Source: Roseobacter sp.
GTDB taxonomy: Bacteria; Pseudomonadota; Alphaproteobacteria; Rhodobacterales; Rhodobacteraceae
Direction: 5' to 3'
Length of the DNA stretch: 64,000 bases
Assembly (NCBI GenBank): GCA_002731875.1
Contig: PCCY01000023.1
Location: forward strand, 1 to 64,000
Shown: one piece after another, positions 1 to 64,000 of the stretch
Position numbering within the stretch: position 1 is the first letter of the stretch
How the letters are laid out: each line of letters opens with the position of its first letter
Notes under the pieces: model-generated
The model's database searches: none
The model's input: only the letters and a program-made list of their open reading frames with translations
Told to the model about the DNA's origin: nothing
Translations under genes and position numbers: made by a program

Positions 1-162
1 ACGCCGACACTCAGCACTGGGTTGGAAAAGCCCCGTCGCTTTCGAAAGAAAAGTGGCTTAAACGAGCATTTGGGGCGGCACTAAAGCGCGACAGGTCCAC
101 TCGAACGCGACGCTGTTTTTCGGCTGGAAAGCTTCGACCCGGCTGAAGATAGGGTTTCGCGC
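1..162. other. left edge, no gene supported
   Basis: I see no convincing coding signal here. A short open frame enters from the left edge in frame 3 and stops at about 143; it could be the tail of a gene outside the window, but it resembles nothing I recognise. Confidence 0.3.
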
Positions 163-600
163 ATGACAGGTAACGGAAGGTACGAGGTTACTGGCCGCGG
201 GGCGTTTGTCGTTGCCAACAGAGACTGGGATCCAGCTACGCCGCCGCACATCGGTGCCACCCCGGAAGAGCTTAGTGTGACGGCGGTCGCCGAGGCAGGG
301 GAAGACAACAGGTTTGCGGGAACCGCAACAGAGAAGCCCATCAGCGTTCACGCTGGTGCCAGCGTCTACAAGCCCGACGACGTCGATATTGGTGAAATTG
401 TCGACCTCACTCGAAACCCCGATGTCGAGATCGTGTCAGCAGTCATTGAGATTGGCGGCTTCTTAGGTCTTGGAGGGAAAAAGGTGGCAGTACCATTTAA
501 GGATCTAAAGGTCAAGAAATCTGGGGTTAAGGCAGAAGTTCGGGTCTACCTCGATCAAACCGAAGATGAGCTGAACGGGTCGCCCTCTTACGAAGAGTGA
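163..600 (+). CDS. PRC-barrel domain protein, possibly 5'-truncated
   Basis: The frame gives 145 aa. Residues about 65-115 read as a PRC-barrel: 'GASVYKPDDVDIGEIVDL', then 'VEIGGFLGLGGKKVAVPF'-like text (actual residues IEIGGFLGLGGKKVAVPF). This matches the small beta-barrel found in alphaproteobacterial periplasmic or surface PRC proteins. Family members usually carry a signal peptide and a low-complexity linker in front; here the first 60 residues look unlike that and are probably not native. I infer that the 5' part was lost or replaced. No ribosome binding site is evident before ATG 163. The role of such proteins is poorly defined (envelope or RNA-processing associations are known for the fold). 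A relic rather than a working gene is quite possible. Confidence 0.5.
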   Translation: MTGNGRYEVTGRGAFVVANRDWDPATPPHIGATPEELSVTAVAEAGEDNRFAGTATEKPISVHAGASVYKPDDVDIGEIVDLTRNPDVEIVSAVIEIGGFLGLGGKKVAVPFKDLKVKKSGVKAEVRVYLDQTEDELNGSPSYEE

Positions 601-1060
601 TCAGTCAGCGAAATTTACCGCTTGATTTGCGGGCATACCGCTTGATCCATAACGCACGTCGTCAACCCATGCCAGGTCGACGCGCCCCGGTACAACTTTG
701 CAACACTCATGCATGGCGGGTAGCGCGCGGTGGACCAATCGGCCGAGGCACAGGAAATCCGGCGTATGATCAACAACTCGGATGTCAGGAATAACCCCAT
801 ACCTTCGATATCACGACGACATATTCCCAGGCGCTGCGTGTGCACCATCCTTTGCGCTGCGGTCGTGGTCTGCGCGGGTAACGATGCCCCACAGACTCGG
901 CGGGCCATCGGAGTGGCAAATTGCGATCAACACCATAAGCATGGTTTTCATCGGGCTGCAGGAAAGCGATTTCTCGCGCTCGGTTGCCGCTAAATTTCGC
1001 AAACCTGACACGGCACGGGGGGCGTATCCTGTCATTTTGCTTTCCCTTTGCGCAAGTCCA
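601..1060. other. intergenic region without a recognised gene
   Basis: Several short frames run through this stretch on both strands, but none has a ribosome binding site plus recognisable protein. It looks like non-coding or decayed DNA upstream of the peptide-uptake operon. Confidence 0.4.
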
Positions 1061-1091
1061 TTGACTTAGCGTCAACGAGCCTCCTAGGCTC
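1061..1091 (+). promoter_or_regulatory. double palindrome upstream of the peptide-uptake operon
   Basis: Two perfect inverted repeats stand side by side: TTGAC-N5-GTCAA at 1061-1075 and GAGCC-N5-GGCTC at 1077-1091. Their centres are 16 bp apart. TTGACT could also act as a -35 element. They lie about 95 bp before the M81 peptidase start, so they may bind a dimeric regulator of the operon. No regulator gene is adjacent. The assignment is inferred from symmetry and position. Confidence 0.4.
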
Positions 1092-1186
1092 AGAATACAC
1101 TGCTGCACCATCCGAACGGTAATGCGGCGTTGAGTCGAGGTTTGCATATTGGCTGTTGATGCTCGCACAAAACCAAGAGGGGCAAT

Positions 1187-2704
1187 ATGATGTCAATGCG
1201 GGTAGCTCTTGCCGGTTTTCTGCATGAAACAAACACGTTTGCGCCCACAAAGGCGCTGATCAAGGATTTCGTACAGGGCGGCGGTTACATGCCGATGGCG
1301 CGCGGGGACGCGATGATTAGCCAAAGCAAGGGCATTAATCTTGGCATTGGTGGAGCCTTGGATTTTGGAGGTAAAATGGGCTGGGATATGATCCCAATCC
1401 TTTGGGCCGGTGCAATTCCGTCAGCGCATGTCAGCAAGGATGCCTATGAAAGCATCACTGACGAAATAGTTTCCGGCATCGTTGCTGCGGGTCCACTGGA
1501 AGGTGTCTTTCTTGATCTGCACGGCGCAATGGTCGCAGAGCATGAGAATGACGGCGAAGGCGGATTGCTGCAACGGGTGCGCGAGGCCGTGGGGCCGGAT
1601 GTGCCAATTGCGGCCGCACTGGACTTACACGGCAACATCACCCGGAAAATGGTTGACGCCGCCGACGTGCTTGTCGGGTTTCGCACCTATCCGCATGTGG
1701 ATATGGCGGATACCGGCACACGGGCCGCGCAGCAGCTAGATGATCTGATGACGCGCGGCACGTCCTTTGCCAAGGCGTTTCGCCGCCTGCCATTTCTGGT
1801 ACCCATTGCGTGGCAAAGCACGCGGGCAGAACCGGGGCGCGCGATCTATGATCTGGTGGCTGAAACAGAAGCCGGCGACGTCACCAGCGCCTCTTTCTTC
1901 TTTGGGTTCCCAGCGGCCGATTTCGAAGGCTGTGGTCCAACGGTGATTTGCTATGGTACCACACAGTCGGCTGCGAATGCTGCGGCTGATTGCATCGAAC
2001 AGGCGGTACTGAAGGCCGAACCCGCTTTCGCTGGCCAAACTTACGACCCCGACGCCGGCGTGATTGAGGCGATGCGCATTGCAAAAACAGCCACCCGCCC
2101 CGTTGTGTTGGCGGATACTCAAGACAATCCGGGTGCGGGCGGTGATTCCAATACCACCGGTATGCTACGCGCCTTGGTGCGTCAGGGGGCGACGAGAGCG
2201 GCCTTGGGTAACATGGTCGACCCAAAGGCCGCGGCGGCTGCGCATGTCGCCGGAGTCGGTGCCGAGATTGATATAGCCTTGGGTGGTTTTTCCGGCATCC
2301 ACGGCGATGCCCCATACAAGGCACGTTTTGTCGTGGAAACCTTGTCGGATGGCAAATTGATCGCGGCCGGGCCGTTCTATGGGGGCGCTCAACTGGATAT
2401 GGGCCCGTCGGCCTGTCTGCGCATTGGCGATGTGCGGGTTGTCGTTACAACGCATAAGGCGCAGATGGCTGATCAGGAAATGTACCGCTTCGTCGGGATC
2501 GAGCCCGCTGAGCAGGCAATCTTGGTCAACAAAAGTTCGGTTCACTTCCGTGCTGATTTCGATCCGATCGCCGAAACGATCTTGACCTGCACGGCATCCG
2601 GCCCGATGCCGGTCAGCCCCGCCAGCCTTCCTTTTACCAAATTGGCGCGAGGCATGCGGATGGAACCGCTTGGCCGCGCCTTTGATCCGCAAAATGCTGC
2701 TTGA
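1187..2704 (+). CDS. M81 family metallopeptidase (MlrC-like)
   Basis: This is a 505-aa protein of the MlrC/M81 family, named after the microcystin-degradation peptidase; most members are zinc-dependent hydrolases of small peptides or amides. The family start 'GFLHETNTFAPT' is at residues 9-20. Further family blocks are 'DLHGAMVAEHENDGEG', 'ALDLHGNIT' (both with likely metal-binding Asp/His) and 'DNPGAGGDSNTTGMLRAL'. Length is normal for the family. A GAGGGG ribosome binding site precedes ATG 1187; ATG 1196 is an alternative. It opens a unit with a dipeptide-type ABC transporter and two M20 hydrolases, which suggests that it cleaves an imported peptide or amide. The natural substrate is unknown. 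Confidence 0.85.
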   Translation: MMSMRVALAGFLHETNTFAPTKALIKDFVQGGGYMPMARGDAMISQSKGINLGIGGALDFGGKMGWDMIPILWAGAIPSAHVSKDAYESITDEIVSGIVAAGPLEGVFLDLHGAMVAEHENDGEGGLLQRVREAVGPDVPIAAALDLHGNITRKMVDAADVLVGFRTYPHVDMADTGTRAAQQLDDLMTRGTSFAKAFRRLPFLVPIAWQSTRAEPGRAIYDLVAETEAGDVTSASFFFGFPAADFEGCGPTVICYGTTQSAANAAADCIEQAVLKAEPAFAGQTYDPDAGVIEAMRIAKTATRPVVLADTQDNPGAGGDSNTTGMLRALVRQGATRAALGNMVDPKAAAAAHVAGVGAEIDIALGGFSGIHGDAPYKARFVVETLSDGKLIAAGPFYGGAQLDMGPSACLRIGDVRVVVTTHKAQMADQEMYRFVGIEPAEQAILVNKSSVHFRADFDPIAETILTCTASGPMPVSPASLPFTKLARGMRMEPLGRAFDPQNAA

Positions 2705-2821
2705 TCAGCAACATGAGCAACCTTCAGTCAAAGGAGCCGCGCACCACTATTCAGAATAGAGACAAAGCCGCAAAAGGGTGTTTGAGCCCGGCAACAAATA
2801 AGTAACCAACGGGAGTTTAAA

Positions 2822-4441
2822 ATGAACATGTCCATAAAATTCAACACTAAACCTGCGAAGCTGCGCAACAAGCTCCGAAGTTCCCTGCTTAGCGCGACAG
2901 TTGCGAGTATCGCCCTGATGGCCGGTCCGGTCAGCGCCGAAACAGTCCGTGCCGTTATGCATTCGGCCTTACGGGTTCTCGACCCGATCATGACCACCGC
3001 CTATATGAGCCGTAACCACGGCTACATGATCTTTGACACGCTCTATTCGCTCGATAGCAACCTTGTTCCGCAGCCGCAAATGGTCGAAAGCCACACGGTA
3101 TCCGATGACGGCCTGGTCTATAAATTCACTCTGCGTGAAGGGCTCAAGTTCCACGATGGCGCGCCTGTCACCGGCGATGATGTCGCAGCGTCGATCGCGC
3201 GGTGGGGCGAACGTGACGGCATGGGGCAGGTCCTTATGTCATTTGTTGAAAGCATGGGGTCGGACGGTGACAATGTCTTTGTTATTAACCTGAAGCAGCC
3301 ATACGGCCTTGTGATAGACAGCTTGGCCAAACCATCGTCAAACGTGCCGTTTATCATGCCAAAGCGTCTGGCCGAAACACCATCGACAGAACCGATCCTC
3401 GAACAAATCGGATCGGGCCCGTTCAAGTGGATGGCTGATGAGTTCCAGCCAGGCGTCAAAGTGGTTTACGAAAAGTACGAAGATTATGTGCCGCGCAGCG
3501 AAGAGGCCAGTTGGGCATCGGGCGGCAAGGTCGTCAACGTCGACCGCGTTGAATGGATCGTCATGGCAGATGACCAGACGGCTTTGAACGCACTCCAAGC
3601 CGAAGAGATCGATTATTGGGAACAGCCGCCTGCCGATCTGTTACCGATCCTCGAAGCAAACCCAGACATCACGGTGAAGAACCTGAATGGTCTGGGCTTC
3701 CAGACCATCATGCGCCCCAACACGCTGAACGCGCCAATGGACGACGTACGCATTCGAAATGCAGCGATTGCCGCTGTCAACCAAAAGGATGTTCTGGATG
3801 CGCTGGTCGGGACGCCGGAGCTGTACAACATCTGTGGTGCGATGTTCGTCTGTGACACGCCTCTGGCTACCGATGTCGGGTCCGAAACCCTAACCGCTGG
3901 CAACGGCATGGAAAAAGCCAAGGCCCTTTTGGCCGAAGCTGGGTATGACGGAACGCCGATCGTTCTGATGCACCCAACCGATGTGGCATCATTGCGTTCG
4001 CAGCCCGTCGTTGTCGCGCAGGCAATGCGTGACGTGGGTTTCGTGGTCGATCTACAAGCGATGGACTGGCAGACCCTTGTGGGCAAGCGCGCAAGTCAGG
4101 CATCAATTGCTGACGGTGGCTGGCACATGTTCATCACCAACTGGGTGGGCGCGGACGTGTTCAACCCGCTGGTCAACAACATGGTAAACGGCAAAGGTAA
4201 AGACGGCGGCTGGTTCGGCTGGCCCGAAGTTCCAAAGATCGAAGAATTGCGGACGGCATATGCCACATCGCAATCCCTGGACGAACAAAAGAAGATCGCC
4301 GAGGAAATACAGAAAATTGCCTATGAAGAAGGCATGTATGCGCCTATCGGCCAGTATTTTGTGCCCGCTGCTTGGTCCAATAAGCTGGAAGGCGTGCTCG
4401 ACGGTCCGGCTCCGTTCTTTTGGAACCTCACCAAGAAATGA
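2822..4441 (+). CDS. ABC transporter substrate-binding protein, peptide/oligopeptide type
   Basis: The 539-aa protein belongs to the SBP_bac_5 (DppA/OppA) family and should capture a peptide or similar solute in the periplasm for the permeases encoded downstream. A long signal sequence ends near 'LMAGPVSA', giving a mature start about residue 40. Typical family text follows: 'VYKFTLREGLKFHDGAPVTGDDV' is recognisable near residues 98-120, and late segments include 'IGSGPFKW' and 'EIQKIAYEEGMYAPIGQY'. No lipobox Cys is visible, so it is soluble rather than a lipoprotein. A GGGAG ribosome binding site precedes ATG 2822. The 117-bp gap after the M81 gene is the largest inside the unit and may hold an RNA element that adjusts binding-protein levels, though I see no clear hairpin. 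Confidence 0.9.
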   Translation: MNMSIKFNTKPAKLRNKLRSSLLSATVASIALMAGPVSAETVRAVMHSALRVLDPIMTTAYMSRNHGYMIFDTLYSLDSNLVPQPQMVESHTVSDDGLVYKFTLREGLKFHDGAPVTGDDVAASIARWGERDGMGQVLMSFVESMGSDGDNVFVINLKQPYGLVIDSLAKPSSNVPFIMPKRLAETPSTEPILEQIGSGPFKWMADEFQPGVKVVYEKYEDYVPRSEEASWASGGKVVNVDRVEWIVMADDQTALNALQAEEIDYWEQPPADLLPILEANPDITVKNLNGLGFQTIMRPNTLNAPMDDVRIRNAAIAAVNQKDVLDALVGTPELYNICGAMFVCDTPLATDVGSETLTAGNGMEKAKALLAEAGYDGTPIVLMHPTDVASLRSQPVVVAQAMRDVGFVVDLQAMDWQTLVGKRASQASIADGGWHMFITNWVGADVFNPLVNNMVNGKGKDGGWFGWPEVPKIEELRTAYATSQSLDEQKKIAEEIQKIAYEEGMYAPIGQYFVPAAWSNKLEGVLDGPAPFFWNLTKK

Positions 4442-4516
4442 TAAGAATCCCTGCCTCGCGCGATCACGCGCGGGGCTGCCTGATTCCCCAGTTCATTCCG
4501 TCGAAAGGTCCGCCTG

Positions 4517-5461
4517 ATGGTCGTCTATATCGTGCAGCGCATCCTCGCCGCGATTCCCGTGATGGGGTTTGTCGCCCTGTTCGTTTTCCTGTTGCTGCGG
4601 CTGACGCCAGGTGATCCGGCCGCGGTTATCGCAGGTGATACCGCTACCCCTGAACAACTTGCGGCGATCCGAGAGTCTCTTGGATTGAACGACCCGATGT
4701 TTGTCCAGTTCTACAACTGGATCACACAACTGTTGCAGGGAAACTTTGGTACCTCGATCCTGTCCGGCAAACCGGTGATCGAATTGATCGCCGACCGGAT
4801 GGAACCGACGATCAGTCTGGCCCTAACGACCATTATCTTGTCCGTCATCATCGCCGTGCCGCTGGGTGTGATTGCAGCATGGAAACAGGGTACGCTGATT
4901 GACCGTTTCGTGATGCTGCTTTCTGTCCTCGGATTTTCGATACCGGTGTTCGTAATTGGTTACCTGATGATCTCGTTGTTTTCTATGCAGCTTGGCTGGT
5001 TCCCGGTCCAGGGCTTCAAACCAATCGGCGCAGGGTTGGGGGAATTTTTCCACCGCATTGCATTGCCGACATTCACGCTGACGTTGTTATATATTGCGCT
5101 GATAGCGCGGATCACGCGGACCTCGATGCTGGAAATTCTGGGCGATGATTACGTCCGCACCGCGCGCGCAAAGGGGTTGCCCGAAAGCCGTGTGCTGATG
5201 CGCCACGCGCTGCGCAATTGTTCAGTGCCGATCATCACGGTAATCGGCATCGGGTTTGCGCTGATCATATCGGGCGTCGTCGTCACCGAAAGCGTGTTCA
5301 ATCTACCAGGTCTCGGGCGTCTGACCGTCGATGCTGTCTTGTCGAGGGATTATCCGGTGATCCAAGCCGTTATCCTGCTCGCCTCTCTTATCTATGTGGT
5401 GATCAATCTGCTGATCGACATCGCGTATGTAATTCTTGACCCAAGGATCCGTTACGCATGA
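4517..5461 (+). CDS. ABC transporter permease, DppB type
   Basis: This is a 314-aa inner-membrane permease of the BPD_transp_1 family with about six transmembrane helices. The N-terminal 'FVFLLLRLTPGDPAAVI' block is diagnostic for DppB/OppB-type subunits. The EAA loop that contacts the ATPase is near residues 205-225 ('DDYVRTARAKGLPESRVL'). It pairs with the next gene to form the membrane channel of the peptide importer. Its stop overlaps the next start by 4 bp (ATGA), so translation is coupled. Confidence 0.92.
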   Translation: MVVYIVQRILAAIPVMGFVALFVFLLLRLTPGDPAAVIAGDTATPEQLAAIRESLGLNDPMFVQFYNWITQLLQGNFGTSILSGKPVIELIADRMEPTISLALTTIILSVIIAVPLGVIAAWKQGTLIDRFVMLLSVLGFSIPVFVIGYLMISLFSMQLGWFPVQGFKPIGAGLGEFFHRIALPTFTLTLLYIALIARITRTSMLEILGDDYVRTARAKGLPESRVLMRHALRNCSVPIITVIGIGFALIISGVVVTESVFNLPGLGRLTVDAVLSRDYPVIQAVILLASLIYVVINLLIDIAYVILDPRIRYA

Positions 5462-6348
5462 CTGACCAAATGACCTCTGTCGCTCCGCCGGATCGCATTT
5501 CGCCACTGACGCGCGCCCGCGAGATCTTATTCTCAAGCCCGCTTGTAACGAGTGCGTCGCTGCTTTTGGGTATAATTGTTCTGGCGGCAATCTTTGCGCC
5601 ATGGATCGTGCCTCATGATCCGGTGCGTCTGACACCGTCGGTTCGTCTGAAACCACCGAGTGAGACTTATTGGTTGGGCACCGATGCCTATGGTCGCGAT
5701 CTGTTTTCGCGTATCATCACCGGAGGGCAAATCTCGCTCGTGGTGGGGGTGGCCGCCGCGATCTTTGCGGTCGCGTTTGGGCTGTTGTTCGGTTTGCTGG
5801 CCGGATACGTCCGTTGGATTGACGCCGTGCTGATGCGCATCGTGGACGGTCTGATGGCGATCCCAAGCATCCTTTTGGCGATTGCGATTGTATCGCTTTG
5901 GGGTGCCAGCCTGTGGACGGTTTTGGTCGCGATCACGATCCCCGAAGTGCCCCGCGTCGTGCGGCTGGTCCGGTCAATCGTCCTGTCCGCGCGGGAAGAA
6001 CCCTATGTCGAGGCTGCGATTGCGGCAGGGTCGCCCACGTGGTTGATTATGCGTCGCCATTTGGTGCCCAACACCATCGCACCGTTGATCATTCAAGGCA
6101 CATATATCTGCGCCAGCGCTATTCTGACAGAGGCGATATTGTCATTCTTGGGGGCGGGGATCAGTCCCGAAACACCAAGTTGGGGCAACATCATGGCTGA
6201 AGGTCGAATTTATTTTCAGATCAATCCCGGTATCGTGTTGTGGCCGGGGCTTGTGGTGTCGATTGCGATTTTGTCGATCAATCTTCTGGGGGATGCGGTG
6301 CGTGATGCGTTGGATCCGCGCATGGCAAAGCGGGGGATAGACAGATGA
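5458..6348 (+). CDS. ABC transporter permease, DppC type
   Basis: The 296-aa protein is the second permease of the importer. It has the DppC/OppC layout: an N-terminal helix, then 'WLGTDAYGRDLFSRII' at about residues 72-87, which is a family hallmark, then five further helices. The EAA loop is 'EEPYVEAAIAAGSPTWLIM'. The C-terminus ends in 'DALDPRM', also typical. Both ends overlap neighbours by 4 bp, so it is translated as part of a tight operon. Confidence 0.92.
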   Translation: MTDQMTSVAPPDRISPLTRAREILFSSPLVTSASLLLGIIVLAAIFAPWIVPHDPVRLTPSVRLKPPSETYWLGTDAYGRDLFSRIITGGQISLVVGVAAAIFAVAFGLLFGLLAGYVRWIDAVLMRIVDGLMAIPSILLAIAIVSLWGASLWTVLVAITIPEVPRVVRLVRSIVLSAREEPYVEAAIAAGSPTWLIMRRHLVPNTIAPLIIQGTYICASAILTEAILSFLGAGISPETPSWGNIMAEGRIYFQINPGIVLWPGLVVSIAILSINLLGDAVRDALDPRMAKRGIDR

Positions 6349-7973
6349 GCCTTTTGGAAATTTCCGGCCTGCGCATTGCGCTGAATGGTGATGATGACAA
6401 GCAAGTGGTAAAGGGCCTTGATTTGAAAATTGAGCCGGGTCAAACCATGTGTCTGGTTGGCGAATCCGGGTCCGGAAAATCGCTGAGCGCACTCGCCACA
6501 ATGGGACTGCTGCCCAGTGTCCTATCGCCGATTGCGGGATCCATCACGTTGAAGGGTGAAAGCCTGCTGGATGCCAGCCCGGCGCGGATGCGTGCCTTGC
6601 GCGCGACGTCGATGTCGATGATATTTCAAGAACCGATGACGGCACTTAACCCTGTGGCGCGGGTGGGCCAGCAGATCGAAGAAGTACTGGAGTTCCACGC
6701 CGACCTGTCCAAAACCGCCCGCCGCCGCCGCGTGCTGGAGATGATGGAGGCCGTGCACCTGCCGGATGTGGCCAAAATGTACAGCAGCTTTCCGCATCAG
6801 TTGTCCGGCGGACAGCGACAGCGGATCATGATCGCGATGGCCCTGATCATGGGGCCGCAATTGTTGATTGCTGATGAACCGACAACGGCACTGGACGTGA
6901 CCACGCAGGCACAGATTCTAAGCTTGATCCGCGAACTGCGCGAAGAGCAGGGGGCGGCGGTATTGTTCATCACCCATGACATGGGCGTCGTGTCCGAAAT
7001 TGCGGATGACGTCACCGTTCTGAAGCTGGGCGAAGTGATGGAAACGCAAAGCGTGGATAACCTGCTGCGCCACCCGAAGACGGATTATACCCGCGATCTG
7101 TTGCGGTCCGTTCCCAGCCAGATTCCGCGTATGGCCCGGGATCAACGGTCCGACCAGATTGTTCTGGCGACAGACGATCTGTGCAAAACCTACGGCGGAA
7201 CCGGCCTGTTCACCAAATCGCGCGAAGTCAAAGCGGCTCAGGATGTAAGCATCAGCCTGATGAAAGGACGCACTTTGGGCATTGTGGGCGAAAGCGGGTC
7301 TGGCAAGTCGACCGTCGCGCGCTGCATCATGCGGCTGATTGATCCGACATCGGGCAGCATCATGGTGGGCGGCCGGGACATCGCGACGCTTAGCCAAAAA
7401 GAACTGAAACCACAGCGCAAGAACATACAGATCGTGTTTCAAGATCCGATGCGGTCGCTTAACCCGCGTATCGAGGTCGGGCAATCCATCATCGAAGGCC
7501 CGCTGAACTATGGCGTCCCCCGCGCCGACGCGATGAGACGGGCGCGCGAACTGCTTGAACTTGTCGGGCTTCCCGCCAGCGCCGTAGACCGCTTTCCGCA
7601 CCAGTTTTCGGGTGGGCAACGCCAGCGGATCGCGATTGCCCGTGCTTTGGCAATGGACCCCGACGTTCTGGTTGCGGACGAGGCCGTGTCGGCGCTGGAC
7701 GTGTCAGTTCAGGCGCAAGTGCTCGAACTTCTGGCCGAACTGCAAGAACGGTTGGGACTTGGTATTTTGTTTATCACCCATGATCTGGGGGTCGCGGCAC
7801 AGATCTGTGACGAGGTAATGGTGATGCAGCATGGGCGCGTGGTCGAATATGGGCCCGCTGCCCAGGTACTGGGATCGCCTCAACAAAGTTACACGAAAGC
7901 ATTAATCACAGCCGCACCTGGGCGGCATTGGGATTTTGCCAATTTCCGGCCCTTTGCCGAAGCGGCCGAATAA
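6345..7973 (+). CDS. ABC transporter ATP-binding protein, fused DppD-DppF
   Basis: A 542-aa protein carrying two complete ATPase domains, so one polypeptide supplies both nucleotide-binding sites. Domain 1 (about 1-260) has Walker A 'GESGSGKS', signature 'LSGGQRQRI' and Walker B 'LLIADEPTTALD'. Domain 2 (about 270-530) has 'GESGSGKS', 'FSGGQRQRIAIARAL' and 'VLVADEAVSALD'. The fused form is common in alphaproteobacteria in place of separate DppD and DppF. All catalytic motifs are intact. It energises uptake through the two permeases just upstream. Confidence 0.93.
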   Translation: MSLLEISGLRIALNGDDDKQVVKGLDLKIEPGQTMCLVGESGSGKSLSALATMGLLPSVLSPIAGSITLKGESLLDASPARMRALRATSMSMIFQEPMTALNPVARVGQQIEEVLEFHADLSKTARRRRVLEMMEAVHLPDVAKMYSSFPHQLSGGQRQRIMIAMALIMGPQLLIADEPTTALDVTTQAQILSLIRELREEQGAAVLFITHDMGVVSEIADDVTVLKLGEVMETQSVDNLLRHPKTDYTRDLLRSVPSQIPRMARDQRSDQIVLATDDLCKTYGGTGLFTKSREVKAAQDVSISLMKGRTLGIVGESGSGKSTVARCIMRLIDPTSGSIMVGGRDIATLSQKELKPQRKNIQIVFQDPMRSLNPRIEVGQSIIEGPLNYGVPRADAMRRARELLELVGLPASAVDRFPHQFSGGQRQRIAIARALAMDPDVLVADEAVSALDVSVQAQVLELLAELQERLGLGILFITHDLGVAAQICDEVMVMQHGRVVEYGPAAQVLGSPQQSYTKALITAAPGRHWDFANFRPFAEAAE

Positions 7974-7996
7974 CATCAACGAACGAAGGAAACCCA

Positions 7997-9160
7997 ATGC
8001 CCATTCTACCCATCATCGCCGAGAGCAAAGACGAACTGACGGCAATCTTCAAAGACCTGCATGCCCATCCCGAGATCGGATTTCAGGAGACTCGCACCGC
8101 TGCGGTTGTGGCGGAAAAGCTGAAGTCTTACGGTGTGGACGAGGTTCACACCGGGATCGCGGGGACAGGCGTTGTGGGGGTGATCAAGGGTAACCGCGAG
8201 GGTACCCGCCGCATCGGACTGCGCGCCGACATGGACGCCTTGCCGATCCACGAGGAAACCAATCTGGCCTACGGTTCCACCAACCCCGGCGTGATGCATG
8301 CCTGTGGCCATGACAGCCACACGACGATGTTGCTTGGGGCTGCGAAACATCTGGCACAGACCCGCGATTTCGTCGGGACCGCCGTGTTGATCTTTCAACC
8401 CGCCGAAGAAGGTCTGGGCGGCGCGAGGGGCATGATTGCAGATGGGCTATTTGACCGTTTTCCCTGTGATGAAGTCTATGGCATGCATAATTCGCCCAAC
8501 GGTCAGCCGGGCACCTTTGGTATCTGCAAGGGCGCGGCGATGGCCGGCGCGTCTTTCTTTGACATCACCGTTCAGGGCAAGGGTAGCCATGCCGCCATGC
8601 CGCAACAATCGCGCGACCCTCTCGTCATTGCGTCAGCACTTGTTGGCAGTCTGCAAACGATCCTGTCGCGCAACGTTGCCCCCCTGGACACCTGCGTTTT
8701 GTCGGTGACCCAGCTGCATTCCGGATCGGCCTATAACATCGTGCCCGACACCGCGACACTGGCAGGCACTATCCGTTATTTCAAAGACGAGGTTTGCGAA
8801 TTGGCCGAGACCCGCATGCGCGAGTTGTGCGCAGGCTTTGCGATTGCTTATGGCGTGGAAATCAACATTGATCTACGTAACATTTTTGATGTGCTGGTCA
8901 ACGACGACGCGTTGTCTGACGCATACAAGGAAGCGGCGGCTGATATCGTGGGTTCGGACAACATATCCGACAGCGATCAGCCTGCGACCGGATCCGAGGA
9001 TTTTGCCGACATGTTGAAGGTTGTTCCCGGTGCCTATTGCCGTGTCGGGCATTCCGGCACTACCGGTCTGCACAACCCCAGCTTCTTTCTGGACCCTGAA
9101 ATTCTGCCAGTGGGCGCGTCAATCATGGCGCGGATCGTCGAGCGGCGGCTGGCGGCGTAG
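7997..9160 (+). CDS. M20 family amidohydrolase/aminoacylase
   Basis: This is a 387-aa zinc-dependent amidohydrolase of the M20D (HipO/IAL) type, which removes acyl groups from N-acyl amino acids or cleaves small peptides in the cytoplasm. Metal and catalytic blocks are present: 'HAHPEIGFQE', 'GLRADMDALPI', 'MHACGHDSHT', 'FQPAEEGLGGARGMI' and 'GSEDFADML'. I chose ATG 7997, preceded by a GAAGGA site, over a frame that begins 69 bp earlier inside the ATPase gene; the residues after 7997 fit the family start. It sits 23 bp after the transporter ATPase, so it likely hydrolyses the imported compound. Confidence 0.9.
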   Translation: MPILPIIAESKDELTAIFKDLHAHPEIGFQETRTAAVVAEKLKSYGVDEVHTGIAGTGVVGVIKGNREGTRRIGLRADMDALPIHEETNLAYGSTNPGVMHACGHDSHTTMLLGAAKHLAQTRDFVGTAVLIFQPAEEGLGGARGMIADGLFDRFPCDEVYGMHNSPNGQPGTFGICKGAAMAGASFFDITVQGKGSHAAMPQQSRDPLVIASALVGSLQTILSRNVAPLDTCVLSVTQLHSGSAYNIVPDTATLAGTIRYFKDEVCELAETRMRELCAGFAIAYGVEINIDLRNIFDVLVNDDALSDAYKEAAADIVGSDNISDSDQPATGSEDFADMLKVVPGAYCRVGHSGTTGLHNPSFFLDPEILPVGASIMARIVERRLAA

Positions 9161-9171
9161 GGGACCCCGCC

Positions 9172-10308
9172 ATGAACCTGCTTGATCTTCCCTTCGACAC
9201 AGACGCGATGATCGCAGGCCTGAAACCTTGGATCGAATGCGAAAGCCCGACCTATGATGCCGATGCCGTCAACCGCATGATGGACATCGCGGCCTATGAT
9301 ATGGCCGCACTTGGTGCGCAGATTGAACGCATTCCAGGGCGTATGGGCTTTGGCGGTAGCGTGCGCGCGCGCTTTCCCCATCCCGATCAGGGTCGCGTGC
9401 CGGGCATCTTGATCGCGGGGCACATGGACACAGTGCACCCGATCGGGACGCTGGACGTGCTGCCGTTTCGGCGTGAAGGTAATCTGTGTTATGGTCCCGG
9501 CCTAATGGACATGAAAGGTGGCAATTACATCAGTCTGGACGCCATCCGCCAGTTGTTGCGTGCGGGGCTTCAAACACCACTGCCGGTCTCCGTCTTGTTC
9601 ACCCCCGACGAAGAGGTCGGTACACCGTCCACCCGCGAACTGATCGAGGCCGAGGCGGCGCGCAACAAATACGTTCTGGTTCCCGAACCGGGGCATGAGG
9701 ACGGCGGTGTCACCATCGGGCGATATGCGATCGCACGCTTCAACCTACGAACCGTCGGTCAACCTAGTCATGCGGGCGCCCGTTTGTCCGATGGCAAATC
9801 CGCGATCGCCGCAATGGCCCGGAAAATCGTCGAGATAGAGAACATGACCGGCCCCGACTGTACCTTCAGCGTCGGGGTCATTCACGCGGGCCAATGGGTC
9901 AATTGCGTATCATCCGTTTGTGATGCGCAAGCGCTGAGCATGGCGAAAAAGCAGGAGGATCTCGACGACGGGGTGGCGCGGATGCTTGCGCTGCAAGGCA
10001 CGGCGAATGGGGTCGAGTTTCAGGTTAAACGTGGCGTTACACGCCCGGTCTGGCACCCGGATACCCCCGGAACAAAAATGATTTTCGACATTGCAAAGGA
10101 CATCGCGAAGGAGCTTGGGTTCGACATGACAGGCCGCAGCCAGGGTGGCGGGTCGGATGGCAATTTCACCGGTGCAATGGGGATTCCCACCCTCGATTCC
10201 CTGGGTGTGCGCGGGAAGGGGCTACATACGCTGAACGAACATATCAACGTTGACAGTCTTGTTGACGGGGCAAGACTGATGGCCGGTTTGCTCCTGCGGC
10301 TCGGGTAA
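9172..10308 (+). CDS. M20 family metallopeptidase, CPG2/ArgE-like
   Basis: The 378-aa protein is a second M20 hydrolase, nearer to glutamate carboxypeptidase and ArgE/DapE enzymes than to its neighbour. Visible blocks are 'GHMDTVHPIGTL' (first zinc ligand region), 'GPGLMDMKGG', 'FTPDEEVGTPSTREL' (catalytic Glu pair) and 'RSQGGGSDGNFTGAMGIP'. It begins 11 bp after the first M20 gene behind an AGGGGA site and closes the operon. Two different M20 enzymes plus the M81 enzyme suggest a stepwise dismantling of one conjugated substrate. Confidence 0.9.
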   Translation: MNLLDLPFDTDAMIAGLKPWIECESPTYDADAVNRMMDIAAYDMAALGAQIERIPGRMGFGGSVRARFPHPDQGRVPGILIAGHMDTVHPIGTLDVLPFRREGNLCYGPGLMDMKGGNYISLDAIRQLLRAGLQTPLPVSVLFTPDEEVGTPSTRELIEAEAARNKYVLVPEPGHEDGGVTIGRYAIARFNLRTVGQPSHAGARLSDGKSAIAAMARKIVEIENMTGPDCTFSVGVIHAGQWVNCVSSVCDAQALSMAKKQEDLDDGVARMLALQGTANGVEFQVKRGVTRPVWHPDTPGTKMIFDIAKDIAKELGFDMTGRSQGGGSDGNFTGAMGIPTLDSLGVRGKGLHTLNEHINVDSLVDGARLMAGLLLRLG

Positions 10309-10455
10309 TCAGCAAGGCATCGCGCGTTCCAGCAGCCATGTAGCGGTCGTAACAGGCAATTCACTCAGAACCTCTTCCTGGCTCTCGTCCGAATGAGACC
10401 CACCGCACGTAACTGCGCCGCCGCGAAAGAAGTCACGTCGGCTGCCGTTAGGCCG

Positions 10456-10965
10456 AAGCGGAACTGGCCGTTTTGACCGGCGCTCGGGATCTTGCCCAAT
10501 ATGTATTTTTAGACGTAGCCCTTGGTGTCGCGGCCCTTTGTCGGGATCTTGTCAAGAATCTGCACGCCGTTGGCCAAAAGGTTGGGGTTGGAAAAGCTAA
10601 AACACGCGACTTTCATGTGGGTACCGTAGACCGCGCCTTCTTTCCCCCGGAGCCTGTAGGAAGGGGAGACATGCTCGTCCACGGTCCGCATCATCTCTCG
10701 GGCTTCAAAGTGCTTAACGCGCGACCAGCGCAGATTCTCAAATGGCTCGCCCTTATCGTTGGTGCCTTTCGGGAAAATGCTCCGTCGCATTGACGCCCAG
10801 ATCCTCTGCCATGCGCTCCTCGACCGTGTGCAGGTCATCTAGCCCTTTGACGAACATCAGCAAGGTCAACTGTTCGATTGCCGCCGGGGGATTGAGGAGC
10901 CCCGGGACAAAAAGGCATGTCAGATTTGAGCGATTTGCGAGCGGATGGGGTCTCTGCGGCTTCAT
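10456..10965 (-). pseudogene. HsdM (type I DNA methylase) N-terminal remnant
   Basis: Two overlapping minus-strand frames join into the N-terminal region of a type I restriction-modification methylase. The upstream frame (to about 10,768) reads 'LLNPPAAIEQLTLLMF'. The next reads 'NLRWSRVKHFEAREMM' and later 'ILDKIPTKGRDTKG'. These match the HsdM_N helical domain, whose typical text is 'NP..AIEQ..YL.F..RLD', 'LRWS.FK.FE.REM' and 'LDKIP..DRDTKGDLYEY'. A frameshift lies near 10,768. A TAA interrupts the frame at 10,509-10,511, after which 'LGKIPSAGQNGQFR' continues the homology and then stops. The catalytic NPPY region is absent, and no hsdR or hsdS is nearby. This is a dead fragment of a lost restriction system. 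Confidence 0.75.
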
Positions 10966-11126
10966 TCAGACGCTCAGATATACCTTTGCGAAAACGGCCT
11001 CGACGGTCTCAGAAATCAGCACAAGGGCACTGTTCACGGCAGGAACACGATTATTGGCACATCCGCGTTTCCGGCGGAACCTGATCGACACTATTTCTCC
11101 TACGGTTCACCAACTGGAGGAGAAGG

Positions 11127-11493
11127 ATGAACCACGAAGACATCCCCAAAGACGTCCTACTGCCTATCAAGGCAGTTTGCGACGTCCTCGCCCGCTCATG
11201 CTCGTGGCATCTTCAAGGAACAGTTGTCCAGATATCGAGCCTGGTGGCGCACGCTGTTTGAATCGTACTCGCTCGAGACCGGCTTTGCGGCGAACCAAGA
11301 TGTGATCGCTAGTTTGATGCGAATGGCACGCTGGGAAGGTGAAAGGGACAATATTCCAAAACTTCATCTTCTGAGACATGTCATTCTTGGAGGAATGAAG
11401 GTCAGCGACCTCAAGTATGTGGATGCCCCTAAATTAAATAAGACCCTCAGCCTCTACCACGCGGCACCGCCTATGGGCCCAAATAGACGTTAG
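11127..11493 (+). pseudogene. small unknown ORF pair, possibly one frameshifted gene
   Basis: ATG 11127 follows a very good GGAGGAGAAGG ribosome binding site and gives 44 aa beginning 'MNHEDIPKDVLLPIKAVCDV', ending at TGA 11,259-11,261. A second frame, open to 11,493, overlaps it and reads plausibly as protein (for example 'SLMRMARWEGERDN', 'LLRHVILGGMKVSDLKYVD'). One shift near 11,200-11,250 would join them into a protein of about 120 aa. I do not recognise the family. It may also be a genuine 44-aa peptide followed by chance open frame. Confidence 0.3.
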
Positions 11494-11866
11494 TTGGTTC
11501 GTTCAGCACTGCGGTGCTGCATTGCATGGCCAACCGTTCATGCTCTGTGCCGCACTTTGTTGGGTCAGAGCCGTTCCGCAGACGGCGCGGTCGTTCAGGC
11601 TCAATAAGACCGCGGCGACAGAGGTTTAAGTTGATAGGTTAGATATCACTCGCCAGTCATTTGAAATCGTTTTTAAACAATACGAATTCGGGCTGTGTTG
11701 ACGCCTAGGTCGCTGCGGCCGACCCTCTATACACCGCGCATATCGACGCGGCTGCCTTCCCCATGCGCAGTAACAACAACCACTACATCACCCGCAAAGT
11801 AAAAAAAGCGGCAATGCGAGCGGTTGCCTCGAACCGACGGCGATCCGCATCTGAGGCCACAATGTC
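11494..11866. other. intergenic region without a recognised gene
   Basis: No frame in this 370-bp stretch has both a ribosome binding site and recognisable protein. Together with the HsdM remnant it looks like a zone of gene decay. Confidence 0.35.
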
Positions 11867-12232
11867 CTACCCGATATCTTCTGCAACCGCCAATGCGCGC
11901 TGATACGCTGCATCGAGGGAAAGGTCTGTTTCGAGCGATACGATATCGGGATAGGCGGGGGCTTGGGCTTCAGCTAACACGGGTCCGCCGCGTTCGCGCG
12001 TATGGCTGGTACCCGCTCGGGTTTCATCCAGAACTTCAAACGCAGGTGGATTAACTGTGTCGGTTGATATGTCGTGGATGGGCGCTGCGCGCAGCGGCGG
12101 GTTGAGCGTTTCGGCGATCAGCGGGATCAGGCAGGCCGCTCCGACAAGCGCCGCGACGCCGCCAGATATAGCCCAGCGTTTTTCTTTGCGTATCAGGTGA
12201 ACGACCAGCGCACTCAAAACCTCACGCCGCAT
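11867..12232 (-). CDS. hypothetical protein with one N-terminal membrane segment
   Basis: From ATG 12232 the frame gives 121 aa. Residues about 18-45 form a probable membrane segment ('WAISGGVAALVGAACLIPLI') after a short basic cytoplasmic start ('HLIRKEKR'). The rest is acidic and proline-rich and would lie outside the inner membrane. An upstream TTG could extend it by 22 residues. I do not recognise the family. Both neighbours are far away, so context gives no clue. It could be a shortened relic. Confidence 0.4.
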   Translation of the reverse strand: MRREVLSALVVHLIRKEKRWAISGGVAALVGAACLIPLIAETLNPPLRAAPIHDISTDTVNPPAFEVLDETRAGTSHTRERGGPVLAEAQAPAYPDIVSLETDLSLDAAYQRALAVAEDIG

Positions 12233-12734
12233 TCTCGTTGTGATGAAATGTGTCTCGATCAAGGGGTAGTAAGTTTCACCGCCTGCCACACAAAGCAAGT
12301 TTACACGTCCTGAAATCGGTCGGCTTAGATGGTATTTATTTCAACTAACTTGGAATCCTAGCAGCTCAATATCGACTTGGATATCAGCTGGGTCGGACTA
12401 ACACGGCAGGCGGAATTTCAACAAACCAAAGTAAACGGTAAATATAATTTGCCGCCATACCCAATGACCAAAAAATGGTTCAAAATGGTTGGCATCATCG
12501 CTTCATATCCTGTGCAAGCTAACGCATTGGGTCAAGACGACGCGCTTTGAAGCATCGGCTTGCGGGCGCGGTGTGAGCCAATAGATGCGCTGTTTGCTTT
12601 TGCGGTGCCACCGGGCCCGATGCGGTCCGGTGGATGCTATGGCCGGGAACCTGGCCCGCAGGCGAGGTCATGACGAAGCGATGCCCGTGTGAGGCGGAAT
12701 GCCCAAGGCGTCCTATGTCCTGCCTCGCCGTCGC
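12233..12734. other. intergenic region, AT-richer, with one hairpin
   Basis: I see no gene. CCACCGG at 12,608-12,614 and CCGGTGG at 12,627-12,633 can form a 7-bp stem downstream of the minus-strand NADH dehydrogenase-like gene. It lacks a clear T-run, so a terminator role is uncertain. Confidence 0.35.
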
Positions 12735-13817
12735 TCAGCCCTGGTTCAGCAGCTTGTAGTATTTCTTGAGGAACAGATCCTCGCCCTTCATCTTGCGCGT
12801 CACCCAGTCCCCTGCGGTGAACAGGCCGAGGAAGGAACTGCCGCGTTTCGGGCCGAGCGGTACCAGGATCGGCGCTTTTGGGCCCCACGGCTTGTAGGGC
12901 TTCACCTCTTCGAGGGTCTTGCCCGCCATGAGCGCTTTTAGAGTGGACTTGAGCCAAGGCTGCTGGCGGCTCGCCGCGACGATGGTCATGCCGTCGCCCG
13001 CATCGGATACATCTCCGGCGGCAAAGACGTTGGGCAGCGACGACGGGCGCAGCCACGGGTCCACCTTGACCCGGTTCGCGGTGCTCATCTGGGTGTCCGG
13101 CAGAACTTCGATCAGTTCGGAGCTAGCGCGTGAGCCGAGGACGGGGAAAATCAGGTCGAACTCATGCTCCGACCCATCCGAGAGCGTCAGGCTTCCGGCG
13201 TAAGGTTCGGTCATGCTTTGAAGATTCTCGGCCCTCTTGCCAAGGATCAGATTCACGCCCATGTCGCGCAGCTTGCCCACCAGCGCGATGCCTAGCTTTT
13301 CGGGCATGGTCGGAAACAGCCGGTCGGTGTCCGAGATCAGCGTGATCTTCTTGTCTGGCATGGCATGGGCGATCTCGCCTGCCAGCTCGGTGCCCACGGC
13401 ACCCGCGCCGACGATGCCGATGCTGCGCGCTGCCATGAGCTGGTCGTGAATGCGCTGGTTGGCCTCGCGCAGCCCTTCGATGTCATCCCCGACGGGCTTG
13501 AAGGGCGTGGCATTGGACGAACCAGTGGCAACGACGATATAATCGGCTTCAACCCTCTGGCCGTTCTCCAGCGTCACGCCATTGGCGTCCACGCCGCCCG
13601 CGCGGGCGCGCAGGACCTTTCCGTTTTTCAACAGCCGGTCATAGGGAATCAGGGCCCGGTCCGTCAGCGAGGGGTCGACGACAGCGCGGATCATCGCAGG
13701 CGTATGAACTAAGTGGCTGCGCGGCTCGATCAGCGTGACGTCGGCATGTTCGTCGAGCGATTTGGCGAGTTGGACGCCGATGTAGCCGCCGCCGACGATG
13801 GCGATGCGTTTGGACAT
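12735..13817 (-). CDS. FAD-dependent NAD(P)H:quinone oxidoreductase, NDH-2/FSP1-like
   Basis: The protein has 360 aa in the two-dinucleotide-fold Pyr_redox_2 layout. The FAD-binding start is 'IAIVGGGYIGVQLAKSL'. 'YIVVATGSSNATPF' closes the FAD region. A second Rossmann motif, 'IGIVGAGAVGTELAGEI', near residue 150 binds NAD(P)H. 'NVFAAGDVSD' near residue 275 is the conserved FAD ribityl contact. Such proteins (AMID/FSP1 and bacterial NDH-2 relatives) pass electrons from NAD(P)H to quinones without pumping. I chose ATG 13817, which has an AGGAAA site, over a start 45 bp earlier. It lies 70 bp downstream of the pirin gene on the same strand and is probably co-transcribed with it. Confidence 0.85.
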   Translation of the reverse strand: MSKRIAIVGGGYIGVQLAKSLDEHADVTLIEPRSHLVHTPAMIRAVVDPSLTDRALIPYDRLLKNGKVLRARAGGVDANGVTLENGQRVEADYIVVATGSSNATPFKPVGDDIEGLREANQRIHDQLMAARSIGIVGAGAVGTELAGEIAHAMPDKKITLISDTDRLFPTMPEKLGIALVGKLRDMGVNLILGKRAENLQSMTEPYAGSLTLSDGSEHEFDLIFPVLGSRASSELIEVLPDTQMSTANRVKVDPWLRPSSLPNVFAAGDVSDAGDGMTIVAASRQQPWLKSTLKALMAGKTLEEVKPYKPWGPKAPILVPLGPKRGSSFLGLFTAGDWVTRKMKGEDLFLKKYYKLLNQG

Positions 13818-13887
13818 GGGAGTGTTTCCTTTCTGTGCGACCCGGCGGATGAACCGCGTCAAGGGCCGTTTCTTTTGGTGAAATAGG

Positions 13888-14769
13888 TCAGGCGGTTTCC
13901 GACTGGTAGGCGATCTGCCCGTATTTGCCCGCGCGGAATTCGCGAAAGCCCTCGGTCAGCTCGGCTTCGGTGTTCATGACGAAGGGACCGCGCATCGCCA
14001 CAGGCTCGTCGATCGGCGCGCCACCAAACAGCAGCAGGTCGAGCGGCTCGGCGCTTGGGTTGGTGATCTCAATCTCCGACCCTTCATTGCCAAGCACGAA
14101 GGATCGCTGTGCGGCGATCTTCGTTCCGCTCACGATCGCGCCGTCAGTGGGCAGGAAGCCCGCCACAGGCAGGTCGGCGGACAGTGCCACGCGAGCCGAA
14201 CCCATGGGCTCGACACGGACGTGCCATATGAACTCCTCAGCGAAGGTTGGGATCGGTGAGGTGTGGTCGTCGTATCCGCCCAAAAGCACCTTGAGATGGG
14301 CCCGCCCGCCCGGCAGGGGAACGACAGGCAGGTTTTCGGCCGGAACGGGCATGTATTCGGCTGGCTCTGCCTTGTTGCGTGCGGGTAGGTTGATCCAGAA
14401 CTGAAAGCTGTGCAGTCTGCCGCCGTTTTTGCGCAGATCCGTCGAGATCATTTCGTCATGGACGATGCCGTTGCCCGCCTTCATCCACTGCACCCCGCCA
14501 TCAGAGATGGTGCCATGCCCGCCCGTGCTGTCGGCATGGGTCAGTGCGCCTTCGAGGACGTAGGTGAAGGTAGCGATCCCCCGGTGTGGATGCGCGAAGG
14601 ACCCGTCGGGGTCAGGCAACACTCCCGGTGCGATGTCTTTTGGCGGCAGGTGATCGAGGAGCATGATCGGACCTACGAACTGCACCGCTTTGTTGGGCAG
14701 GGCGCGGGCGATTGTAAAGGGCCCGACCTTATCGGGCTGGATATCAAGTTGCGATATAACCTGTCTCAT
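13888..14769 (-). CDS. pirin family protein
   Basis: The 293-aa protein is a bicupin pirin. The metal-binding signature is clear: 'FAHPHRGIATFTYVLEG' at residues 58-74, then 'GGVQWMKAGNGIVHDEM', giving His and Glu ligands for one iron. The C-terminal cupin is recognisable from 'LDLLLFGGAPIDEPV', the usual 'PIxEPVxxxGPFVMN' block. Bacterial pirins of this type have quercetinase-like or regulatory roles. Pairing with a quinone oxidoreductase and a divergent LysR gene points to a response to quinone-like or aromatic electrophiles; that is inference. An AGGAG site precedes ATG 14769. Confidence 0.9.
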   Translation of the reverse strand: MRQVISQLDIQPDKVGPFTIARALPNKAVQFVGPIMLLDHLPPKDIAPGVLPDPDGSFAHPHRGIATFTYVLEGALTHADSTGGHGTISDGGVQWMKAGNGIVHDEMISTDLRKNGGRLHSFQFWINLPARNKAEPAEYMPVPAENLPVVPLPGGRAHLKVLLGGYDDHTSPIPTFAEEFIWHVRVEPMGSARVALSADLPVAGFLPTDGAIVSGTKIAAQRSFVLGNEGSEIEITNPSAEPLDLLLFGGAPIDEPVAMRGPFVMNTEAELTEGFREFRAGKYGQIAYQSETA

Positions 14770-14844
14770 TTGTGAACTCCTTGTGCTGATCCAGAAGTAG
14801 GGGTGGGGACGACGGATTGAAATTTATATTTTATGCGTATCTAT

Positions 14845-14859
14845 ATAAGATATGCTTAT
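14845..14859. promoter_or_regulatory. LysR-type operator candidate between pirin and lysR
   Basis: ATAAG-N5-CTTAT is a perfect inverted repeat in the 105-bp divergent space between the pirin gene (minus) and the LysR gene (plus). A second, imperfect symmetry (GCGTATC / GATATGC) overlaps it. The size and place fit autoregulation and activation of the divergent operon by a LysR-type dimer. Confidence 0.5.
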
Positions 14860-14874
14860 GAAGTGGGGATGCAG

Positions 14875-15768
14875 ATGAAGCTGGACCAGTTGAAGGTGCT
14901 GCGGGCCGTGGTCGAAAGCGGAACGATCAAATCCGCCGCCGAAAGCCTCAATCGCACCCAGCCGGCAGTGAGCCAGTCGTTGAAGGCCCTGGAATTTCAA
15001 ACCGGCACCGAGCTCTTCGACCGCTCGGGCTATCGGCTCGAGCTGACGCCGGTGGGCCGACGGGTCTATCTGCAATCCCTGCGGGTACTTTCCGAGGCCG
15101 AGGATCTGACGCAGTTGGTCCGCCATTTCGAGAAGGGGCAGGAAGAAACCATTACCATCGCCATCGACGCTGCCGCCGACCCGAATGTCATGATGCCCGT
15201 GCTGGCCAAGCTTCAGGTCGGCTTTCCCGACACGCGCGTCGTACTTCGTGCCGAGGTCCTGTCTGGTGCCATCGAGGCCGTGCGGTCCGGCGAAGCGGCG
15301 CTTGCCGTGGCTCCGGCCATCCCGGTCATGCTGGAAGAGGAAGGGTTCGACTACATGCCTCTGGCCGGTTCGGTGATGCGCAATGTCGCCGCACCAACGC
15401 TGCTCGATGCGATGGACGCGCCCCGCACACTGGCCGACCTTCGAAGATTCCACCAGGTGATCGCGCGCGACAGCGGCCAGGCCGCTGGCCTGTTCGACCG
15501 CGAGCTCGGCGTCCAGAAGGGGCAGCGGCGGTGGTATGTCAGCGACCTGCACATGAAAAAGCAACTGCTGGTGGCGGGGCTTGGCTGGGGCCGCCTGCCG
15601 CAGCACCTGATCGCCGAGGAACTGGCCCAGGACCGCTTGCGCGATATCGTTCTGCCCCATACCCATCTCAATTTCGAGATCGAGGTTTTCGTCTTTCGCC
15701 AACGCAGATCGGCGATGGGACCCGTGGCCACCCACCTATGGAAGGCGTTCGCCGATCAGGCGGCCTGA
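14875..15768 (+). CDS. LysR family transcriptional regulator
   Basis: A 297-aa LysR-type regulator with an N-terminal winged helix-turn-helix (residues 1-60, including 'AAESLNRTQPAVSQSLKALE') and a periplasmic-binding-like effector domain behind it. GGGG stands six bases before ATG 14875, which makes that start better than ATG 14869 or 14833. It is divergent from the pirin/oxidoreductase pair and probably controls it. Its last bases overlap the tail of a convergent TetR remnant by 13 bp. Confidence 0.9.
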   Translation: MKLDQLKVLRAVVESGTIKSAAESLNRTQPAVSQSLKALEFQTGTELFDRSGYRLELTPVGRRVYLQSLRVLSEAEDLTQLVRHFEKGQEETITIAIDAAADPNVMMPVLAKLQVGFPDTRVVLRAEVLSGAIEAVRSGEAALAVAPAIPVMLEEEGFDYMPLAGSVMRNVAAPTLLDAMDAPRTLADLRRFHQVIARDSGQAAGLFDRELGVQKGQRRWYVSDLHMKKQLLVAGLGWGRLPQHLIAEELAQDRLRDIVLPHTHLNFEIEVFVFRQRRSAMGPVATHLWKAFADQAA

Positions 15769-16050
15769 CCCGTCGCGGCGTAATGCGCGAGGAACATGTC
15801 AACGCAGTCGGCAATGACGGCACCGGAGTCGAGATCAGCCTTTGCGCCCGGCAGGAACTCGGGCCACATCAGGAAATGCTTGATCATCGACAGGAGCTGC
15901 CCGGCGGCCAAACCCGGTTCGGCCCGCCGCAGCGCGCCGGCCCGCATCGCCGCGCCGATCAGCGTCTGTATCGGGCCGTCCAGCATCGCCGCCTTGGCGA
16001 AGGAGGCCCGCGCCAGATCCAGGAAGCCGAAGCGGTCGTACGTCAAGCCT
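15756..16050 (-). pseudogene. TetR family regulator, C-terminal remnant
   Basis: About 95 residues read like the ligand-binding domain of an AefR/TetR-type regulator: 'FLDLARASFAKAAMLDGP', 'GALRRAEPGLAAGQLLSM' and 'KHFLMWPEFLPGA'. The frame stays open to about 16,328, but the upstream part no longer looks like a TetR helix-turn-helix, so the DNA-binding half is missing. The stretch from 16,051 to egtB at 16,347 holds nothing I recognise. This is a relic, probably cut by the same rearrangements that left other scraps nearby. Confidence 0.6.
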
Positions 16051-16346
16051 AGTCGAGGAAGGCGGCAGATACCAAGTCTGTCGCCGGGCAGTTGTCGCCG
16101 CTGAAGATTCCGGCCCGCATTGTCTTGGATGATGCCGATGGATTTCAAAGGTTTGCGCATGGAGAGCGGCTCGCGAAAGGCTTTGGCGCACCGCTGCGGC
16201 GTATAAAAGGCGGATTGCATTTTGCGCCGGAGGATCATTTTTCCAATGTAGCCGAGGATATCAACCCGCTGCGTCAAACCGTCAAGGTGGATCAAACCTG
16301 GTCGCCGTGCATCGAAGACCGACCGCATCGCTGTATTAGCCGTTGA

Positions 16347-17618
16347 TCAGCCATCAACAGCAAGGCGTAACCCCATCATCTGCCAGCGCTGATGCGGATA
16401 AAAGAAGGTGCGGTAGCTTGCCCGCATCTGCTCTTGCGCCGTCGCACAGGATCCACCGCGCATCACCATCTGATTGACCATGAACTTGCCGTTGTACTCA
16501 CCCAAAGCACCCTCTGGTGCCTTAAAGCCGGGATAAGGCGTAAATGGTGACGCCGTCCATTCCCAGACATCCCCCCAGACACCTGTTCCCGGCATCGGGC
16601 GCAGGGCACCCTCGTCAAGCAAATTGCCGCGTATCTGGTGCTGCGCAAAAGCGTGCTCGTGCTCCGCTTCGGTCGGCAGGCGCGCGCCTGCCCAGCGGGC
16701 ATAGGCATCGGCCTCGTAGTAGCTCACGTGGACTACGGGTGCATCCAGCGCGACGGGCTGCGGGCCGCGCAAGGTGAACGTCCACCACTCGTCGTCCTGC
16801 CGCCACCAGTAAAGCGGATGCGTCCAGCCTTCCTTCTTGGCAACAGCATAGCCTTCCATCAACCAATGCCGCGGATCGCCATATCCACCGTCGTCCATAA
16901 AAGCGATCCAATCCCGATTGGTGACAGCACGATCAGCGATGGCAAAGGGATAGACGTAAACCTTATGCCGAGGGCCTTCGCAATCATAGGCAAACCCGTT
17001 TCCGTCATGGCCGATTTCGATCACACCTCCGTCGTGGTGTGACCATGTCAGCGGCACTTCGGCAGTCACTGGCATCGGCTCTGGATCGCGGTAGACGGGC
17101 AACAACGGATTGAACGAAAGGCCGTGCAGCAGGTCTGTGACCAGCAGCTCCTGATGCTGCATCTCATGGTGGCAGCCCAATTCGATCAGATCGAAAATTT
17201 CCGGTGTGTTGTCTCTCTCAAGGTCGATAAGCTCTGCCATCGCGCCCTCAACATGTTCTCGGTAAGCTCTCACGTCTGCGTGGTCAGGCCTGCTGACAAG
17301 ACCGCGACGGTCGCGTGCATGGCGCGGTCCTGCGGTGACGTAGTAGCTGTTGAACAGAAATGCGAAACGGTCGTCCGGGCTCGTATAATCGGGCAAGAAC
17401 GGTTTGAGGATGAACTCTTCGAAGAACCATGTCGTATGCGCCAAATGCCATTTTGCAGGAGACGCATCCTCCATTGATTGCAACATCATGTCCTCGGGCA
17501 GCAATGGTGACACCAAGTGCGTAGTCCGAGCGCGGGTCCGGTCAAAGAGGGTCGGTACGGAGGGCACTTGCTGTGCGACGGCGTCTATATGGTTCACGAT
17601 GCGATTACCTGCCTGCAA
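16347..17618 (-). CDS. egtB: ergothioneine biosynthesis protein EgtB (sulfoxide synthase)
   Basis: The 423-aa protein has the EgtB two-domain form. An N-terminal DinB-like domain carries the iron-binding HX3HXE motif in 'GCHHEMQHQELL' (about residues 148-159) and an upstream His in 'WHLAHTTWFFEEF'. A C-terminal formylglycine-generating-enzyme-like domain contains 'GARLPTEAEHEHA', 'GDVWEWTASPF' and 'MRGGSCATAQEQMR'. EgtB couples cysteine or gamma-glutamylcysteine to trimethyl-histidine with oxygen, giving the sulfoxide on the way to ergothioneine. The frame starts at TTG 17618; GTG 17597 is a good alternative. The usual partner egtD, which makes trimethyl-histidine, is not next to it. Confidence 0.92.
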   Translation of the reverse strand: MQAGNRIVNHIDAVAQQVPSVPTLFDRTRARTTHLVSPLLPEDMMLQSMEDASPAKWHLAHTTWFFEEFILKPFLPDYTSPDDRFAFLFNSYYVTAGPRHARDRRGLVSRPDHADVRAYREHVEGAMAELIDLERDNTPEIFDLIELGCHHEMQHQELLVTDLLHGLSFNPLLPVYRDPEPMPVTAEVPLTWSHHDGGVIEIGHDGNGFAYDCEGPRHKVYVYPFAIADRAVTNRDWIAFMDDGGYGDPRHWLMEGYAVAKKEGWTHPLYWWRQDDEWWTFTLRGPQPVALDAPVVHVSYYEADAYARWAGARLPTEAEHEHAFAQHQIRGNLLDEGALRPMPGTGVWGDVWEWTASPFTPYPGFKAPEGALGEYNGKFMVNQMVMRGGSCATAQEQMRASYRTFFYPHQRWQMMGLRLAVDG

Positions 17619-18002
17619 TTATTGGTCCAAGAACACCGGCGATGCAACGCGCAACCTGAAGGATTGGAGATACAGCCGGATATGGTCGGACTGGTAAAAC
17701 ACAGTACCCGTCAAAAAGTTCCGTTCGAACGCAAGTCGGAGTCGTTCAAGTGAGTACCGCTTACTGTGATCCAGGCTGCCCCCACGCGATTCAAAGCAGG
17801 GAAGTTGGTCAAAGCAGGGAAGTTGACCAGATCCCGACGGATCCGCCCGCTGCTGGTCGCTCCTTCATATGGAAAACTGCAGTTCATTGACGGGTTCCCG
17901 GAAATATCCCCGATCAGGGCTGGTTTTCCCGCGCTTTGCTTACGCAGTCGGGTTGGACACGTCTGGCAATTTCATGACCGCTGCTGGCACGATGTTCCCG
18001 AT
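17619..18002. other. intergenic debris with a 17-bp tandem direct repeat
   Basis: TCAAAGCAGGGAAGTTG occurs at 17,791-17,807 and again at 17,809-17,825. I see no gene. Minus-strand frames look like scrambled transposase-related text, in keeping with the IS3 scrap that follows. Confidence 0.4.
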
Positions 18003-18108
18003 CGCATGACGCGGTCTTCACGCGGCGTTTCGGTGTTTTGGTGCTGAGATGGGTGCGCAACCCATTGTATACGCGATAGGTCTTATTCGTATTGATCTTC
18101 CACCCGGA
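18003..18108 (-). pseudogene. IS3 family transposase OrfB fragment
   Basis: About 32 codons read 'GWKINTNKTYRVYNG' and 'KTPKRRVK', which matches the region before the DDE core of IS3-family OrfB proteins (typical text 'NHKRTYRLYNELGL.LR.KTPKRRVKAKLREDR'). Both sides are lost. A short GTGAAG repeat in the expected sequence could explain a small deletion at the downstream edge. It is a decayed insertion sequence with no activity expected. Confidence 0.6.
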
Positions 18109-18370
18109 ACCTGTCGCGGCAAGGATGATACCGCCGGGCCAACACGGCCGACGCGCGCCCGAGGTGCTTTTGAACGCGGCGCTCATCGACCTCTGTTGCT
18201 GGCCAGATCCGTGCGCAAGCCGTCGCCTGATAATTCGGAATTCCATTTTTTCAGTCAGTTTGAGAGTGTTCCGCTTTCAGCGCTGTTTGCTTGATGAGGC
18301 GGGATACGAACCTGTCAGGCAGGCGGGTTTCTGCGCGGATTGATCGCGTTCCAGCGCGAGAGCCAAAATC

Positions 18371-18398
18371 TTGACATTTCATGATCCGTCATGATATT
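18371..18398 (+). promoter_or_regulatory. promoter and operator of the lost toxin-antitoxin pair
   Basis: A -35 box TTGACA (18,371-18,376) is followed 16 bp later by GATATT (18,393-18,398). Between and over them lie two copies of TCATGAT (18,379-18,385 and 18,389-18,395), each with a palindromic TCATGA core. Repeated half-sites over the promoter are the usual autoregulatory arrangement for antitoxins. Confidence 0.5.
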
Positions 18399-18425
18399 TT
18401 TGATTGTAGAATTTGGAGCTGCGCT

Positions 18426-18803
18426 ATAGCCACCAAAACCCGAGAGAAATTCGCAACCCACGTAAATTCGGAAATTCTGTCCGCAGTCCGTGACCTGGCG
18501 TAGGACGAAGGGCGGCAGTTGCAAGCTCTAGTGGATGAGGCGCTGAGCGACCTGATCGAAGAGGCGGCGGCGCTGTGGGAAAGCCTCGCGCAAAACCGGC
18601 CTTTCGTCGATGGCAACAAACACACAGCTTTCGCTGTCACATATACCTTTCTTGCGATCAACGGCACACGGATCACTGCCGATGCCGAGGACACCTACGC
18701 CTTCATTACCGGCCTCTCGGAGACCGACATACACTCACTGGATCAACTGGCCGTATGGCTGCGCGCCAATGTCTCGGTTGATCCGCAACCCGCTCCGAAG
18801 TGA
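18426..18803 (+). pseudogene. fused antitoxin N-terminus / Doc toxin C-terminus relic
   Basis: One reading frame joins two genes. It opens like a ribbon-helix-helix antitoxin ('ATKTREKFATHVNSEILS', 'LQALVDEALSDLIEE'). It then passes without a gap into the C-terminal half of a Doc/Fic toxin ('AALWESLAQNRPFVDGNK', 'FAVTYTFLAINGTRITADA'). An in-frame deletion must have removed the end of the antitoxin and the start of the toxin. The expected ATG, seven bases after GGAG, is now ATA (18,426-18,428). A TAG interrupts the frame at about 18,501. The Fic motif HPFxDGNKRT is altered to RPFVDGNKHT, losing the key His. The system is dead. Confidence 0.75.
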
Positions 18804-18829
18804 GCATACCGGCAGACTGAACTTGCGCC

Positions 18830-19975
18830 ATGTCATCGTCTCATGCCTTTGATCATCGGCTTTCCGGCTTGATCGGTCGCTTTTACGATGCGGCGGCGGA
18901 CAACGCTTTGTGGGCGGGCATGGCCGATGATGTGGCGGGATCGCTGGAGTCCACCAGTGCCGTGTTGAAGCTCCATGGCGCAGACGACACCGTCCAGCTT
19001 CTTGAAAGCACCGTAAATTTGCACGTTTCGGATCGCCAACAATCCTGGGCGACGCATTGGCACAGGCAAGATTTATGGGTGGAGCGCGCCGCAAGTTTCG
19101 GCGTCTCGCGCGTTGTCACCGATCATGATCTCGTCTCGCCGATCGAACAGCGCAAAAGCGGCTTCTATCAAGAATGGCTGCGCGAACTTGATATTCACCA
19201 CATGGTTGGTGCCGTTTTTCCGGGTGGCAATGGTGCTCTCGGCGTCCTGGGGGTGCACCGGCCAAAACGGGCGGGTGCCTATGACGACACCGACCGCCAC
19301 AAAGTCTCGATCCTCCTGCCGCACCTTCAACGCGCAATCTGGCTCGGCCAGCAACTCGCCATCACGGCGGCACGTCAGGCCGTGACCGAAGAGGTGCTCG
19401 CGCGGATCGATGCGGGTGTGTTTGCCGTGGATGTGCGGTGTCGGATCATGTCGCTGAATGCGGGCGGTGAGGCTCTGCTGGATGGGGCAAGCGGCCTTGC
19501 GGTCTCACACGGCCGCCTGAGACTGCAAGATGGTTTGCTGGATCAGTGCATGGCGCAGATGGTACAGACGAGCGTGTCGACCGCATCGGGACACCCTGTG
19601 CCGCCAGGGGCCGCCATGGTGGTTCCGCGTGACGGCCGTCTGCCCCTGACGATGATCGTGACGCCATTGCGGCCCTCAGGCATAGGTACCCAGACCCAGC
19701 CCCTGGCGCTTGTCATCGTACGTGACCCGGAAGCGGCCACACTCAGTACAACGGGCTTGCGGGAACTCTTCGGCTTCACGCGGTCGGAAGCGGTGATCGC
19801 GCGTGACCTTGCCAGCGGTCTCTCTCTTGACGATGTGGCAGAGCAGCGCGGCATTGGGGCTGCTACCGCCCGCTCGCATCTCAAACGCATCCTCTCCAAA
19901 ACCAATACGCACAGGCAAGCAGAAGCCGTGGCGCTGATTGCCCGCAGCGTGGCCGCCCTTGATCAACGAACCTGA
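18830..19975 (+). CDS. LuxR family transcriptional regulator
   Basis: The 381-aa protein ends in a LuxR-type helix-turn-helix: 'LRELFGFTRSEAVIARDLAS' and 'GIGAATARSHLKRILSKTNT' in the last 70 residues. The N-terminal 300 residues look like a sensory PAS/GAF-like region without clear catalytic motifs. This layout is common for orphan LuxR regulators in Rhodobacterales. No autoinducer synthase is nearby. Two envelope-protein genes follow on the same strand, about 110 bp away, and could be targets. The ribosome binding site before ATG 18830 is weak. Confidence 0.8.
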   Translation: MSSSHAFDHRLSGLIGRFYDAAADNALWAGMADDVAGSLESTSAVLKLHGADDTVQLLESTVNLHVSDRQQSWATHWHRQDLWVERAASFGVSRVVTDHDLVSPIEQRKSGFYQEWLRELDIHHMVGAVFPGGNGALGVLGVHRPKRAGAYDDTDRHKVSILLPHLQRAIWLGQQLAITAARQAVTEEVLARIDAGVFAVDVRCRIMSLNAGGEALLDGASGLAVSHGRLRLQDGLLDQCMAQMVQTSVSTASGHPVPPGAAMVVPRDGRLPLTMIVTPLRPSGIGTQTQPLALVIVRDPEAATLSTTGLRELFGFTRSEAVIARDLASGLSLDDVAEQRGIGAATARSHLKRILSKTNTHRQAEAVALIARSVAALDQRT

Positions 19976-20085
19976 TTTTCTCCCCTGAACTGGGGGCGAA
20001 ACCAAAGTTTGATCAGCGTATTCTACCGAGATATCGGCCCGCCGATGCGGTGCCGGTCTTTCAAGTCAGGATGGGGGGTGTTGCC

Positions 20086-20763
20086 ATGGGCATGGGTCTT
20101 ATTCTTCTTGTGGTGCTGGGTGTGGCAGGATTCTTCCTGGCAAAGAAGTTCGGATTGCTGGGGTTGCTTCTCACGCTGGGCAATTCGGGCAGAAGCCGCT
20201 TTCGCCGATCTGGGTCGGCTGGAGAGACTGTCTTTCGCGTAACCCCAGCACGGCCTTCGCTTACTGCGCTGGCCGCGATTGCAGTGGGTCTGACCTTTCT
20301 GATGAACGTGGAGACGCTGGGGATTTTCGCGTTTTTCGGTCTGATGCCACTTACCATGGGGTTGCTTGCCTTCCCGATCGGGGCGCGATACCGGCAATCG
20401 GCCACCATCACGATCACGGATGAGGCGGTCAGCAGTGGCGGTAAATCCTGGGGGCTTGGCGAGATTGCGGATTTCAACGTTCGGCAGGGAAGCCGGATCA
20501 ATACGGACGAGCCACCACTGGGCATTCATCAGACGCCGGACGGCGGGCTGATCTATGGCAGGTCGTCTTTCGCGATGATGTCGCGCGTACTGAACAGGCG
20601 CATGATCGAGCGGTCCTACTTCGTCAGTTTGCGCACGCGCGCGGGTAGCGATGAAACGGTTCTAAGCGGTGGTCTGACGCTCGATTGTGCGCACGCCTTA
20701 CAGCGCGATCTGCGCGAGGCCGTCTCTACAAATGCCAAGATTTCGATCGGAGGTGTCGCATGA
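20086..20763 (+). CDS. hypothetical membrane protein
   Basis: From ATG 20086 (a G-rich site GGGGGG lies seven bases upstream) the protein has 225 aa. It has a hydrophobic N-terminus ('MGMGLILLVVLGVAGFFLAK') and a second hydrophobic hairpin around residues 65-105, then a soluble beta-rich part. I do not recognise the family. The arrangement resembles small membrane proteins with a PH-like or DUF-type C-terminal domain. The stop overlaps the start of the next gene (ATGA), so the two are made together. Confidence 0.65.
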   Translation: MGMGLILLVVLGVAGFFLAKKFGLLGLLLTLGNSGRSRFRRSGSAGETVFRVTPARPSLTALAAIAVGLTFLMNVETLGIFAFFGLMPLTMGLLAFPIGARYRQSATITITDEAVSSGGKSWGLGEIADFNVRQGSRINTDEPPLGIHQTPDGGLIYGRSSFAMMSRVLNRRMIERSYFVSLRTRAGSDETVLSGGLTLDCAHALQRDLREAVSTNAKISIGGVA

Positions 20764-21437
20764 AAACTATACTTACGGTTGCGGTGCTGATCGCGAGCGC
20801 CGGGTGCGCAGCGGCACAGACGAAAGCATTTCCCGTGGTTCAGACAGAGACCGCCTTTCTTGATGTGTGCGAACAGGAACGGGTGCAGCGAGAGCCTGCT
20901 TCGGCCCCTTGGGCGCGGGCCGAGTGCCAGATCAAATGGCGATGGGCCCTGGCGGCGGGGCCGATGGCAGATGTCATAATCGCGATGAGCAAAGCCGATG
21001 GCGATGCGGCGCAAGGAACCGCTTCCATGTCAGGGTCGGCCATGCCTGCGGGCATTGCCGTCTCGCACAATGCGGCGGGAATCCGCTTTGACTGGCAAAA
21101 GCCAGGCTCGGAGGGCCGTTACAATGTCACCGGTGCCCTGCGCAGTCGTGGTGTCACTCTGCAATCACTCGGTTGCCCACAATACCCCGGTGCATCGATG
21201 GGCCGCGAAAAGGTCATGCTGGCGGGCGTGCCTGGTCGTCAGCCTTTTGTCGTTACGGTCTACAGTCGTGCGGCACCGACCGGTTTCGAGCCGGGCGTCT
21301 ATGAAGTCGATGCTGATTTCAGCGGCAACGTGCCTGACATGCGCGCGTTGCAGGCAGGCCGCTATCCGGGCGGTGGAGGCCGTGCCTTTGCGGTCGATCC
21401 GACCGGATGGGTCGCCGAATGCCCTGATCCGGAATAG
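20760..21437 (+). CDS. hypothetical secreted protein
   Basis: The 225-aa protein starts at ATG 20760, which overlaps the stop of the upstream gene by 4 bp. Residues 1-19 form a signal peptide ('MKTILTVAVLIASAGCAAAQ', cleavage after AAA or so). A Cys near the cleavage site might instead make it a lipoprotein. The mature part has a few Cys residues and no motif I know. It probably works with the membrane protein encoded just before it. Confidence 0.65.
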   Translation: MKTILTVAVLIASAGCAAAQTKAFPVVQTETAFLDVCEQERVQREPASAPWARAECQIKWRWALAAGPMADVIIAMSKADGDAAQGTASMSGSAMPAGIAVSHNAAGIRFDWQKPGSEGRYNVTGALRSRGVTLQSLGCPQYPGASMGREKVMLAGVPGRQPFVVTVYSRAAPTGFEPGVYEVDADFSGNVPDMRALQAGRYPGGGGRAFAVDPTGWVAECPDPE

Positions 21438-21551
21438 ACACCGGATCACGTGCTCGTCCTCTGAAAGAGGGCAAGCGGGCGCATGTTCTGCGCCTGTCTC
21501 TGCCATGTGGGGCGGGCTGCTCTAGGATGCAGGGTCAGGTGCATGGCGACA

Positions 21552-24500
21552 TCAATGAAAATCGCGACTGGGGAAAAGCCGTTTGGCCTGTTCTCGGGGA
21601 TGGCGGGCACTCGTATGCTGGCCGCGCGGGACATCATCGGTTCCGGGGCGGGTGATGCCAATCACCTCTTCCATCGGGTGGCCAAGGTCTGTCAGGCGAT
21701 GTGACATGTCCTCAATGGACTGGGCGATCAGATGCACAACGATGCCTTCGCGTTGCAAATATCCATTCACATGCAGCAAGCGCCCACTCATCACAATGCG
21801 CCTGAATTTCTTATATATCTCTGCCCACACAACAATATTTGACACCCCGGTTTCATCTTCAAGGGTCAAAAATATCACACCGGATGCGGTGCCGGGGCGT
21901 TGACGGGTGATGACAAGGCCGCAGACACTGGTGCGGCCCAGTGGCACGTGTTGCAACTGATCATGTGGCGTCAAACCGGGGATCGTAGGGCGCAAAAGCT
22001 CCATGGGGTGGGCGCGCAAGGTCAGGCGAGTAGAGAGATAATCCTCAACAACCTCTTCGCCTAGATGCATAGCGGGCAAGGTGACTTCTGGCTCGTGAAT
22101 GCTTTCGCCATCAACCAGATCATTGAACAGCGGCAAAGGGGTTTGGCTGCGAATGGCTTTCACCTGCCAAAGCGCGTCACGGCGGGTTATACCCATACTA
22201 ATGAACGCATCGGCTTCAGCCAACCGCTCCAGCACCGCAGGGGCAACACCAGCCCGCAACCAGACGGTTTCGGGGTCTTGATAGCCATTACGCCGCGCGG
22301 CCACGATCCAATTGGCATCTTCTTCGCGAAATCCTTTTATCTGGCGAAAGCCAAGGCGTATGGCAAGCGCCCCATCAGTACGCCGTTCGAGGTGATTGTC
22401 CCATTTACTGGCGTTCACACAAACAGGCCGCACTTCAATCTGATGTTCACGGGCATCCCGGACAATTTGGGCGGGGGCATAAAACCCCATCGGCTGGGAA
22501 TTAAGCAGCGCACAGGCGAAGATTGCGGGATGGTGGCATTTTAGCCATGCCGACACATAGGCAAGCATCGCAAAGGCGGCGGCGTGGCTTTCGGGGAAAC
22601 CGTATTCACCAAACCCTTCGATCTGGCTGAAGCATTGATTGGCAAAATCCAGATCGTAATCACGCTCCAACATGCCATTTATAAACCGGTCCCTAAAGGT
22701 CCCAATAGTGCCCATCTTGCGAAAAGTAGCGAGCGAACGGCGTAGTTTATCGGCCTCTTCTGGGGTGAAGCCCGCGCCAACGACGGCAATTTGCATTGCC
22801 TGTTCCTGAAACAGAGGCACGCCAAGGGTTTTACCCAAAACCCCGCGCAGTTCTTCGGAAGGAAAGTTAACGTTTTCGCGCCCTTGGCGGCGATTGATAT
22901 AGGGGTGCACCATGCCGCCCTGAATGGGGCCGGGGCGCACGATAGCGACCTCGATCACCAGATCATAAAATTCGCGTGGCTGCATGCGCGGCAAAAAATT
23001 CATCTGCGCGCGGCTTTCCACCTGAAACACCCCCACTGCATCGGCAACACAGAGCATATCGTAAGTTTTTGTGTCAGCCTGAGGCACGGTTGCGATGCTC
23101 AGGTTCAGATGCTCATGCTGCGTCAGAAGATCGAAGCTTTTTCGGATACAGGTCAACATCCCAAGGCTAAGCACATCGACTTTCAGAATACCAAGGGCGG
23201 CGATGTCATCCTTGTCCCATTCGATAAGCGTACGGTCATCCATCGCGGCGTTTTCAATGGGGCACAATTCATCCAGTCGCCCTTTTGTGATGATAAACCC
23301 GCCCACATGTTGCGACAAATGTCGCGGAAACCCGATGATCTCGCCGATTAGGCGGATCGTTTGCGCAAGGCGACGATCATTCATGTCAAGGCCCAGCTCG
23401 CGAATATGCTCTGGGTCTGCGCCACCATCAGACATGCCCCAAATCTGACCTGAAAGCCTGGCGGTGACATCCTGCGATAGTCCCATAACTTTGCCGACTT
23501 CTTTAATGGCGGCACGAGAACGGAAATGGATGACGGTCGCGCAAAGCCCGGCGCGATGGCGTCCATAACGGTGATAAATCCACTGAATCACCTCTTCGCG
23601 GCGTTCATGTTCAAAATCGACGTCAATATCAGGTGGCTCGCCCCGATGTTCCGACACAAAACGTTCCACCACCATGGCGATCGTTTCAGGACGGACATCG
23701 GTGATACCCAGTAGATAGCAAATGATCGAATTCGCCGCTGATCCGCGCCCCTGACATAGGATTCCCTGCGACCGTGCATATTGCACAATGTCATGCACGG
23801 TCAGGAAGTAGGCTGGGAAATCGAGCTTGGCGACAAGTTTCAATTCTTTTTCAAGCAGCGCTTTGACCTTGACGCTGGCCCCATCGGGATAACGGCGTTT
23901 CAACCCTTCTCGTGCCAGACGCTCCAGCCGTGCCATGGGGCTTTCGCCATCCGCAATCTCATCTGGGTATTCATAGCTCAGCTCGCTCAGCTCAAAACTA
24001 CAGCGCACGGCAATTTCCATCGTGCGCCTGATTGCTGCCGGGTGATGACGAAACAACCGCGCCATATCGACATGGCCTTTCAGGCGACGTTCTGCATTTG
24101 GGAGCGCACGGGTTCCGATCTGGTCAATTGTGATATGGTGGCGCATACAGGTCAGCACATCCGCCAATTGCTTGCGCTTACTGTGGTGCATCAACACATC
24201 GCCCACTGCGACCATAGGGGTTGAGCAGCGCAGAGCCAGATCAGCGCAGGCAGTGAAATAGGCCTGATCGCTGCCATCATATTGCGGGGCTGCGCCCATA
24301 AAGACGTGCCCGGGAAATCGGCGCTGAACAGGATGTATATCCCGCTGCGCCGTATCCAGATCACTGGGTATTGCGATCAAGATCGTTCCCTTGGCGTGAT
24401 CCATCAAGTCATTCAGGTCAAGATGACATTCTCCTTTTGATGCGCGTCGTTTACCACATGTTAACAGCCGTGTCAGACGTTGATAAGCTGCACGATCTGT

Positions 24501-24764
24501 GGGCAGCGCCACCCAGTCAACGCTGCTATTGCGCAGGACTATCCGACAGCCAACAATCAGCTTCGGCAGTTTTTCTGCGGGAATATCATCCTTCAGAACC
24601 TTCAACGCGGAATAGGCTCGCACGACACCGGCCAGCGAATTGCGATCCGTGATGGCAATCGCGGCAAGGCCCAAATCAGCGGCACGCATCACCAGTTCTT
24701 CGGGGTGAGATGCCCCGCACAGAAAGGTGAAATTGCTGGTGGTACAAAGCTCGGCATAAGTCAT
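21552..24764 (-). CDS. dnaE2: error-prone DNA polymerase DnaE2
   Basis: The 1070-aa protein is a C-family polymerase of the ImuC/DnaE2 group used for damage-induced mutagenesis. An N-terminal PHP domain begins 'MTYAELCTTSNFTFLCGASH'. The polymerase core contains 'CQGRGSAANSIICYLLG' and the catalytic 'PPDIDVDFEHERRE'. A helix-hairpin and an OB-fold lie near the C-terminus ('GLVITRQRPGTASGVIFLTL'). Length is normal. I chose ATG 24764, which overlaps the imuB stop by 4 bp, rather than an upstream in-frame start inside imuB. It is the third gene of the imuA-imuB-dnaE2 cassette. Confidence 0.95.
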   Translation of the reverse strand: MTYAELCTTSNFTFLCGASHPEELVMRAADLGLAAIAITDRNSLAGVVRAYSALKVLKDDIPAEKLPKLIVGCRIVLRNSSVDWVALPTDRAAYQRLTRLLTCGKRRASKGECHLDLNDLMDHAKGTILIAIPSDLDTAQRDIHPVQRRFPGHVFMGAAPQYDGSDQAYFTACADLALRCSTPMVAVGDVLMHHSKRKQLADVLTCMRHHITIDQIGTRALPNAERRLKGHVDMARLFRHHPAAIRRTMEIAVRCSFELSELSYEYPDEIADGESPMARLERLAREGLKRRYPDGASVKVKALLEKELKLVAKLDFPAYFLTVHDIVQYARSQGILCQGRGSAANSIICYLLGITDVRPETIAMVVERFVSEHRGEPPDIDVDFEHERREEVIQWIYHRYGRHRAGLCATVIHFRSRAAIKEVGKVMGLSQDVTARLSGQIWGMSDGGADPEHIRELGLDMNDRRLAQTIRLIGEIIGFPRHLSQHVGGFIITKGRLDELCPIENAAMDDRTLIEWDKDDIAALGILKVDVLSLGMLTCIRKSFDLLTQHEHLNLSIATVPQADTKTYDMLCVADAVGVFQVESRAQMNFLPRMQPREFYDLVIEVAIVRPGPIQGGMVHPYINRRQGRENVNFPSEELRGVLGKTLGVPLFQEQAMQIAVVGAGFTPEEADKLRRSLATFRKMGTIGTFRDRFINGMLERDYDLDFANQCFSQIEGFGEYGFPESHAAAFAMLAYVSAWLKCHHPAIFACALLNSQPMGFYAPAQIVRDAREHQIEVRPVCVNASKWDNHLERRTDGALAIRLGFRQIKGFREEDANWIVAARRNGYQDPETVWLRAGVAPAVLERLAEADAFISMGITRRDALWQVKAIRSQTPLPLFNDLVDGESIHEPEVTLPAMHLGEEVVEDYLSTRLTLRAHPMELLRPTIPGLTPHDQLQHVPLGRTSVCGLVITRQRPGTASGVIFLTLEDETGVSNIVVWAEIYKKFRRIVMSGRLLHVNGYLQREGIVVHLIAQSIEDMSHRLTDLGHPMEEVIGITRPGTDDVPRGQHTSARHPREQAKRLFPSRDFH

Positions 24765-26257
24765 GCGAATTCTCCGTGAACAAACCATCCAGGATTTTGC
24801 GGGGTGTAAAACAACCACAGCCTGCGCCCTTGTTGCGTTTCGACCCGCCAGTAATCACGTAAGCCAGAGCGCCAATTTTCATCCGCCATCCACCATTCAG
24901 GTGCGATGCGTTCCGGCCCTGTGGCACGCCCTGTCGTCAACGTCATGCGACGCCACCGAAAGCGCGGGGGCGGTTGTGACCCGTCCCCAGTAATGGGTTC
25001 AGGGGGGAACAGGCGAATGGGGCGGGGCTGCGCGTGTGTCCATGCATCGTTAGGCGATGAAAATGCCGCAGGGGCCCTGATGAAGCTACGTTCGGGTATA
25101 TGGCTATCAGCGGGCAGGAAGCGCTGAATGTTCTCAAGCCCTATCCGTGCTCCAAGGCGCGTGAGCAGATCGTCAAACTGATCCTTACTGCCACTTGAAA
25201 CATGGTTGATCTGTTGCACGGGCTGCTTTTCAACTTGGATTGCCATCAGTCGCAGCTGGTCAATTCCAAATCCCGCATCAACCGTATCAATCCCGCGTTG
25301 AAACAGGGGCAAAATACGATGGGCATCGTGCAAGGCACGGGCCAGCCGTAATTCAACCTCTTGCGTATCCCGATCCACGCGGCGCAGGGACAAGAGCAAG
25401 GTGCGCGCTCCGACTCCGTCAAGGGCAAGCTGTTCACAAAGCTTTACCAAAAGACGCTCCACCCCCGCCATCACATCCGCACAAAGACCAATCGGTTCGG
25501 GGAAACTCATGCGTACGGCATAATGAGGTGGGGCCTTCAGAGGATTGATATCTTCTGATTGCACCCCAGTCGCTTGGTCTAAACGCAGCAAAAGTTCCGG
25601 TCCAAAACGTCGTGCAAGCGGCGCGCGTTCTGTGGCTGTTAGATCGCCAATTGTGCGCAGGCCAAGCCGTTGCAGCGCCACATCCGTTTTACGCTCAATA
25701 CGCAGCGCTGCGACTGGTAGGGCCGCCAACGCGGTCTGCATGTCATTTGGTGCGGACGTAGTGCCATAATGCGCCAACGCCCACGCCGAACCCCGACTGA
25801 TACCAAGCCCGATACGCACAGCGATGCCCGCACGCTTCAGACGGTGATGCATGTCTGCAAGCATCGCGGTTTCATCGCCAAATAAATGGGCCGATCCCGT
25901 GATATCCAAGGTCAGACCATCAGCGCCCTCCAGCCCAACCCATGGGCAATAACGCGTCGCCCAACGGCGTAATGCGAGCAAAAATCCCTGATCCGCTTTT
26001 GGGTTTGCCGGCATGCTATACAGCTCTGGGCAAAAGGCACGGGCATCTGAAAATGGCATGCCTGGGTGGAGGCCCTGCTTTTCTGCTGCTTTATTCAGGC
26101 AATAAATCCGATTTGCGTTGCGCTCCATTAGGGTTAACGCAAAAGGTCCCTCTATTGCGCGCGCACGTTGAACCCGATCACTCGCCAGGCGGGGAAACCA
26201 CAACGATACGATCCGCCGGGTTTGATTTTGTCGCGTCCCATCGAACATACCAATCAC
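24761..26257 (-). CDS. imuB: ImuB, Y-family polymerase-like mutasome protein
   Basis: The 498-aa protein resembles DinB-type polymerases but is of the ImuB class, which acts as a scaffold linking the beta clamp, ImuA and DnaE2 rather than as an active polymerase. Visible text includes 'RRIVSLWFPRLASDR', 'LTLDITGSAHLFGDE' and 'LGLGISRGSAWALAHYG'-like sequence (actual IGLGISRGSAWALAHYG). The GTG start at 26257 has AGGA seven bases upstream; ATG 26248 is an alternative. Either start lies inside imuA, giving a 70-80 bp overlap. The stop overlaps the dnaE2 start. Confidence 0.9.
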   Translation of the reverse strand: MIGMFDGTRQNQTRRIVSLWFPRLASDRVQRARAIEGPFALTLMERNANRIYCLNKAAEKQGLHPGMPFSDARAFCPELYSMPANPKADQGFLLALRRWATRYCPWVGLEGADGLTLDITGSAHLFGDETAMLADMHHRLKRAGIAVRIGLGISRGSAWALAHYGTTSAPNDMQTALAALPVAALRIERKTDVALQRLGLRTIGDLTATERAPLARRFGPELLLRLDQATGVQSEDINPLKAPPHYAVRMSFPEPIGLCADVMAGVERLLVKLCEQLALDGVGARTLLLSLRRVDRDTQEVELRLARALHDAHRILPLFQRGIDTVDAGFGIDQLRLMAIQVEKQPVQQINHVSSGSKDQFDDLLTRLGARIGLENIQRFLPADSHIPERSFIRAPAAFSSPNDAWTHAQPRPIRLFPPEPITGDGSQPPPRFRWRRMTLTTGRATGPERIAPEWWMADENWRSGLRDYWRVETQQGRRLWLFYTPQNPGWFVHGEFA

Positions 26258-26750
26258 ACAATGTTCCTGATTTGTTCTTAATAAGACGCCAGCACATCAG
26301 AGTCGAGTCCGCTCGTTCAGGATCAAACATAGGATCACACTGCCAACGGGTTTCGGCAGCATTGCTGCCCATGCCTTCGGGAATGATACACAGTCCGGTT
26401 GTTTTCCCGGTTTTCGCAGCCAGTTGCAGCCGTCGTCCGACCGTCAGATTAATCGGTTGATCCAGCTCAATGATGACCAACGATACACTGCCATCGCGCA
26501 AGGCTTCCTCCATCACGGTAAGCCCTTCCACCTGATTTTTGACCTGCGCCAATAATGTCTTGGATGGATCATAGTAAGGTAGAAGCCCAATAGGGTGTAA
26601 TATATCGGACTGCCACGCCTGGCGGACCCAAAGCACACGCGTATGGTTTTGTGCCCCCGAAATGGCAGCGAACTTAAAGGCATTGGCACCACAGGCTTCA
26701 TGGACACGCGATGTAGCCAATGGAAAACAGATAAGGGGTTTAGGTTGCAT
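26178..26750 (-). CDS. imuA: ImuA-like mutasome protein
   Basis: The 190-aa protein matches the alphaproteobacterial ImuA form, a RecA-fold-like protein that lacks a convincing Walker A. It opens 'PLICFPLATSRVHEACG', and later has 'ALRDGSVSLVIIELDQPINL' and 'RRLQLAAKTGKTTGLCI'. Position and order before imuB and dnaE2 make the call firm. I looked for the alphaproteobacterial LexA site (GTTC-N7-GTTC) in the 200 bp upstream and saw none, so SOS control is not shown by the sequence. Confidence 0.8.
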   Translation of the reverse strand: MQPKPLICFPLATSRVHEACGANAFKFAAISGAQNHTRVLWVRQAWQSDILHPIGLLPYYDPSKTLLAQVKNQVEGLTVMEEALRDGSVSLVIIELDQPINLTVGRRLQLAAKTGKTTGLCIIPEGMGSNAAETRWQCDPMFDPERADSTLMCWRLIKNKSGTLCDWYVRWDATKSNPADRIVVVSPPGE

Positions 26751-26964
26751 GATGGCATATTACCAAAGTGATCTATAAACTTAAACTCAAAGTCCTATGA
26801 GTGCAAAAATACTTAAGCTTACATGCCGCGTTTTTTCCAAAATCTGCATGCGAAATATGTGGTGCCGACTAAGCGAGGGAAAACGCCTTTTGTGAAGGGA
26901 TTTGAAGTGCCCCAAGATTTGTAGACGCACTGCTTGGTAATTTTGGAACCAAGGAGAGACGGAT

Positions 26965-27290
26965 ATGAGCAAGGGAATAGGATTTACGGACGAGTTCAAG
27001 CAGGCCGCCGTGGCGCAAGTTGTCGCGTGTGGATATGGAATCAGCGAGGTTGCTGAGCGCCGGGGGATCAGCACCAAGACGAGGCACGTCCCAGAACCCT
27101 TGTAGCGCGGTTGGCCGCGTTAGCGGGCGTCGCGGCGCAGATCGGCTACAAACGCCGCCCTAGTCGTTATGATGGCAAGTCTACTGCTGCGGTCGACAAC
27201 ACGGTGGATCGGCAGTTCGAGGTCCCTTATCGGCGATTGCCCTGCAATCGCCTGCCGGGCAATGGATGCACCTAATCGGATCTGGGTAAG
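26965..27290 (+). pseudogene. IS3 family insertion sequence remnant (OrfA + OrfB pieces)
   Basis: ATG 26965, behind a GGAGAG site, starts an OrfA: 'MSKGIGFTDEFKQAAVAQVV', 'GISEVAERRGISTKT', the helix-turn-helix of IS3 OrfA. It is cut after about 39 codons. From about 27,095, another frame reads OrfB text: 'GVAAQIGYKRRPSRYDGK' and 'NTVDRQFEV'. A further scrap, 'APNRIWV', follows. Most of both genes is deleted. The element lies just upstream of the catalase gene and may have altered its promoter. Confidence 0.7.
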
Positions 27291-27424
27291 ACGTGGGGCA
27301 AGTCACGCACGGCCGCGCTCTGCATGGGCACCGGATACGTCGCCACCTCATTTCAAACGTGCGCAAGAGGGAACTTTTCAAATGCTGGACAGTTGATACC
27401 CGAAACATTCCGGAAAGGTGTATT

Positions 27425-28942
27425 ATGACTGGCAGAAAAGATGTACCGCCAACGACCACAGACGCAGGTATCCGTGTCCAGAGTGACGAATATTCGCTCA
27501 GTGTAGGTCCGGACGGCCCGATCGTTTTGAATGATCATTATCTGTTGGAGCAGATGGCGAATTTCAACCGCGAGAGGATCCCGGAACGTCAACCTCACGC
27601 GAAGGGTTCGGGGGCGTTTGGAACGTTTGAAACCACTCAGGATGTCTCTCAATATACCAAGGCCAAGATATTCCAGCCTGGTGCCAAGTGCGATGTCGTC
27701 ATGCGGTTTTCTACGGTCGCCGGTGAACGAGGAAGCCCGGACACCTGGCGTGACCCCCGTGGTTTTTCCATAAAGATGTACACCGAAGACGGCAATTTTG
27801 ACATGGTCGGCAATAATACACCGGTGTTTTTCGTGCGTGATCCAATGAAGTTTCAACACTTCATCCGGAGTCAAAAGCGCCGTGCCGACAACAATCTGCG
27901 CGATCACGATATGCAGTGGGATTTCTGGACGTTGTCCCCAGAAAGCGCGCATCAGGTTACCTACCTGATGGGAGACCGGGGCATACCCAAGACATGGCGC
28001 GAGATGAACGGATACTCCAGCCACACCTATTCGCTGATCAATGCCGAAGGGGAAAAGTTCTGGGTCAAGTTCCATTTTCATACCGACCAAGGTGACGGAA
28101 ACGCCTATTTTGGCCAAGATGAAGCCGACAAGATGGCGGGTATGGACGGTGATTATCACAGACGCGATCTGTTCAATGCGATCGACAGCGGCGATTACCC
28201 CAGCTGGACGTTGAAATGGCAGATCATGCCTTACGAGGACGCCAAAACCTATCGCTTGAACCCGTTCGATCTGACGAAGGTCTGGCCGCACAAGGATTAC
28301 CCGTTGATCGAGGTTGGCAAACTGCGGCTTGATCGCAACCCGACCGATTTTCACACCGAAATCGAACAAGCTGCTTTTGAGCCCAATAACATGGTGCCGG
28401 GCGTTGGATTGTCGCCTGACAAGATGCTTATGGCCCGAGGGTTTTCTTACGCTGACGCACACCGTGCACGTTTGGGTGTGAACTACAAACATATCCCGGT
28501 GAACAGCCCACAGTCACCGGTTCACAGCTATTCAAAGGATGGCGCAGGCCGAACGGTAAAGGTCGCAGATCCAGTCTATGCGCCAAACTCCTATGGCGGC
28601 CCTGCCGCGCAGCCCGAGCAGGATAGCGATATCGGGCTATGGCAAACAGATGGGGCCCTGGTCCGGCAAGCCTATACGTTACGCGAGGACGATGACGATT
28701 GGACGCAACCTGGTATCCTGATACGCGAAGTCATGGACGATGCTGCCCGTGGCCGGTTGGTTGACAACGTTGTCGGGCACCTCTGCGATGGCGTTAGTGA
28801 AAAGGTGCTGTTACGCGCCTTTGAATACTGGCGAAACATTGATCAAGACACTGGCGATAAAATCGAAGCCGGCGTGCGTGAAAAGCTCGGAGGAGAATCC
28901 AAGGCTCCGGGTCTTGCTTCGGCCAAGAGCATCAGCGGCTGA
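27425..28942 (+). CDS. katA: catalase (heme, small-subunit monofunctional)
   Basis: The 505-aa protein is a monofunctional heme catalase that disproportionates hydrogen peroxide. Distal His lies in '[16 protein letters not shown]', the essential Asn in '[17 protein letters not shown]', and the proximal heme Tyr in '[18 protein letters not shown]'. Length fits the small-subunit clade 3 enzymes. I chose ATG 27425, five bases after AAAGGTG, and not a longer frame that runs into the IS3 debris upstream. No OxyR gene or site is evident nearby. A strong terminator follows. Confidence 0.95.
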
Positions 28943-28969
28943 TCACACGTCCATGATTTGAGAAAACGA

Positions 28970-28997
28970 AAGCGGAGCCTTGGTGCTCCGCTTTTTT
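28970..28997 (+). terminator. rho-independent terminator of the catalase gene
   Basis: AGCGGAGC and GCTCCGCT form a perfect 8-bp stem with a six-base loop, followed by a run of T residues, 28 bp after the catalase stop. Confidence 0.9.
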
Positions 28998-29135
28998 CAT
29001 GTCGGTAATGCGGTTTTTGTTCGTCAGTAAGGATGCCACGCTACCCCGACGAATTCGACGGGTGATCGCGCCACGGCCCCCCCGCGAAAAAGCGAACCCC
29101 TGTATCAGCGCCTTCCATTGAAAAGCGTCTATTTA

Positions 29136-29149
29136 TTGATCGAGAACAA
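29136..29149 (+). promoter_or_regulatory. FNR/Dnr-type half-degenerate box upstream of the nirK relic
   Basis: TTGAT-CGAG-AACAA differs from the anaerobox TTGAT-N4-ATCAA at two bases. It lies 63 bp before the nirK relic start, a usual spacing for anaerobic activation of nitrite reductase. It is probably the decayed control site of that gene. Confidence 0.45.
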
Positions 29150-29211
29150 AGTCGAAATTCGCCCGACGCGTATCGTGCAGAAGCCGCACCTGAATCAAAG
29201 GGAGAATTTCA

Positions 29212-29730
29212 ATGTTACGTAGAGGTTCAGATGAACCAAGTATCCGGAGCTTGGCGGCGCAGAATGTTCCGGCCCAGTTCAATGGTCTGAGCCGGCGCAC
29301 CCTTCTTGCGGGGTCGGCGCGGATAACGGTGGGAAGCGTCCTGAGCAGTTCACCGGCCGTCGCGCAGATCGAACCGCCAGCAGACGGGTCACATGTGCGC
29401 CCTTCGGCCATTCTGGGAAGCCGGATTTACAGCGCCAACCCCGATCACCCCGGACGCGCGGATATAAGCGATAACCCGGCGAATGTGCCGCCCCCCATTA
29501 CCCGTTGCGGGCCAAGGTCGGCGAAACGGTGCGGATCTATTTCGGCGCGGGCGGCCCGAACTATACGTCGGCCTTCCATGTGGTCGGGGGGAATCTTTGA
29601 CAAGGCTTGCCTGCACGGTTCGCTTCTCTCACCTCCGCTGGACAAGCGTCCAAACCATCGTCGTGGCCCCAGGCGGCTCGGGGATCGTTGAACGCAAGTG
29701 CGAGGTGCCGGGGCGCAACGTCAAAGCTTG
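29212..29730 (+). pseudogene. nirK: copper nitrite reductase (NirK) relic
   Basis: The relic begins with ATG 29212 behind AAAGGGAG and a twin-arginine signal ('LSRRTLLAGSARITVGSVL', then 'PAVAQ'). Most of the two cupredoxin domains is missing. Three different frames then give NirK text in order: '[20 protein letters not shown]', '[17 protein letters not shown]', and 'VQTIVVAPGGSGIVE'. These match the C-terminal half of NirK ('[18 protein letters not shown]', 'VGIFD', 'GVQT..VPPGGA.IV'). At least two frameshifts and a large internal deletion are needed. The protein cannot function, so the nitrite-to-nitric-oxide step by this gene is lost. Confidence 0.8.
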
Positions 29731-29761
29731 ATGACTGAACCAACTAACGAAGGACATACCC

Positions 29762-29959
29762 ATGGTTTACCACGATTATGACCTCACCGATGCGCAACTC
29801 AATCAGCGCGTTAATCGACGCTCGTCTTGGAAATCGCAATTGGAGACCAGCGCGATCATCGCGCTTGCGGTCTTGCTGTTCCTGACGGGTTTTGGGGCCG
29901 CTCTCATCTTTTGGCCGATATTGGATTTCTGGCCTTATGACTGTTGGGCAACCCCTTGA
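29762..29959 (+). CDS. small single-span membrane protein, unknown
   Basis: The 65-aa protein starts at ATG 29762 after an AAGGA site. A charged N-terminus ('MVYHDYDLTDAQLNQRVNRR') precedes one membrane helix around residues 31-53 ('AIIALAVLLFLTGFGAALIF'). It follows the nirK relic by about 30 bp and is followed by a strong terminator, so it was the last gene of that transcript. It resembles small accessory subunits seen beside oxidases and nitrogen-oxide reductases, but I do not recognise the family. Whether it is still expressed is unknown. Confidence 0.55.
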   Translation: MVYHDYDLTDAQLNQRVNRRSSWKSQLETSAIIALAVLLFLTGFGAALIFWPILDFWPYDCWATP

Positions 29960-30010
29960 TATAGCGTTTTGCATATGCGGCGGGCAGGGGGCTCCGGTTC
30001 CCGTCCCGTA

Positions 30011-30048
30011 TCCGCAAGCTGGGTTCAGAACCTGCTTGCGGAATTTTT
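30011..30048. terminator. bidirectional-type hairpin terminator
   Basis: TCCGCAAGC (30,011-30,019) and GCTTGCGGA (30,034-30,042) form a perfect 9-bp stem, followed by a T run. It sits between the plus-strand small membrane gene and the end of the minus-strand DUF2189 gene and could serve the first, perhaps both. Confidence 0.85.
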
Positions 30049-30051
30049 CTG

Positions 30052-30906
30052 TCAGTGTTCGGCCCCTCGGATCGCGCGATAGGCGTGCCATGTCCCGTGG
30101 CCAAGGATGGGAAACACGATAATCAGCCCAATGAAGCCAGTGGCAAGTGACGCCAGAAACAACGTCAGCACGATCAGCCCCCAAGCGAGCATGGCGGGCA
30201 AATTATTCCAGACCAAAGCGACGCTGAGGCCCATTGCCGTCAGCGCATCCGTGCGTTCGGCCAACAGCATTGGCATCGCAAAGACACTGATCGAAAACGA
30301 GAACGCCGCGAACAGCGCGCCGACCAGGCCACCGACCAGCAAAAGCGACCAGCCTGTGGGTGTTGTGAACAACATCGGTACGATTTCGTCCGTACCGGGA
30401 AACGGTACAACGCCAAAAAACAACGCCCAGATCAGTACCGCGGCGCGCAACCACAAAAGCATCAACCCAAGCAGAAGCACCCCCATGAACCACGCTTGAT
30501 ATTCAGATCTCGGGCGGACAAGCAACATGCGCAGATAGGTCGGATGCCCGCCTGCTTCCAGTATTCGGCTCTTTTCATAAAGTCCGCTGGCAATGATCGG
30601 TCCGATCACCATAAAGCCAGCGAGAGCGGGAAACAGGGCATATTCGTAGTTGAACAGAAACAACGCCCAAACCAACAGGGTTGAAATCGCATATACGCCC
30701 ACCCCATAAAGCAGGCTTGGCACCGGGTTGGTCCACAGATCCGACCACCCTAGTCGAAGCCATTGCAACGCGGTGCGCCAAGGCAGATTACGGGCGCGGG
30801 CGTTGTCGCGCGGCAATGCGGGAACAACATCGGGAATCGCACCGCTTGCGTTTGTGGCGGGCCGGTTTGCACGGTGGTGTGGACCGCGTGTGCGACCGCT
30901 CAGCAT
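30052..30906 (-). CDS. DUF2189 family integral membrane protein
   Basis: From ATG 30906 the protein has 284 aa with about six membrane helices. The family start is recognisable ('WLRLGWSDLWTNPVPSLLYG'), followed by 'GPIIASGLYEKSRILEAG' near residues 105-125. DUF2189 proteins are often encoded beside cytochrome oxidases or other respiratory genes; their function is not established. It is the last gene of the cco operon, overlapping the preceding small gene by 7 bp, which suggests co-expression under low oxygen and perhaps a role in oxidase assembly. Confidence 0.8.
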   Translation of the reverse strand: MLSGRTRGPHHRANRPATNASGAIPDVVPALPRDNARARNLPWRTALQWLRLGWSDLWTNPVPSLLYGVGVYAISTLLVWALFLFNYEYALFPALAGFMVIGPIIASGLYEKSRILEAGGHPTYLRMLLVRPRSEYQAWFMGVLLLGLMLLWLRAAVLIWALFFGVVPFPGTDEIVPMLFTTPTGWSLLLVGGLVGALFAAFSFSISVFAMPMLLAERTDALTAMGLSVALVWNNLPAMLAWGLIVLTLFLASLATGFIGLIIVFPILGHGTWHAYRAIRGAEH

Positions 30907-31097
30907 GATGGTTTCGCCGCGCGCAAGGCAGCGGTGCCTTCTGCAAGTGGGTGCAAGGCGCAATCGGGTTCGGAAGAAAAGGCGACGGCGATGAGGTGCG
31001 CGTTGGCACCAATGAACAGCGCGGTGACCAAGCTGCCGGTCGCAAAGGCAAAAAGGCGTGGCCCTGTCCAGAAACGCGTTTGGTGAATTGCGGTCAT
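30900..31097 (-). CDS. small membrane protein of the cbb3 operon
   Basis: The 65-aa protein starts at ATG 31097, which overlaps the ccoP stop by 4 bp. One membrane helix lies around residues 13-37 ('LFAFATGSLVTALFIGANAH'). The tight overlap on both sides argues that it is real. It has no match I recognise; a small accessory or stability subunit of the oxidase is a reasonable guess from context only. Confidence 0.55.
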   Translation of the reverse strand: MTAIHQTRFWTGPRLFAFATGSLVTALFIGANAHLIAVAFSSEPDCALHPLAEGTAALRAAKPSC

Positions 31098-31966
31098 TTT
31101 ACAGTGTCCTGTCGTACGTGTTGAAGATAGACGGTGATGATCTTGCGTTCGGTTTCCGTCAGACGGTCCTCCCAAGCAGGCATCCAGCCTTGGCGGCCTC
31201 CCCAGATCGTCCGGAACATCGCTTCGTCATCTCCGCCGTAGATCCAGAAACCGTCGCTAAGGTCAGGTGCCCCGGCGTCCGGATTGCCGGTGCCGTCATT
31301 GCCGTGGCAGCTGGTACAGTTGGTTGCGAAAATTTCGGCACCCGCCGCAATCGTGTCCGCAGGGGATTTGACCCCCGAAAGCGACTGGACGTAATCGACG
31401 ACCATCCGGATATCGTTGCGCGGTAACAGACCGTCACGCCCGAATGCAGGCATCTGGGCCCAACGGGTATCGGGGTGGGGCGCGTTTATCCCGACGCGAA
31501 GTGTTTCCATCACCGTGTCGGTGTCACCGCCCCACAGCCAAGCCCCATCTATCAGATTTGGGAAGCCCGGCCCGCCGGTTGCTTGCGCGCCGTGACAGCC
31601 GGCACAATTATCGCCAAACAATTGAGGACCAGTATCACTTATGCGTGCGAACAGTTCAGGATCCCCGAGGATTTCATCGGCTGACAGCGATTTGATCCGC
31701 TCACCCCAAACAGCGCGGTCGCTATTCGCGGCGACAACCTTCTTTGCGACTTCCTCGCGCTGGTCTAAGCCAAGGATACCTTTGGTGGAGGTCGTGACCA
31801 ACGGCCATGCTGGCAGCAAAACCCAGACGGCCAATGCCCAGAGATGTGTCACGAGGATAAAGAACCAGACCACGCGCGGTACCCGGGTATTCAATTCGGT
31901 GATGCCGTTCCATTCATGCCCGGTGGTTTGATGCCCGGTAAGCGGGTCGCGGTCTTTTACCGACAT
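31094..31966 (-). CDS. ccoP: cbb3-type cytochrome c oxidase subunit III, CcoP
   Basis: The 290-aa protein is the diheme subunit that feeds electrons to CcoN. An N-terminal membrane anchor ('WFFILVTHLWALAVWVLLP') is followed by two c-type heme sites, CAGCH and CTSCH, each with a downstream Met-bearing axial region ('MPAFGRDGLLP', 'GWMPAWEDRL'). 'EWNGITELNTRVPRVVW' near the start is a hallmark of CcoP. ATG 31966 is chosen because of its strong AAGGAGG site. It overlaps ccoQ by 10 bp. Confidence 0.95.
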   Translation of the reverse strand: MSVKDRDPLTGHQTTGHEWNGITELNTRVPRVVWFFILVTHLWALAVWVLLPAWPLVTTSTKGILGLDQREEVAKKVVAANSDRAVWGERIKSLSADEILGDPELFARISDTGPQLFGDNCAGCHGAQATGGPGFPNLIDGAWLWGGDTDTVMETLRVGINAPHPDTRWAQMPAFGRDGLLPRNDIRMVVDYVQSLSGVKSPADTIAAGAEIFATNCTSCHGNDGTGNPDAGAPDLSDGFWIYGGDDEAMFRTIWGGRQGWMPAWEDRLTETERKIITVYLQHVRQDTVK

Positions 31967-32163
31967 GAACTGTCCTCCTTGTGCTTCGTGGGGGCACATG
32001 CCGGGCCGCCTTCATCATTTAAAATGCTGTTTGCCGCCGTATCGAACCGCTTGCCCAGCGATGGCCAGAAAGCGTAGGCAGTGATCCCTATGGAAAGGGC
32101 AATAAGCCAGAACAGACCGAACGATTTGGCTAAACCCACAAGAAGCTCGTGAGATAACTCCAT
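31957..32163 (-). CDS. ccoQ: cbb3-type oxidase assembly/stability subunit CcoQ
   Basis: The 68-aa protein has one membrane helix (about residues 12-33, 'SFGLFWLIALSIGITAYAFW') and the usual CcoQ 'FWP..GKRFDTAA' tail. CcoQ stabilises the oxidase complex and is not catalytic. It lies between ccoO and ccoP in the standard order. Confidence 0.9.
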   Translation of the reverse strand: MELSHELLVGLAKSFGLFWLIALSIGITAYAFWPSLGKRFDTAANSILNDEGGPACAPTKHKEDSSCR

Positions 32164-32166
32164 TGG

Positions 32167-32943
32167 TTATTCCTCCGGCTGCGGTTGAATTTGTTGTGGC
32201 AGGTCGGTGAGGCGGCCCAGGATCTGCAAATAGGCGACAAGCGCGTCCATTTCAGTCACCATGTCGGACCGCCCGTCAAAGGTGCGTACGGCAGTTTGTT
32301 GGCCGTATCGTTCAACTACCCCGTTCACACGGTCAGAGTCTGGCCGGGCTTGCCCAACGGCATCACCCGCTGCGTTTTCAATCATGTCGTCCGTGTATGG
32401 AACACCCACCATCCGCAACGCCCAAAGCCGATCGGGCAAGCTGTCGGTTTCAAGCTGCGCGTCCAGCAAAAACGCATAGTGCGGCATGATGGATTCGGGT
32501 ACCAATGCGCGGGGATCGACCAGATGTCGGACCTGCCAGTCATCGGAATATTTCTCTCCGACACGGGCCAGATCAGGCCCGGTCCGTTTCGACCCCCAAA
32601 GCATCGGGTGGTCATACTGGCTTTCTACTGCCAGCGAATAAGGACCATACCGTTCGACTTCATCGCGCAGCGTGCGGATCATTTGACTGTGGCAGGCATA
32701 GCAGCCCTCGCGAATATATATGTCGCGTCCCGCTTGCTCCAGAGGGGTGTAAAGGCGCATATCCGGGTCAATCTCTACCGTGTCGTCAATCGTGAACAGC
32801 GGCGCGATCTCGACAAAACCGCCGACACCGGCTGCCAAAATGATTCCGAATGTAAGTGCCATGGAGTGACGTTCGACCCGATAATGAGTCCTTGCCTGCA
32901 ACTCGAAAAACTTTGCGAAGGGTTTGAGTATGGTTTTGATCAT
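32167..32943 (-). CDS. ccoO: cbb3-type cytochrome c oxidase subunit II, CcoO
   Basis: The 258-aa monoheme subunit begins at ATG 32943. An N-terminal membrane anchor ('ALTFGIILAAGVGGFVEIAP') is followed by 'GRDIYIREGCYACHSQMIR', which holds the single CxxCH heme site, and by 'YGPYSLAVESQYDHPMLWG', both typical of CcoO/FixO. It starts 4 bp after the ccoN stop. Confidence 0.95.
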   Translation of the reverse strand: MIKTILKPFAKFFELQARTHYRVERHSMALTFGIILAAGVGGFVEIAPLFTIDDTVEIDPDMRLYTPLEQAGRDIYIREGCYACHSQMIRTLRDEVERYGPYSLAVESQYDHPMLWGSKRTGPDLARVGEKYSDDWQVRHLVDPRALVPESIMPHYAFLLDAQLETDSLPDRLWALRMVGVPYTDDMIENAAGDAVGQARPDSDRVNGVVERYGQQTAVRTFDGRSDMVTEMDALVAYLQILGRLTDLPQQIQPQPEE

Positions 32944-32947
32944 GGGG

Positions 32948-34600
32948 TTACTCCGCGACCGGCAACACCGGCTCCGTGGCTTTAGGTGATGTCGGATGGT
33001 CCAGTTCCCGGTTCTGCTTCGACACATGGCGTATCGTCATGATGACGTTCCAAAATCCGATGCAGGCCCCGGTGACGAACAGCAGCCCCCCGAGCGCCCG
33101 CGCAACATAATATGGATGCATCGCAATCAGCGTGTCGGTGAACGAAAAGCGCAGCGTGCCGCTTTGTGTATAGGTCCGCCACATCAGCCCTTGGGTGATG
33201 CCGCTGTTCCACATTGCGAAAACGTAAATAACCGTGCCAGCCAGCGCCAACCAAAAGTGCCACTCGACCGCCTTTGCGGAATACATCCTTTCGCGGTGCC
33301 ACAGCACTGGCGTCAGGGCATAGATCGACCCGAAGGTGATCAGCGCGACCCACCCCATGGCACCGGCGTGAACATGCCCGATGGTCCAGTCCGTATAATG
33401 CGAAAGAGCATTCACCGGGCGGATTGCCATGAATGAGCCTTCGAACGTGGACAGTCCGTAGAAAACCGCCGCCACCATCATGAACCGCAACGTCGCGTCG
33501 TCGCGAACCTTGTGCCACGCGCCATTCAACGTCATCAGCGCATTGCCCGCGCTTGCCCATGAAGGGATCAACAGCATCACAGAAAACGTCATCCCCAAGG
33601 TTTGCACCCAATGGGGAAGGGCCGTGTAATGCAGGTGGTGCGAACCCGCCCAGATATAGAAAAACGTGATCCCCCAGAACGACAGGATAGACAGCCGATA
33701 GGAATAGATCGGACGGTCGGCCCGCTTGGGCAGGAAGTAGTACAGCATCCCCAAAAAGCCGGAGGTCAGGAAGAAAGCCACTGCATTGTGACCATACCAC
33801 CATTGCGTCATCGCGTCCTGGACGCCGGAAAAAGCTGAATAGCTTTTTGCGCCGGCAAGGGACGCGGGTATCGCAAGGTTGTTGACGATATGGAGCACGG
33901 CAACGACCAGAATGAAGGCCAGATAGTACCAGTTGGCCACATAGATATGCGGTTCGTTCCGGCGTGCGAGCGTGCGTATATACAGCACGAAATACGCCAC
34001 CCACACGACAACAAGCCAGATATCGGCATACCACTCGGGTTCAGCGTATTCCTTGGATTGGGTCACGCCCATCAGATAGCCGCTGGCGGCGATGATGCAG
34101 AACAGGTTGAAACCTAACAGAACAAACCACGGCGTGACCTGATCTGGCATTCGGGCACGGCTGGTTCGTTGCATGATGTGATACGATGTCGCGATCAATG
34201 CATTTCCGCCAAAGCCAAATATGACACCTGACGTATGCACGGGGCGGATCCGCCCGAAGCTGGACCAGGCAGCATCGAAACGTAAACCGGGCCACGCCAG
34301 TTGCGCCGCGACCCAGACACCTATTCCCATCGCCACCACCGCCCAGACCAGCGCAAGAACGATGCCTACTTTGGTGGGGTCGTCGTAGTAGGACGTTGTG
34401 CGATCTTCCGTGGGTTCCGGGTGATACAGAGCGTTGGCCACCATGAAAAACACCACGGCGCTGAAGGCCAGGACAATCCAGCCCTGAGCGCCCATCACAT
34501 CGTTGCGCCCGACGATGGCCATGGTCAGCCCGATGACCACGCCCATGCCCGAGATCAGCATTGCGCTGGTGCGTTCAGCACCTGTCAGGTTGGACATCAT
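32948..34600 (-). CDS. ccoN: cbb3-type cytochrome c oxidase subunit I, CcoN
   Basis: The 550-aa catalytic subunit has about 12-14 helices and reduces oxygen at a heme b3-CuB centre with high affinity. Ligand regions are intact: 'RPVHTSGVIFGFGGNAL', 'WWYGHNAVAFFLTSGFLG' (CuB His and the nearby Tyr region), 'AGSHHLHYTALPHW' (His pair) and 'IGHVHAGAMGW' (heme His pair). The ATG overlaps the ccoS stop by 4 bp, so ccoI-ccoS lie directly upstream of the structural genes. Confidence 0.97.
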   Translation of the reverse strand: MMSNLTGAERTSAMLISGMGVVIGLTMAIVGRNDVMGAQGWIVLAFSAVVFFMVANALYHPEPTEDRTTSYYDDPTKVGIVLALVWAVVAMGIGVWVAAQLAWPGLRFDAAWSSFGRIRPVHTSGVIFGFGGNALIATSYHIMQRTSRARMPDQVTPWFVLLGFNLFCIIAASGYLMGVTQSKEYAEPEWYADIWLVVVWVAYFVLYIRTLARRNEPHIYVANWYYLAFILVVAVLHIVNNLAIPASLAGAKSYSAFSGVQDAMTQWWYGHNAVAFFLTSGFLGMLYYFLPKRADRPIYSYRLSILSFWGITFFYIWAGSHHLHYTALPHWVQTLGMTFSVMLLIPSWASAGNALMTLNGAWHKVRDDATLRFMMVAAVFYGLSTFEGSFMAIRPVNALSHYTDWTIGHVHAGAMGWVALITFGSIYALTPVLWHRERMYSAKAVEWHFWLALAGTVIYVFAMWNSGITQGLMWRTYTQSGTLRFSFTDTLIAMHPYYVARALGGLLFVTGACIGFWNVIMTIRHVSKQNRELDHPTSPKATEPVLPVAE

Positions 34601-34794
34601 GAGGGGGTCTCCTTCAGTTTGGCAGGGGCCTGCACATTTTGCGCAGGCAGGGGCCGATCATCATCAAAGAGGATGCGTTCGGCATCGCCGGACAGATCCT
34701 CGTATTGGTTGCTGTGCAGGGTCCAGAAGAACGCGCCCAGTCCGACGATGCCCATCAGCAACGTGACGGGGATAAGAATGACCAAGATCGTCAT
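34597..34794 (-). CDS. ccoS: cbb3-type oxidase assembly protein CcoS
   Basis: The 65-aa protein has one membrane helix ('ILVILIPVTLLMGIVGLGAF') followed by 'FFWTLHSNQYEDLSGDAERI', the CcoS/FixS signature. CcoS is needed for cofactor insertion into the oxidase. It overlaps both neighbours by 4 bp. Confidence 0.93.
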   Translation of the reverse strand: MTILVILIPVTLLMGIVGLGAFFWTLHSNQYEDLSGDAERILFDDDRPLPAQNVQAPAKLKETPS

Positions 34795-37055
34795 GCTGGC
34801 ACCTGAACGGGGTCGCGCGACGCTACTGCACGAGGGCCGCGCCGTTCCATCTTGTTGAGCCGCAGGGCGTTCAGGGTGACAACGATAGACGAGCCCGACA
34901 TTGCCAGAGCCGCGATCAGAGGCGTCACCATCCCGGCAGCAGCCAGTGGGATCGCGATGCAGTTGTAGGCGATAGCCAGCGCAAAGTTCTGTCGAACAAC
35001 AACCGCGGTATCGCGCGCGACTTGCCATGCGACCGGTACCGCATCCAGCCGGTCGCGCAGGAACACAAAATCCGCCGCGGTGCGCCCTGCGTCCGAGCCG
35101 CTGGCAGGTGCCATCGACACATAGGCCGCCGCCAACGCGCCGGTATCGTTCAGCCCGTCGCCAAGCATCAACGCCCGGTGACCCTTGCCGCGCAGCGCGT
35201 CGAGCATCGCTATCTTTTCCGCCGGTCTGGTGCTGTGCCGCACGTCGGAAATACCGACCAGACCTGCGATACTATGCGCACGGTCCGCGATATCACCGGA
35301 CAGCATGGTGACAGGAACGCCGGATCGTTCGAACATTGCGACAGCCTCTTTGGCACCGGGGCGTAGCGTTTCGGTCAGACCGAAGGAAATCGGTTTGTCG
35401 CCCTCAAAGCTGAATGCCGGGCTTACGGTGGTGCCTGGACGGTTTGCGATTTGTGCCACCCAGTCTGCCCGGCCCAGCCGTGCGCGACGGCCCCCGATAC
35501 TGCCTTGAATGCCAAAACCGGGCACCTCGGTTACATGGTGGATATGCGCTGGGCGATCCGCCATACTCGTAACAATCGCGCGTGCCGCGGGATGGACGGA
35601 ATGAAGCGCCAATGCCTTTACAGCTGAACGCACCCCCGGGTCAGAGGGCACAACACCGACAATCGGCGTCCCTGTGGTTATCGTGCCGGTTTTATCAAAT
35701 ACCACCCGGTCAACTGCCGCCAGCCGCTCCAACGCCGCGCCGTCTTTCATCAAGACGCCCATGCGCATCAAGCGTCCGGCGGCCACAACATGCGTCACCG
35801 GCACTGCCAATCCCAGGGCACAGGGACATGTGATGATAAGAACGCTGATGGCAACAAAAGCCGAAGCCTGCCAGTCACCGCCGGTCATGATCATCCAGCC
35901 TGCAAAGGTGGCAAGCGCCAGGATGTGGACGACAGGGGCGTAAAGTCGTGCAACCCGATCGGCGATGCGGACATAACCCTCGCGCCCGTTCTTTGCGGCG
36001 GCCTGCATATGCATCATCTGCGCCAGAAACGATTCACCGGCGCTCCGCAGCACACGGACCTCGATCCGGCCGGTCAGGTTGAGCGTTCCCGCCTCGAGCG
36101 TATCGCCGGGCTTTGCCGTCACCGGCATTGCTTCACCGGAGACAAGAGAGCGGTCGATATCAGTTGCACCGGCAACGACAACCGCATCGGTCGGCAGAGG
36201 TTCATTCGGACCGACCGACAGGATTGCATCGGGTGCCACGTCCGTCAGGCGCACATAGGCAAACCGCCCATCGTTCTGACGCACCATTGCGCCGCGCGGT
36301 ATCAACCGCGCCAGCCCCGTGACCGCACTGCGGGCCCGTTCCCGCATAAGGTGGTCAAGGTACCGCCCCGCCAGTAGAAAAAACAGCAGCGTGACTGACG
36401 CATCGAAGAAAACATGCTCGCCGCCACGAAGGGTCTCGGTCAGACTAAGCATAAGCGCCAATATCACGCCAAGCGTAATCGGTACGTCCATGTTGGTTCG
36501 CCCGGCGCGCAAGGCATTCAGGGCGGATACAAAGAATGGTCGCCCCGCATAAATCACCACGGGCACCGCGATCATGGCCGAGACAAGATGAAACGTATCG
36601 CGGGTCTGCCCTTGGGCACCTGACCAGACACCGACCGACAGCAGCATGATGTTTGCGGCCCCGAAACCTGCAATCGCCATGGCGCGCAACAGAAGCCTCC
36701 CCGTGGAGTCGTCGGGACAACTATCGCCATCACTCAGTTCGGTTGGAACGGCATCAAAGCCAAGCTTGGCAAGGTCATCGACGATCAACGCTGGATCTGC
36801 GTCCGATCCGGCAAGAGTGACACTCGCCTGGCGCAAAGTCAGATTGACCCGAACCGATACCACATCATCGCGCGCGTTCAACGCGCGTTCAATTGATGAA
36901 ACGCACCCGCCACACTTGATGCCGGGTAGCGAAAAGACGATGTGACCGTCCCCATTGCGCAGGGGCCGCATGCGGGCTCGGGTCTCGGCACGGTCCAAAG
37001 ATCCGGACACGGGGCGCGCGGTTGCTGCACTATCGTCGGATCGGGTGTTCAGCAT
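34791..37055 (-). CDS. ccoI: copper-translocating P-type ATPase CcoI/FixI
   Basis: From ATG 37055 the protein has 754 aa. It exports copper across the inner membrane for assembly of the CcoN copper site. An N-terminal metal-binding domain has 'LPGIKCGGCVSSIE'. The membrane copper site is 'CPCALGLAVPVTHVVAAG'. The phosphorylation loop is 'DKTGTITTGTP', and 'GDGLNDTGALAAAYV' is the hinge. These features together with synteny distinguish it from general CopA. I did not use an upstream in-frame start (37220), which would run across the anaerobox. The ATG follows GGGAAAAG. It is the first gene of the operon ccoI-S-N-O-Q-P. Confidence 0.93.
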   Translation of the reverse strand: MLNTRSDDSAATARPVSGSLDRAETRARMRPLRNGDGHIVFSLPGIKCGGCVSSIERALNARDDVVSVRVNLTLRQASVTLAGSDADPALIVDDLAKLGFDAVPTELSDGDSCPDDSTGRLLLRAMAIAGFGAANIMLLSVGVWSGAQGQTRDTFHLVSAMIAVPVVIYAGRPFFVSALNALRAGRTNMDVPITLGVILALMLSLTETLRGGEHVFFDASVTLLFFLLAGRYLDHLMRERARSAVTGLARLIPRGAMVRQNDGRFAYVRLTDVAPDAILSVGPNEPLPTDAVVVAGATDIDRSLVSGEAMPVTAKPGDTLEAGTLNLTGRIEVRVLRSAGESFLAQMMHMQAAAKNGREGYVRIADRVARLYAPVVHILALATFAGWMIMTGGDWQASAFVAISVLIITCPCALGLAVPVTHVVAAGRLMRMGVLMKDGAALERLAAVDRVVFDKTGTITTGTPIVGVVPSDPGVRSAVKALALHSVHPAARAIVTSMADRPAHIHHVTEVPGFGIQGSIGGRRARLGRADWVAQIANRPGTTVSPAFSFEGDKPISFGLTETLRPGAKEAVAMFERSGVPVTMLSGDIADRAHSIAGLVGISDVRHSTRPAEKIAMLDALRGKGHRALMLGDGLNDTGALAAAYVSMAPASGSDAGRTAADFVFLRDRLDAVPVAWQVARDTAVVVRQNFALAIAYNCIAIPLAAAGMVTPLIAALAMSGSSIVVTLNALRLNKMERRGPRAVASRDPVQVPA

Positions 37056-37148
37056 CGTTTCTTTTCCCAGGATCTGATTTTTGCCGCCTGCCTGTCGACG
37101 ATATGCGGCGTGTGAAATCACCCATGCCACGAGCTGACTGAGGCAAGT

Positions 37149-37162
37149 TTGATTTGGATCAA
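37149..37162. promoter_or_regulatory. perfect FNR anaerobox, TTGAT-N4-ATCAA
   Basis: The 14-bp site TTGAT-TTGG-ATCAA is a full match to the FNR/FixK consensus. It lies 94 bp before the ccoI start on the minus strand and 76 bp before the hemerythrin-like gene on the plus strand. The spacing would allow activation in either or both directions by the FNR protein encoded nearby. Confidence 0.85.
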
Positions 37163-37237
37163 GGTTTTTCGCGATTGGGAGCGTAGGTTGCCCGGTACTT
37201 TTCAAACCATACCGCGACAAGGAGCACAGAGAAACTC

Positions 37238-37693
37238 ATGCCGCGCACCCCCGAAAGCGTCTACCTTGAAGGGGCATCTGTGTTTGATGCCTGTATCCTG
37301 GCGCAGTTTGACCTGTGCCGAAGGCTGGAAACTTTGGCCGATTCACTGCCGTCGCAGGTCGACACCTGGGCCGCTATGATCCTTACAAAACAGCTTCAGA
37401 CGACACTGCGCCGTTGTCATCGGCTTGAGGAAAGGGTGGTTTTTCCTTTGCTGCTCAGGAAAGATTCAAGGATCCAAACGGTGCTTGATCGGCTTCGACA
37501 AGAACATCAGGAAGACGAAGACCACGCCCGCGACATACACGACTCTGTCCATGCATTCGTCACGGCGGCCCACAGGCAGGATGCGGAAAGGCTGGGGTAT
37601 ATGCTGCGGTGTATGTTCATGCCGTTGCGCAGACACCTGGCGTTTGAATGTGATTATGTACTGCCTATTTTAAGGCCCACCGCATCGCAATGA
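37238..37693 (+). CDS. hemerythrin-like (HHE) domain protein
   Basis: The 151-aa all-helical protein has spaced His/Glu residues suited to a diiron site: 'RRCHRLEERVVFPLLL', 'RQEHQEDEDHARDIHD' and 'RRHLAFECDYVLPIL'. Such domains bind oxygen or nitric oxide or help protect or repair iron centres. Placement beside an anaerobox, opposite the oxidase operon and next to fnrL, suggests low-oxygen expression and an oxygen- or NO-related job. The N-terminal 35 residues are helical with no motif. An AAGGAG site precedes the ATG. Confidence 0.75.
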   Translation: MPRTPESVYLEGASVFDACILAQFDLCRRLETLADSLPSQVDTWAAMILTKQLQTTLRRCHRLEERVVFPLLLRKDSRIQTVLDRLRQEHQEDEDHARDIHDSVHAFVTAAHRQDAERLGYMLRCMFMPLRRHLAFECDYVLPILRPTASQ

Positions 37694-37696
37694 TAA

Positions 37697-38413
37697 TCAG
37701 GCCCCCGACGCCAACTCCAGAGCAGAGATATCGCACACCGTCACGCTACGGTTCTTTTGAATCATGATAATCCCCGCTTTCCGAAGATGCGATAACTGCC
37801 GGCTGACCGTTTCAATCGTCAGTCCAAGAAAATCGGCGATATCGGCCCGCCTTAAAGGGATCTCGAACGTGCCAGAGAACCCGGCCGCATAAGGATCGAC
37901 ATGCCGACCCAGCAACAGCAGAAAAGACGCGACTTTTTCGGCAGCGGTTTTTTGACCCAAAATCATCATCCATTCGCGCGCGTCATCTAGTTCGCGAAGC
38001 GCCTGCTCATGAAGTCTATGCTCCAGTCCCGGCGACTGGCGCACCATCTCTTCCAATGCGGACCGTGGAAACAGGCACAGGCGAACGGTGCTTGCCGCCT
38101 CGGCGCTGACATCGCTGCTTTCGGCAAAGGGACGACCTAAAAAATCCGGCGCGAATTGAAGGCCGACGATCTGCTGACGGCCGTCCGGTAACAGTTTGGT
38201 TAGCTTGACCACCCCGCTCAGGATGTTGGCATATCCATCGATCTGTACACCGGCTGCGATCAACTCGGTACCCGGAGCCACCTCCCGCCGCCCAGTCTGA
38301 CGCCCAAGCCGCAGCAATTGATCAGGCTCAAGCGCCCCGCAGATTCCCCCATGACGGGCCTTGCAGGCCAGACAAAGCACGGGGATTTCGGAATTATGAA
38401 TATCCGTCCGCAT
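37697..38413 (-). CDS. fnrL: FNR-type [4Fe-4S] oxygen-sensing regulator
   Basis: From ATG 38413 the protein has 238 aa. Cys14, Cys17 and Cys25 ('VLCLACKARHGGIC') together with Cys113 ('TVRLCLFP') fit the four ligands of an oxygen-labile cluster. A cAMP-receptor-like beta roll and dimer helix follow. The recognition helix 'LTIETVSRQLSHLRKAG' has the E-x-x-S-R pattern that reads TTGAT-N4-ATCAA. It thus matches the anaerobox 500 bp away. A longer start at 38476 is possible but would shift the cluster. It converges on the hemerythrin gene with only 3 bp between. Confidence 0.9.
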   Translation of the reverse strand: MRTDIHNSEIPVLCLACKARHGGICGALEPDQLLRLGRQTGRREVAPGTELIAAGVQIDGYANILSGVVKLTKLLPDGRQQIVGLQFAPDFLGRPFAESSDVSAEAASTVRLCLFPRSALEEMVRQSPGLEHRLHEQALRELDDAREWMMILGQKTAAEKVASFLLLLGRHVDPYAAGFSGTFEIPLRRADIADFLGLTIETVSRQLSHLRKAGIIMIQKNRSVTVCDISALELASGA

Positions 38414-38968
38414 TGCAATCGTCCTTCTGGCTTCGGTCGCCGGTACAGTTTGCCGAGGAATAGCCCATTTCTTCAAGGTATTCGCCCCTCAGCAACAAGA
38501 GGTACCGTTTTTTCAATGCACAGGGGTTTTGCCTGCCAACCGCTATCTTGCAAGGCACAGGTGTCACATCAGTTTGCGAATTCGCAAGGTGCCCATGCTT
38601 TATCAGTGTATTTATACACCGATGCAGAGCGAAATGACAGTATCACCCCAGTTTCACGATCCGGTACCGACATCTGCGGACAAAAGAAAGTGTCGAGGTC
38701 AAGGTCGTTGCGACCTCTTGTGTGAACCATGCAGGATCTAGCTTGGCGATGGTTTGAAACGCGTCGGCGGCAAGTGATTTGCCACCGCGTCCATATTTGG
38801 CCATTCGGGAACCTGAGCAGCCTTGACTGCTACGCCCTGCCATCGGACGGCGCGCGGGTTACCCGTCATTATGCAGATATGGTTGGCTTCGCGAATAAAG
38901 CCCCGAAATGCAGCGCTTAGCCTGTGACCATACGGAACGGGGACATCCAAACTGCCTTGCGCGAAAGG
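38414..38968. other. 555-bp gene-free region with two palindromes
   Basis: No frame looks coding with confidence. A plus-strand frame from ATG 38594 gives 48 aa with four Cys near its end, but has no clear ribosome binding site. The region holds the perfect TTGCG-N4-CGCAA box (38,574-38,587). It also holds GTGTAT-TT-ATACAC (38,606-38,619), which could be a second operator or part of the fnrL control region. Confidence 0.45.
38574..38587. promoter_or_regulatory. NnrR/Dnr-type box, TTGCG-N4-CGCAA, perfect
   Basis: The fully symmetric 14-bp site TTGCG-AATT-CGCAA fits the target of NO-responsive Crp/Fnr-family regulators (NnrR/DNR, consensus near TTGCG-N4-C[GA]CAA). It lies 161 bp before fnrL and near no intact nitrogen-oxide gene. 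It may control fnrL, or may be left from a lost denitrification gene. Confidence 0.6.
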
Positions 38969-39904
38969 CTAGTTGTTTAAAATGCGCGCAAGCCGCCTGA
39001 TCCGCAGCGCCCGATTTAGCTCTCCCCCAAAGATCAGAAGCAGTGCCGCGAGATACATGAAATAGAGCGCGGCGATGATACCGGCCATGCCGGCGTAGTA
39101 ACTGGCGTAGGTGCCAAAATTCTCGACGTAGTACGAGAAGGCACCCGCGAGCAGCGTCCATGCGACCGCGGTGAAGACCACGCCCGGCCAAAGGTTGGAA
39201 AAAACGGTGCGGCGCGCCGGCAGCAAGACATGCGCGGCGAAAAGCACGACGATAAAGATGGTGGCGGATGCTGGAAATCGGATCAGCCTGATAGAAACCG
39301 CTGCCGGGTCAAAGCCGGGAATGAGCGCATGCAACCAGGAGCCGGCGCGCGGCGCCAGCACCAAAAGATAGCCGACCAATACAAGCGCCAGGCTGGCAAA
39401 GACGACCATGGCAATCTGGACACCGAACAGGACGAGAGTTGACCGGGTTTCGCGAAGCCCATAGGCGCGATTCAACCCGATACGCACACTGTCGACGCCG
39501 CCGACCGCGAACCATATCGTCAGCAGGATACCGATGCTGAGTATCCCGCCCCGTGGCACGGTCATCACCTGCTCGACCTCGGATATGATCGGTTCGATCA
39601 GCGGCGGGGGCACGATGGCTATCAGAAAATCGATGAGATTTTTGGCCATTGACCGATCGCCGATGAAAGCCGTCATCGCGCTCGTGAAAATCAGGAACGG
39701 AAACACGGCAAGCAGGGACCGAAAGGCAACGTTGCCCGCCAGTCCAAAGGCGTCGTCGCTCCAAAGTCTCAGGGTGGCTTCTTGCAGGACGGCTCGCATC
39801 GCGCGCAAGCCCCTGCGGTGGAACAGGTCTTCCGGATTGGGGCTGAGCACCCCATGGGTCATGACGATCTCGCGTCTTGGGTCGGGGTCAGATTCGGCCT
39901 TCAT
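38969..39904 (-). CDS. YihY/BrkB family inner-membrane protein
   Basis: The 311-aa protein belongs to the YihY (formerly RNase BN) family, with about six membrane helices. Typical blocks are 'GLAGNVAFRSLLAVFPFLIF' near residues 55-75 and 'YYAGMAGIIAALYFMYLAA' with 'LLIFGGELN' near the C-terminus. The family's function is unsettled; it is not a nuclease. It starts at ATG 39904 with only a G-rich stretch upstream. No linked genes indicate a role. Confidence 0.85.
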   Translation of the reverse strand: MKAESDPDPRREIVMTHGVLSPNPEDLFHRRGLRAMRAVLQEATLRLWSDDAFGLAGNVAFRSLLAVFPFLIFTSAMTAFIGDRSMAKNLIDFLIAIVPPPLIEPIISEVEQVMTVPRGGILSIGILLTIWFAVGGVDSVRIGLNRAYGLRETRSTLVLFGVQIAMVVFASLALVLVGYLLVLAPRAGSWLHALIPGFDPAAVSIRLIRFPASATIFIVVLFAAHVLLPARRTVFSNLWPGVVFTAVAWTLLAGAFSYYVENFGTYASYYAGMAGIIAALYFMYLAALLLIFGGELNRALRIRRLARILNN

Positions 39905-40436
39905 GCGCCGCCCGCTTATTTAGAGATACTCTCACTGTTGATGTCACTCGCAACTAACGCGGTATTATCACCGAGATTTCATCCGCTCAATCGTTATGCT
40001 TTGTTCGTCAATGGGTGGTCAATGCCAGTGTCCACTTCCGTTTCTGTTTTCTAGCTCGGCGCTGGATTGGGCGCGACAGCGGTGATGGCTCGGTTTACGA
40101 CGGCCTGCATCCGACTTTCATCAATCGTGTTTCATCCAACGTGCGGCCGATGGGGGGGATTGTGCCGGAAATGACGGGTACTGCATCCAGATTGAACAGT
40201 CGGGCGCGGTGTCAGAGAATGGATTTTTGGCCGAAACCTGAGTGCCATGCTACCTGCCGCCCGGCTGATAAAGATCCGCCGAAACCGGGTGGAAAAACCG
40301 CATAGGCCGAGCCTCGGTCACCGGCAGTCTACGAACTCTGTTCGAAGCTCGACCGATTTTACTATTTTTATGTTAGGGCTTAAATTCAACCGGCGATCTG
40401 GCTAGGTACTTCCACCAACCTTAAAAGGGCGTCCCC
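39905..40436. other. intergenic region without a recognised gene
   Basis: About 530 bp with no convincing frame on either strand. The last 120 bp before rlmF are AT-rich and probably hold its promoter, though no clear -35/-10 pair stands out. Confidence 0.35.
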
Positions 40437-41387
40437 ATGGCCACCAAGACGATGCTGCACCCGCGTAATCAACACCGAGAAGGGTACGATTTCGCGCGTC
40501 TCGTGGCGGATACACCTGACCTTGCGGCATCTACGACCACTAACCCTGTCGGTCAAACGACGATAAACTTTCAAGATGCAGGCGCAGTCCGAATGCTGAA
40601 TCGTGCCTTGCTAAAGACTTATTACAACATTGATTTTTGGGATATCCCGGCCAGTTATCTATGCCCTCCGATCCCAGGTCGCGCCGATTATATCCACTAT
40701 TTGGCGGACTTGCTTGCCTCCGGCAATGATCAGGGAATCCCGCGTGGGCCCGGTATCAAGGCGCTTGATATAGGGACCGGTGCCAGTTTGGTGTACCCCC
40801 TGATTGGCCAAAGCGAATATGGCTGGCACTTTACTGGTGTCGACATAGACCCCGCCGCCATCAGGGCAGCCAAGCAAATATGTCACATCAACAAGCTAAA
40901 AATTGACGTTAGACGTCAAAATATCCGCGAGAATATATTCAAAGGAGTGATCGGCCCTCAAGAGATGTTTCATGTCACCCTCTGCAACCCGCCTTTTCAT
41001 GGTTCCCTCAAGAAAGCGACTAAAGGTACCCAACGCAAATGGAGCAACCTCGGCAAGGGACATTCCAGAAAACTCAACTTTGGCGGTCAGAATGCCGAAC
41101 TTTGGTGTCCGGGTGGCGAAATAAGGTTTATCGCTGGCATGATTGAACAGAGCAGGGAGTTCGCAAAACAGTGTCTGTGGTTTAGCTCGTTAGTATCCAA
41201 AAAAGATAACCTTCAGCCACTCCGTAGAATTTTGAAGAAAGCGCGAGTTGCCGACTTTAGGGTAGTCGAAATGGCGCAGGGCCAAAAGACAAGCCGTTTC
41301 ATTGCATGGACATACATTAGAAAAGATGAGCGAACCTTGTATTTGAACAAGGTCGGAAAATCAGCGGATGGCCGTTCCTCCGGATAA
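40437..41387 (+). CDS. rlmF: 23S rRNA (adenine(1618)-N6)-methyltransferase RlmF
   Basis: The 316-aa protein methylates A1618 of 23S rRNA using S-adenosylmethionine. It opens 'MLHPRNQHREGYDF', the family start. The cofactor site is in 'IKALDIGTGASLVYPLIG', and the catalytic motif is 'CNPPFHGS'. Later 'KWSNLGKGHSRKLNFGGQNA' and 'QGQKTSRFIAWTY' are also family blocks. RlmF is mostly known from gammaproteobacteria, and the gene stands alone between long gaps. Its codon use looks less GC-rich than its neighbours. I infer horizontal acquisition. An AAAAGGG site precedes ATG 40437. Confidence 0.9.
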   Translation: MATKTMLHPRNQHREGYDFARLVADTPDLAASTTTNPVGQTTINFQDAGAVRMLNRALLKTYYNIDFWDIPASYLCPPIPGRADYIHYLADLLASGNDQGIPRGPGIKALDIGTGASLVYPLIGQSEYGWHFTGVDIDPAAIRAAKQICHINKLKIDVRRQNIRENIFKGVIGPQEMFHVTLCNPPFHGSLKKATKGTQRKWSNLGKGHSRKLNFGGQNAELWCPGGEIRFIAGMIEQSREFAKQCLWFSSLVSKKDNLQPLRRILKKARVADFRVVEMAQGQKTSRFIAWTYIRKDERTLYLNKVGKSADGRSSG

Positions 41388-41597
41388 GACATTCGCCTCA
41401 CTCTGTCGCTGGCGGTTGGCCATGACGCATGTGACGTTTTCCCGAGCGACCGAGGATCATCGGTTGGCACCAATGACATAGCGCTGAGGGTATGGCCGAT
41501 TTTCACACCAAAGCTCGCCCTTATCCTGTTTTTCATGGGCGCAGCACGGGCAGAGCTTTGCGGTCACTCAAGAATGACCGCTTGATTTACCGTAAAC

Positions 41598-41996
41598 TTA
41601 AACGGAATTCGGATCAGCCACGCCATCAACGACGCTTTCGAGATGCCAGATTTTTGAGACAATCTGCCAGCCCGCGTCGCTTTTTACAAAGCCAAGATGA
41701 TCGACAAAAACATTCTTGTGCGCACGTATACGAATTTTGACGGTGGCACTTATGGGCGACAAATAGCCGATCATTAGAATTTCGGCATCGCGCGCCTGTC
41801 CAACACTTGCCGGTGACGTCCGAGTGCCAACATCCTTGACAAAGCTGTCGATGGGTTCTGCAAACACGGTGCCGTTGTCTGCGTCAAACAAGCTTGATGC
41901 GGGGTGGAACACGGCCGATAGTTTTTCCGTGTTACACTCATGAATACCGTCGAAGTAGATTTCAACGGCGTTGATAAGATCGGTAGTAGCGGTCAC
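41598..41996 (-). CDS. NTF2-like / putative lumazine-binding domain protein
   Basis: The protein is 132 aa from GTG 41996, which has GGAGAG six bases upstream; longer frames reaching 42056 or 42143 lack such a site. It reads like the Lumazine_bd_2 branch of the NTF2 fold: 'AVEIYFDGIHECNTEKLSAV', 'FHPASSLFDADNG', and 'FVDHLGFVKSDAGWQIVSKI'. Members are small enzymes or ligand binders of unclear role. It stands alone, convergent with rlmF. Confidence 0.7.
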   Translation of the reverse strand: MTATTDLINAVEIYFDGIHECNTEKLSAVFHPASSLFDADNGTVFAEPIDSFVKDVGTRTSPASVGQARDAEILMIGYLSPISATVKIRIRAHKNVFVDHLGFVKSDAGWQIVSKIWHLESVVDGVADPNSV

Positions 41997-42336
41997 GATA
42001 AGCTCTCCATTAATGCCTATGCCTTGCCATCTCGCGGGAAGTATCGGTTCTGGCATGATGACCGGACGTGTATTCCCTACGCATTCACGATCTACCCTAC
42101 AAAATAAAGGCTGTGAATCCGTAATGCTCCGCTGGACATACAATCCGACCTAAGCCCTGAACCTCCCCAGCTTTAGGTGAATTCCTTGAGGTTATCGCAC
42201 TGCTGTCCAACGTCGGACCGCCCGTAGCCGGGGGGGTGAGGGTGATGTGGGTCGTCTTCCGAAAGCGACTTGTTGCAAGGAGCCCCGCTCTTGCCTAAGC
42301 ACGTTTGCAGGTTACTTAGCAAACGAGGGAGCGTAT
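41997..42336. other. upstream region of the sensor kinase gene
   Basis: This 340-bp divergent space must hold the promoters of the kinase gene (plus) and the NTF2-like gene (minus). I looked for a general-stress EcfG promoter (GGAAC...CGTT), which often accompanies HWE kinases, and did not see one. Confidence 0.35.
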
Positions 42337-45324
42337 ATGCTTGTGAACATGAACAAACGGCTGACGTTCCTTTCCGTCGGGGGTGAGGTTGCGTCACTGA
42401 TCAAGGTACGCAGTTGGCATGGGCATCCCTTGGGCGCGCCTCAGGACTGGTCGCAAAGCCTCAAGACGGCGCTTCAGATCATATGGGCGTCCCCCTCGCC
42501 AAGTTTTATCTGCTGGGGGTCTGACCAGTTTCTGTTTTACAATGATGCCTTTGCATCCCTGTTGGGCGCGGCCCATCCTGAGGCGTTGGCGCAATCCGCT
42601 GAACAGAGCCTCGGGGGCATGTGGCCTGATCTGGCTCCGGCCCTCGAGCAAGTTGTTGACCGGGGTGAAGCAGCGCGCCTGACGACGACGATCCCGTGCG
42701 CTTCGGGTCGTCAGTCCGCTCAGGGTGCGCTGACGCTCACCCCGTTGGCAGATGATCAAGGGCAGTCAAGCGCCGTTCTTTGCACAGTCCTCGACACGCA
42801 GCCCGAACAATCCAATGCAGAGGAGTCCGGGGACCTGCAATCCTTGCAGCACAAGCTGCTGGAACTGACCCTTCAGGAACAGCCGCTGAATTTGGTCGTG
42901 AATGAGCTGATGCGTGCGGTTCGGACGTTCATCGGCCACGGGTCGCCCTGTTCGATCCTTTTGGCCGACAAGGAAGGCCGCAAGCTCTTTCACGGTGCTG
43001 CAATCGGACTGCCAGAGGCATATACCAACGCCATCGACGGGGTAGGGATTGGGCCGAAGGACGGATCTTGTGGGACCGCCGCCTATCGCAAAGCCCCTGT
43101 CGTCGTGGGCGACATCGCCAAGGATAGTTTGTGGGCGGATTATCGGGACGCGGCGCTTGCGCACGGCCTGCGCGCCTGTTGGTCGCACCCCATCGTCGGG
43201 ACCGGGGGCACAGTCCTGGGGACATTTGCCATCTACAGGCATCGGCCCGGTTTGCCCACCGCGCGCCAAGAGGATTTTCTTGATCTGGTGGCGCGGATCA
43301 CCGCGCTGATCCTCGAACGCTATTCGGCCCAGGAAGAGCTCAATGGCCAAAAACGGCTGCTTCAAACGTTGAACAGGACCGGGGCCGGAGTCGCGGCCGA
43401 GTTGGATCAAGACGTATTGGTGCAAATGGTCACCGACGCTGGCGTCGAGCTGACCGGCGCGAAGTTTGGTGCGTTCTTCTACAATGTCACCGATGCGGCG
43501 GGTGAAAGCTATATGCTCTATACCCTGTCTGGCGTCGACAAGTCGGCCTTTAGCAATTTCCCGATGCCGCGCAACACCGGGGTCTTTGCACCGACGTTCG
43601 CCGGTGATGGTATCGTCCGATCCGAAGATATCACCGCGGATTCGCGCTATGGCCAGAACGCGCCTTTTCGCGGCATGCCAGACGGCCACCTGCCGGTGCG
43701 CAGTTATTTGGCCGCCCCGGTGGTCTCGCGGTCGGGCGAGGTTCTGGGCGGATTGTTTTTCGGCCATGACAAAACCGGCCAGTTCTCGGTGCATCACGAA
43801 AAACTCATGGACGGGCTTGCGGGCCAGGCCTCTATCGCGCTGGACAACGCGCGCCTCTATCGCTCAGCGCAAAGCGAGATCGAGGTGCGGCGTCGAGCCG
43901 AAGAAGAGCTGATCCAGATCAAGAGTGATCTGGAACTGGCGCAGGAACGAGTCGAGTTGGCCCTGGAGGCCGGTGCGATCGTCGGCACGTGGATCTGGGA
44001 CATCCGATCCGATCTCGTCACTGCCGATGACCAGTTTGCACGGGCCTTCGGGCTGCCGGTTGACCGCTGCCGAGAGGGGATGCCATTTGACGATGTGGCG
44101 GGGTCGATCCACCCCGAAGACTGGGATGGGGTAAAATCCCGGTTCGAGGCCGCTGTCCAAACCGGCGGGACCTACAGGGCTGAATACCGGTCAAAGCATG
44201 CGGATGGATGCTATCGCTGGGTAGAGGCCAGCGGGTATTGCGAACATGACAGCGAAGGTCGGGCGATCCGTTTTCCGGGTGTTCTGATGAATATCGAACA
44301 GCGCCGCCAGATCGAAAGCGATCTCAAGCGCCGCGAAGCCGATCTTGCGCTGTTGCTGGATGCCACGGCCGATGGTTTCTATGCCGTGGACAAAAAGGGA
44401 TATACAACCCGATGCAACGCGGCGTTCCTGCGTATGCTTGGCTTTGAAAAGACAGACGATGTCATCGGCAAGCAGTTGCACGACATCATCCATCATTCAT
44501 ACGCTGACGGCTCTCATTACCCGCATGAAGATTGCCCGATCTACCAGGTGGCGTCGTCCGGTGAGATGGCGCATGTCGACGATGAGGTGTTCTTTCGGAC
44601 GGACGGCACGCCCTTCCCGGTGGAGTACTGGGTGCGCCCCGTAGTCTGGCAAGGCGAATTGCAGGGCGCAGTCTGCAACGTTGTTGACATCAGCGAACGG
44701 AAACGTGCCGAAGACGCCCAAAAGCTGCTGATGCGCGAACTGAACCACCGTGTGAAAAACCTGTTCTCAATCACCGCCGGGATGATTAAAATGACTGCCC
44801 GGCACGTGGACAGCGTGGAGGAAATGTCGTCATCACTGACGGGCCGGGTACTGGCGCTTGCCCGGGCGCATGAATTGATCAGCACTTCGATCGCCTCACA
44901 CCAAAACCACGAGGCCCCCAGCAGCCTTGAAAAGTTGATAGAGGTGGTGATGGAGCCGCATGTAGAGGGCAGGCCAGGGGTGCTTGAACTCGCTGGGCCC
45001 CCGGTCGAACTTGGACCCACGTCCACGACAGGGTTTGCGCTCATTCTGCACGAATTGGCAACCAACGCCGCAAAATACGGTGCCCTTTCGGTGGCACCGG
45101 GGAAGCTGTGCATTACCTGGGACCTCGTCGGAGACCTGTTGACGTTGGATTGGCAGGAAACCGGTGGGCCGGAATTGACAGGGCCGCCGGTGCAGAATGG
45201 CTTTGGCAGCCAGCTCGCGCGGCTGAGCGCGACCGGACAGCTGGGCGGTGGGATCGAACATGTTTGGCATCCGAGCGGCGTAGAGGTTCACCTGACCGCC
45301 GCTCGTGATCGTCTGATTCATTAA
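42337..45324 (+). CDS. HWE-type sensor histidine kinase with PAS and GAF domains
   Basis: The protein has 995 aa from ATG 42337, which has GAGGGAG upstream. Order of domains: a PAS-like region (about 15-140), two GAF domains (about 170-325 and 345-510), two PAS domains (about 550-660 and 665-785), then an HWE kinase core (about 790-990). The phospho-acceptor lies in 'LMRELNHRVKNLFSI' (His804). The ATP-binding Asn box is 'LILHELATNAAKYGAL'. There are no membrane segments, so it is a soluble sensor. The GAF2/PAS mix suggests light, redox or small-ligand sensing, but no chromophore Cys is obvious to me. A receiver protein gene follows 16 bp later and is its likely partner. Confidence 0.9.
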   Translation: MLVNMNKRLTFLSVGGEVASLIKVRSWHGHPLGAPQDWSQSLKTALQIIWASPSPSFICWGSDQFLFYNDAFASLLGAAHPEALAQSAEQSLGGMWPDLAPALEQVVDRGEAARLTTTIPCASGRQSAQGALTLTPLADDQGQSSAVLCTVLDTQPEQSNAEESGDLQSLQHKLLELTLQEQPLNLVVNELMRAVRTFIGHGSPCSILLADKEGRKLFHGAAIGLPEAYTNAIDGVGIGPKDGSCGTAAYRKAPVVVGDIAKDSLWADYRDAALAHGLRACWSHPIVGTGGTVLGTFAIYRHRPGLPTARQEDFLDLVARITALILERYSAQEELNGQKRLLQTLNRTGAGVAAELDQDVLVQMVTDAGVELTGAKFGAFFYNVTDAAGESYMLYTLSGVDKSAFSNFPMPRNTGVFAPTFAGDGIVRSEDITADSRYGQNAPFRGMPDGHLPVRSYLAAPVVSRSGEVLGGLFFGHDKTGQFSVHHEKLMDGLAGQASIALDNARLYRSAQSEIEVRRRAEEELIQIKSDLELAQERVELALEAGAIVGTWIWDIRSDLVTADDQFARAFGLPVDRCREGMPFDDVAGSIHPEDWDGVKSRFEAAVQTGGTYRAEYRSKHADGCYRWVEASGYCEHDSEGRAIRFPGVLMNIEQRRQIESDLKRREADLALLLDATADGFYAVDKKGYTTRCNAAFLRMLGFEKTDDVIGKQLHDIIHHSYADGSHYPHEDCPIYQVASSGEMAHVDDEVFFRTDGTPFPVEYWVRPVVWQGELQGAVCNVVDISERKRAEDAQKLLMRELNHRVKNLFSITAGMIKMTARHVDSVEEMSSSLTGRVLALARAHELISTSIASHQNHEAPSSLEKLIEVVMEPHVEGRPGVLELAGPPVELGPTSTTGFALILHELATNAAKYGALSVAPGKLCITWDLVGDLLTLDWQETGGPELTGPPVQNGFGSQLARLSATGQLGGGIEHVWHPSGVEVHLTAARDRLIH

Positions 45325-45340
45325 AGTGAGGAGCGTTTCT

Positions 45341-45736
45341 ATGTCCGCAGCCGATCAATATCTCGCCGGCCTGAAGGTTCTGATCGTGGAGGACGAACCC
45401 TTCATTGCGCTCGATCTCGCGTTCGGTGTTGAGGACGCAGGCGGAATCCCCTTGGGACCGGCCTCGTCTGTCGCGCAGGCGTTAAAGCTGATCGAAGACG
45501 CGCTGCCCGACGCAGCCATCGTCGATGTTGACCTGCCCGACGGAAAAATCGGCCCGGTGCTGGCCGCGCTTCGCCCCATGGTGCCGGTCGTCGTGCACAC
45601 CGGCGTGGGTCTGCCGGAGCTCCTGCGCAAGGCTCATCCTGAACTGCTTGTGTGCACCAAACCGACCACTCCTTCCGAATTGGCCCGGCGGCTAAGTGCC
45701 GAGATATCCCAGCACTCGCAAGGCGAGGAGAGCTGA
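45341..45736 (+). CDS. single-domain response regulator
   Basis: The 131-aa protein is a stand-alone receiver. The acidic pair is in 'VLIVEDEPFIALDL', the phospho-acceptor is Asp62 in 'AAIVDVDLPDGK', and the conserved Lys is in 'VCTKPTTPSEL'. It has no output domain, so it passes the signal on by protein contact, as receivers paired with HWE/HisKA_2 kinases usually do. ATG 45341 has GAGGAG upstream; an earlier start at 45326 does not. Confidence 0.9.
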   Translation: MSAADQYLAGLKVLIVEDEPFIALDLAFGVEDAGGIPLGPASSVAQALKLIEDALPDAAIVDVDLPDGKIGPVLAALRPMVPVVVHTGVGLPELLRKAHPELLVCTKPTTPSELARRLSAEISQHSQGEES

Positions 45737-45946
45737 CCTGAAGACGGGTTCGGCCGGGTCGGCGTCTGGCAGGAGCGTAGCCAGCATCAAAGCCGGTCAC
45801 GCCCCGGGACGCGAGAGTATGGTCTTGTCGCGATTTCAATGAACAAAGAATCCCAAAGACCCCAGGGATGGCACGTATCCTGATCCGCAGATCTTGGGCA
45901 CAGATACGGTCAAATAAGGTATCGTGACCGCGCACCGACCAGACAC

Positions 45947-45988
45947 AAAAAAACGGCCCAGGGAGCTATGCCGCTAAGCCGTTTTTTT
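45947..45988 (-). terminator. terminator of the tRNA-fMet transcript
   Basis: AAACGGC (45,951-45,957) pairs with GCCGTTT (45,978-45,984), flanked by A and T runs on both sides. It lies directly downstream of the minus-strand tRNA and could also stop transcripts coming from the response regulator. Confidence 0.75.
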
Positions 45989-45995
45989 ATTTGTT

Positions 45996-46072
<77 letters not shown>

Positions 46073-46249
46073 GGGGTCTGCTACCTTGCATTCTTATGGG
46101 CTGCAAGATGTAGCAGCGCGATTTTTTGGAAAAGTCGCGATTATTTTTTTGTTTTCTTTTTGTTCCCCTTCCCCGACGCCGGGCAGGGAATGAAACGTAG
46201 GGTGGCATTGGATGCGTGATCATGCGACGCCCGGGACAGGGGATGACGG

Positions 46250-46894
46250 TCAGTCGTTATCTTGCCCGGCCCCCGCGCCGGCGCGGCTGGCTTCGGTTGC
46301 CGGAGCGTATGTCCGAAACGCGAAGCTTTCCAGAACGCGCAGCGTGGCGCTGTCCATTCGACGGCCCGCGAGGGTGTGGGGTGACGGGGTAAACCGGCTT
46401 TGGGTCTTGCTCAATACGGCTCGGGTTGCGTGACGTGTCATCACGGCAGCCTGGTCGGCCTCGGCGGCTACCCGGCCGTTGTTAAAGGTCAATAAGCTGC
46501 CTGCCCACTCGAGGGCGACGGTGACACCACCGGACCCGGACGCCGCAGCGACGAAGGGGGCCAGTAGCAGCGGGGCCGATATATCTTTGATGTGCAATGG
46601 GTCATCAACAGTCAAACCGTAGGCCCGGTCACTGATCATCGCACCGACGATGATTGGACAAAGCGTGCCGGATGTCGCGCTTAGAGATCCATTCGCGAAC
46701 CGAGGCACAAGCTTTGAATACGCAATACCGTCATTGGTAGCGAGCAAACCCGCCAAGAGTTGCGGGCCCGCAAACCCGTGATCACAAAGCCAGCGCACCG
46801 CTTTGCCGGTTTCTTCCGCCAGACCCCAGCTCATCCCGGCACCGCGCGCGGCTTTCCGGCTTAGTGCTTCGATCTCGTTAAGCGAATATATCAT
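46250..46894 (-). CDS. DUF3726-like protein, last gene of the BCCT cluster
   Basis: The 214-aa protein starts at ATG 46894, behind GGAG, and overlaps the stop of the preceding gene by 4 bp. The start 'MIYSLNEIEALSRKAARGAG' with 'WGLAEETGKAVRWLCDHG' matches my memory of the DUF3726 family, which is common in roseobacters and has no known function. No catalytic motif or membrane segment is visible. It is translated together with the 567-aa protein, so the two probably act as one enzyme or complex in the pathway. Confidence 0.65.
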   Translation of the reverse strand: MIYSLNEIEALSRKAARGAGMSWGLAEETGKAVRWLCDHGFAGPQLLAGLLATNDGIAYSKLVPRFANGSLSATSGTLCPIIVGAMISDRAYGLTVDDPLHIKDISAPLLLAPFVAAASGSGGVTVALEWAGSLLTFNNGRVAAEADQAAVMTRHATRAVLSKTQSRFTPSPHTLAGRRMDSATLRVLESFAFRTYAPATEASRAGAGAGQDND

Positions 46895-48594
46895 TCCAGG
46901 ATCTCCTGAATCGCTGGATAGGTCCACCCGGCGAATTCCATCTGGGCGACCTCATGGGGGAACGGCGCATTGCGAAACATGTTGATCCGCACCCATCGGT
47001 CTGAACGCGGGTCGAAATGGCAGGCCCCGAAAAACGACAGCTTCGCGCGCAGCAGGTCGATCGGGAGGACATCCGCAGCAATCGTGTTGTCGCGGATTTC
47101 GGCGTAGGGATAGCGAGCGGCAATCTGTACCCTGCGGATGATATGACGGTGCTCTGGATGGCGCAGCAGCATATCGGCGACACGGGTGTCGGCATTTTCC
47201 GATGCCAGGGCGCTGCTCAGCAGGGCTGCGTCGCGGCCCGGGGCCAGGGGCTGTTCATAGGCGGCGATTGGTTCGGACTCGCGTTCGCCCAGGCGGGGTT
47301 CCAGCTTTTCCGCTGAAACATACCACGCGCGCGCCTGACTTTCGGGCAGGGTCCAGTCGATCTCCAATGCCCAGGCATAGTTCGCGGCCACAATATCGCG
47401 AAGTTGGCGCACAGTCATGCTGCCATCAATGGCAAAGCCCGCTGTTTCGTCTGCACTCATCCGTGCGGGTAGATCGTCGACCAATCCCCCATAGGGCTCC
47501 ATCATCAACGCCACAAGGAGCTCCTGGCCTTCAAGGCTCAAGGCGGTTTCCGACCAGCGATACAGACAGTCCCACGGCATTTCCTTTTCAAGGGCACCGG
47601 TTTCCAGATGCTCGGTAAGCGTGTCGAGATCAGCTTTGAGCTTGGTGATCTTGTCGCATTGAAGTGCATGTTCCGAATGCCAGTCATCGACGTTGCGTTG
47701 GCCTCGGCGCAGCATGACCCGAAATGCCTTGGCATCGACGGGTGACGCCGTAGGAAGCGCACGAACCCGTGCCAGCGCGGTTTCGCGTGCCTCGATCCAG
47801 TTGTTCAGCAGGATAGGGTGGTTGAGCAGGAAAGGGGCCATGCCCAAGCCCGTCGAATTGCCGATGCCAAAACGCCTGCGCAATTCGGGGTCGAGCGGGA
47901 CTGCCCTATCGGGTGCACGCAGCACGGCAAGATGTTCTACGAGGTCAAGAACGAAACCGCGGATCAGGAACACGGTCAACATTTCAGCCTGAAATGGCGC
48001 GGCAAATTCAGGGCGGTCGCAAATGCTTTCGCGATCGGCGGCCCCGAGCTTGCCTGACCCGTATACGGCAGTGGTGCGCATCAGATAACCGACGGCATCG
48101 ACTTGGCCCACATCGGGCTGTTCACCTCGGCTGAGGCAATCTACGACGTGGTCGAACAGTCGCACGGACCGATTGGCCCGAGACACCGTCAGCTCTGATG
48201 CGGTGACGCGGCCCGCTTCCTGAAGCGGAATATTGCGGGACAGCCGTTGGATATCTTCGTTGGTGGGCACCCCGTCGAACAGCGCAAACGTAGCGTCCCA
48301 CGCGGTGGCGATCACCCGGTCCGAGCGTTGCTCCGGAGGCAGATCATGGGCAAAGGCCACCAAGCTATAACTGCGGGCCGGTCCGTGCATGGTGTATACG
48401 GCGTGACCCACACCTTTGGCGTCGATCTCGAAGGCGCGTCGCTCAAAGCGCCAGCGTTCGGCCTTGAGGCGGCGTAGCAAGACCCGCATGAATGACAGTC
48501 GCGATTGGTGAAAAGACCCCATGCGGGCCAGGCGCATCACACTGTGAGCAGGGCGCAGTACTACGGTATCGGGGTTTAACTGATCCAGTTTCAT
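46891..48594 (-). CDS. 567-aa protein of unknown family, BCCT cluster
   Basis: The protein begins at ATG 48594, preceded by a near-perfect AGGAGG. It is soluble, rich in charged residues, with no signal peptide or membrane segment. Stretches that may be conserved include 'HSVMRLARMGSFHQSRLSFM' near the start, 'EMPWDCLYRWSETALSLEGQ' in the middle and 'RWVRINMFRNAPFPHEVAQM' near the end. A mid-region 'DDWHSEHALQCDKI' precedes a helical segment. I cannot assign a family or reaction. It lies between the transporter gene and the DUF3726-like gene, overlapping the latter, and is the main unknown of the locus. Confidence 0.7.
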   Translation of the reverse strand: MKLDQLNPDTVVLRPAHSVMRLARMGSFHQSRLSFMRVLLRRLKAERWRFERRAFEIDAKGVGHAVYTMHGPARSYSLVAFAHDLPPEQRSDRVIATAWDATFALFDGVPTNEDIQRLSRNIPLQEAGRVTASELTVSRANRSVRLFDHVVDCLSRGEQPDVGQVDAVGYLMRTTAVYGSGKLGAADRESICDRPEFAAPFQAEMLTVFLIRGFVLDLVEHLAVLRAPDRAVPLDPELRRRFGIGNSTGLGMAPFLLNHPILLNNWIEARETALARVRALPTASPVDAKAFRVMLRRGQRNVDDWHSEHALQCDKITKLKADLDTLTEHLETGALEKEMPWDCLYRWSETALSLEGQELLVALMMEPYGGLVDDLPARMSADETAGFAIDGSMTVRQLRDIVAANYAWALEIDWTLPESQARAWYVSAEKLEPRLGERESEPIAAYEQPLAPGRDAALLSSALASENADTRVADMLLRHPEHRHIIRRVQIAARYPYAEIRDNTIAADVLPIDLLRAKLSFFGACHFDPRSDRWVRINMFRNAPFPHEVAQMEFAGWTYPAIQEILE

Positions 48595-48664
48595 CACGCG
48601 CCTCCTCTTGCATGATATCACATATCTTTGCGGGCGGCCCCATTGGGACCGCACCGCGACTTTA

Positions 48665-50227
48665 TCAGGTGTTTTCACGACCCTTCGCGAGCGTGATCCT
48701 CACCGCGTCCCAAAGCGAAGGAAGCAGAACCAGCGATACCGGCACGGCGGTAACCACGATGAAGCTTTGAAGCTTGCCGACCCCACCCGCCCCGAGCGAT
48801 ATCAGGATAACCGCCATCAGGCCCATGCCAACGCCCCAGAATACTCTTACCGGCATCGAAGAACGGTCCTCGTCGGACATGGCGACCGAGATGACGTAGG
48901 TCATTGAATCGCCAGTGGTTGCCACGAAAATCGTCGTGAGGATAAGAAACAGCAGCGAAACGAGAAAGCCCAAGGGCAGCTGCTGGGTGATGGCGAGCAG
49001 GGCCGCCGGCAGGTTGAACCCTTCAAAAGCAGTTGACACAGAACCGGTGTTTCCAAGCTCGAACGCGATGCCGGACCCGCCGATGATGGTGAACCAGAAC
49101 GTGGTGATGACGGGGGCCACCAATGACAGCATGATGATGATCGACCTGATCGACCGCCCGCGCGAGATGCGCGCGATGAACATCGCCATCAGCGGGCCGT
49201 ATCCCATGAACCAACCCCAGAAGAATACTGTCCACCACCCCAGCCAACCGGGTTCGCCAAACAGTCCTGCTTCGCCGCGATACAGTGCCATGTCAAAGAA
49301 GTTTGCGATATAGCTTGTGAAGCCGGCGAAATAGCTTTTGAAGATGAACGCCGTTGGCCCCAGGACAAGCATGAACACCAACAAGCCACCAGCCAGAATG
49401 ACGTTGATCTTGCTCAAAAGCTGGATACCACGCGTCAGCCCCGACATTGCAGACAGGGTATAGAGGGTAACGAGCCCGGCAATGACGATGGCCTGGGTCG
49501 CAAAGGCATCGGGAATTCCGAACAGCGCGTTCAAGCCATAGCTGACCTGAAGCCCGAGAAAACCGATCGGTCCCACCGTTCCGGCCACCACAGCGATAAT
49601 GCAAGACGCGTCAGCGATCAGCCCGATGGGTCCCTTGATCGCACGGTCACCGAACAGCGGATAAAGCAGGGTGCGTGGCGCAAGCGGCAGACCTTTTTCA
49701 TAGTGATAATGCATCAACATGATCGTGGTCAGTGCGCCCAGAATCGCCCAAGCCAGGAAACCCCAATGCATGAAGCTTTGCGCCAACGCCGGTGCCACGG
49801 CAGCGGGAGTTCCCGCTTCGGCACCAAACAGGGGCGGAGAGGACAGGAAGTGCGCCATCGGTTCTCCGGCAGCCCAAAACACACCACCGCCCGCCAGCAG
49901 CGTGCACATGATCATCGATCCCCATTGAAATACCGAAAACTCCGGCCTTGCCATTGTCCCCATGATTGCCTTGCCGCCCGGCAGAAAGATTATCACCAGT
50001 CCGATCAGAAAGGTCGCCAACAGCAAGAGTTGCCAATACAGACCGAAATACTGGGCCGAGAAGGCAAAGCTGGTGTCCACGATCAGCGAAAGCAATTCGA
50101 GGTCAAACAGCGCGATGAGGCAGAAAATTGCAATAAATCCCCCGGTTATTGCAAACAGTGGTTTGTTGATGTGCCCGGGGCGCGGGCTTTGTGCCGCTAC
50201 CGTCGGATTGTGGGTCTGGTACGTCAT
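48665..50227 (-). CDS. BCCT family (betaine/carnitine/choline) transporter
   Basis: The 520-aa protein has about 12 membrane helices and belongs to the BCCT family of sodium- or proton-coupled carriers for quaternary ammonium compounds. The key block is 'WWTVFFWGWFMGYGPLMAMF' followed by 'IARISRGRSIRSII'; canonical BCCTs have 'W..FYWAWW..W.PFVG.FIARISRGR'. The altered tryptophan box suggests a substrate different from glycine betaine. There is no long cytoplasmic C-terminal extension of the osmosensing kind, so it is likely a catabolic importer. A GGAGG site precedes ATG 50227. It follows the M19 gene by 42 bp. Confidence 0.88.
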   Translation of the reverse strand: MTYQTHNPTVAAQSPRPGHINKPLFAITGGFIAIFCLIALFDLELLSLIVDTSFAFSAQYFGLYWQLLLLATFLIGLVIIFLPGGKAIMGTMARPEFSVFQWGSMIMCTLLAGGGVFWAAGEPMAHFLSSPPLFGAEAGTPAAVAPALAQSFMHWGFLAWAILGALTTIMLMHYHYEKGLPLAPRTLLYPLFGDRAIKGPIGLIADASCIIAVVAGTVGPIGFLGLQVSYGLNALFGIPDAFATQAIVIAGLVTLYTLSAMSGLTRGIQLLSKINVILAGGLLVFMLVLGPTAFIFKSYFAGFTSYIANFFDMALYRGEAGLFGEPGWLGWWTVFFWGWFMGYGPLMAMFIARISRGRSIRSIIIMLSLVAPVITTFWFTIIGGSGIAFELGNTGSVSTAFEGFNLPAALLAITQQLPLGFLVSLLFLILTTIFVATTGDSMTYVISVAMSDEDRSSMPVRVFWGVGMGLMAVILISLGAGGVGKLQSFIVVTAVPVSLVLLPSLWDAVRITLAKGRENT

Positions 50228-50269
50228 TCCAACCTCCCTGAAGGAATATCCAATAATGTATCGGGTGGC

Positions 50270-51277
50270 CTATTCAGCCGCTCGAGCTTCCCGCACCTCC
50301 CGCGCGGGACCAAAGCTGGCGTCGAAGAAACGCAGCCAGTTTTCTCCCATGATGCCGGCCACTTCGGCTGCATCAAATCCTACTGACCGCAACCCTGCCT
50401 CGACGTTGGAGAAGTCGCGGTTATCCGTGAACCAGGTGGGCATATCGGGAAAGCCAGGCGCAGCGGCCGAGCCTTCGCCATAGTCAACCTTTTTCGTCCA
50501 GCGTCCCATACGCATCCAGTCGACGACACTGTCGGGGTGGTCCTGGCACAGGTCCGATCCGATCCCAAGCACCTCTGGCCCGACCATTTCAGCGGTTTGT
50601 GCGACCATTTCGCAAAAGCTTTGCAATGTGCAGTCCGACTTGCCCTTCAGGTGGTGCGGATACAGTGAAAAGCCCAACATTCCGCCGGTTTCGGCCAGCG
50701 CCCGGATCACGTCATCGGGTTTGTTACGCCTTGCCGGTACCCAAAACGCCGGATTGGCATGGGTGATGGCTATGGGGCGGGCGGAATGTTCAATCGCCTC
50801 CAGAGTCGACCGATCTGCCGAATGGCTCATGTCCACCACCAGGCCCACGCGGTTCATTTCGTCGATGACCTCGCGGCCCATGCGGGTCAGGCCCGGATCT
50901 TGAGCCTCGTAGCATCCTGTCGCCAGAAGCGACTGATTGTTGTAGCTGAGTTGCATGAAGCGGGCGCCCAGCGTGTGCACAATTTCGACCAGGCCGATGT
51001 CATCTTCGATGGGCGAGGGGTTTTGGAAGCCAAAGAAGATCGCAGTGCGCCCTTCGGTTTTGGCACGCCGCACGTCCGCACCGATGCGACCTTGGAATAT
51101 AAGCTCTGGAAACTGTTCGAACCAACGGTTCCACTGTTCGATATTCTGCACAGTCTCACGAAAATTCTCATGATAGGCGATGGTGACGTGCACCGCGTCC
51201 ACGCCGCCTTCGCGCATTTGGCGAAAGATCTTTTCAGACCAGTTGGCGTACTGGAGGCAATCAATACGGTGCGTCAC
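50270..51277 (-). CDS. M19 (membrane dipeptidase) family hydrolase with altered metal site
   Basis: The 335-aa protein starts at GTG 51277, which overlaps the aldehyde dehydrogenase stop (GTGA) and has GGAGG upstream. The barrel of renal-dipeptidase-type enzymes is clear: 'GLTRMGREVIDEMNRVGLVV', 'DMSHSADRS' and 'ITHANPAF' keep two metal-binding His. However, the N-terminal H-x-D is replaced by 'HRIDCLQYANW', and the bridging Glu block reads 'FFGFQNPSPIED' with Gln in place of Glu. So it probably does not hydrolyse ordinary dipeptides. Its neighbours suggest it acts on the compound imported by the BCCT carrier. Confidence 0.8.
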   Translation of the reverse strand: MTHRIDCLQYANWSEKIFRQMREGGVDAVHVTIAYHENFRETVQNIEQWNRWFEQFPELIFQGRIGADVRRAKTEGRTAIFFGFQNPSPIEDDIGLVEIVHTLGARFMQLSYNNQSLLATGCYEAQDPGLTRMGREVIDEMNRVGLVVDMSHSADRSTLEAIEHSARPIAITHANPAFWVPARRNKPDDVIRALAETGGMLGFSLYPHHLKGKSDCTLQSFCEMVAQTAEMVGPEVLGIGSDLCQDHPDSVVDWMRMGRWTKKVDYGEGSAAAPGFPDMPTWFTDNRDFSNVEAGLRSVGFDAAEVAGIMGENWLRFFDASFGPAREVREARAAE

Positions 51278-52743
51278 GCCAGATCCTCCGGGGTTCCGGC
51301 CGCGATATAGGCGGTCTTTACAGTGGTGTAGAATTCGGCGGCATAGCTGCCCTGTTCGCGAGGCCCGTATGACGAATTTCCACGCCCACCGAAGGGCACG
51401 TGATAGTCTGTGCCTGCGGTTGGAAGATTGACCATCACGCAACCGGTGCGGGCGTTGCGGCGGAAATGTGTAGCCCTTGCGAGTGATCGGGTGACAATGC
51501 CTGACGTTAATCCGAACTCGGTGTCGTTGACCACCTCGAGCGCTTCAGCATAGCTGTCCACCTTGATCACACATGCGATCGGGGCGAACATTTCCTCGCG
51601 GTTGATCGTCATGTCATTACTGGTGCCGGTGAACACGGCGGGGGACATGTAATAGCCTTCGGTGCCCAGGCTCAGGCGCTCACCGCCGCACTGCAACGTT
51701 GCCCCTTCGGATTTGCCTTTTTCAATATAGTCAAGATTGGCGTTGAGCTGCTCCTCGCTCACCACCGGGCCAAGCTGTGTTCCCTCGGCCAAGGCATGCC
51801 CGACCTTCATCGCCTTGGCCCCTTTCACCAGCTTTTCAACGAATTCATCATGGACGGCCTTGTGCACAACCAACCGCGATGATGCCGTGCATTTTTGTCC
51901 TGTACCGCCAAATGCGCCGCCAAGAGCCAGACTGACGGCCAGATCGATATCGGCATCGTCCATCACGGCAAGCGCGTTCTTGGACCCCATTTCCATCTGG
52001 ATCTTGGTGAAATTCTGCACGGCGGCGGCAGCGATGCCGCGTCCTACCGGAACCGACCCGGTGAATGAGATCGCGTCAAGCCGTGGGCTTTCGACCAGCT
52101 TCTGGCCGATCTCCCGCCCGGCACCCATGACCAGATTGAACAAGCCCGCAGGCATGTCCTGTCGCGCGATGATCTCGGTCAGGGCAACTGCCGACGCGGG
52201 GGTCAGGTTTGCTGGTTTCCAGATTACCGCATTACCAAAGGCCAATGCGGGGGCGATCTTCCAGCTTGCCGTCGCCGTGGGGAAGTTCCACGGGCTGATC
52301 ACGGCAACCACACCGACCGGTTCACGGCGGACGTCGATTTCGACACCGGCCCGGACACTATCGGCGGTATCACCGATCTGGCGCAGACATTCGGCAGCAT
52401 AATAGGTAAAGAACTGGCCCGCGCGAAAGACTTCACCCTTGCCCTCGGCCACGGGCTTGCCCTCTTCACGCGACAGCAGCTGCCCCAGTTCCGACGCCCG
52501 TTCCATCATCTCGCGACCGATCGCCATCAGGACGTCATGGCGTCGTTCGGGACCATATCCGGCCCATATTACCTGGGCTGCACGCGCGGCGGACAGCGCA
52601 TCGTCAAGCTGGTCTGCACTGGCCTGCGCATACCGACCGACAATCTCCGACAGGTCTGATGGGTTACGGTTTTCGATCTCGCCTGAACCGGCAACCCAAG
52701 CGCCCGCGATGAAATTGCGATTGAGGTCGGTCATGGCGTTCAT
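51274..52743 (-). CDS. aldehyde dehydrogenase, KGSADH/YcbD-like
   Basis: The 489-aa enzyme is an NAD(P)-dependent aldehyde dehydrogenase. The catalytic Cys is in 'FGGTGQKCTASSRL', the general-base Glu in 'IQMEMGSKNALAVMDDAD', and cofactor contacts in 'ISPWNFPTATASWKIAPALA' and 'ISFTGSVPVGRGIA'. The C-terminal 'NLPTAGTDYHVPFGG' and 'SYGPREQGSYAAEFYT' blocks resemble alpha-ketoglutarate-semialdehyde dehydrogenases. It likely oxidises an aldehyde released during substrate breakdown. ATG 52743 has AGGAG upstream. It is the first structural gene after the LysR gene. Confidence 0.88.
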   Translation of the reverse strand: MNAMTDLNRNFIAGAWVAGSGEIENRNPSDLSEIVGRYAQASADQLDDALSAARAAQVIWAGYGPERRHDVLMAIGREMMERASELGQLLSREEGKPVAEGKGEVFRAGQFFTYYAAECLRQIGDTADSVRAGVEIDVRREPVGVVAVISPWNFPTATASWKIAPALAFGNAVIWKPANLTPASAVALTEIIARQDMPAGLFNLVMGAGREIGQKLVESPRLDAISFTGSVPVGRGIAAAAVQNFTKIQMEMGSKNALAVMDDADIDLAVSLALGGAFGGTGQKCTASSRLVVHKAVHDEFVEKLVKGAKAMKVGHALAEGTQLGPVVSEEQLNANLDYIEKGKSEGATLQCGGERLSLGTEGYYMSPAVFTGTSNDMTINREEMFAPIACVIKVDSYAEALEVVNDTEFGLTSGIVTRSLARATHFRRNARTGCVMVNLPTAGTDYHVPFGGRGNSSYGPREQGSYAAEFYTTVKTAYIAAGTPEDLA

Positions 52744-52839
52744 GTGGTGTCTCCTGTCAGGGGTGAAATTCCGAAAGTCGTCGAAGACAGTAGACGCCAG
52801 CGAGGTACTTCAATCAAACTAGATTTATTTGATTTTAGT

Positions 52840-53739
52840 TCAGTTTATTTGAAGTTGTGCCGCATCCCGCAAATCGGCTGTTTGCGATTCAAGAACCCTC
52901 AAGAAAGCGCGCGCCGCCGGAGGTAAGAGCCGTCGGGGCTGGGAAACCAGATAAAGTTCTCGCCGTGCATCACTTTCGCCGAGGGGCAAAAACACCAGCC
53001 CCGCATCATCAAGAGGTACAGCGCGGCGGGGAAGCAGGGTCAGGCCGACGCCGGCGCGCACCAACGCTAGCAACGACGCGGTATTGGGCACAGACATCTG
53101 CGCACTGTCGAGTATTGGCGCGAATGCCGCGTCGTCAATCAACCGGCACAACCCGTTGGCAATGAAGTCCCGACCGGCAAGCTGGCCCCAGACGACCGGG
53201 TTTTTAAGGGTAGCTAACGGATCGTCGATCGCACAGACCACGCCGAAAGGGTCTGAAAACAGCAGCTTACGTTCAAAGCCGGGGCCTGCGGTGATGCTCG
53301 CCAACCCGATATCGGCGCGCTCGGCCTCCAGCTCTCGCTGGACCGATGCGCTGTCCATGTCGCGCATGTCGATACGGACCATCGGATGATCGCGGCGAAA
53401 GTGGCGGATCACCCCGGGAAGAATTGCCGTCGCCACCGATGGCGTCACCGCCAGTCTGACCTGTCCCTGTTCGGCACGTGATAGACCTTCGATTGCCGCG
53501 ACCGTGCGACCGAAATGCTCTATCTCGCGCCGGGCCTCGTTGTAAATCATGTCTCCCAACGGGGTCATACGCGACTTGCGCGCGGTCTCGAACAGGGCGG
53601 CACCGATGTGTTCCTCGAACTGCTTCAGCATCATCGACACCGCCGAAGGCGTTCGCCCAAGTTGGTCGGCGGCCTCGTTCAGGCTGCCGTGTTGCACCAC
53701 GGCGCAGAAACATCGGAGCATTTCGATCTTGATAGCCAA
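52840..53739 (-). CDS. LysR family transcriptional regulator of the BCCT cluster
   Basis: The 299-aa protein has an N-terminal helix-turn-helix ('SLNEAADQLGRTPSAVSMML') and a LysR substrate-binding domain. The frame begins at TTG 53739, which gives the usual 'IKIEMLRCFCAVV' start; ATG 53721 is an alternative. It lies 96 bp before the aldehyde dehydrogenase gene on the same strand and divergent from ridA, so it can control both sides. The TTTATTTGA motif occurs twice at the boundary with the dehydrogenase gene. Confidence 0.88.
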   Translation of the reverse strand: MAIKIEMLRCFCAVVQHGSLNEAADQLGRTPSAVSMMLKQFEEHIGAALFETARKSRMTPLGDMIYNEARREIEHFGRTVAAIEGLSRAEQGQVRLAVTPSVATAILPGVIRHFRRDHPMVRIDMRDMDSASVQRELEAERADIGLASITAGPGFERKLLFSDPFGVVCAIDDPLATLKNPVVWGQLAGRDFIANGLCRLIDDAAFAPILDSAQMSVPNTASLLALVRAGVGLTLLPRRAVPLDDAGLVFLPLGESDARRELYLVSQPRRLLPPAARAFLRVLESQTADLRDAAQLQIN

Positions 53740-53741
53740 AA

Positions 53742-53756
53742 TTCAGCAATCCTGAA
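53742..53756. promoter_or_regulatory. LysR operator candidate, TTCAG-N5-CTGAA
   Basis: A perfect inverted repeat lies 2 bp before the LysR start and 84 bp before the ridA start, in the 100-bp divergent space. The size is right for a LysR-type recognition site. A weaker TTCAAG follows a few bases on and might be the second half of an activation site. Confidence 0.5.
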
Positions 53757-53839
53757 GTAGATTTCAAGTATTACATTTTGCCTTAATCCCTGGCCGCTGT
53801 CTACAAGACGCTCAAAGAACATCACCCAAGGAATATCCC

Positions 53840-54196
53840 ATGAACGCTACCCTCACGAAAATCGGCGGCTCGGCCCGTTTTTCCACTATTGCGATCCACA
53901 ACGGCCAGGTTCATTTGGCCGGTCAGGTTTCGCAGATAAAGGACGGTGATATCACGGCTCAGTCACGTGATGTATTTGAAAAGATCGACGCGCTTCTGGG
54001 TGAAGCAGGGACCACCCGCGAAAATCTGATCTCGGTGCAGATATGGCTTGCCGACATGGATGACTATGCCGAGATGAACGCGGTTTGGGACGCATGGGTT
54101 TCGTCGGTAACGCCTCCTACACGGGTCTGTGTCGAGGTGCGGATGGCGCAACCTCATTACCGGATAGAAGCCTTGGCCATCGCAGCAACGATTTAG
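53840..54196 (+). CDS. RidA family protein (enamine/imine deaminase-like)
   Basis: The 118-aa protein belongs to the RidA/YjgF family, which hydrolyses reactive enamines and imines. The fold is recognisable in 'GQVHLAGQVSQIKDGDITAQ', 'LISVQIWLADMDDYAEMNAV' and 'SVTPPTRVCVEVRMAQPHY', which keeps the conserved Arg in the ligand pocket. It belongs to the RidA-like subgroup ending 'YRIEALAIAA'. Divergence from the LysR gene ties it to the cluster and suggests that an imine arises in the pathway. An AAGGAA site precedes ATG 53840. Confidence 0.88.
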   Translation: MNATLTKIGGSARFSTIAIHNGQVHLAGQVSQIKDGDITAQSRDVFEKIDALLGEAGTTRENLISVQIWLADMDDYAEMNAVWDAWVSSVTPPTRVCVEVRMAQPHYRIEALAIAATI

Positions 54197-54293
54197 GGCG
54201 CGACCACTTAGACGGGGCTGGGGGCACCCCTGGCCCGCGTCTGCACCGCAAAGATTCCGCATGGCAGGTCAGGACGCATTAAGCTCGCGTTGT

Positions 54294-55304
54294 CTAAAAC
54301 GGTGCTTCTGATCGTCGATGAATGTCGATGCCACTTTGCCACAGGACGATCAGCCCGATACCCACAACCAACATGATTGTCATGATATAGTTGAACAGGA
54401 TCATCAGCAGTGCCGCTTCGGGCGGTACGCCCAGCATCTGAAGGGCAAATCCCGCCCCGAAGATAAAGCTGCCCGGTATGCGAACGAACCGGCCCAGCAC
54501 CATGATGAAGCCCGAGAAGACCATCAGAAAAATATAGTCCCAAGGGGCCAACACGACGCCTACAGCCAGACCTGCCCAGACGAAATGGGTGGCGGCGACC
54601 AGCTTGGCGGCGATCGCAGCGATAAATACCGCAATTCGCCTGACGGCTTGGCGCGGCCAGACCACGCCATCACAAAGCGCGGCGCGTAACGCAGAACCAT
54701 TCGCCCGCAACCGCGCTGCCAACCAGTCAAAAAGCCGACAAATCGCGGGACCGTCAGCCGCGAAAAACGTACGGAACCTGAACATTGCCCAAAGCAAGCC
54801 CCCGAATAATGCGATGTTCAGTGCACCGGCGATACTCAGGCCAAGCTCCAGGTTGCCTTCTACTTGCGGCACTTTCCCGGCCAATGCCAGCACGCCTGCA
54901 AACAGCGCAAAAACCACCCCGTCGACAAACCGAGATATAATGGTGGTTGTAAGGACGGTAGGCATTTTCAATCGCTCAAGCCGCGCGATGATCCATGCCC
55001 GTATCAAGGGGCTGATGCCAAGTGGCACCAGCACATTTGCCCCATATCCGGCAAGCAATGCCCCGGTCAGCTTGATGGTCCCGACCGGCTTGACATCATG
55101 CAAGATCTGACGCCATTTCCATCCGTTGAGAAGTTGTTCCAGCAGGATGGTCGTGATCAACACTGCGATCCAAACCGGATCGGCAGACCTCAGCCCGTTC
55201 AGGAACTTTGCGAAGTCCAGGCTACCGTAAAGCAAGAAGGTCAAAAACAGTGCCAGTGCCGCGCCGAACACTGGCACTCCCCAGCGGAGGAACATTCTTT
55301 TCAC
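54294..55304 (-). CDS. lysylphosphatidylglycerol synthase/UPF0104-type flippase-like membrane protein
   Basis: From GTG 55304, which has AGGAG five bases upstream, the protein has 336 aa and about eight helices; an earlier ATG (55334) lacks a good site. It matches the membrane half of MprF-like or YbhN proteins: 'EQLLNGWKWRQILHDV', 'GALLAGYGANVLVPLGISP' and 'ARLERLKMPTVLTTTIISRF' contain the usual 'SRF.D' block. Such proteins move lipids or lipid-linked sugars across the membrane. No catalytic partner gene is adjacent. Confidence 0.8.
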   Translation of the reverse strand: MKRMFLRWGVPVFGAALALFLTFLLYGSLDFAKFLNGLRSADPVWIAVLITTILLEQLLNGWKWRQILHDVKPVGTIKLTGALLAGYGANVLVPLGISPLIRAWIIARLERLKMPTVLTTTIISRFVDGVVFALFAGVLALAGKVPQVEGNLELGLSIAGALNIALFGGLLWAMFRFRTFFAADGPAICRLFDWLAARLRANGSALRAALCDGVVWPRQAVRRIAVFIAAIAAKLVAATHFVWAGLAVGVVLAPWDYIFLMVFSGFIMVLGRFVRIPGSFIFGAGFALQMLGVPPEAALLMILFNYIMTIMLVVGIGLIVLWQSGIDIHRRSEAPF

Positions 55305-55874
55305 GTTTTCTCCTGCCTCATGGACACATTTCATCGGCGCTCAGCGTGGTCAGTAGACGAATCCAATTGGATTGTCGCGGTGTTACGCCGCCCGCTCTCA
55401 GACATGTGTTGCGACGAACAAAATATACGGTCCGGGCTGAACCGACGGGACCTTGCCACAGGATGCCGTACTGATCAGCGGTCTGATCCGTAAGTTACAG
55501 GCGGATGATATTGAGAGCAGGGAGAGCCGCGCCCGGCGATGCATCGCCCCGCCCCAGATGCGCCATCCAGCGCAAACAGACCTCTGCGCATGTGCCTCGA
55601 AATTTGTTCGCTGTCTCACTCCGGCCGACGGATCTGGCTGCTTTGGAGCGTATCGATCAAGGTCGGGATAACCTCTGCAGCCTTCTGCTTGCCACCGACC
55701 GGGGGACGCCGATTGCGTCATCTTTCTTCTTTCGCGTCGTGATGGTACCCATGCGGGTCTCGTTTCGGAAGTTTGTTTCAGATATCCGGTAAATCGAACT
55801 GTTGCGCAGGACGCCGGCGGATTTTTGTCATGGGTTCTTTCTTTCGTAACGCGACCCTGCGGCGGGCCCGAACA
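55305..55874. other. intergenic region without a recognised gene
   Basis: About 570 bp. Frames on both strands are open for 70-160 codons, but they are arginine- and serine-rich and show no recognisable protein, as is usual for high-GC non-coding DNA. It probably includes the promoter of the flippase-like gene. Confidence 0.35.
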
Positions 55875-55918
55875 ATGGTGCAACAATTTGACCTAGGTGC
55901 AACATTGTGTTGCACCAT
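55875..55918. promoter_or_regulatory. triple GGTGCAACA repeat upstream of dusA
   Basis: ATGGTGCAACA (55,875-55,885) and its exact inverse TGTTGCACCAT (55,908-55,918) form an 11-bp inverted repeat. A third copy, AGGTGCAACA, lies at 55,895-55,904 and pairs with the inverse across just three bases. Ordered, closely spaced copies suggest a binding site for a dimeric regulator in the leader of dusA. The protein is unknown. Confidence 0.5.
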
Positions 55919-56008
55919 CCCGAAAAATGGGGGCAAAAGGCCTCAAAAAGGGGAAAGAAGGAAAAGATGGCTGAGCGGGAAACACTAAGAAACCAAGGGA
56001 GATCGGAC

Positions 56009-56068
56009 GTGACGCGCGCTGCGCGGCTTTCCGTGGCACCCATGATGGATTGGACCTACAGTTTATAA
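56009..56068 (+). pseudogene. dusA: dusA 5' fragment with left attachment site
   Basis: GTG 56009, with GGGAG seven bases upstream, opens a frame 'TRAARLSVAPMMDWT', the start of tRNA-dihydrouridine synthase DusA. The native protein continues 'DRHCR' to about 330 aa, but here the frame turns to 'YSL' and stops at 56,066. The break follows 'ATGATGGATTGGACC' (56,042-56,056). The 5' end of dusA, at exactly this block, is a known integration target of tyrosine integrases. I read 56,030-56,056 as attL. A rebuilt dusA should lie at the far end of the island, outside this window. Confidence 0.75.
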
Positions 56069-56609
56069 GTTGCTGATTCTAATTAATAAATATTCCGTCT
56101 TTTGTCTAATAGCAATTGAGTAGCAACTGTGCTCAACATCAACGGTCCTAAAAAGCGCCAGCCTCCTACCGCAATTTCTAAGGAGTTCCCAGAAGTTGCG
56201 CAGCCTCGCACCGCCTGAGGACAAGCACCCGCCGGGAACCGCATCATCGAACAGGTCGGCTCCGCAATGAGCCTGACCGTAGGTTCAAGCTCGAACTGGA
56301 TGCTAACTGTCACAGACACCGAGCGTCGTTGGCGCAGTTTGCTTCCTCAGTTTATGCCAGTCATGATCACATGACCTGACGATCCTGAAGTGCGCCGCAG
56401 CGGGTCATCTACTTCGCCAGTGCGCATCCATATGGCAGATAAACCTTATTAAATTGCCCGCACCTGACTGGGACGGAACCAACCATGATACTCCCGCATC
56501 CAACATGTAAATCCAAACGCAGCATGATAACGAAAAATAGCAATCTATCCTATCGGTTGATGTGGCTTTATGTGATATTTTGGCAATAATGCGTAAAAGG
56601 ACATAGTAG
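56069..56609. other. AT-rich island edge without a recognised gene
   Basis: About 540 bp just inside the left attachment site. No frame is convincing. Ends of integrated islands often hold recombinase arm sites; I could not pick out clear direct repeats of that kind here. Confidence 0.35.
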
Positions 56610-56801
56610 ATGCAAACGTTTGAAATTATTTTGTCATTAGCAGCAGTTAGTTTCGCCGGTTTAGTCCATTGGTTGGTGCATCATATAGTAAAGACCAGTG
56701 GACGCGATCGTCCCCGTGACTCCGCGCGCGTTCAAAAATTAGTGGATCGTGTAAATCAGTACAGCGAAGGCCTTCCTGAACTACCTATAAAACCTCATTG
56801 A
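56610..56801 (+). CDS. small single-span membrane protein, unknown
   Basis: The 63-aa frame starts at ATG 56610, behind AAAGGA. One membrane segment covers residues 5-27 ('EIILSLAAVSFAGLVHWLVH'), followed by a basic tail ('TSGRDRPRDSARVQKLV'). Codon use is AT-rich, like the surrounding island DNA. I do not recognise it. A good start site and clean layout favour a real small gene. Confidence 0.5.
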   Translation: MQTFEIILSLAAVSFAGLVHWLVHHIVKTSGRDRPRDSARVQKLVDRVNQYSEGLPELPIKPH

Positions 56802-57012
56802 GTATTACACGGAATAAGCGGGAACAGACGGTCCCGCGGTTGAAATCGGAACCCGCTTATCCACGAGAAAAAGCAGCGGATTACGCAAGGCGCTGACATG
56901 GCTTAGCTTTTCCGCCATCTCGCCGCATTTTGCGCGATTTTTCAGGTTTCTTCTTCGCCGAACGCCCGCCGGGCCAATATTGCTCGGTTGGCGAAACGAG
57001 CGGAGAGCCTTG

Positions 57013-58037
57013 ATGATCACCGAACTGAAGTCGATCCCTGACATCTGAAGCGGATGCCGAGCGAGATGCACGCGCGACGCTTCCTGGAGGGTATCATATG
57101 GTCGACCGGCAGACACTGTCCGCATTGCGGCTCGGTGGCCTCGTCGCCGCTGCGCGGAAGGACCTGCCGACCGGGCCTTTACCAATGCCGGGACTGCCGT
57201 CTTCAGTTCACGGTTACCACGCTCACCCCGCTGCATGGCACCAAGCTCGACCTGCGTATCTGGATCTGCGCGATGTTCCTTGTGCTTACATCGAGCAAGA
57301 GCATCTCCTCGTTCGTGATGGCACGGCTGCTCGGTGTGAACCAGAAGACCGCGTGGAAGATGGGACACGCCATCAGGGAAATGATGGACGACCGGATCGC
57401 CGAGCTGCTGCCGCTGGAGGACATCGTCGAGGTGGACGAGGCGTATGTCGGGGGATCTCCGAAATCTCTGTCAGGAGCCTATAATCCGCGCGGTAAGGGC
57501 ACTGGAAAGCCGATGATCTTCGTGGCGGCCTCACGCGACGGACAGGCGCGTGCCAGGGTCGTTTCGGATGACAAGAGGGCCACGCTCAAGCCGGTTCTGC
57601 TGGAATGGATCGACCCCAAGAGGACGCGCCTGATGACCGATGGAAGCAAGAGCTATCGGGGCTTGGGAAAGACCATGGCCGACCACCAGTATGTGATCCA
57701 CAGCAAGAAAGAGTATGCCAACCCGGAGACCGGCGCTCACGTGAACACTGCCGAAGCGGTCATCTCCCAGGTGCAGCGCGCTCTGGTTGGGGTCTACCAC
57801 AACCTCGGCCGTCAGCACCTCCAGCGATACCTCGACGAGATCATCTGGCGGCGGAACCATCGCGACCCTGTCCGGGAAGTGGTCAAGCAATGGACCACGA
57901 AAGCCGGTGTCGAGCGAGAGAAATCGACGACGATCTGGAAGCCGATCCCGGTGGTCGACCAGATGCGCGTCTTGCTTCAGGGGGCTGTCGGTAAGCAGCT
58001 GCGGCGCTCGAAGGAATACGGGCTATGCTGGCCTTGA
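57013..58037 (+). pseudogene. IS1595 family transposase with an early 1-nt frameshift
   Basis: From ATG 57054 the open frame gives 327 aa. It has a zinc ribbon ('RHCPHCGS', 'LYQCRDCRLQFTVTT'), then the ISXO2-like DDE domain with 'DIVEVDEAYVGGSPKSL', 'RTRLMTDGSKSYRGLGK', and 'NTAEAVISQVQRALVGVYHN'. The true start is probably ATG 57013: 'MITELKSIPDI' is followed by TGA, and restoring one C near 57,043 would read on as 'LKRMPSEMHARRF'. So a single-base deletion separates the first dozen codons. Re-initiation at 57054 would lose only 14 residues, so activity is not excluded. I could not fix the terminal inverted repeats. Confidence 0.75.
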
Positions 58038-58158
58038 TGCCAGACCTATGCGCTTGTGGCACAGATAAGCGTTTCGAAGACTCGAAGTGCAATCTCGGCT
58101 TCGAGCCCTTCCACGACATTGGCTCTGGTCCGTCGTGAAAGGGTGCCTTCGGGCTTTG

Positions 58159-59229
58159 TCAGCTGGAAATCTCTATCCCGATCTTGCCCATATGAGACTT
58201 TTCAAGGAAGACCTCCTGGGCGGCGCGCAACTGGTGCAGCGGGTAACACTCAGCTACTACCGGACGTATCTCACCCGCCTCAATGTAGCCCACCAAGTCA
58301 GCGAAGACGCTTGGGTCCTGTCGGGTGCTTCCGACAAGTGTCAGGTCTTTCAGGTATAGAGTTCGCAGGTCGAGCTCGACGATCGGCCCAGCGATGGCGC
58401 CCGAGGTCACGTAGCGGCCTTTCGGCACCAGCGCATCCAATAATACGGGCCAACGCGGCCCGCCAACCAAGTCGAGCGCTACGTCAAAGGCGTCCTCGGG
58501 GACCGGCTCGTTGCGATCAATCGTGATGTCGGCCCCAAGCTCTTTGAGCGCCTCCATCTTTGCGGTGCTGGTGATCGCTGTGACATGCGCGCCGCGGCGT
58601 TTGGCGAGCTGCACAGCGGCTGAGCCGACACCGCCCGATGCCCCCGTGATCAGCACCCGCTCCGCGCCCAAGATCGCGCGTTGGATCATTCCCTCGGCGG
58701 TCGAGAACGCGCATGGAAAGGACGCGAGCTCGATATCCGATAGCGCGCTGTCGATCTTCAGGGCATGCTCGGACTCGACGGCCGTGAATTCTGCAAAGGC
58801 ACCATCACGCTCGGAGCCGAAGGTCACGAGGGCATCTTGCTCTGCACCATTTGGGCGATGCATCGGTCGCACCAGAACCCGTTCGCCAACGCGAGCGCTG
58901 TCCACGCCCTCACCAACCGCGACGATCCTGCCGCAGCAATCGGCGCCCTGGATACGCGGGAAACTCAGCGCTCCGGACCACGCGCCGTCGGCATCTGATG
59001 CGCCGCCATATCCTTCTGTCGCCGCCGAGTTCGTATCGCCCCGCACGGACTTGGAATACCACCCAGTCCGGGTGTTCACGTCGGTATTGTTTACTGAGGA
59101 GGCACCGACGCGGATCAGGACCTCTCCCGCGTCCGGCTGAGGAAGCGGCACATCCTCGCGCCATTCCAGCTTGTCGAGCCCCCCATGTCCGGTAAGGACA
59201 ACGGCTTTCATTGTTGCAGGCAGTGTCAT
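58159..59229 (-). CDS. zinc-independent alcohol dehydrogenase / quinone oxidoreductase (MDR family)
   Basis: The 356-aa protein is a medium-chain reductase of the quinone-oxidoreductase type. The GroES-like domain includes 'VLIRVGASSVNNTDVNTRTG'. The NADPH-binding motif is 'VLITGASGGVGSAAVQLAKR', followed by 'GAHVTAITS'. The Cys/His set for structural zinc is absent. A long insertion around 'YGGASDADGAWSGALSFPRI' is typical of one subgroup. It likely reduces a toxic quinone or enone. It is divergent from a TetR-type gene with two operators between, which predicts induction by its substrate. Confidence 0.88.
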   Translation of the reverse strand: MTLPATMKAVVLTGHGGLDKLEWREDVPLPQPDAGEVLIRVGASSVNNTDVNTRTGWYSKSVRGDTNSAATEGYGGASDADGAWSGALSFPRIQGADCCGRIVAVGEGVDSARVGERVLVRPMHRPNGAEQDALVTFGSERDGAFAEFTAVESEHALKIDSALSDIELASFPCAFSTAEGMIQRAILGAERVLITGASGGVGSAAVQLAKRRGAHVTAITSTAKMEALKELGADITIDRNEPVPEDAFDVALDLVGGPRWPVLLDALVPKGRYVTSGAIAGPIVELDLRTLYLKDLTLVGSTRQDPSVFADLVGYIEAGEIRPVVAECYPLHQLRAAQEVFLEKSHMGKIGIEISS

Positions 59230-59245
59230 CGAAGCATGCTCCAGT

Positions 59246-59289
59246 GTAGAATGATTGTTCTACTTGCGTAGGTAGAGAGATCATTCTAC
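59246..59289. promoter_or_regulatory. twin TetR operators, GTAGAA-N6-TTCTAC
   Basis: Site 1, GTAGAA-TGATTG-TTCTAC (59,246-59,263), is perfectly symmetric. Site 2, GTAGAG-AGATCA-TTCTAC (59,272-59,289), has one mismatch. Centres are 26 bp apart. They fill most of the 70-bp space between the reductase gene and the TetR gene, so one regulator probably silences both promoters. Confidence 0.8.
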
Positions 59290-59299
59290 ATCGTCAACC

Positions 59300-59824
59300 A
59301 TGGCAGACATGATGAGCAAAATATCCTCCGGGCTCGAGCGAGCCTTCGCCGCACGCGGTTTCGCGGAGCCCTCCGTCGAGGATTTGAGAGATGCCGCCGG
59401 CGTGAGCCTGCGCACGCTTTACAAATACACCCCCTCTCGGGCCGACATGGTTCTGGCGGCGCTGGAGAACCGGCATCAGCGCTACCTCTCGCATATCTTC
59501 GATGGCCTGCCGGTCGGCACCAAAGAAGCGACCGACACCATTATCGCGAGAGTCGGCACCTGGATGGCGACCGAAACGTCGCATGGCTGTCTGTTTCACG
59601 CCGCCGTGGCGGCTGACCCCAACAGCGAACCACTCCGACGGCTTCTCGAGCGTCACAAGGCGGAGGTCGCGTCTAAAGCGGCAGCGGCAACCGGCCTCGC
59701 TGCGGCCGAGACCGAACTGCTCGTGATCATCGAGGGTCTGACCCAGGCGTGGCCGTTGCGCGGCGATGCAGCCGTCGAGGCCGCCAAGCGATTGGGTTGC
59801 GCGCTCAGGGCTGCGGTCGGATAG
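59300..59824 (+). CDS. TetR/AcrR family repressor
   Basis: The 174-aa protein has an N-terminal helix-turn-helix ('GFAEPSVEDLRDAAGVSLRT', then 'LYKYTPSRADMVLAAL') and a helical ligand domain. It is shorter at the N-terminus than most TetR proteins but complete in the DNA-binding helices. It lies divergent from the quinone oxidoreductase with paired operators, and is almost surely its repressor. The ATG at 59300 has a poor ribosome binding site; ATG 59312 is an alternative. Confidence 0.88.
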   Translation: MADMMSKISSGLERAFAARGFAEPSVEDLRDAAGVSLRTLYKYTPSRADMVLAALENRHQRYLSHIFDGLPVGTKEATDTIIARVGTWMATETSHGCLFHAAVAADPNSEPLRRLLERHKAEVASKAAAATGLAAAETELLVIIEGLTQAWPLRGDAAVEAAKRLGCALRAAVG

Positions 59825-60292
59825 CTATCACCGGATGGGTTCGAGCAGTTTTAGCGCCCACGTGGAATGAAGCTCGAATACCGGTGATTTGGCTCCAGAC
59901 AGCGACGTTGAACGCATTGCATTGTCCGCATGACTGACTTTCATGACAGATGGGTTGGGTGCTGATGCTTTCTTTGGTGGATAAGCGGGAATCGGAATTA
60001 CCAAAGGATCGGCAATGGCTGGTGCCACGCCCGACTGATGCAGGGTCAAGTTGCCAGCACCCTTCGGGCCGATAAATAGAATAACTTCCAGGTTCGTCCA
60101 TCGGTTCGTGTGTTCGTGCGGACGATGTTCCCGAAAGCCTCCGGTCCGACGGCTTTGCCGATGGTACGCAGGTCCGCGAAGAACGCTTCTTTTTCGGGCC
60201 CCGGATTGGACATTATCATCAGGAAGCCCCTCGACCAAACTGCTTTCCTTTGCAATCATGGTGGTAAATTGTTCAAAGGACTATTCACTACA
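59825..60292. other. region with unrecognised minus-strand frames
   Basis: A minus-strand frame (60,046-60,255) gives 69 aa including 'EKEAFFADLRTIGKAVG' and 'NTRTDGRTWKLFYLSA', which reads like protein, and another minus frame continues towards 59,828. They may be one decayed gene with a frameshift near 60,050. I do not recognise it and do not call it a gene. Confidence 0.3.
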
Positions 60293-60835
60293 ATGAAGCA
60301 GGAAAGTATCGACAATTTTGCCATCTTGGATTTCGAAGCTTCGAGTCTCTCAGGTGATAGCTGGCCGATTGAGATAGGCCTCTCTTGGATTGACGGGGGC
60401 GCAGTTCAGACGTGGAGTTCGCTAATCTGCCCAGCAACGGGGTGGGATCTTGCTGACTGGTCGCCCCAGAGCGCTGCAGTCCACAATATTTTGTTTTCGA
60501 ACCTGATGCTCGCCCCCTCAGTGGCCAATGTGATGCAAGCATTTTTGAAAGCTCTGGGTGCTCGATGTCTTGTTTCGGACGCTCCTGAATTCGAAACGCG
60601 CTGGCTCATTAAGCTGTTTCGGGCAGATGGCAGTGAAGAGATACCGCCAGTTGCAGACTATCATGAAATCTCATCCAAACTGTATTCGGGCTACGCCTTG
60701 GATATGCTTTATGAAGCACTGGAACGCCGCGCTGCTCCGCACCGTGCCGGCCCAGACAGCGCACGGCTTGCAAACGGCTGGCTAAAAGCTGCCAAGCATC
60801 AAGATTCAACAGAGCAGAAGGGTATGATCTCATGA
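60293..60835 (+). CDS. DEDDh exonuclease-like protein (RNase T/DnaQ superfamily)
   Basis: The 180-aa protein has the exonuclease layout: 'FAILDFEASSLSGDSWPIEI' supplies the D-x-E pair, 'CLVSDAPEFETRWL' the second Asp, and 'HRAGPDSARLANGWL' the His and last Asp. So the DEDDh site looks complete. It is shorter than DnaQ and most like small stand-alone 3'-5' exonucleases. I chose ATG 60293, with AAGGA twelve bases upstream; the frame stays open to 60110 without a better start. As an island gene it may act in DNA processing or defence, but the target is unknown. Confidence 0.75.
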   Translation: MKQESIDNFAILDFEASSLSGDSWPIEIGLSWIDGGAVQTWSSLICPATGWDLADWSPQSAAVHNILFSNLMLAPSVANVMQAFLKALGARCLVSDAPEFETRWLIKLFRADGSEEIPPVADYHEISSKLYSGYALDMLYEALERRAAPHRAGPDSARLANGWLKAAKHQDSTEQKGMIS

Positions 60836-61176
60836 TCATAATTTCATCATATGATTGCTTTGGACTTGTCGCGCTTTCGTGTCGAACTGGTGTTCGTTTA
60901 AGTCACTTAAAGTTAGAAGGTGACTGGGATTTTCCAATCCAACGCTGAATGTTACCGGCCTCTATCGATGTCTGTGGATACTTCGTCACCTCGTTTTCTT
61001 AATGGATAAGGTGAACCAGAAATTACCTACTATTCAAATCCTCAAATTTGCCAGGTTGGTGATGATATCAGGTAATAACAAATCGATTTGTTCGCCATTC
61101 ACAGTGAATGGTGCAACACATGTTACATGCGTCAACATGTTGGAGTATGCCGCCGTCCTCATTCGCCGGTTGAAAA
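60836..61176. other. AT-rich intergenic region
   Basis: About 340 bp between the exonuclease gene and the recombination operon. A 62-codon plus-strand frame from 61002 is open but overlaps the end of the minus-strand gene, and I doubt that it is real. Confidence 0.35.
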
Positions 61177-62127
61177 TCATCCATGCTTAAGCCTGCCTTC
61201 GTAAATGGTCGGGTCATCAACGTAGGAGAGCAACACTTGCCTCACGCGCTGAATATACCCACGCCAACTTCCTGATTTTATCGGTTGCACGCACTTGGCT
61301 GTATCGTGTTGCAGCTTGCCTGCGTAGATCAGTGCCATAATGTCGTCAGGGCTCTGCGCAGTCAGATTATGATGCCTGATTGTGCGCCACACCCTCTCAA
61401 GACCATTGCAGGTTGGTCGGTCGCTGGCATCGGCGACTTCTTGCAACCAATCCGGCAAAATGACCTCGCATTGCTGCTGCAAGAGGGTCGCTGGCAGAGC
61501 CAGATCCCTGCGCAGCAAGCCTGCATGTTGAATCAGCTGCCGCCCTGAGAGCCGGACCAGATAATGATAAATCTGGCGCTCCTGTGTTTCGTCTTCTGCA
61601 GGGACCGCAGCCAGCTGTCGCGCGATCCAGCAGTTGTCGATATCGATCGGATTCAACCCATCGCGCTCGGCGCGCCGCTGCACTGATCCGACCATTTTGC
61701 CGTCTATCCGAACCTCTGCATCAGCGAGGACACGCAGCGCAGACCAAGGATCGATATCAGGTCGAAACAGGCCGATGGCGCGTTTTAGTATTGAGACAAG
61801 TTGCATGTGAACGTTCCGAGGATTGCCCGGGATTCTGTCTCGGATATCGGGCGGGATATCACCCCATTCGTCAGGCAAAAGAGATCCAAAGGATGTGACC
61901 GGGTGGTCCAAGCCACCAAGTATTCGAGACAGCATTCTGAAATGAACTGTTCGATGTGGCCAATCCGCCAGACTTGGTTTCCCGTCTTTGGCAGCGTCTT
62001 CCAGCGCGTCTTCCAAGTCTTGAAGTGTGATGACGATCCGGTGCTGCTCTGGATCTATTTTGATGGTGTCTCTTTGATAGGAGTGTGGGGCCAAATCAAT
62101 AACGTGCGGTAACTCGTTCATGGTCAC
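61177..62127 (-). CDS. third protein of a recombinase operon, unknown family
   Basis: The 316-aa protein starts at GTG 62127, which overlaps the preceding stop (GTGA); ATG 62121 is an alternative. It is soluble and helical, with no catalytic signature that I can see. Recognisable stretches are 'LEDALEDAAKDGKPSLADWP' near residue 40, 'GLLRRDLALPATLLQQQCEV' near 205 and 'RGYIQRVRQVLLSYVDDPTI' near the end. Strict overlap with two recombinase-like genes indicates an accessory DNA-binding or control subunit. It recalls three-gene recombinase sets such as Tn554 tnpABC and RIT elements, but I cannot show homology. Confidence 0.6.
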   Translation of the reverse strand: MTMNELPHVIDLAPHSYQRDTIKIDPEQHRIVITLQDLEDALEDAAKDGKPSLADWPHRTVHFRMLSRILGGLDHPVTSFGSLLPDEWGDIPPDIRDRIPGNPRNVHMQLVSILKRAIGLFRPDIDPWSALRVLADAEVRIDGKMVGSVQRRAERDGLNPIDIDNCWIARQLAAVPAEDETQERQIYHYLVRLSGRQLIQHAGLLRRDLALPATLLQQQCEVILPDWLQEVADASDRPTCNGLERVWRTIRHHNLTAQSPDDIMALIYAGKLQHDTAKCVQPIKSGSWRGYIQRVRQVLLSYVDDPTIYEGRLKHG

Positions 62128-63584
62128 AGCAGATCCTCTATGTCATCTGTGGCAAAGTCATTCGCACGGTCAGAAAACGCATCTGCGGCCACGTCAGCGG
62201 AAATCTTTCTGGCGTGATCGTCACGGTATTTTTGAAAGCTGCGATTGCCTCGGTGGCCCATAGCGGTTTTGCCATAGTCCAGGCCCGGCTCTCCCAGATC
62301 GGCAAGAAAGGTTTGCAACAATGTGCGCGCCAAATGACTTGAGGATCCAATCGCATCATCCCAAGTCCGTCCGAACCAACCATATGCGACAGGGTCGCCC
62401 TCATAGCGTAAAAAAATTGGCCGGCGTTGCGTCATAGCTTGATCGCGGAACTGCGGCAGGTATCGAGGGTCGTTGTCACCCAGCAATAATGCGTTGAAGA
62501 AGATGTTGAAACTGGGCTGGAAATTGACGTTCAGCATCTTTTCAACCTTTGATTGAGTGTATTTGAAAGAATAGCTGTTCGTATCTGCGTGGTAGAAAAC
62601 GCCCTTTCCCCAGAAAATGCGATCGACGACATCACGCGCGCGCGGTGGGCAGGCGACCGTGATGCCGCGAGCGCAGGCTTTCAGACGTCGCTGGTGGCGG
62701 TGGGCGACATTGGAGGTGGCATTGGCCTCTTCGAGCTGAATGCGTGCTGTGGCCAGTGTGACAGGCAGTGTGGGGGCACGAAGAGCAGTGAACATTTTCA
62801 TTGGTGTTTGCCTGCTCTCGAGCCCTGTGAAGCCTCGGTAATTCCGATCGAATCTTTCCATGGTGGGATGAGATGCCCCATGGTGGGTCGCAAAACGACG
62901 CAACTCTTCAGCAGTGCTACGTAGATAAGCCCATCTCGGCTGTGCTTCGGCCGGGTCTTCACCGTTCTCGATGGCCTTTGCTGTGGAGCGGTCGATCAGG
63001 TCATCGTAAAGTGCGCATTCGGCTTCAGCGCTCTCAATATCTATCGGCATTCCTGATTGGTCCGCCGACCAAGCGAACATGCCAAGGCGTCGTTCCATAC
63101 GGTCATTGATGGATAGGGCATAGGTCTGATCGCGTCGCAATTTGCGTAAGGTTTGTTGCCAATCCAGTGGCAGTTCACCGACGGGGATGGAGACCGTGCG
63201 TCGATAAGTGCGGCGTATACCGTGGTTATGGGTCCGGTAAGACGAGCGATGCTGGAACTCTTCACCGGCGGCCGTAGTGGCTTCGATGAGTGCCTGGCTA
63301 AACCCCAGAGCCTGTAAGGCTCGTTTTAGAGCTTCAATTTGTGTGAGCCCATCGAGCTGCCAGATTTCGACGGCCATGGGGTCTGCAGGCTTGGAGGGGA
63401 TTGCCAAGGACAAGAAAGCCCGGATGTCCGCTACTGCCGGTGCCATGATGCGGTGATGCGCGCAAAACCCTATAAACGGTTCCAGCGCCTCAAGTTCGGT
63501 CGCGGTGGCATTCGCAATGCCTGGCAAAAGGGCAACGCCCCTCATGTGTGGCGCGCGGAGGATGGCTTGGATGCGAGACGTCAT
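62124..63584 (-). CDS. tyrosine-recombinase-like protein
   Basis: The protein has 486 aa from ATG 63584, which has AAGGA upstream and overlaps the preceding stop by 4 bp; an earlier GTG (63611) is possible. The last 80 residues show the second half of a tyrosine-recombinase site: 'SSHLARTLLQTFLADLG' (H-x-x-R box) and 'MGHRGNRSFQKYRDDHARKI' (G-H then Tyr). The long N-terminal part is helical and could hold an arm- or core-binding domain. It is the middle gene of three. Target and orientation specificity cannot be read from the sequence. Confidence 0.65.
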   Translation of the reverse strand: MTSRIQAILRAPHMRGVALLPGIANATATELEALEPFIGFCAHHRIMAPAVADIRAFLSLAIPSKPADPMAVEIWQLDGLTQIEALKRALQALGFSQALIEATTAAGEEFQHRSSYRTHNHGIRRTYRRTVSIPVGELPLDWQQTLRKLRRDQTYALSINDRMERRLGMFAWSADQSGMPIDIESAEAECALYDDLIDRSTAKAIENGEDPAEAQPRWAYLRSTAEELRRFATHHGASHPTMERFDRNYRGFTGLESRQTPMKMFTALRAPTLPVTLATARIQLEEANATSNVAHRHQRRLKACARGITVACPPRARDVVDRIFWGKGVFYHADTNSYSFKYTQSKVEKMLNVNFQPSFNIFFNALLLGDNDPRYLPQFRDQAMTQRRPIFLRYEGDPVAYGWFGRTWDDAIGSSSHLARTLLQTFLADLGEPGLDYGKTAMGHRGNRSFQKYRDDHARKISADVAADAFSDRANDFATDDIEDLL

Positions 63585-64000
63585 TTCTTGTTCCTTTTCC
63601 GTATCGTGCACTCCGCTGCGGAAGCAGCTTCTGCCATCGCGTCTTGTGCAATCTTGGCGCTGCTATCGGGATCAAGGAACGCGTAGCGCTTGCTGCAAAC
63701 TGCCTCGGAGTTGGCAAGCATATCGGCAATGTTCCGCATGGATTCTCCCATACGGACCAGAATACTGGCGAACCCGTGGCGGAAGCGGTGGAAGGTCATA
63801 GGCACACCTGCATCATTGGCCGCCGACTGAAACCACTGGCGAAAAGTTGATGGATGAAGGCGCCCGCCGGGCACCCGGATTGACGGAAAGAGGTAGATGC
63901 TTTCGTTCTTTGGATCGATCAGCGGCCGGATCGATTTGAGATACCAGTCCAATACCGCTGGACCCTGGCGATTCACACGAGGGGTCATCTCCGGGATCTT
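63581..64000 (-). CDS. tyrosine recombinase/phage integrase, N-terminus outside window
   Basis: The frame is open through the right edge, so only the C-terminal 139 residues are seen. 'TFHRFRHGFASILVRMGESM' gives the H-x-x-R box, and 'NIADMLANSEAVCSKRYAFL' the region that ends in the catalytic Tyr. The usual G-H of that second box is replaced by A-N. The stop overlaps the next start by 4 bp. It is the first gene of the recombination operon and a candidate for the enzyme that placed the island, though its subfamily cannot be judged from this part. Confidence 0.8.
   Translation of the reverse strand, partial: KIPEMTPRVNRQGPAVLDWYLKSIRPLIDPKNESIYLFPSIRVPGGRLHPSTFRQWFQSAANDAGVPMTFHRFRHGFASILVRMGESMRNIADMLANSEAVCSKRYAFLDPDSSAKIAQDAMAEAASAAECTIRKRNKK

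Follow-up and report, generated by a model that had tools for sequence, protein, structure and literature searches.

Near the right end of the DNA analysed here, a dusA gene begins and is cut short after a few codons, which raises the questions of what interrupted it, which enzyme was involved and where the displaced start came from. The window, that is the whole stretch of 64,000 nucleotides, corresponds to positions 1-64000 of contig C23 (150,453 bp), one of 38 contigs of a draft genome. A sequence-only reading had proposed that an island is integrated in the 5' end of dusA and that the window holds only its left junction, and had advised a search beyond position 64,000 for a second core and the rest of the gene. 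Both are present on the contig; thus, a truncated dusA lacking any remainder to the right is not what this locus contains.

A 20-bp core occurs in two exact copies, at C23:56036-56055 (left) and C23:111019-111038 (right). Its last bases are GGAC, followed by C at the left copy and by A at the right copy. Between them, within the dusA start, lies an island of 54,983 bp (56056 to C23:111018), and a full-length dusA is found at C23:111007-111957, 55 kb to the right of the left core (TIGR00742, 412.4 bits, cut-off 397.2). On either strand of C23:1-114500 there are two other core-like sites, with 5 mismatches, and no further core with fewer than 5 inside the island or to its left. Joining the flanks in silico gives an uninterrupted DusA frame, and the GC content is 0.543 in the island, 0.576 in the left flank and 0.581 in the right flank. 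The part of this arrangement visible in the window is as follows.

56036..56055, plus strand: attL, the left copy of the core GCACCCATGATGGATTGGAC, an exact 20-bp repeat
56056..64000, no strand: left part of the 54,983-bp dusA island, which continues to C23:111018

The draft state of the genome could suggest an assembly artefact, but this has a negligible probability: both junctions lie on a single 150,453-bp contig, and the right-end module is found beside dusA in L036 and L038 as well, the module also being present in L037.

The enzyme acting at dusA is likely a 436-residue integrase of the dusA-associated integrase (DAI) family, encoded outside the window at C23:109407-110717, where it adjoins dusA at the right end of the island. 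It shares 33.0% identity over 351 residues with the integrase of phage DC1 and 34.1% over 328 residues with that of phage mEp460, both named as DAI carriers (PMC4482086), and residues R291, K316, H375, R378, H401 and Y410 are present. The gene lies beside the dusA 5' end, its start at 110717 and the dusA frame from 110974 being divergent. A longer frame of 539 codons was rejected as a protein. Its first 104 codons do not look coding, with differences spread evenly over the three codon positions (13/18/21 against L036, 18/23/21 against L037), and they overlap the core; the start was therefore set at 110717. In the rest of the frame the corresponding counts are 62/50/138 and 84/52/147. Next to the integrase is a PrtN-type gene (C23:109001-109393; PF11112, E 4e-15; PHROG excisionase family), and the dusA body, integrase and prtN adjoin one another in 7 of 11 loci compared (L036, L038 and L040-L044). 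The island brings a new dusA start (MSLNSNVELAARLSI...), the old one being left at the far end. A sigma-70 promoter scan of the new upstream region returned a single weak site, of a strength that shuffled sequences also reach. Three near-copies of AACCCACGGAA were also observed, at C23:110898, 110908 and 110955.

These features make the island a member of the published class of dusA-specific islands. It shares with them the integrase family, the position beside the dusA 5' end, the island-borne dusA start, prtN (present in 60 of 94 DAI islands), and direct repeats at both ends, which are semiconserved and about 21 bp there and exact over 20 bp here (PMC4482086). It also falls within their typical size of 30-60 kb and seems to carry heavy-metal and restriction cargo, as they do. 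Unlike them, it holds other cargo and an unrelated second recombinase module, and a probable decayed older DAI layer lies to its left (PMC4482086).

The sequence-only reading had described everything to the right of the break as island DNA with an insertion sequence, cargo and recombinase genes. All of these are real, but the dusA integrase is not among the genes that the window shows, which include:

57054..58037, plus strand: IS1595-family transposase (PF12762, E 4e-37; PF12760, E 5e-11)
58159..59229, minus strand: zinc-type alcohol dehydrogenase-like cargo (PF00107, PF08240)
59300..59824, plus strand: TetR-family regulator, divergent from the dehydrogenase (PF00440, E 1e-6)
60110..60835, plus strand: possible 3'-5' exonuclease-like protein, a weak NCBIfam match (E 6e-4) far below cut-off
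61177..62127, minus strand: R316, third protein of the recombinase module, an open reading frame with no family match
62124..63611, minus strand: R495, predicted Cre-like fold (AlphaFold and Foldseek), its gene overlapping that of R656
63581..64000, minus strand: C-terminal part of R656, a tyrosine recombinase (PF00589), whole gene C23:63581-65551

Proteins resembling the 60110..60835 product (35-39%) occur in L036-L038. Of the 79 frames listed for the island, 46 were scanned with Pfam. Phage defence and mercury resistance seem to be represented in the cargo, the former by several candidate systems and the latter by a probable gene block; two other genera lack the 6.8-kb block with the mercury genes at the corresponding position. 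The sole transfer-family match among the 46 scanned frames, TrwB_AAD_bind on a HerA-like helicase (24.0 bits, cut-off 20.5), is read as probable kinship of ATPases.

The recombinase genes of the window belong to a module, recurrent in the family, of a small protein, a tyrosine recombinase and a Cre-fold protein. One catalytic recombinase (R656) and one Cre-fold protein (R495) are recognised in it, besides R316 and p242. Residues R482, K514, H588, R591 and Y623 of R656 are the same in all 10 sequences aligned; an alignment of nine R495 sequences revealed no recognisable conserved catalytic set. At the profile level R495 matched neither R656 nor PDB sequences, and a viral library gave nothing below 0.001. 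R495 is tied to recombinases only through its predicted fold (pLDDT 78.6, pTM 0.47; best Foldseek match Cre, E 5e-5). R316 has no match in Pfam, NCBIfam or PHROG, and a related protein occurs in one of ten relatives' loci (G175). In plan, a catalytic tyrosine recombinase neighbouring a recombinase-fold protein without a catalytic set, the module resembles GInt islands and strand-biased circularizing elements (SEs), judging from their descriptions (PMC5385486, PMC10214605). As described there, GInt islands carry at their 5' end a ginABCD operon, whose four products are three of recombinase type and one small protein (PMC5385486), and SEs an intA-tfp-intB-srap operon with two catalytic recombinases (PMC10214605). 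Compared by description, the module may differ from GInt, as it has one recognised catalytic recombinase, R495 and the unassigned R316 and p242, and from SEs in that one catalytic recombinase is recognised. For Alphaproteobacteria, the SE study reports neither tfp-srap nor ginC-ginD blocks (PMC10214605). Could these genes (61177-65551) have put the island into dusA? Their closeness to the left junction and the conserved catalytic set of R656 speak for it, but the idea is very improbable, for it is the DAI-family integrase that directly adjoins dusA at the right end, and ten relatives' stretches with an R656-type gene (7.9-12.5 kb each) hold no dusA, no DAI-like match and no prtN.

The displaced start itself required revision. 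It had been read as 16 dusA codons that break at the core, and the break is as stated: from GTG 56009 the frame runs 16 codons to ACC at 56054-56056 and continues TAC AGT TTA TAA. The frame, however, opens at ATG 55967 (MAERETLRNQGRSDVTRAARLSVAPMMDWTYSL, then stop). Because the aligned sequences of relatives G040 and G005 have an ATG at the place of 55967, the start would be this ATG, with 30 rather than 16 dusA codons left. Three features describe this side of the junction.

55967..56068, plus strand: truncated dusA frame, 30 dusA codons, 3 extra codons and a stop, by translation
55877..56035, plus strand: displaced upstream region and 5' dusA codons of type A, the putative older-island type, by likeness to G005, G040 and G011
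55720..55752, minus strand: int_A relic, putative start of an older dusA integrase, 11 codons (MGTITTRKKKD) and then decayed, by tblastn

The type A region matches G005 (C126:2391-2559) at 78.8% over 170 bp, G040 at 76.6% over 184 bp and G011 at 76.0% over 179 bp. An open DAI frame of 388 codons lies next to it in G040 and G005, and in G040 the type A 5' end is joined straight to dusA, the alignment with the window's start extending through the junction. The int_A relic is identical to the N-terminus of the G040 integrase at 9 of 11 residues (E 0.002, tblastn search of 1.6 kb without composition correction), and DNA near it matches G011 beside its broken integrase start (85% over 47 bp, E 1e-7). 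The displaced 5' end is thus probably not ancestral but the right-hand remnant of an earlier DAI island, distinct from the present one, that has lost its body, and the comparison with relatives implies that the dusA start was replaced at least twice here; the basis of the older layer is 170-184 bp at 71-79% identity and an 11-codon relic. Within C23:1-114500, int_A was not found beyond its start, and the core scan detected neither a left end of the older island nor a second core for it. An intact older island in the left flank was considered and is unsupported: int_A is present only as a start relic, and 45995-54206 is common to G005 (88%). The genes left of dusA differ among relatives, and the G005 contig stops 1.2 kb past the match.

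The left dusA start might instead be the ancestral host start, its likeness to G005, G040, G011, G021 and G034 reflecting vertical inheritance. All five belong to one genus, and the DusA of G005 is the closest of 30 compared (93%). This reading is unlikely, as type A sits beside a DAI frame that is open in G040, in G021 and in the older G005 layer and broken in G011 and G034, and beside the 11-codon relic in the window. Likeness in type A and kinship of the DusA body are moreover mismatched: G040 and G011, with bodies 75-76% identical to that of the window genome, lie inside the type A cluster, whereas G027, G013, G045, G012, G047 and G049, at 85-87%, lie outside it. The same truncated dusA fixed in relatives without an island, which would have argued against insertion, was not encountered. 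The gene continues uninterrupted from the core in all 29 relatives' loci compared, and the other displaced starts seen (G005 C126:2550 and a core-like site at G011 C17:25526, each 5 mismatches from the core) are near integrases or integrase fragments, not in island-free loci.

The best explanation, which we hold with high confidence, is a dusA-specific island, integrated by the right-end DAI over a probable older DAI layer. By analogy with the published class, a single DAI-family tyrosine recombinase would act between the island's circular attP and the conserved core at dusA codons 24-30. The outcome of integration is visible in the sequence: the former start is stranded at the left junction, and island DNA carrying a new start is fused to the dusA body, leaving a DusA frame that is uninterrupted and of normal length. 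Excision is most likely directed by the PrtN-type protein encoded next to the integrase, since the PrtN homologue RdfN is required for excision of Vibrio dusA elements such as IMEVchUSA3 (PMC8409611). The same study reports one tandem pair at dusA (IEVpaBan1a and 1b), and the mobilisation genes it describes were not recognised in the 46 of 79 island frames scanned.

A half-seen site is now complete and its likely integrase named, and the mercury block illustrates how genes gather at dusA. The genus also suggests that dusA-specific islands leave a durable imprint: of its dusA genes, 55 were examined and 18 have a DAI just upstream (9 intact-looking, 9 broken), so the start and regulatory region of this core gene may be rewritten by islands again and again. 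The available portions of the literature searched on dusA islands and remnants yielded no account of dusA starts left by decayed islands. We lean towards the view that islands in this genus have been repeated donors of the dusA upstream region and N-terminus, and that the donated 5' ends outlast the decayed islands. If true, the dusA starts of today would record past islands layer by layer, the window genome and its nearest sampled relative, G005, sharing an old layer A and differing in their younger islands (B here, C in G005).

The remainder of dusA and a second copy of the core, the 20-bp att repeat, had been predicted from the sequence alone to lie right of the window, and both are present on the same contig (C23, of which the window is positions 1-64000, with identical numbering) of this draft genome (4.13 Mb, 38 contigs). 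The gene at C23:111007-111957 is a full-length dusA by the TIGR00742 model (412.4 bits, cut-off 397.2; a paralogue on contig C4, with 86.6 bits, falls under the cut-off). Exact copies of the core are found at 56036 and 111019, 54,983 bp apart, and the next best site in the 114.5 kb scanned has 5 mismatches. On translation, the truncated dusA frame ends at ACC 56054-56056 as proposed, but GTG 56009, previously taken as its start, is internal to a frame that begins at 55967, has this ACC as its 30th codon and meets a stop three codons on. Joining the sequences of the left flank and the right remainder gives a DusA frame without interruption, and DusA is also open with the island present, its N-terminus then being MSLNSNVELAARLSI. 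In G040, a genome of the same genus, a similar start is directly joined to dusA (L030), and the alignment crosses the junction (1,987 columns, 71%). In G012, G049 and G047 the genes that follow dusA here (C23:113378-114277) precede it and are inverted.

A Pfam scan covered 46 of the 79 frames listed within the island; the names below are family matches, from which functions are predicted.

57054-58037: IS1595 transposase
58159-59229: alcohol dehydrogenase
59300-59824: TetR, with the alcohol dehydrogenase
61177-66404 (window part 61177-64000): recombinase module, p242 / R656 (tyrosine recombinase) / R495 (Cre-like predicted fold) / R316
66723-68039: SIR2
68036-69844: HerA, with SIR2; weak match to TrwB_AAD_bind too
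70874-72379: Mu/IS21-like transposase
73774-74922: SAVED/HNH effector, CBASS-type pair with the cyclase
75646-77016: oligonucleotide cyclase, CBASS-type pair with the effector
77997-78779: IrrE-type peptidase
78873-79961: PAS/HWE kinase
81608-82588: ParB-like
83925-86301: IS21-type pair
88721-89791: DRT5 reverse transcriptase (496.8 bits, below the model cut-off of 550)
90750-93467: MmeI-type IIG restriction enzyme
93464-94780: PDC-S26 protein
95765-97810: helicase
97800-98987: T5orf172/MUG113 protein
101160-101639: MerR-family regulator
103106-104599: flavoprotein
104587-105321: MerB
105378-106736: second flavoprotein
next to the integrase: PrtN-domain gene (PF11112; PHROG excisionase family)
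109407-110717, adjoining dusA and divergent from it: tyrosine recombinase, the dusA-associated integrase (DAI; PF00589, E 3e-18)

The integrase frame opens at 111026, within the core. Over its first 104 codons differences from the loci L036 and L037 are spread evenly over codon positions and thereafter are third-position-biased, and for this reason the start was placed at 110717, giving 436 aa. The protein carries R291, K316, H375, R378, H401 and Y410; R291 and K316 are invariant in 13 aligned integrases, and the later residues are not, the C-terminal part being lost in G044. Integrases 65-78% identical to it occur in nine named records, including Litoreibacter, Thalassovita, Sulfitobacter and Pseudooceanicola, marine bacteria of Rhodobacteraceae type. 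Among 11 loci with a related integrase, the dusA body adjoins it in nine (L036, L038, L040-L046), prtN follows it in eight (L036-L038, L040-L044) and both accompany it in seven; in L037 (Litoreibacter arenae) dusA is limited to its first 28 codons, and in the 6.5 kb of L039 examined neither dusA body nor prtN lies beside the integrase. At ~4970 in L037 the DNA that comes after the right core of the island has no match to dusA and is perhaps another island in tandem. A tblastn search with the 539-aa frame matched 102 of 50,697 phage records, all below 60% identity and none covering more than 80% of the frame; these include the DAI carriers DC1 and mEp460 (PMC4482086). Three near-copies of AACCCACGGAA lie between integrase and core (C23:110898, 110908, 110955) and are possible binding sites of the integrase or PrtN; the stretch that holds the first two is well conserved across eight related loci.

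The dusA start displaced by this island was probably once the right end of a previous island, since the left flank matches regions bordering DAIs of another type and retains a relic of such an integrase. From 55877 the flank is 78.8% identical to G005 C126:2391-2559, 76.6% to G040 and 76.0% to G011, with weaker matches to G021 (73%) and G034 (71%). This older layer borders an open DAI frame in G040, G021 and the corresponding layer of G005, and a broken one in G011 and G034; the DAI of G040 is ~30% identical to the island's own. The relic in the window comprises the first 11 codons only (9/11 identical), and 47 bp near it are 85% identical to G011. Among 30 DusA bodies compared, that of G005 is the most similar to this one (93%). 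G005 shares the older layer and then has a 12-kb stretch with an integrase adjoining dusA, which looks like a different island; its older core is altered after ATGA, so the boundary there was read from context. A gene for an LPG_synthase_TM-type membrane protein (PF03706, 54294-55334) separates the relic from the chromosomal DNA that is shared with G005 up to 54206; this gene is matched elsewhere in some relatives. A tRNA-Met gene lies at 45996-46072 (minus strand). Left of dusA, G011 (C17:1580-33000, L101-L102) holds several integrase fragments, one of which shares 79-81% identity with the integrase of the present island.

dusA starts were usable in 55 of 58 genomes of the genus (G017 was partial; G032 and G050 had only the paralogue). 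For each, an upstream region of at most 1.5 kb (less for G006 and G016) was scanned with a profile of ten integrases from these same genomes. Matches at E <0.01 were obtained in 18 of the 55 regions, all on the strand opposite dusA: nine with a long open frame (G000, G005, G013, G018, G019, G021, G027, G038, G040) and nine broken or cut (G002, G011, G014, G016, G020, G034, G035, G043, G044). Nine of these are seeds that match by construction (G000, G005, G013, G018, G019, G027, G038, G040, G044); the other nine came from the scan itself. Reversed fragments gave no match at E <1 (0/2,463), and the sole sense-strand match was in G028 (E 0.16). G035, with integrase fragments only, shares the present island's upstream region (85% over 204 bp). 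The 37 regions without a match count against reading dusA starts as layered, although relics as small as that in the window, itself missed by the profile, would escape it.

Among the cargo, C23:66723-94780 forms a cluster of candidate phage-defence genes by family match: SIR2-HerA, the cyclase with the SAVED/HNH effector, DRT5, and the MmeI-type enzyme with PDC-S26. The DRT5 gene (C23:88553-89791) appears to be missing some of the sequence for the protein's N-terminus; its match begins at profile position 130 of 484, and the upstream frame stays open for only 56 codons more. Either flavoprotein may be the mercuric reductase. In L037 and L038 (Thalassovita taeanensis) no more than 80 bases separate the right end (107059-111038, 82-83%) from the next segment, which matches 97.7-100.28 kb (91%); 100280-107058, mercury genes included, is absent from that place, which would reflect either gain here or loss there.

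The recombinase module recurs within the bacterial family. In ten relatives' stretches picked among the better matches, R656-type genes occur in all, an adjoining R495 in eight, a p242-like gene in seven and R316 in one; dusA, DAI and prtN were found in none of the ten. R656 keeps R482, K514, H588, R591 and Y623 in 10/10 aligned sequences. The R495 alignment has no such catalytic set and profile comparisons gave it no match; its AlphaFold model (pLDDT 78.6, pTM 0.47) resembles Cre (E 5e-5, TM 0.31-0.49). Neither p242 (Pfam, PHROGs) nor R316 (Pfam, NCBIfam, PHROGs) matched a family. In gene plan alone, the module recalls the GInt operons (PMC5385486) and the SE operons (PMC10214605).

Taken together, the island is complete and ordinary within a class already described, and its mechanism is well supported. 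Of interest is the probable older layer; inside the island lies a recombinase module without an assigned class.
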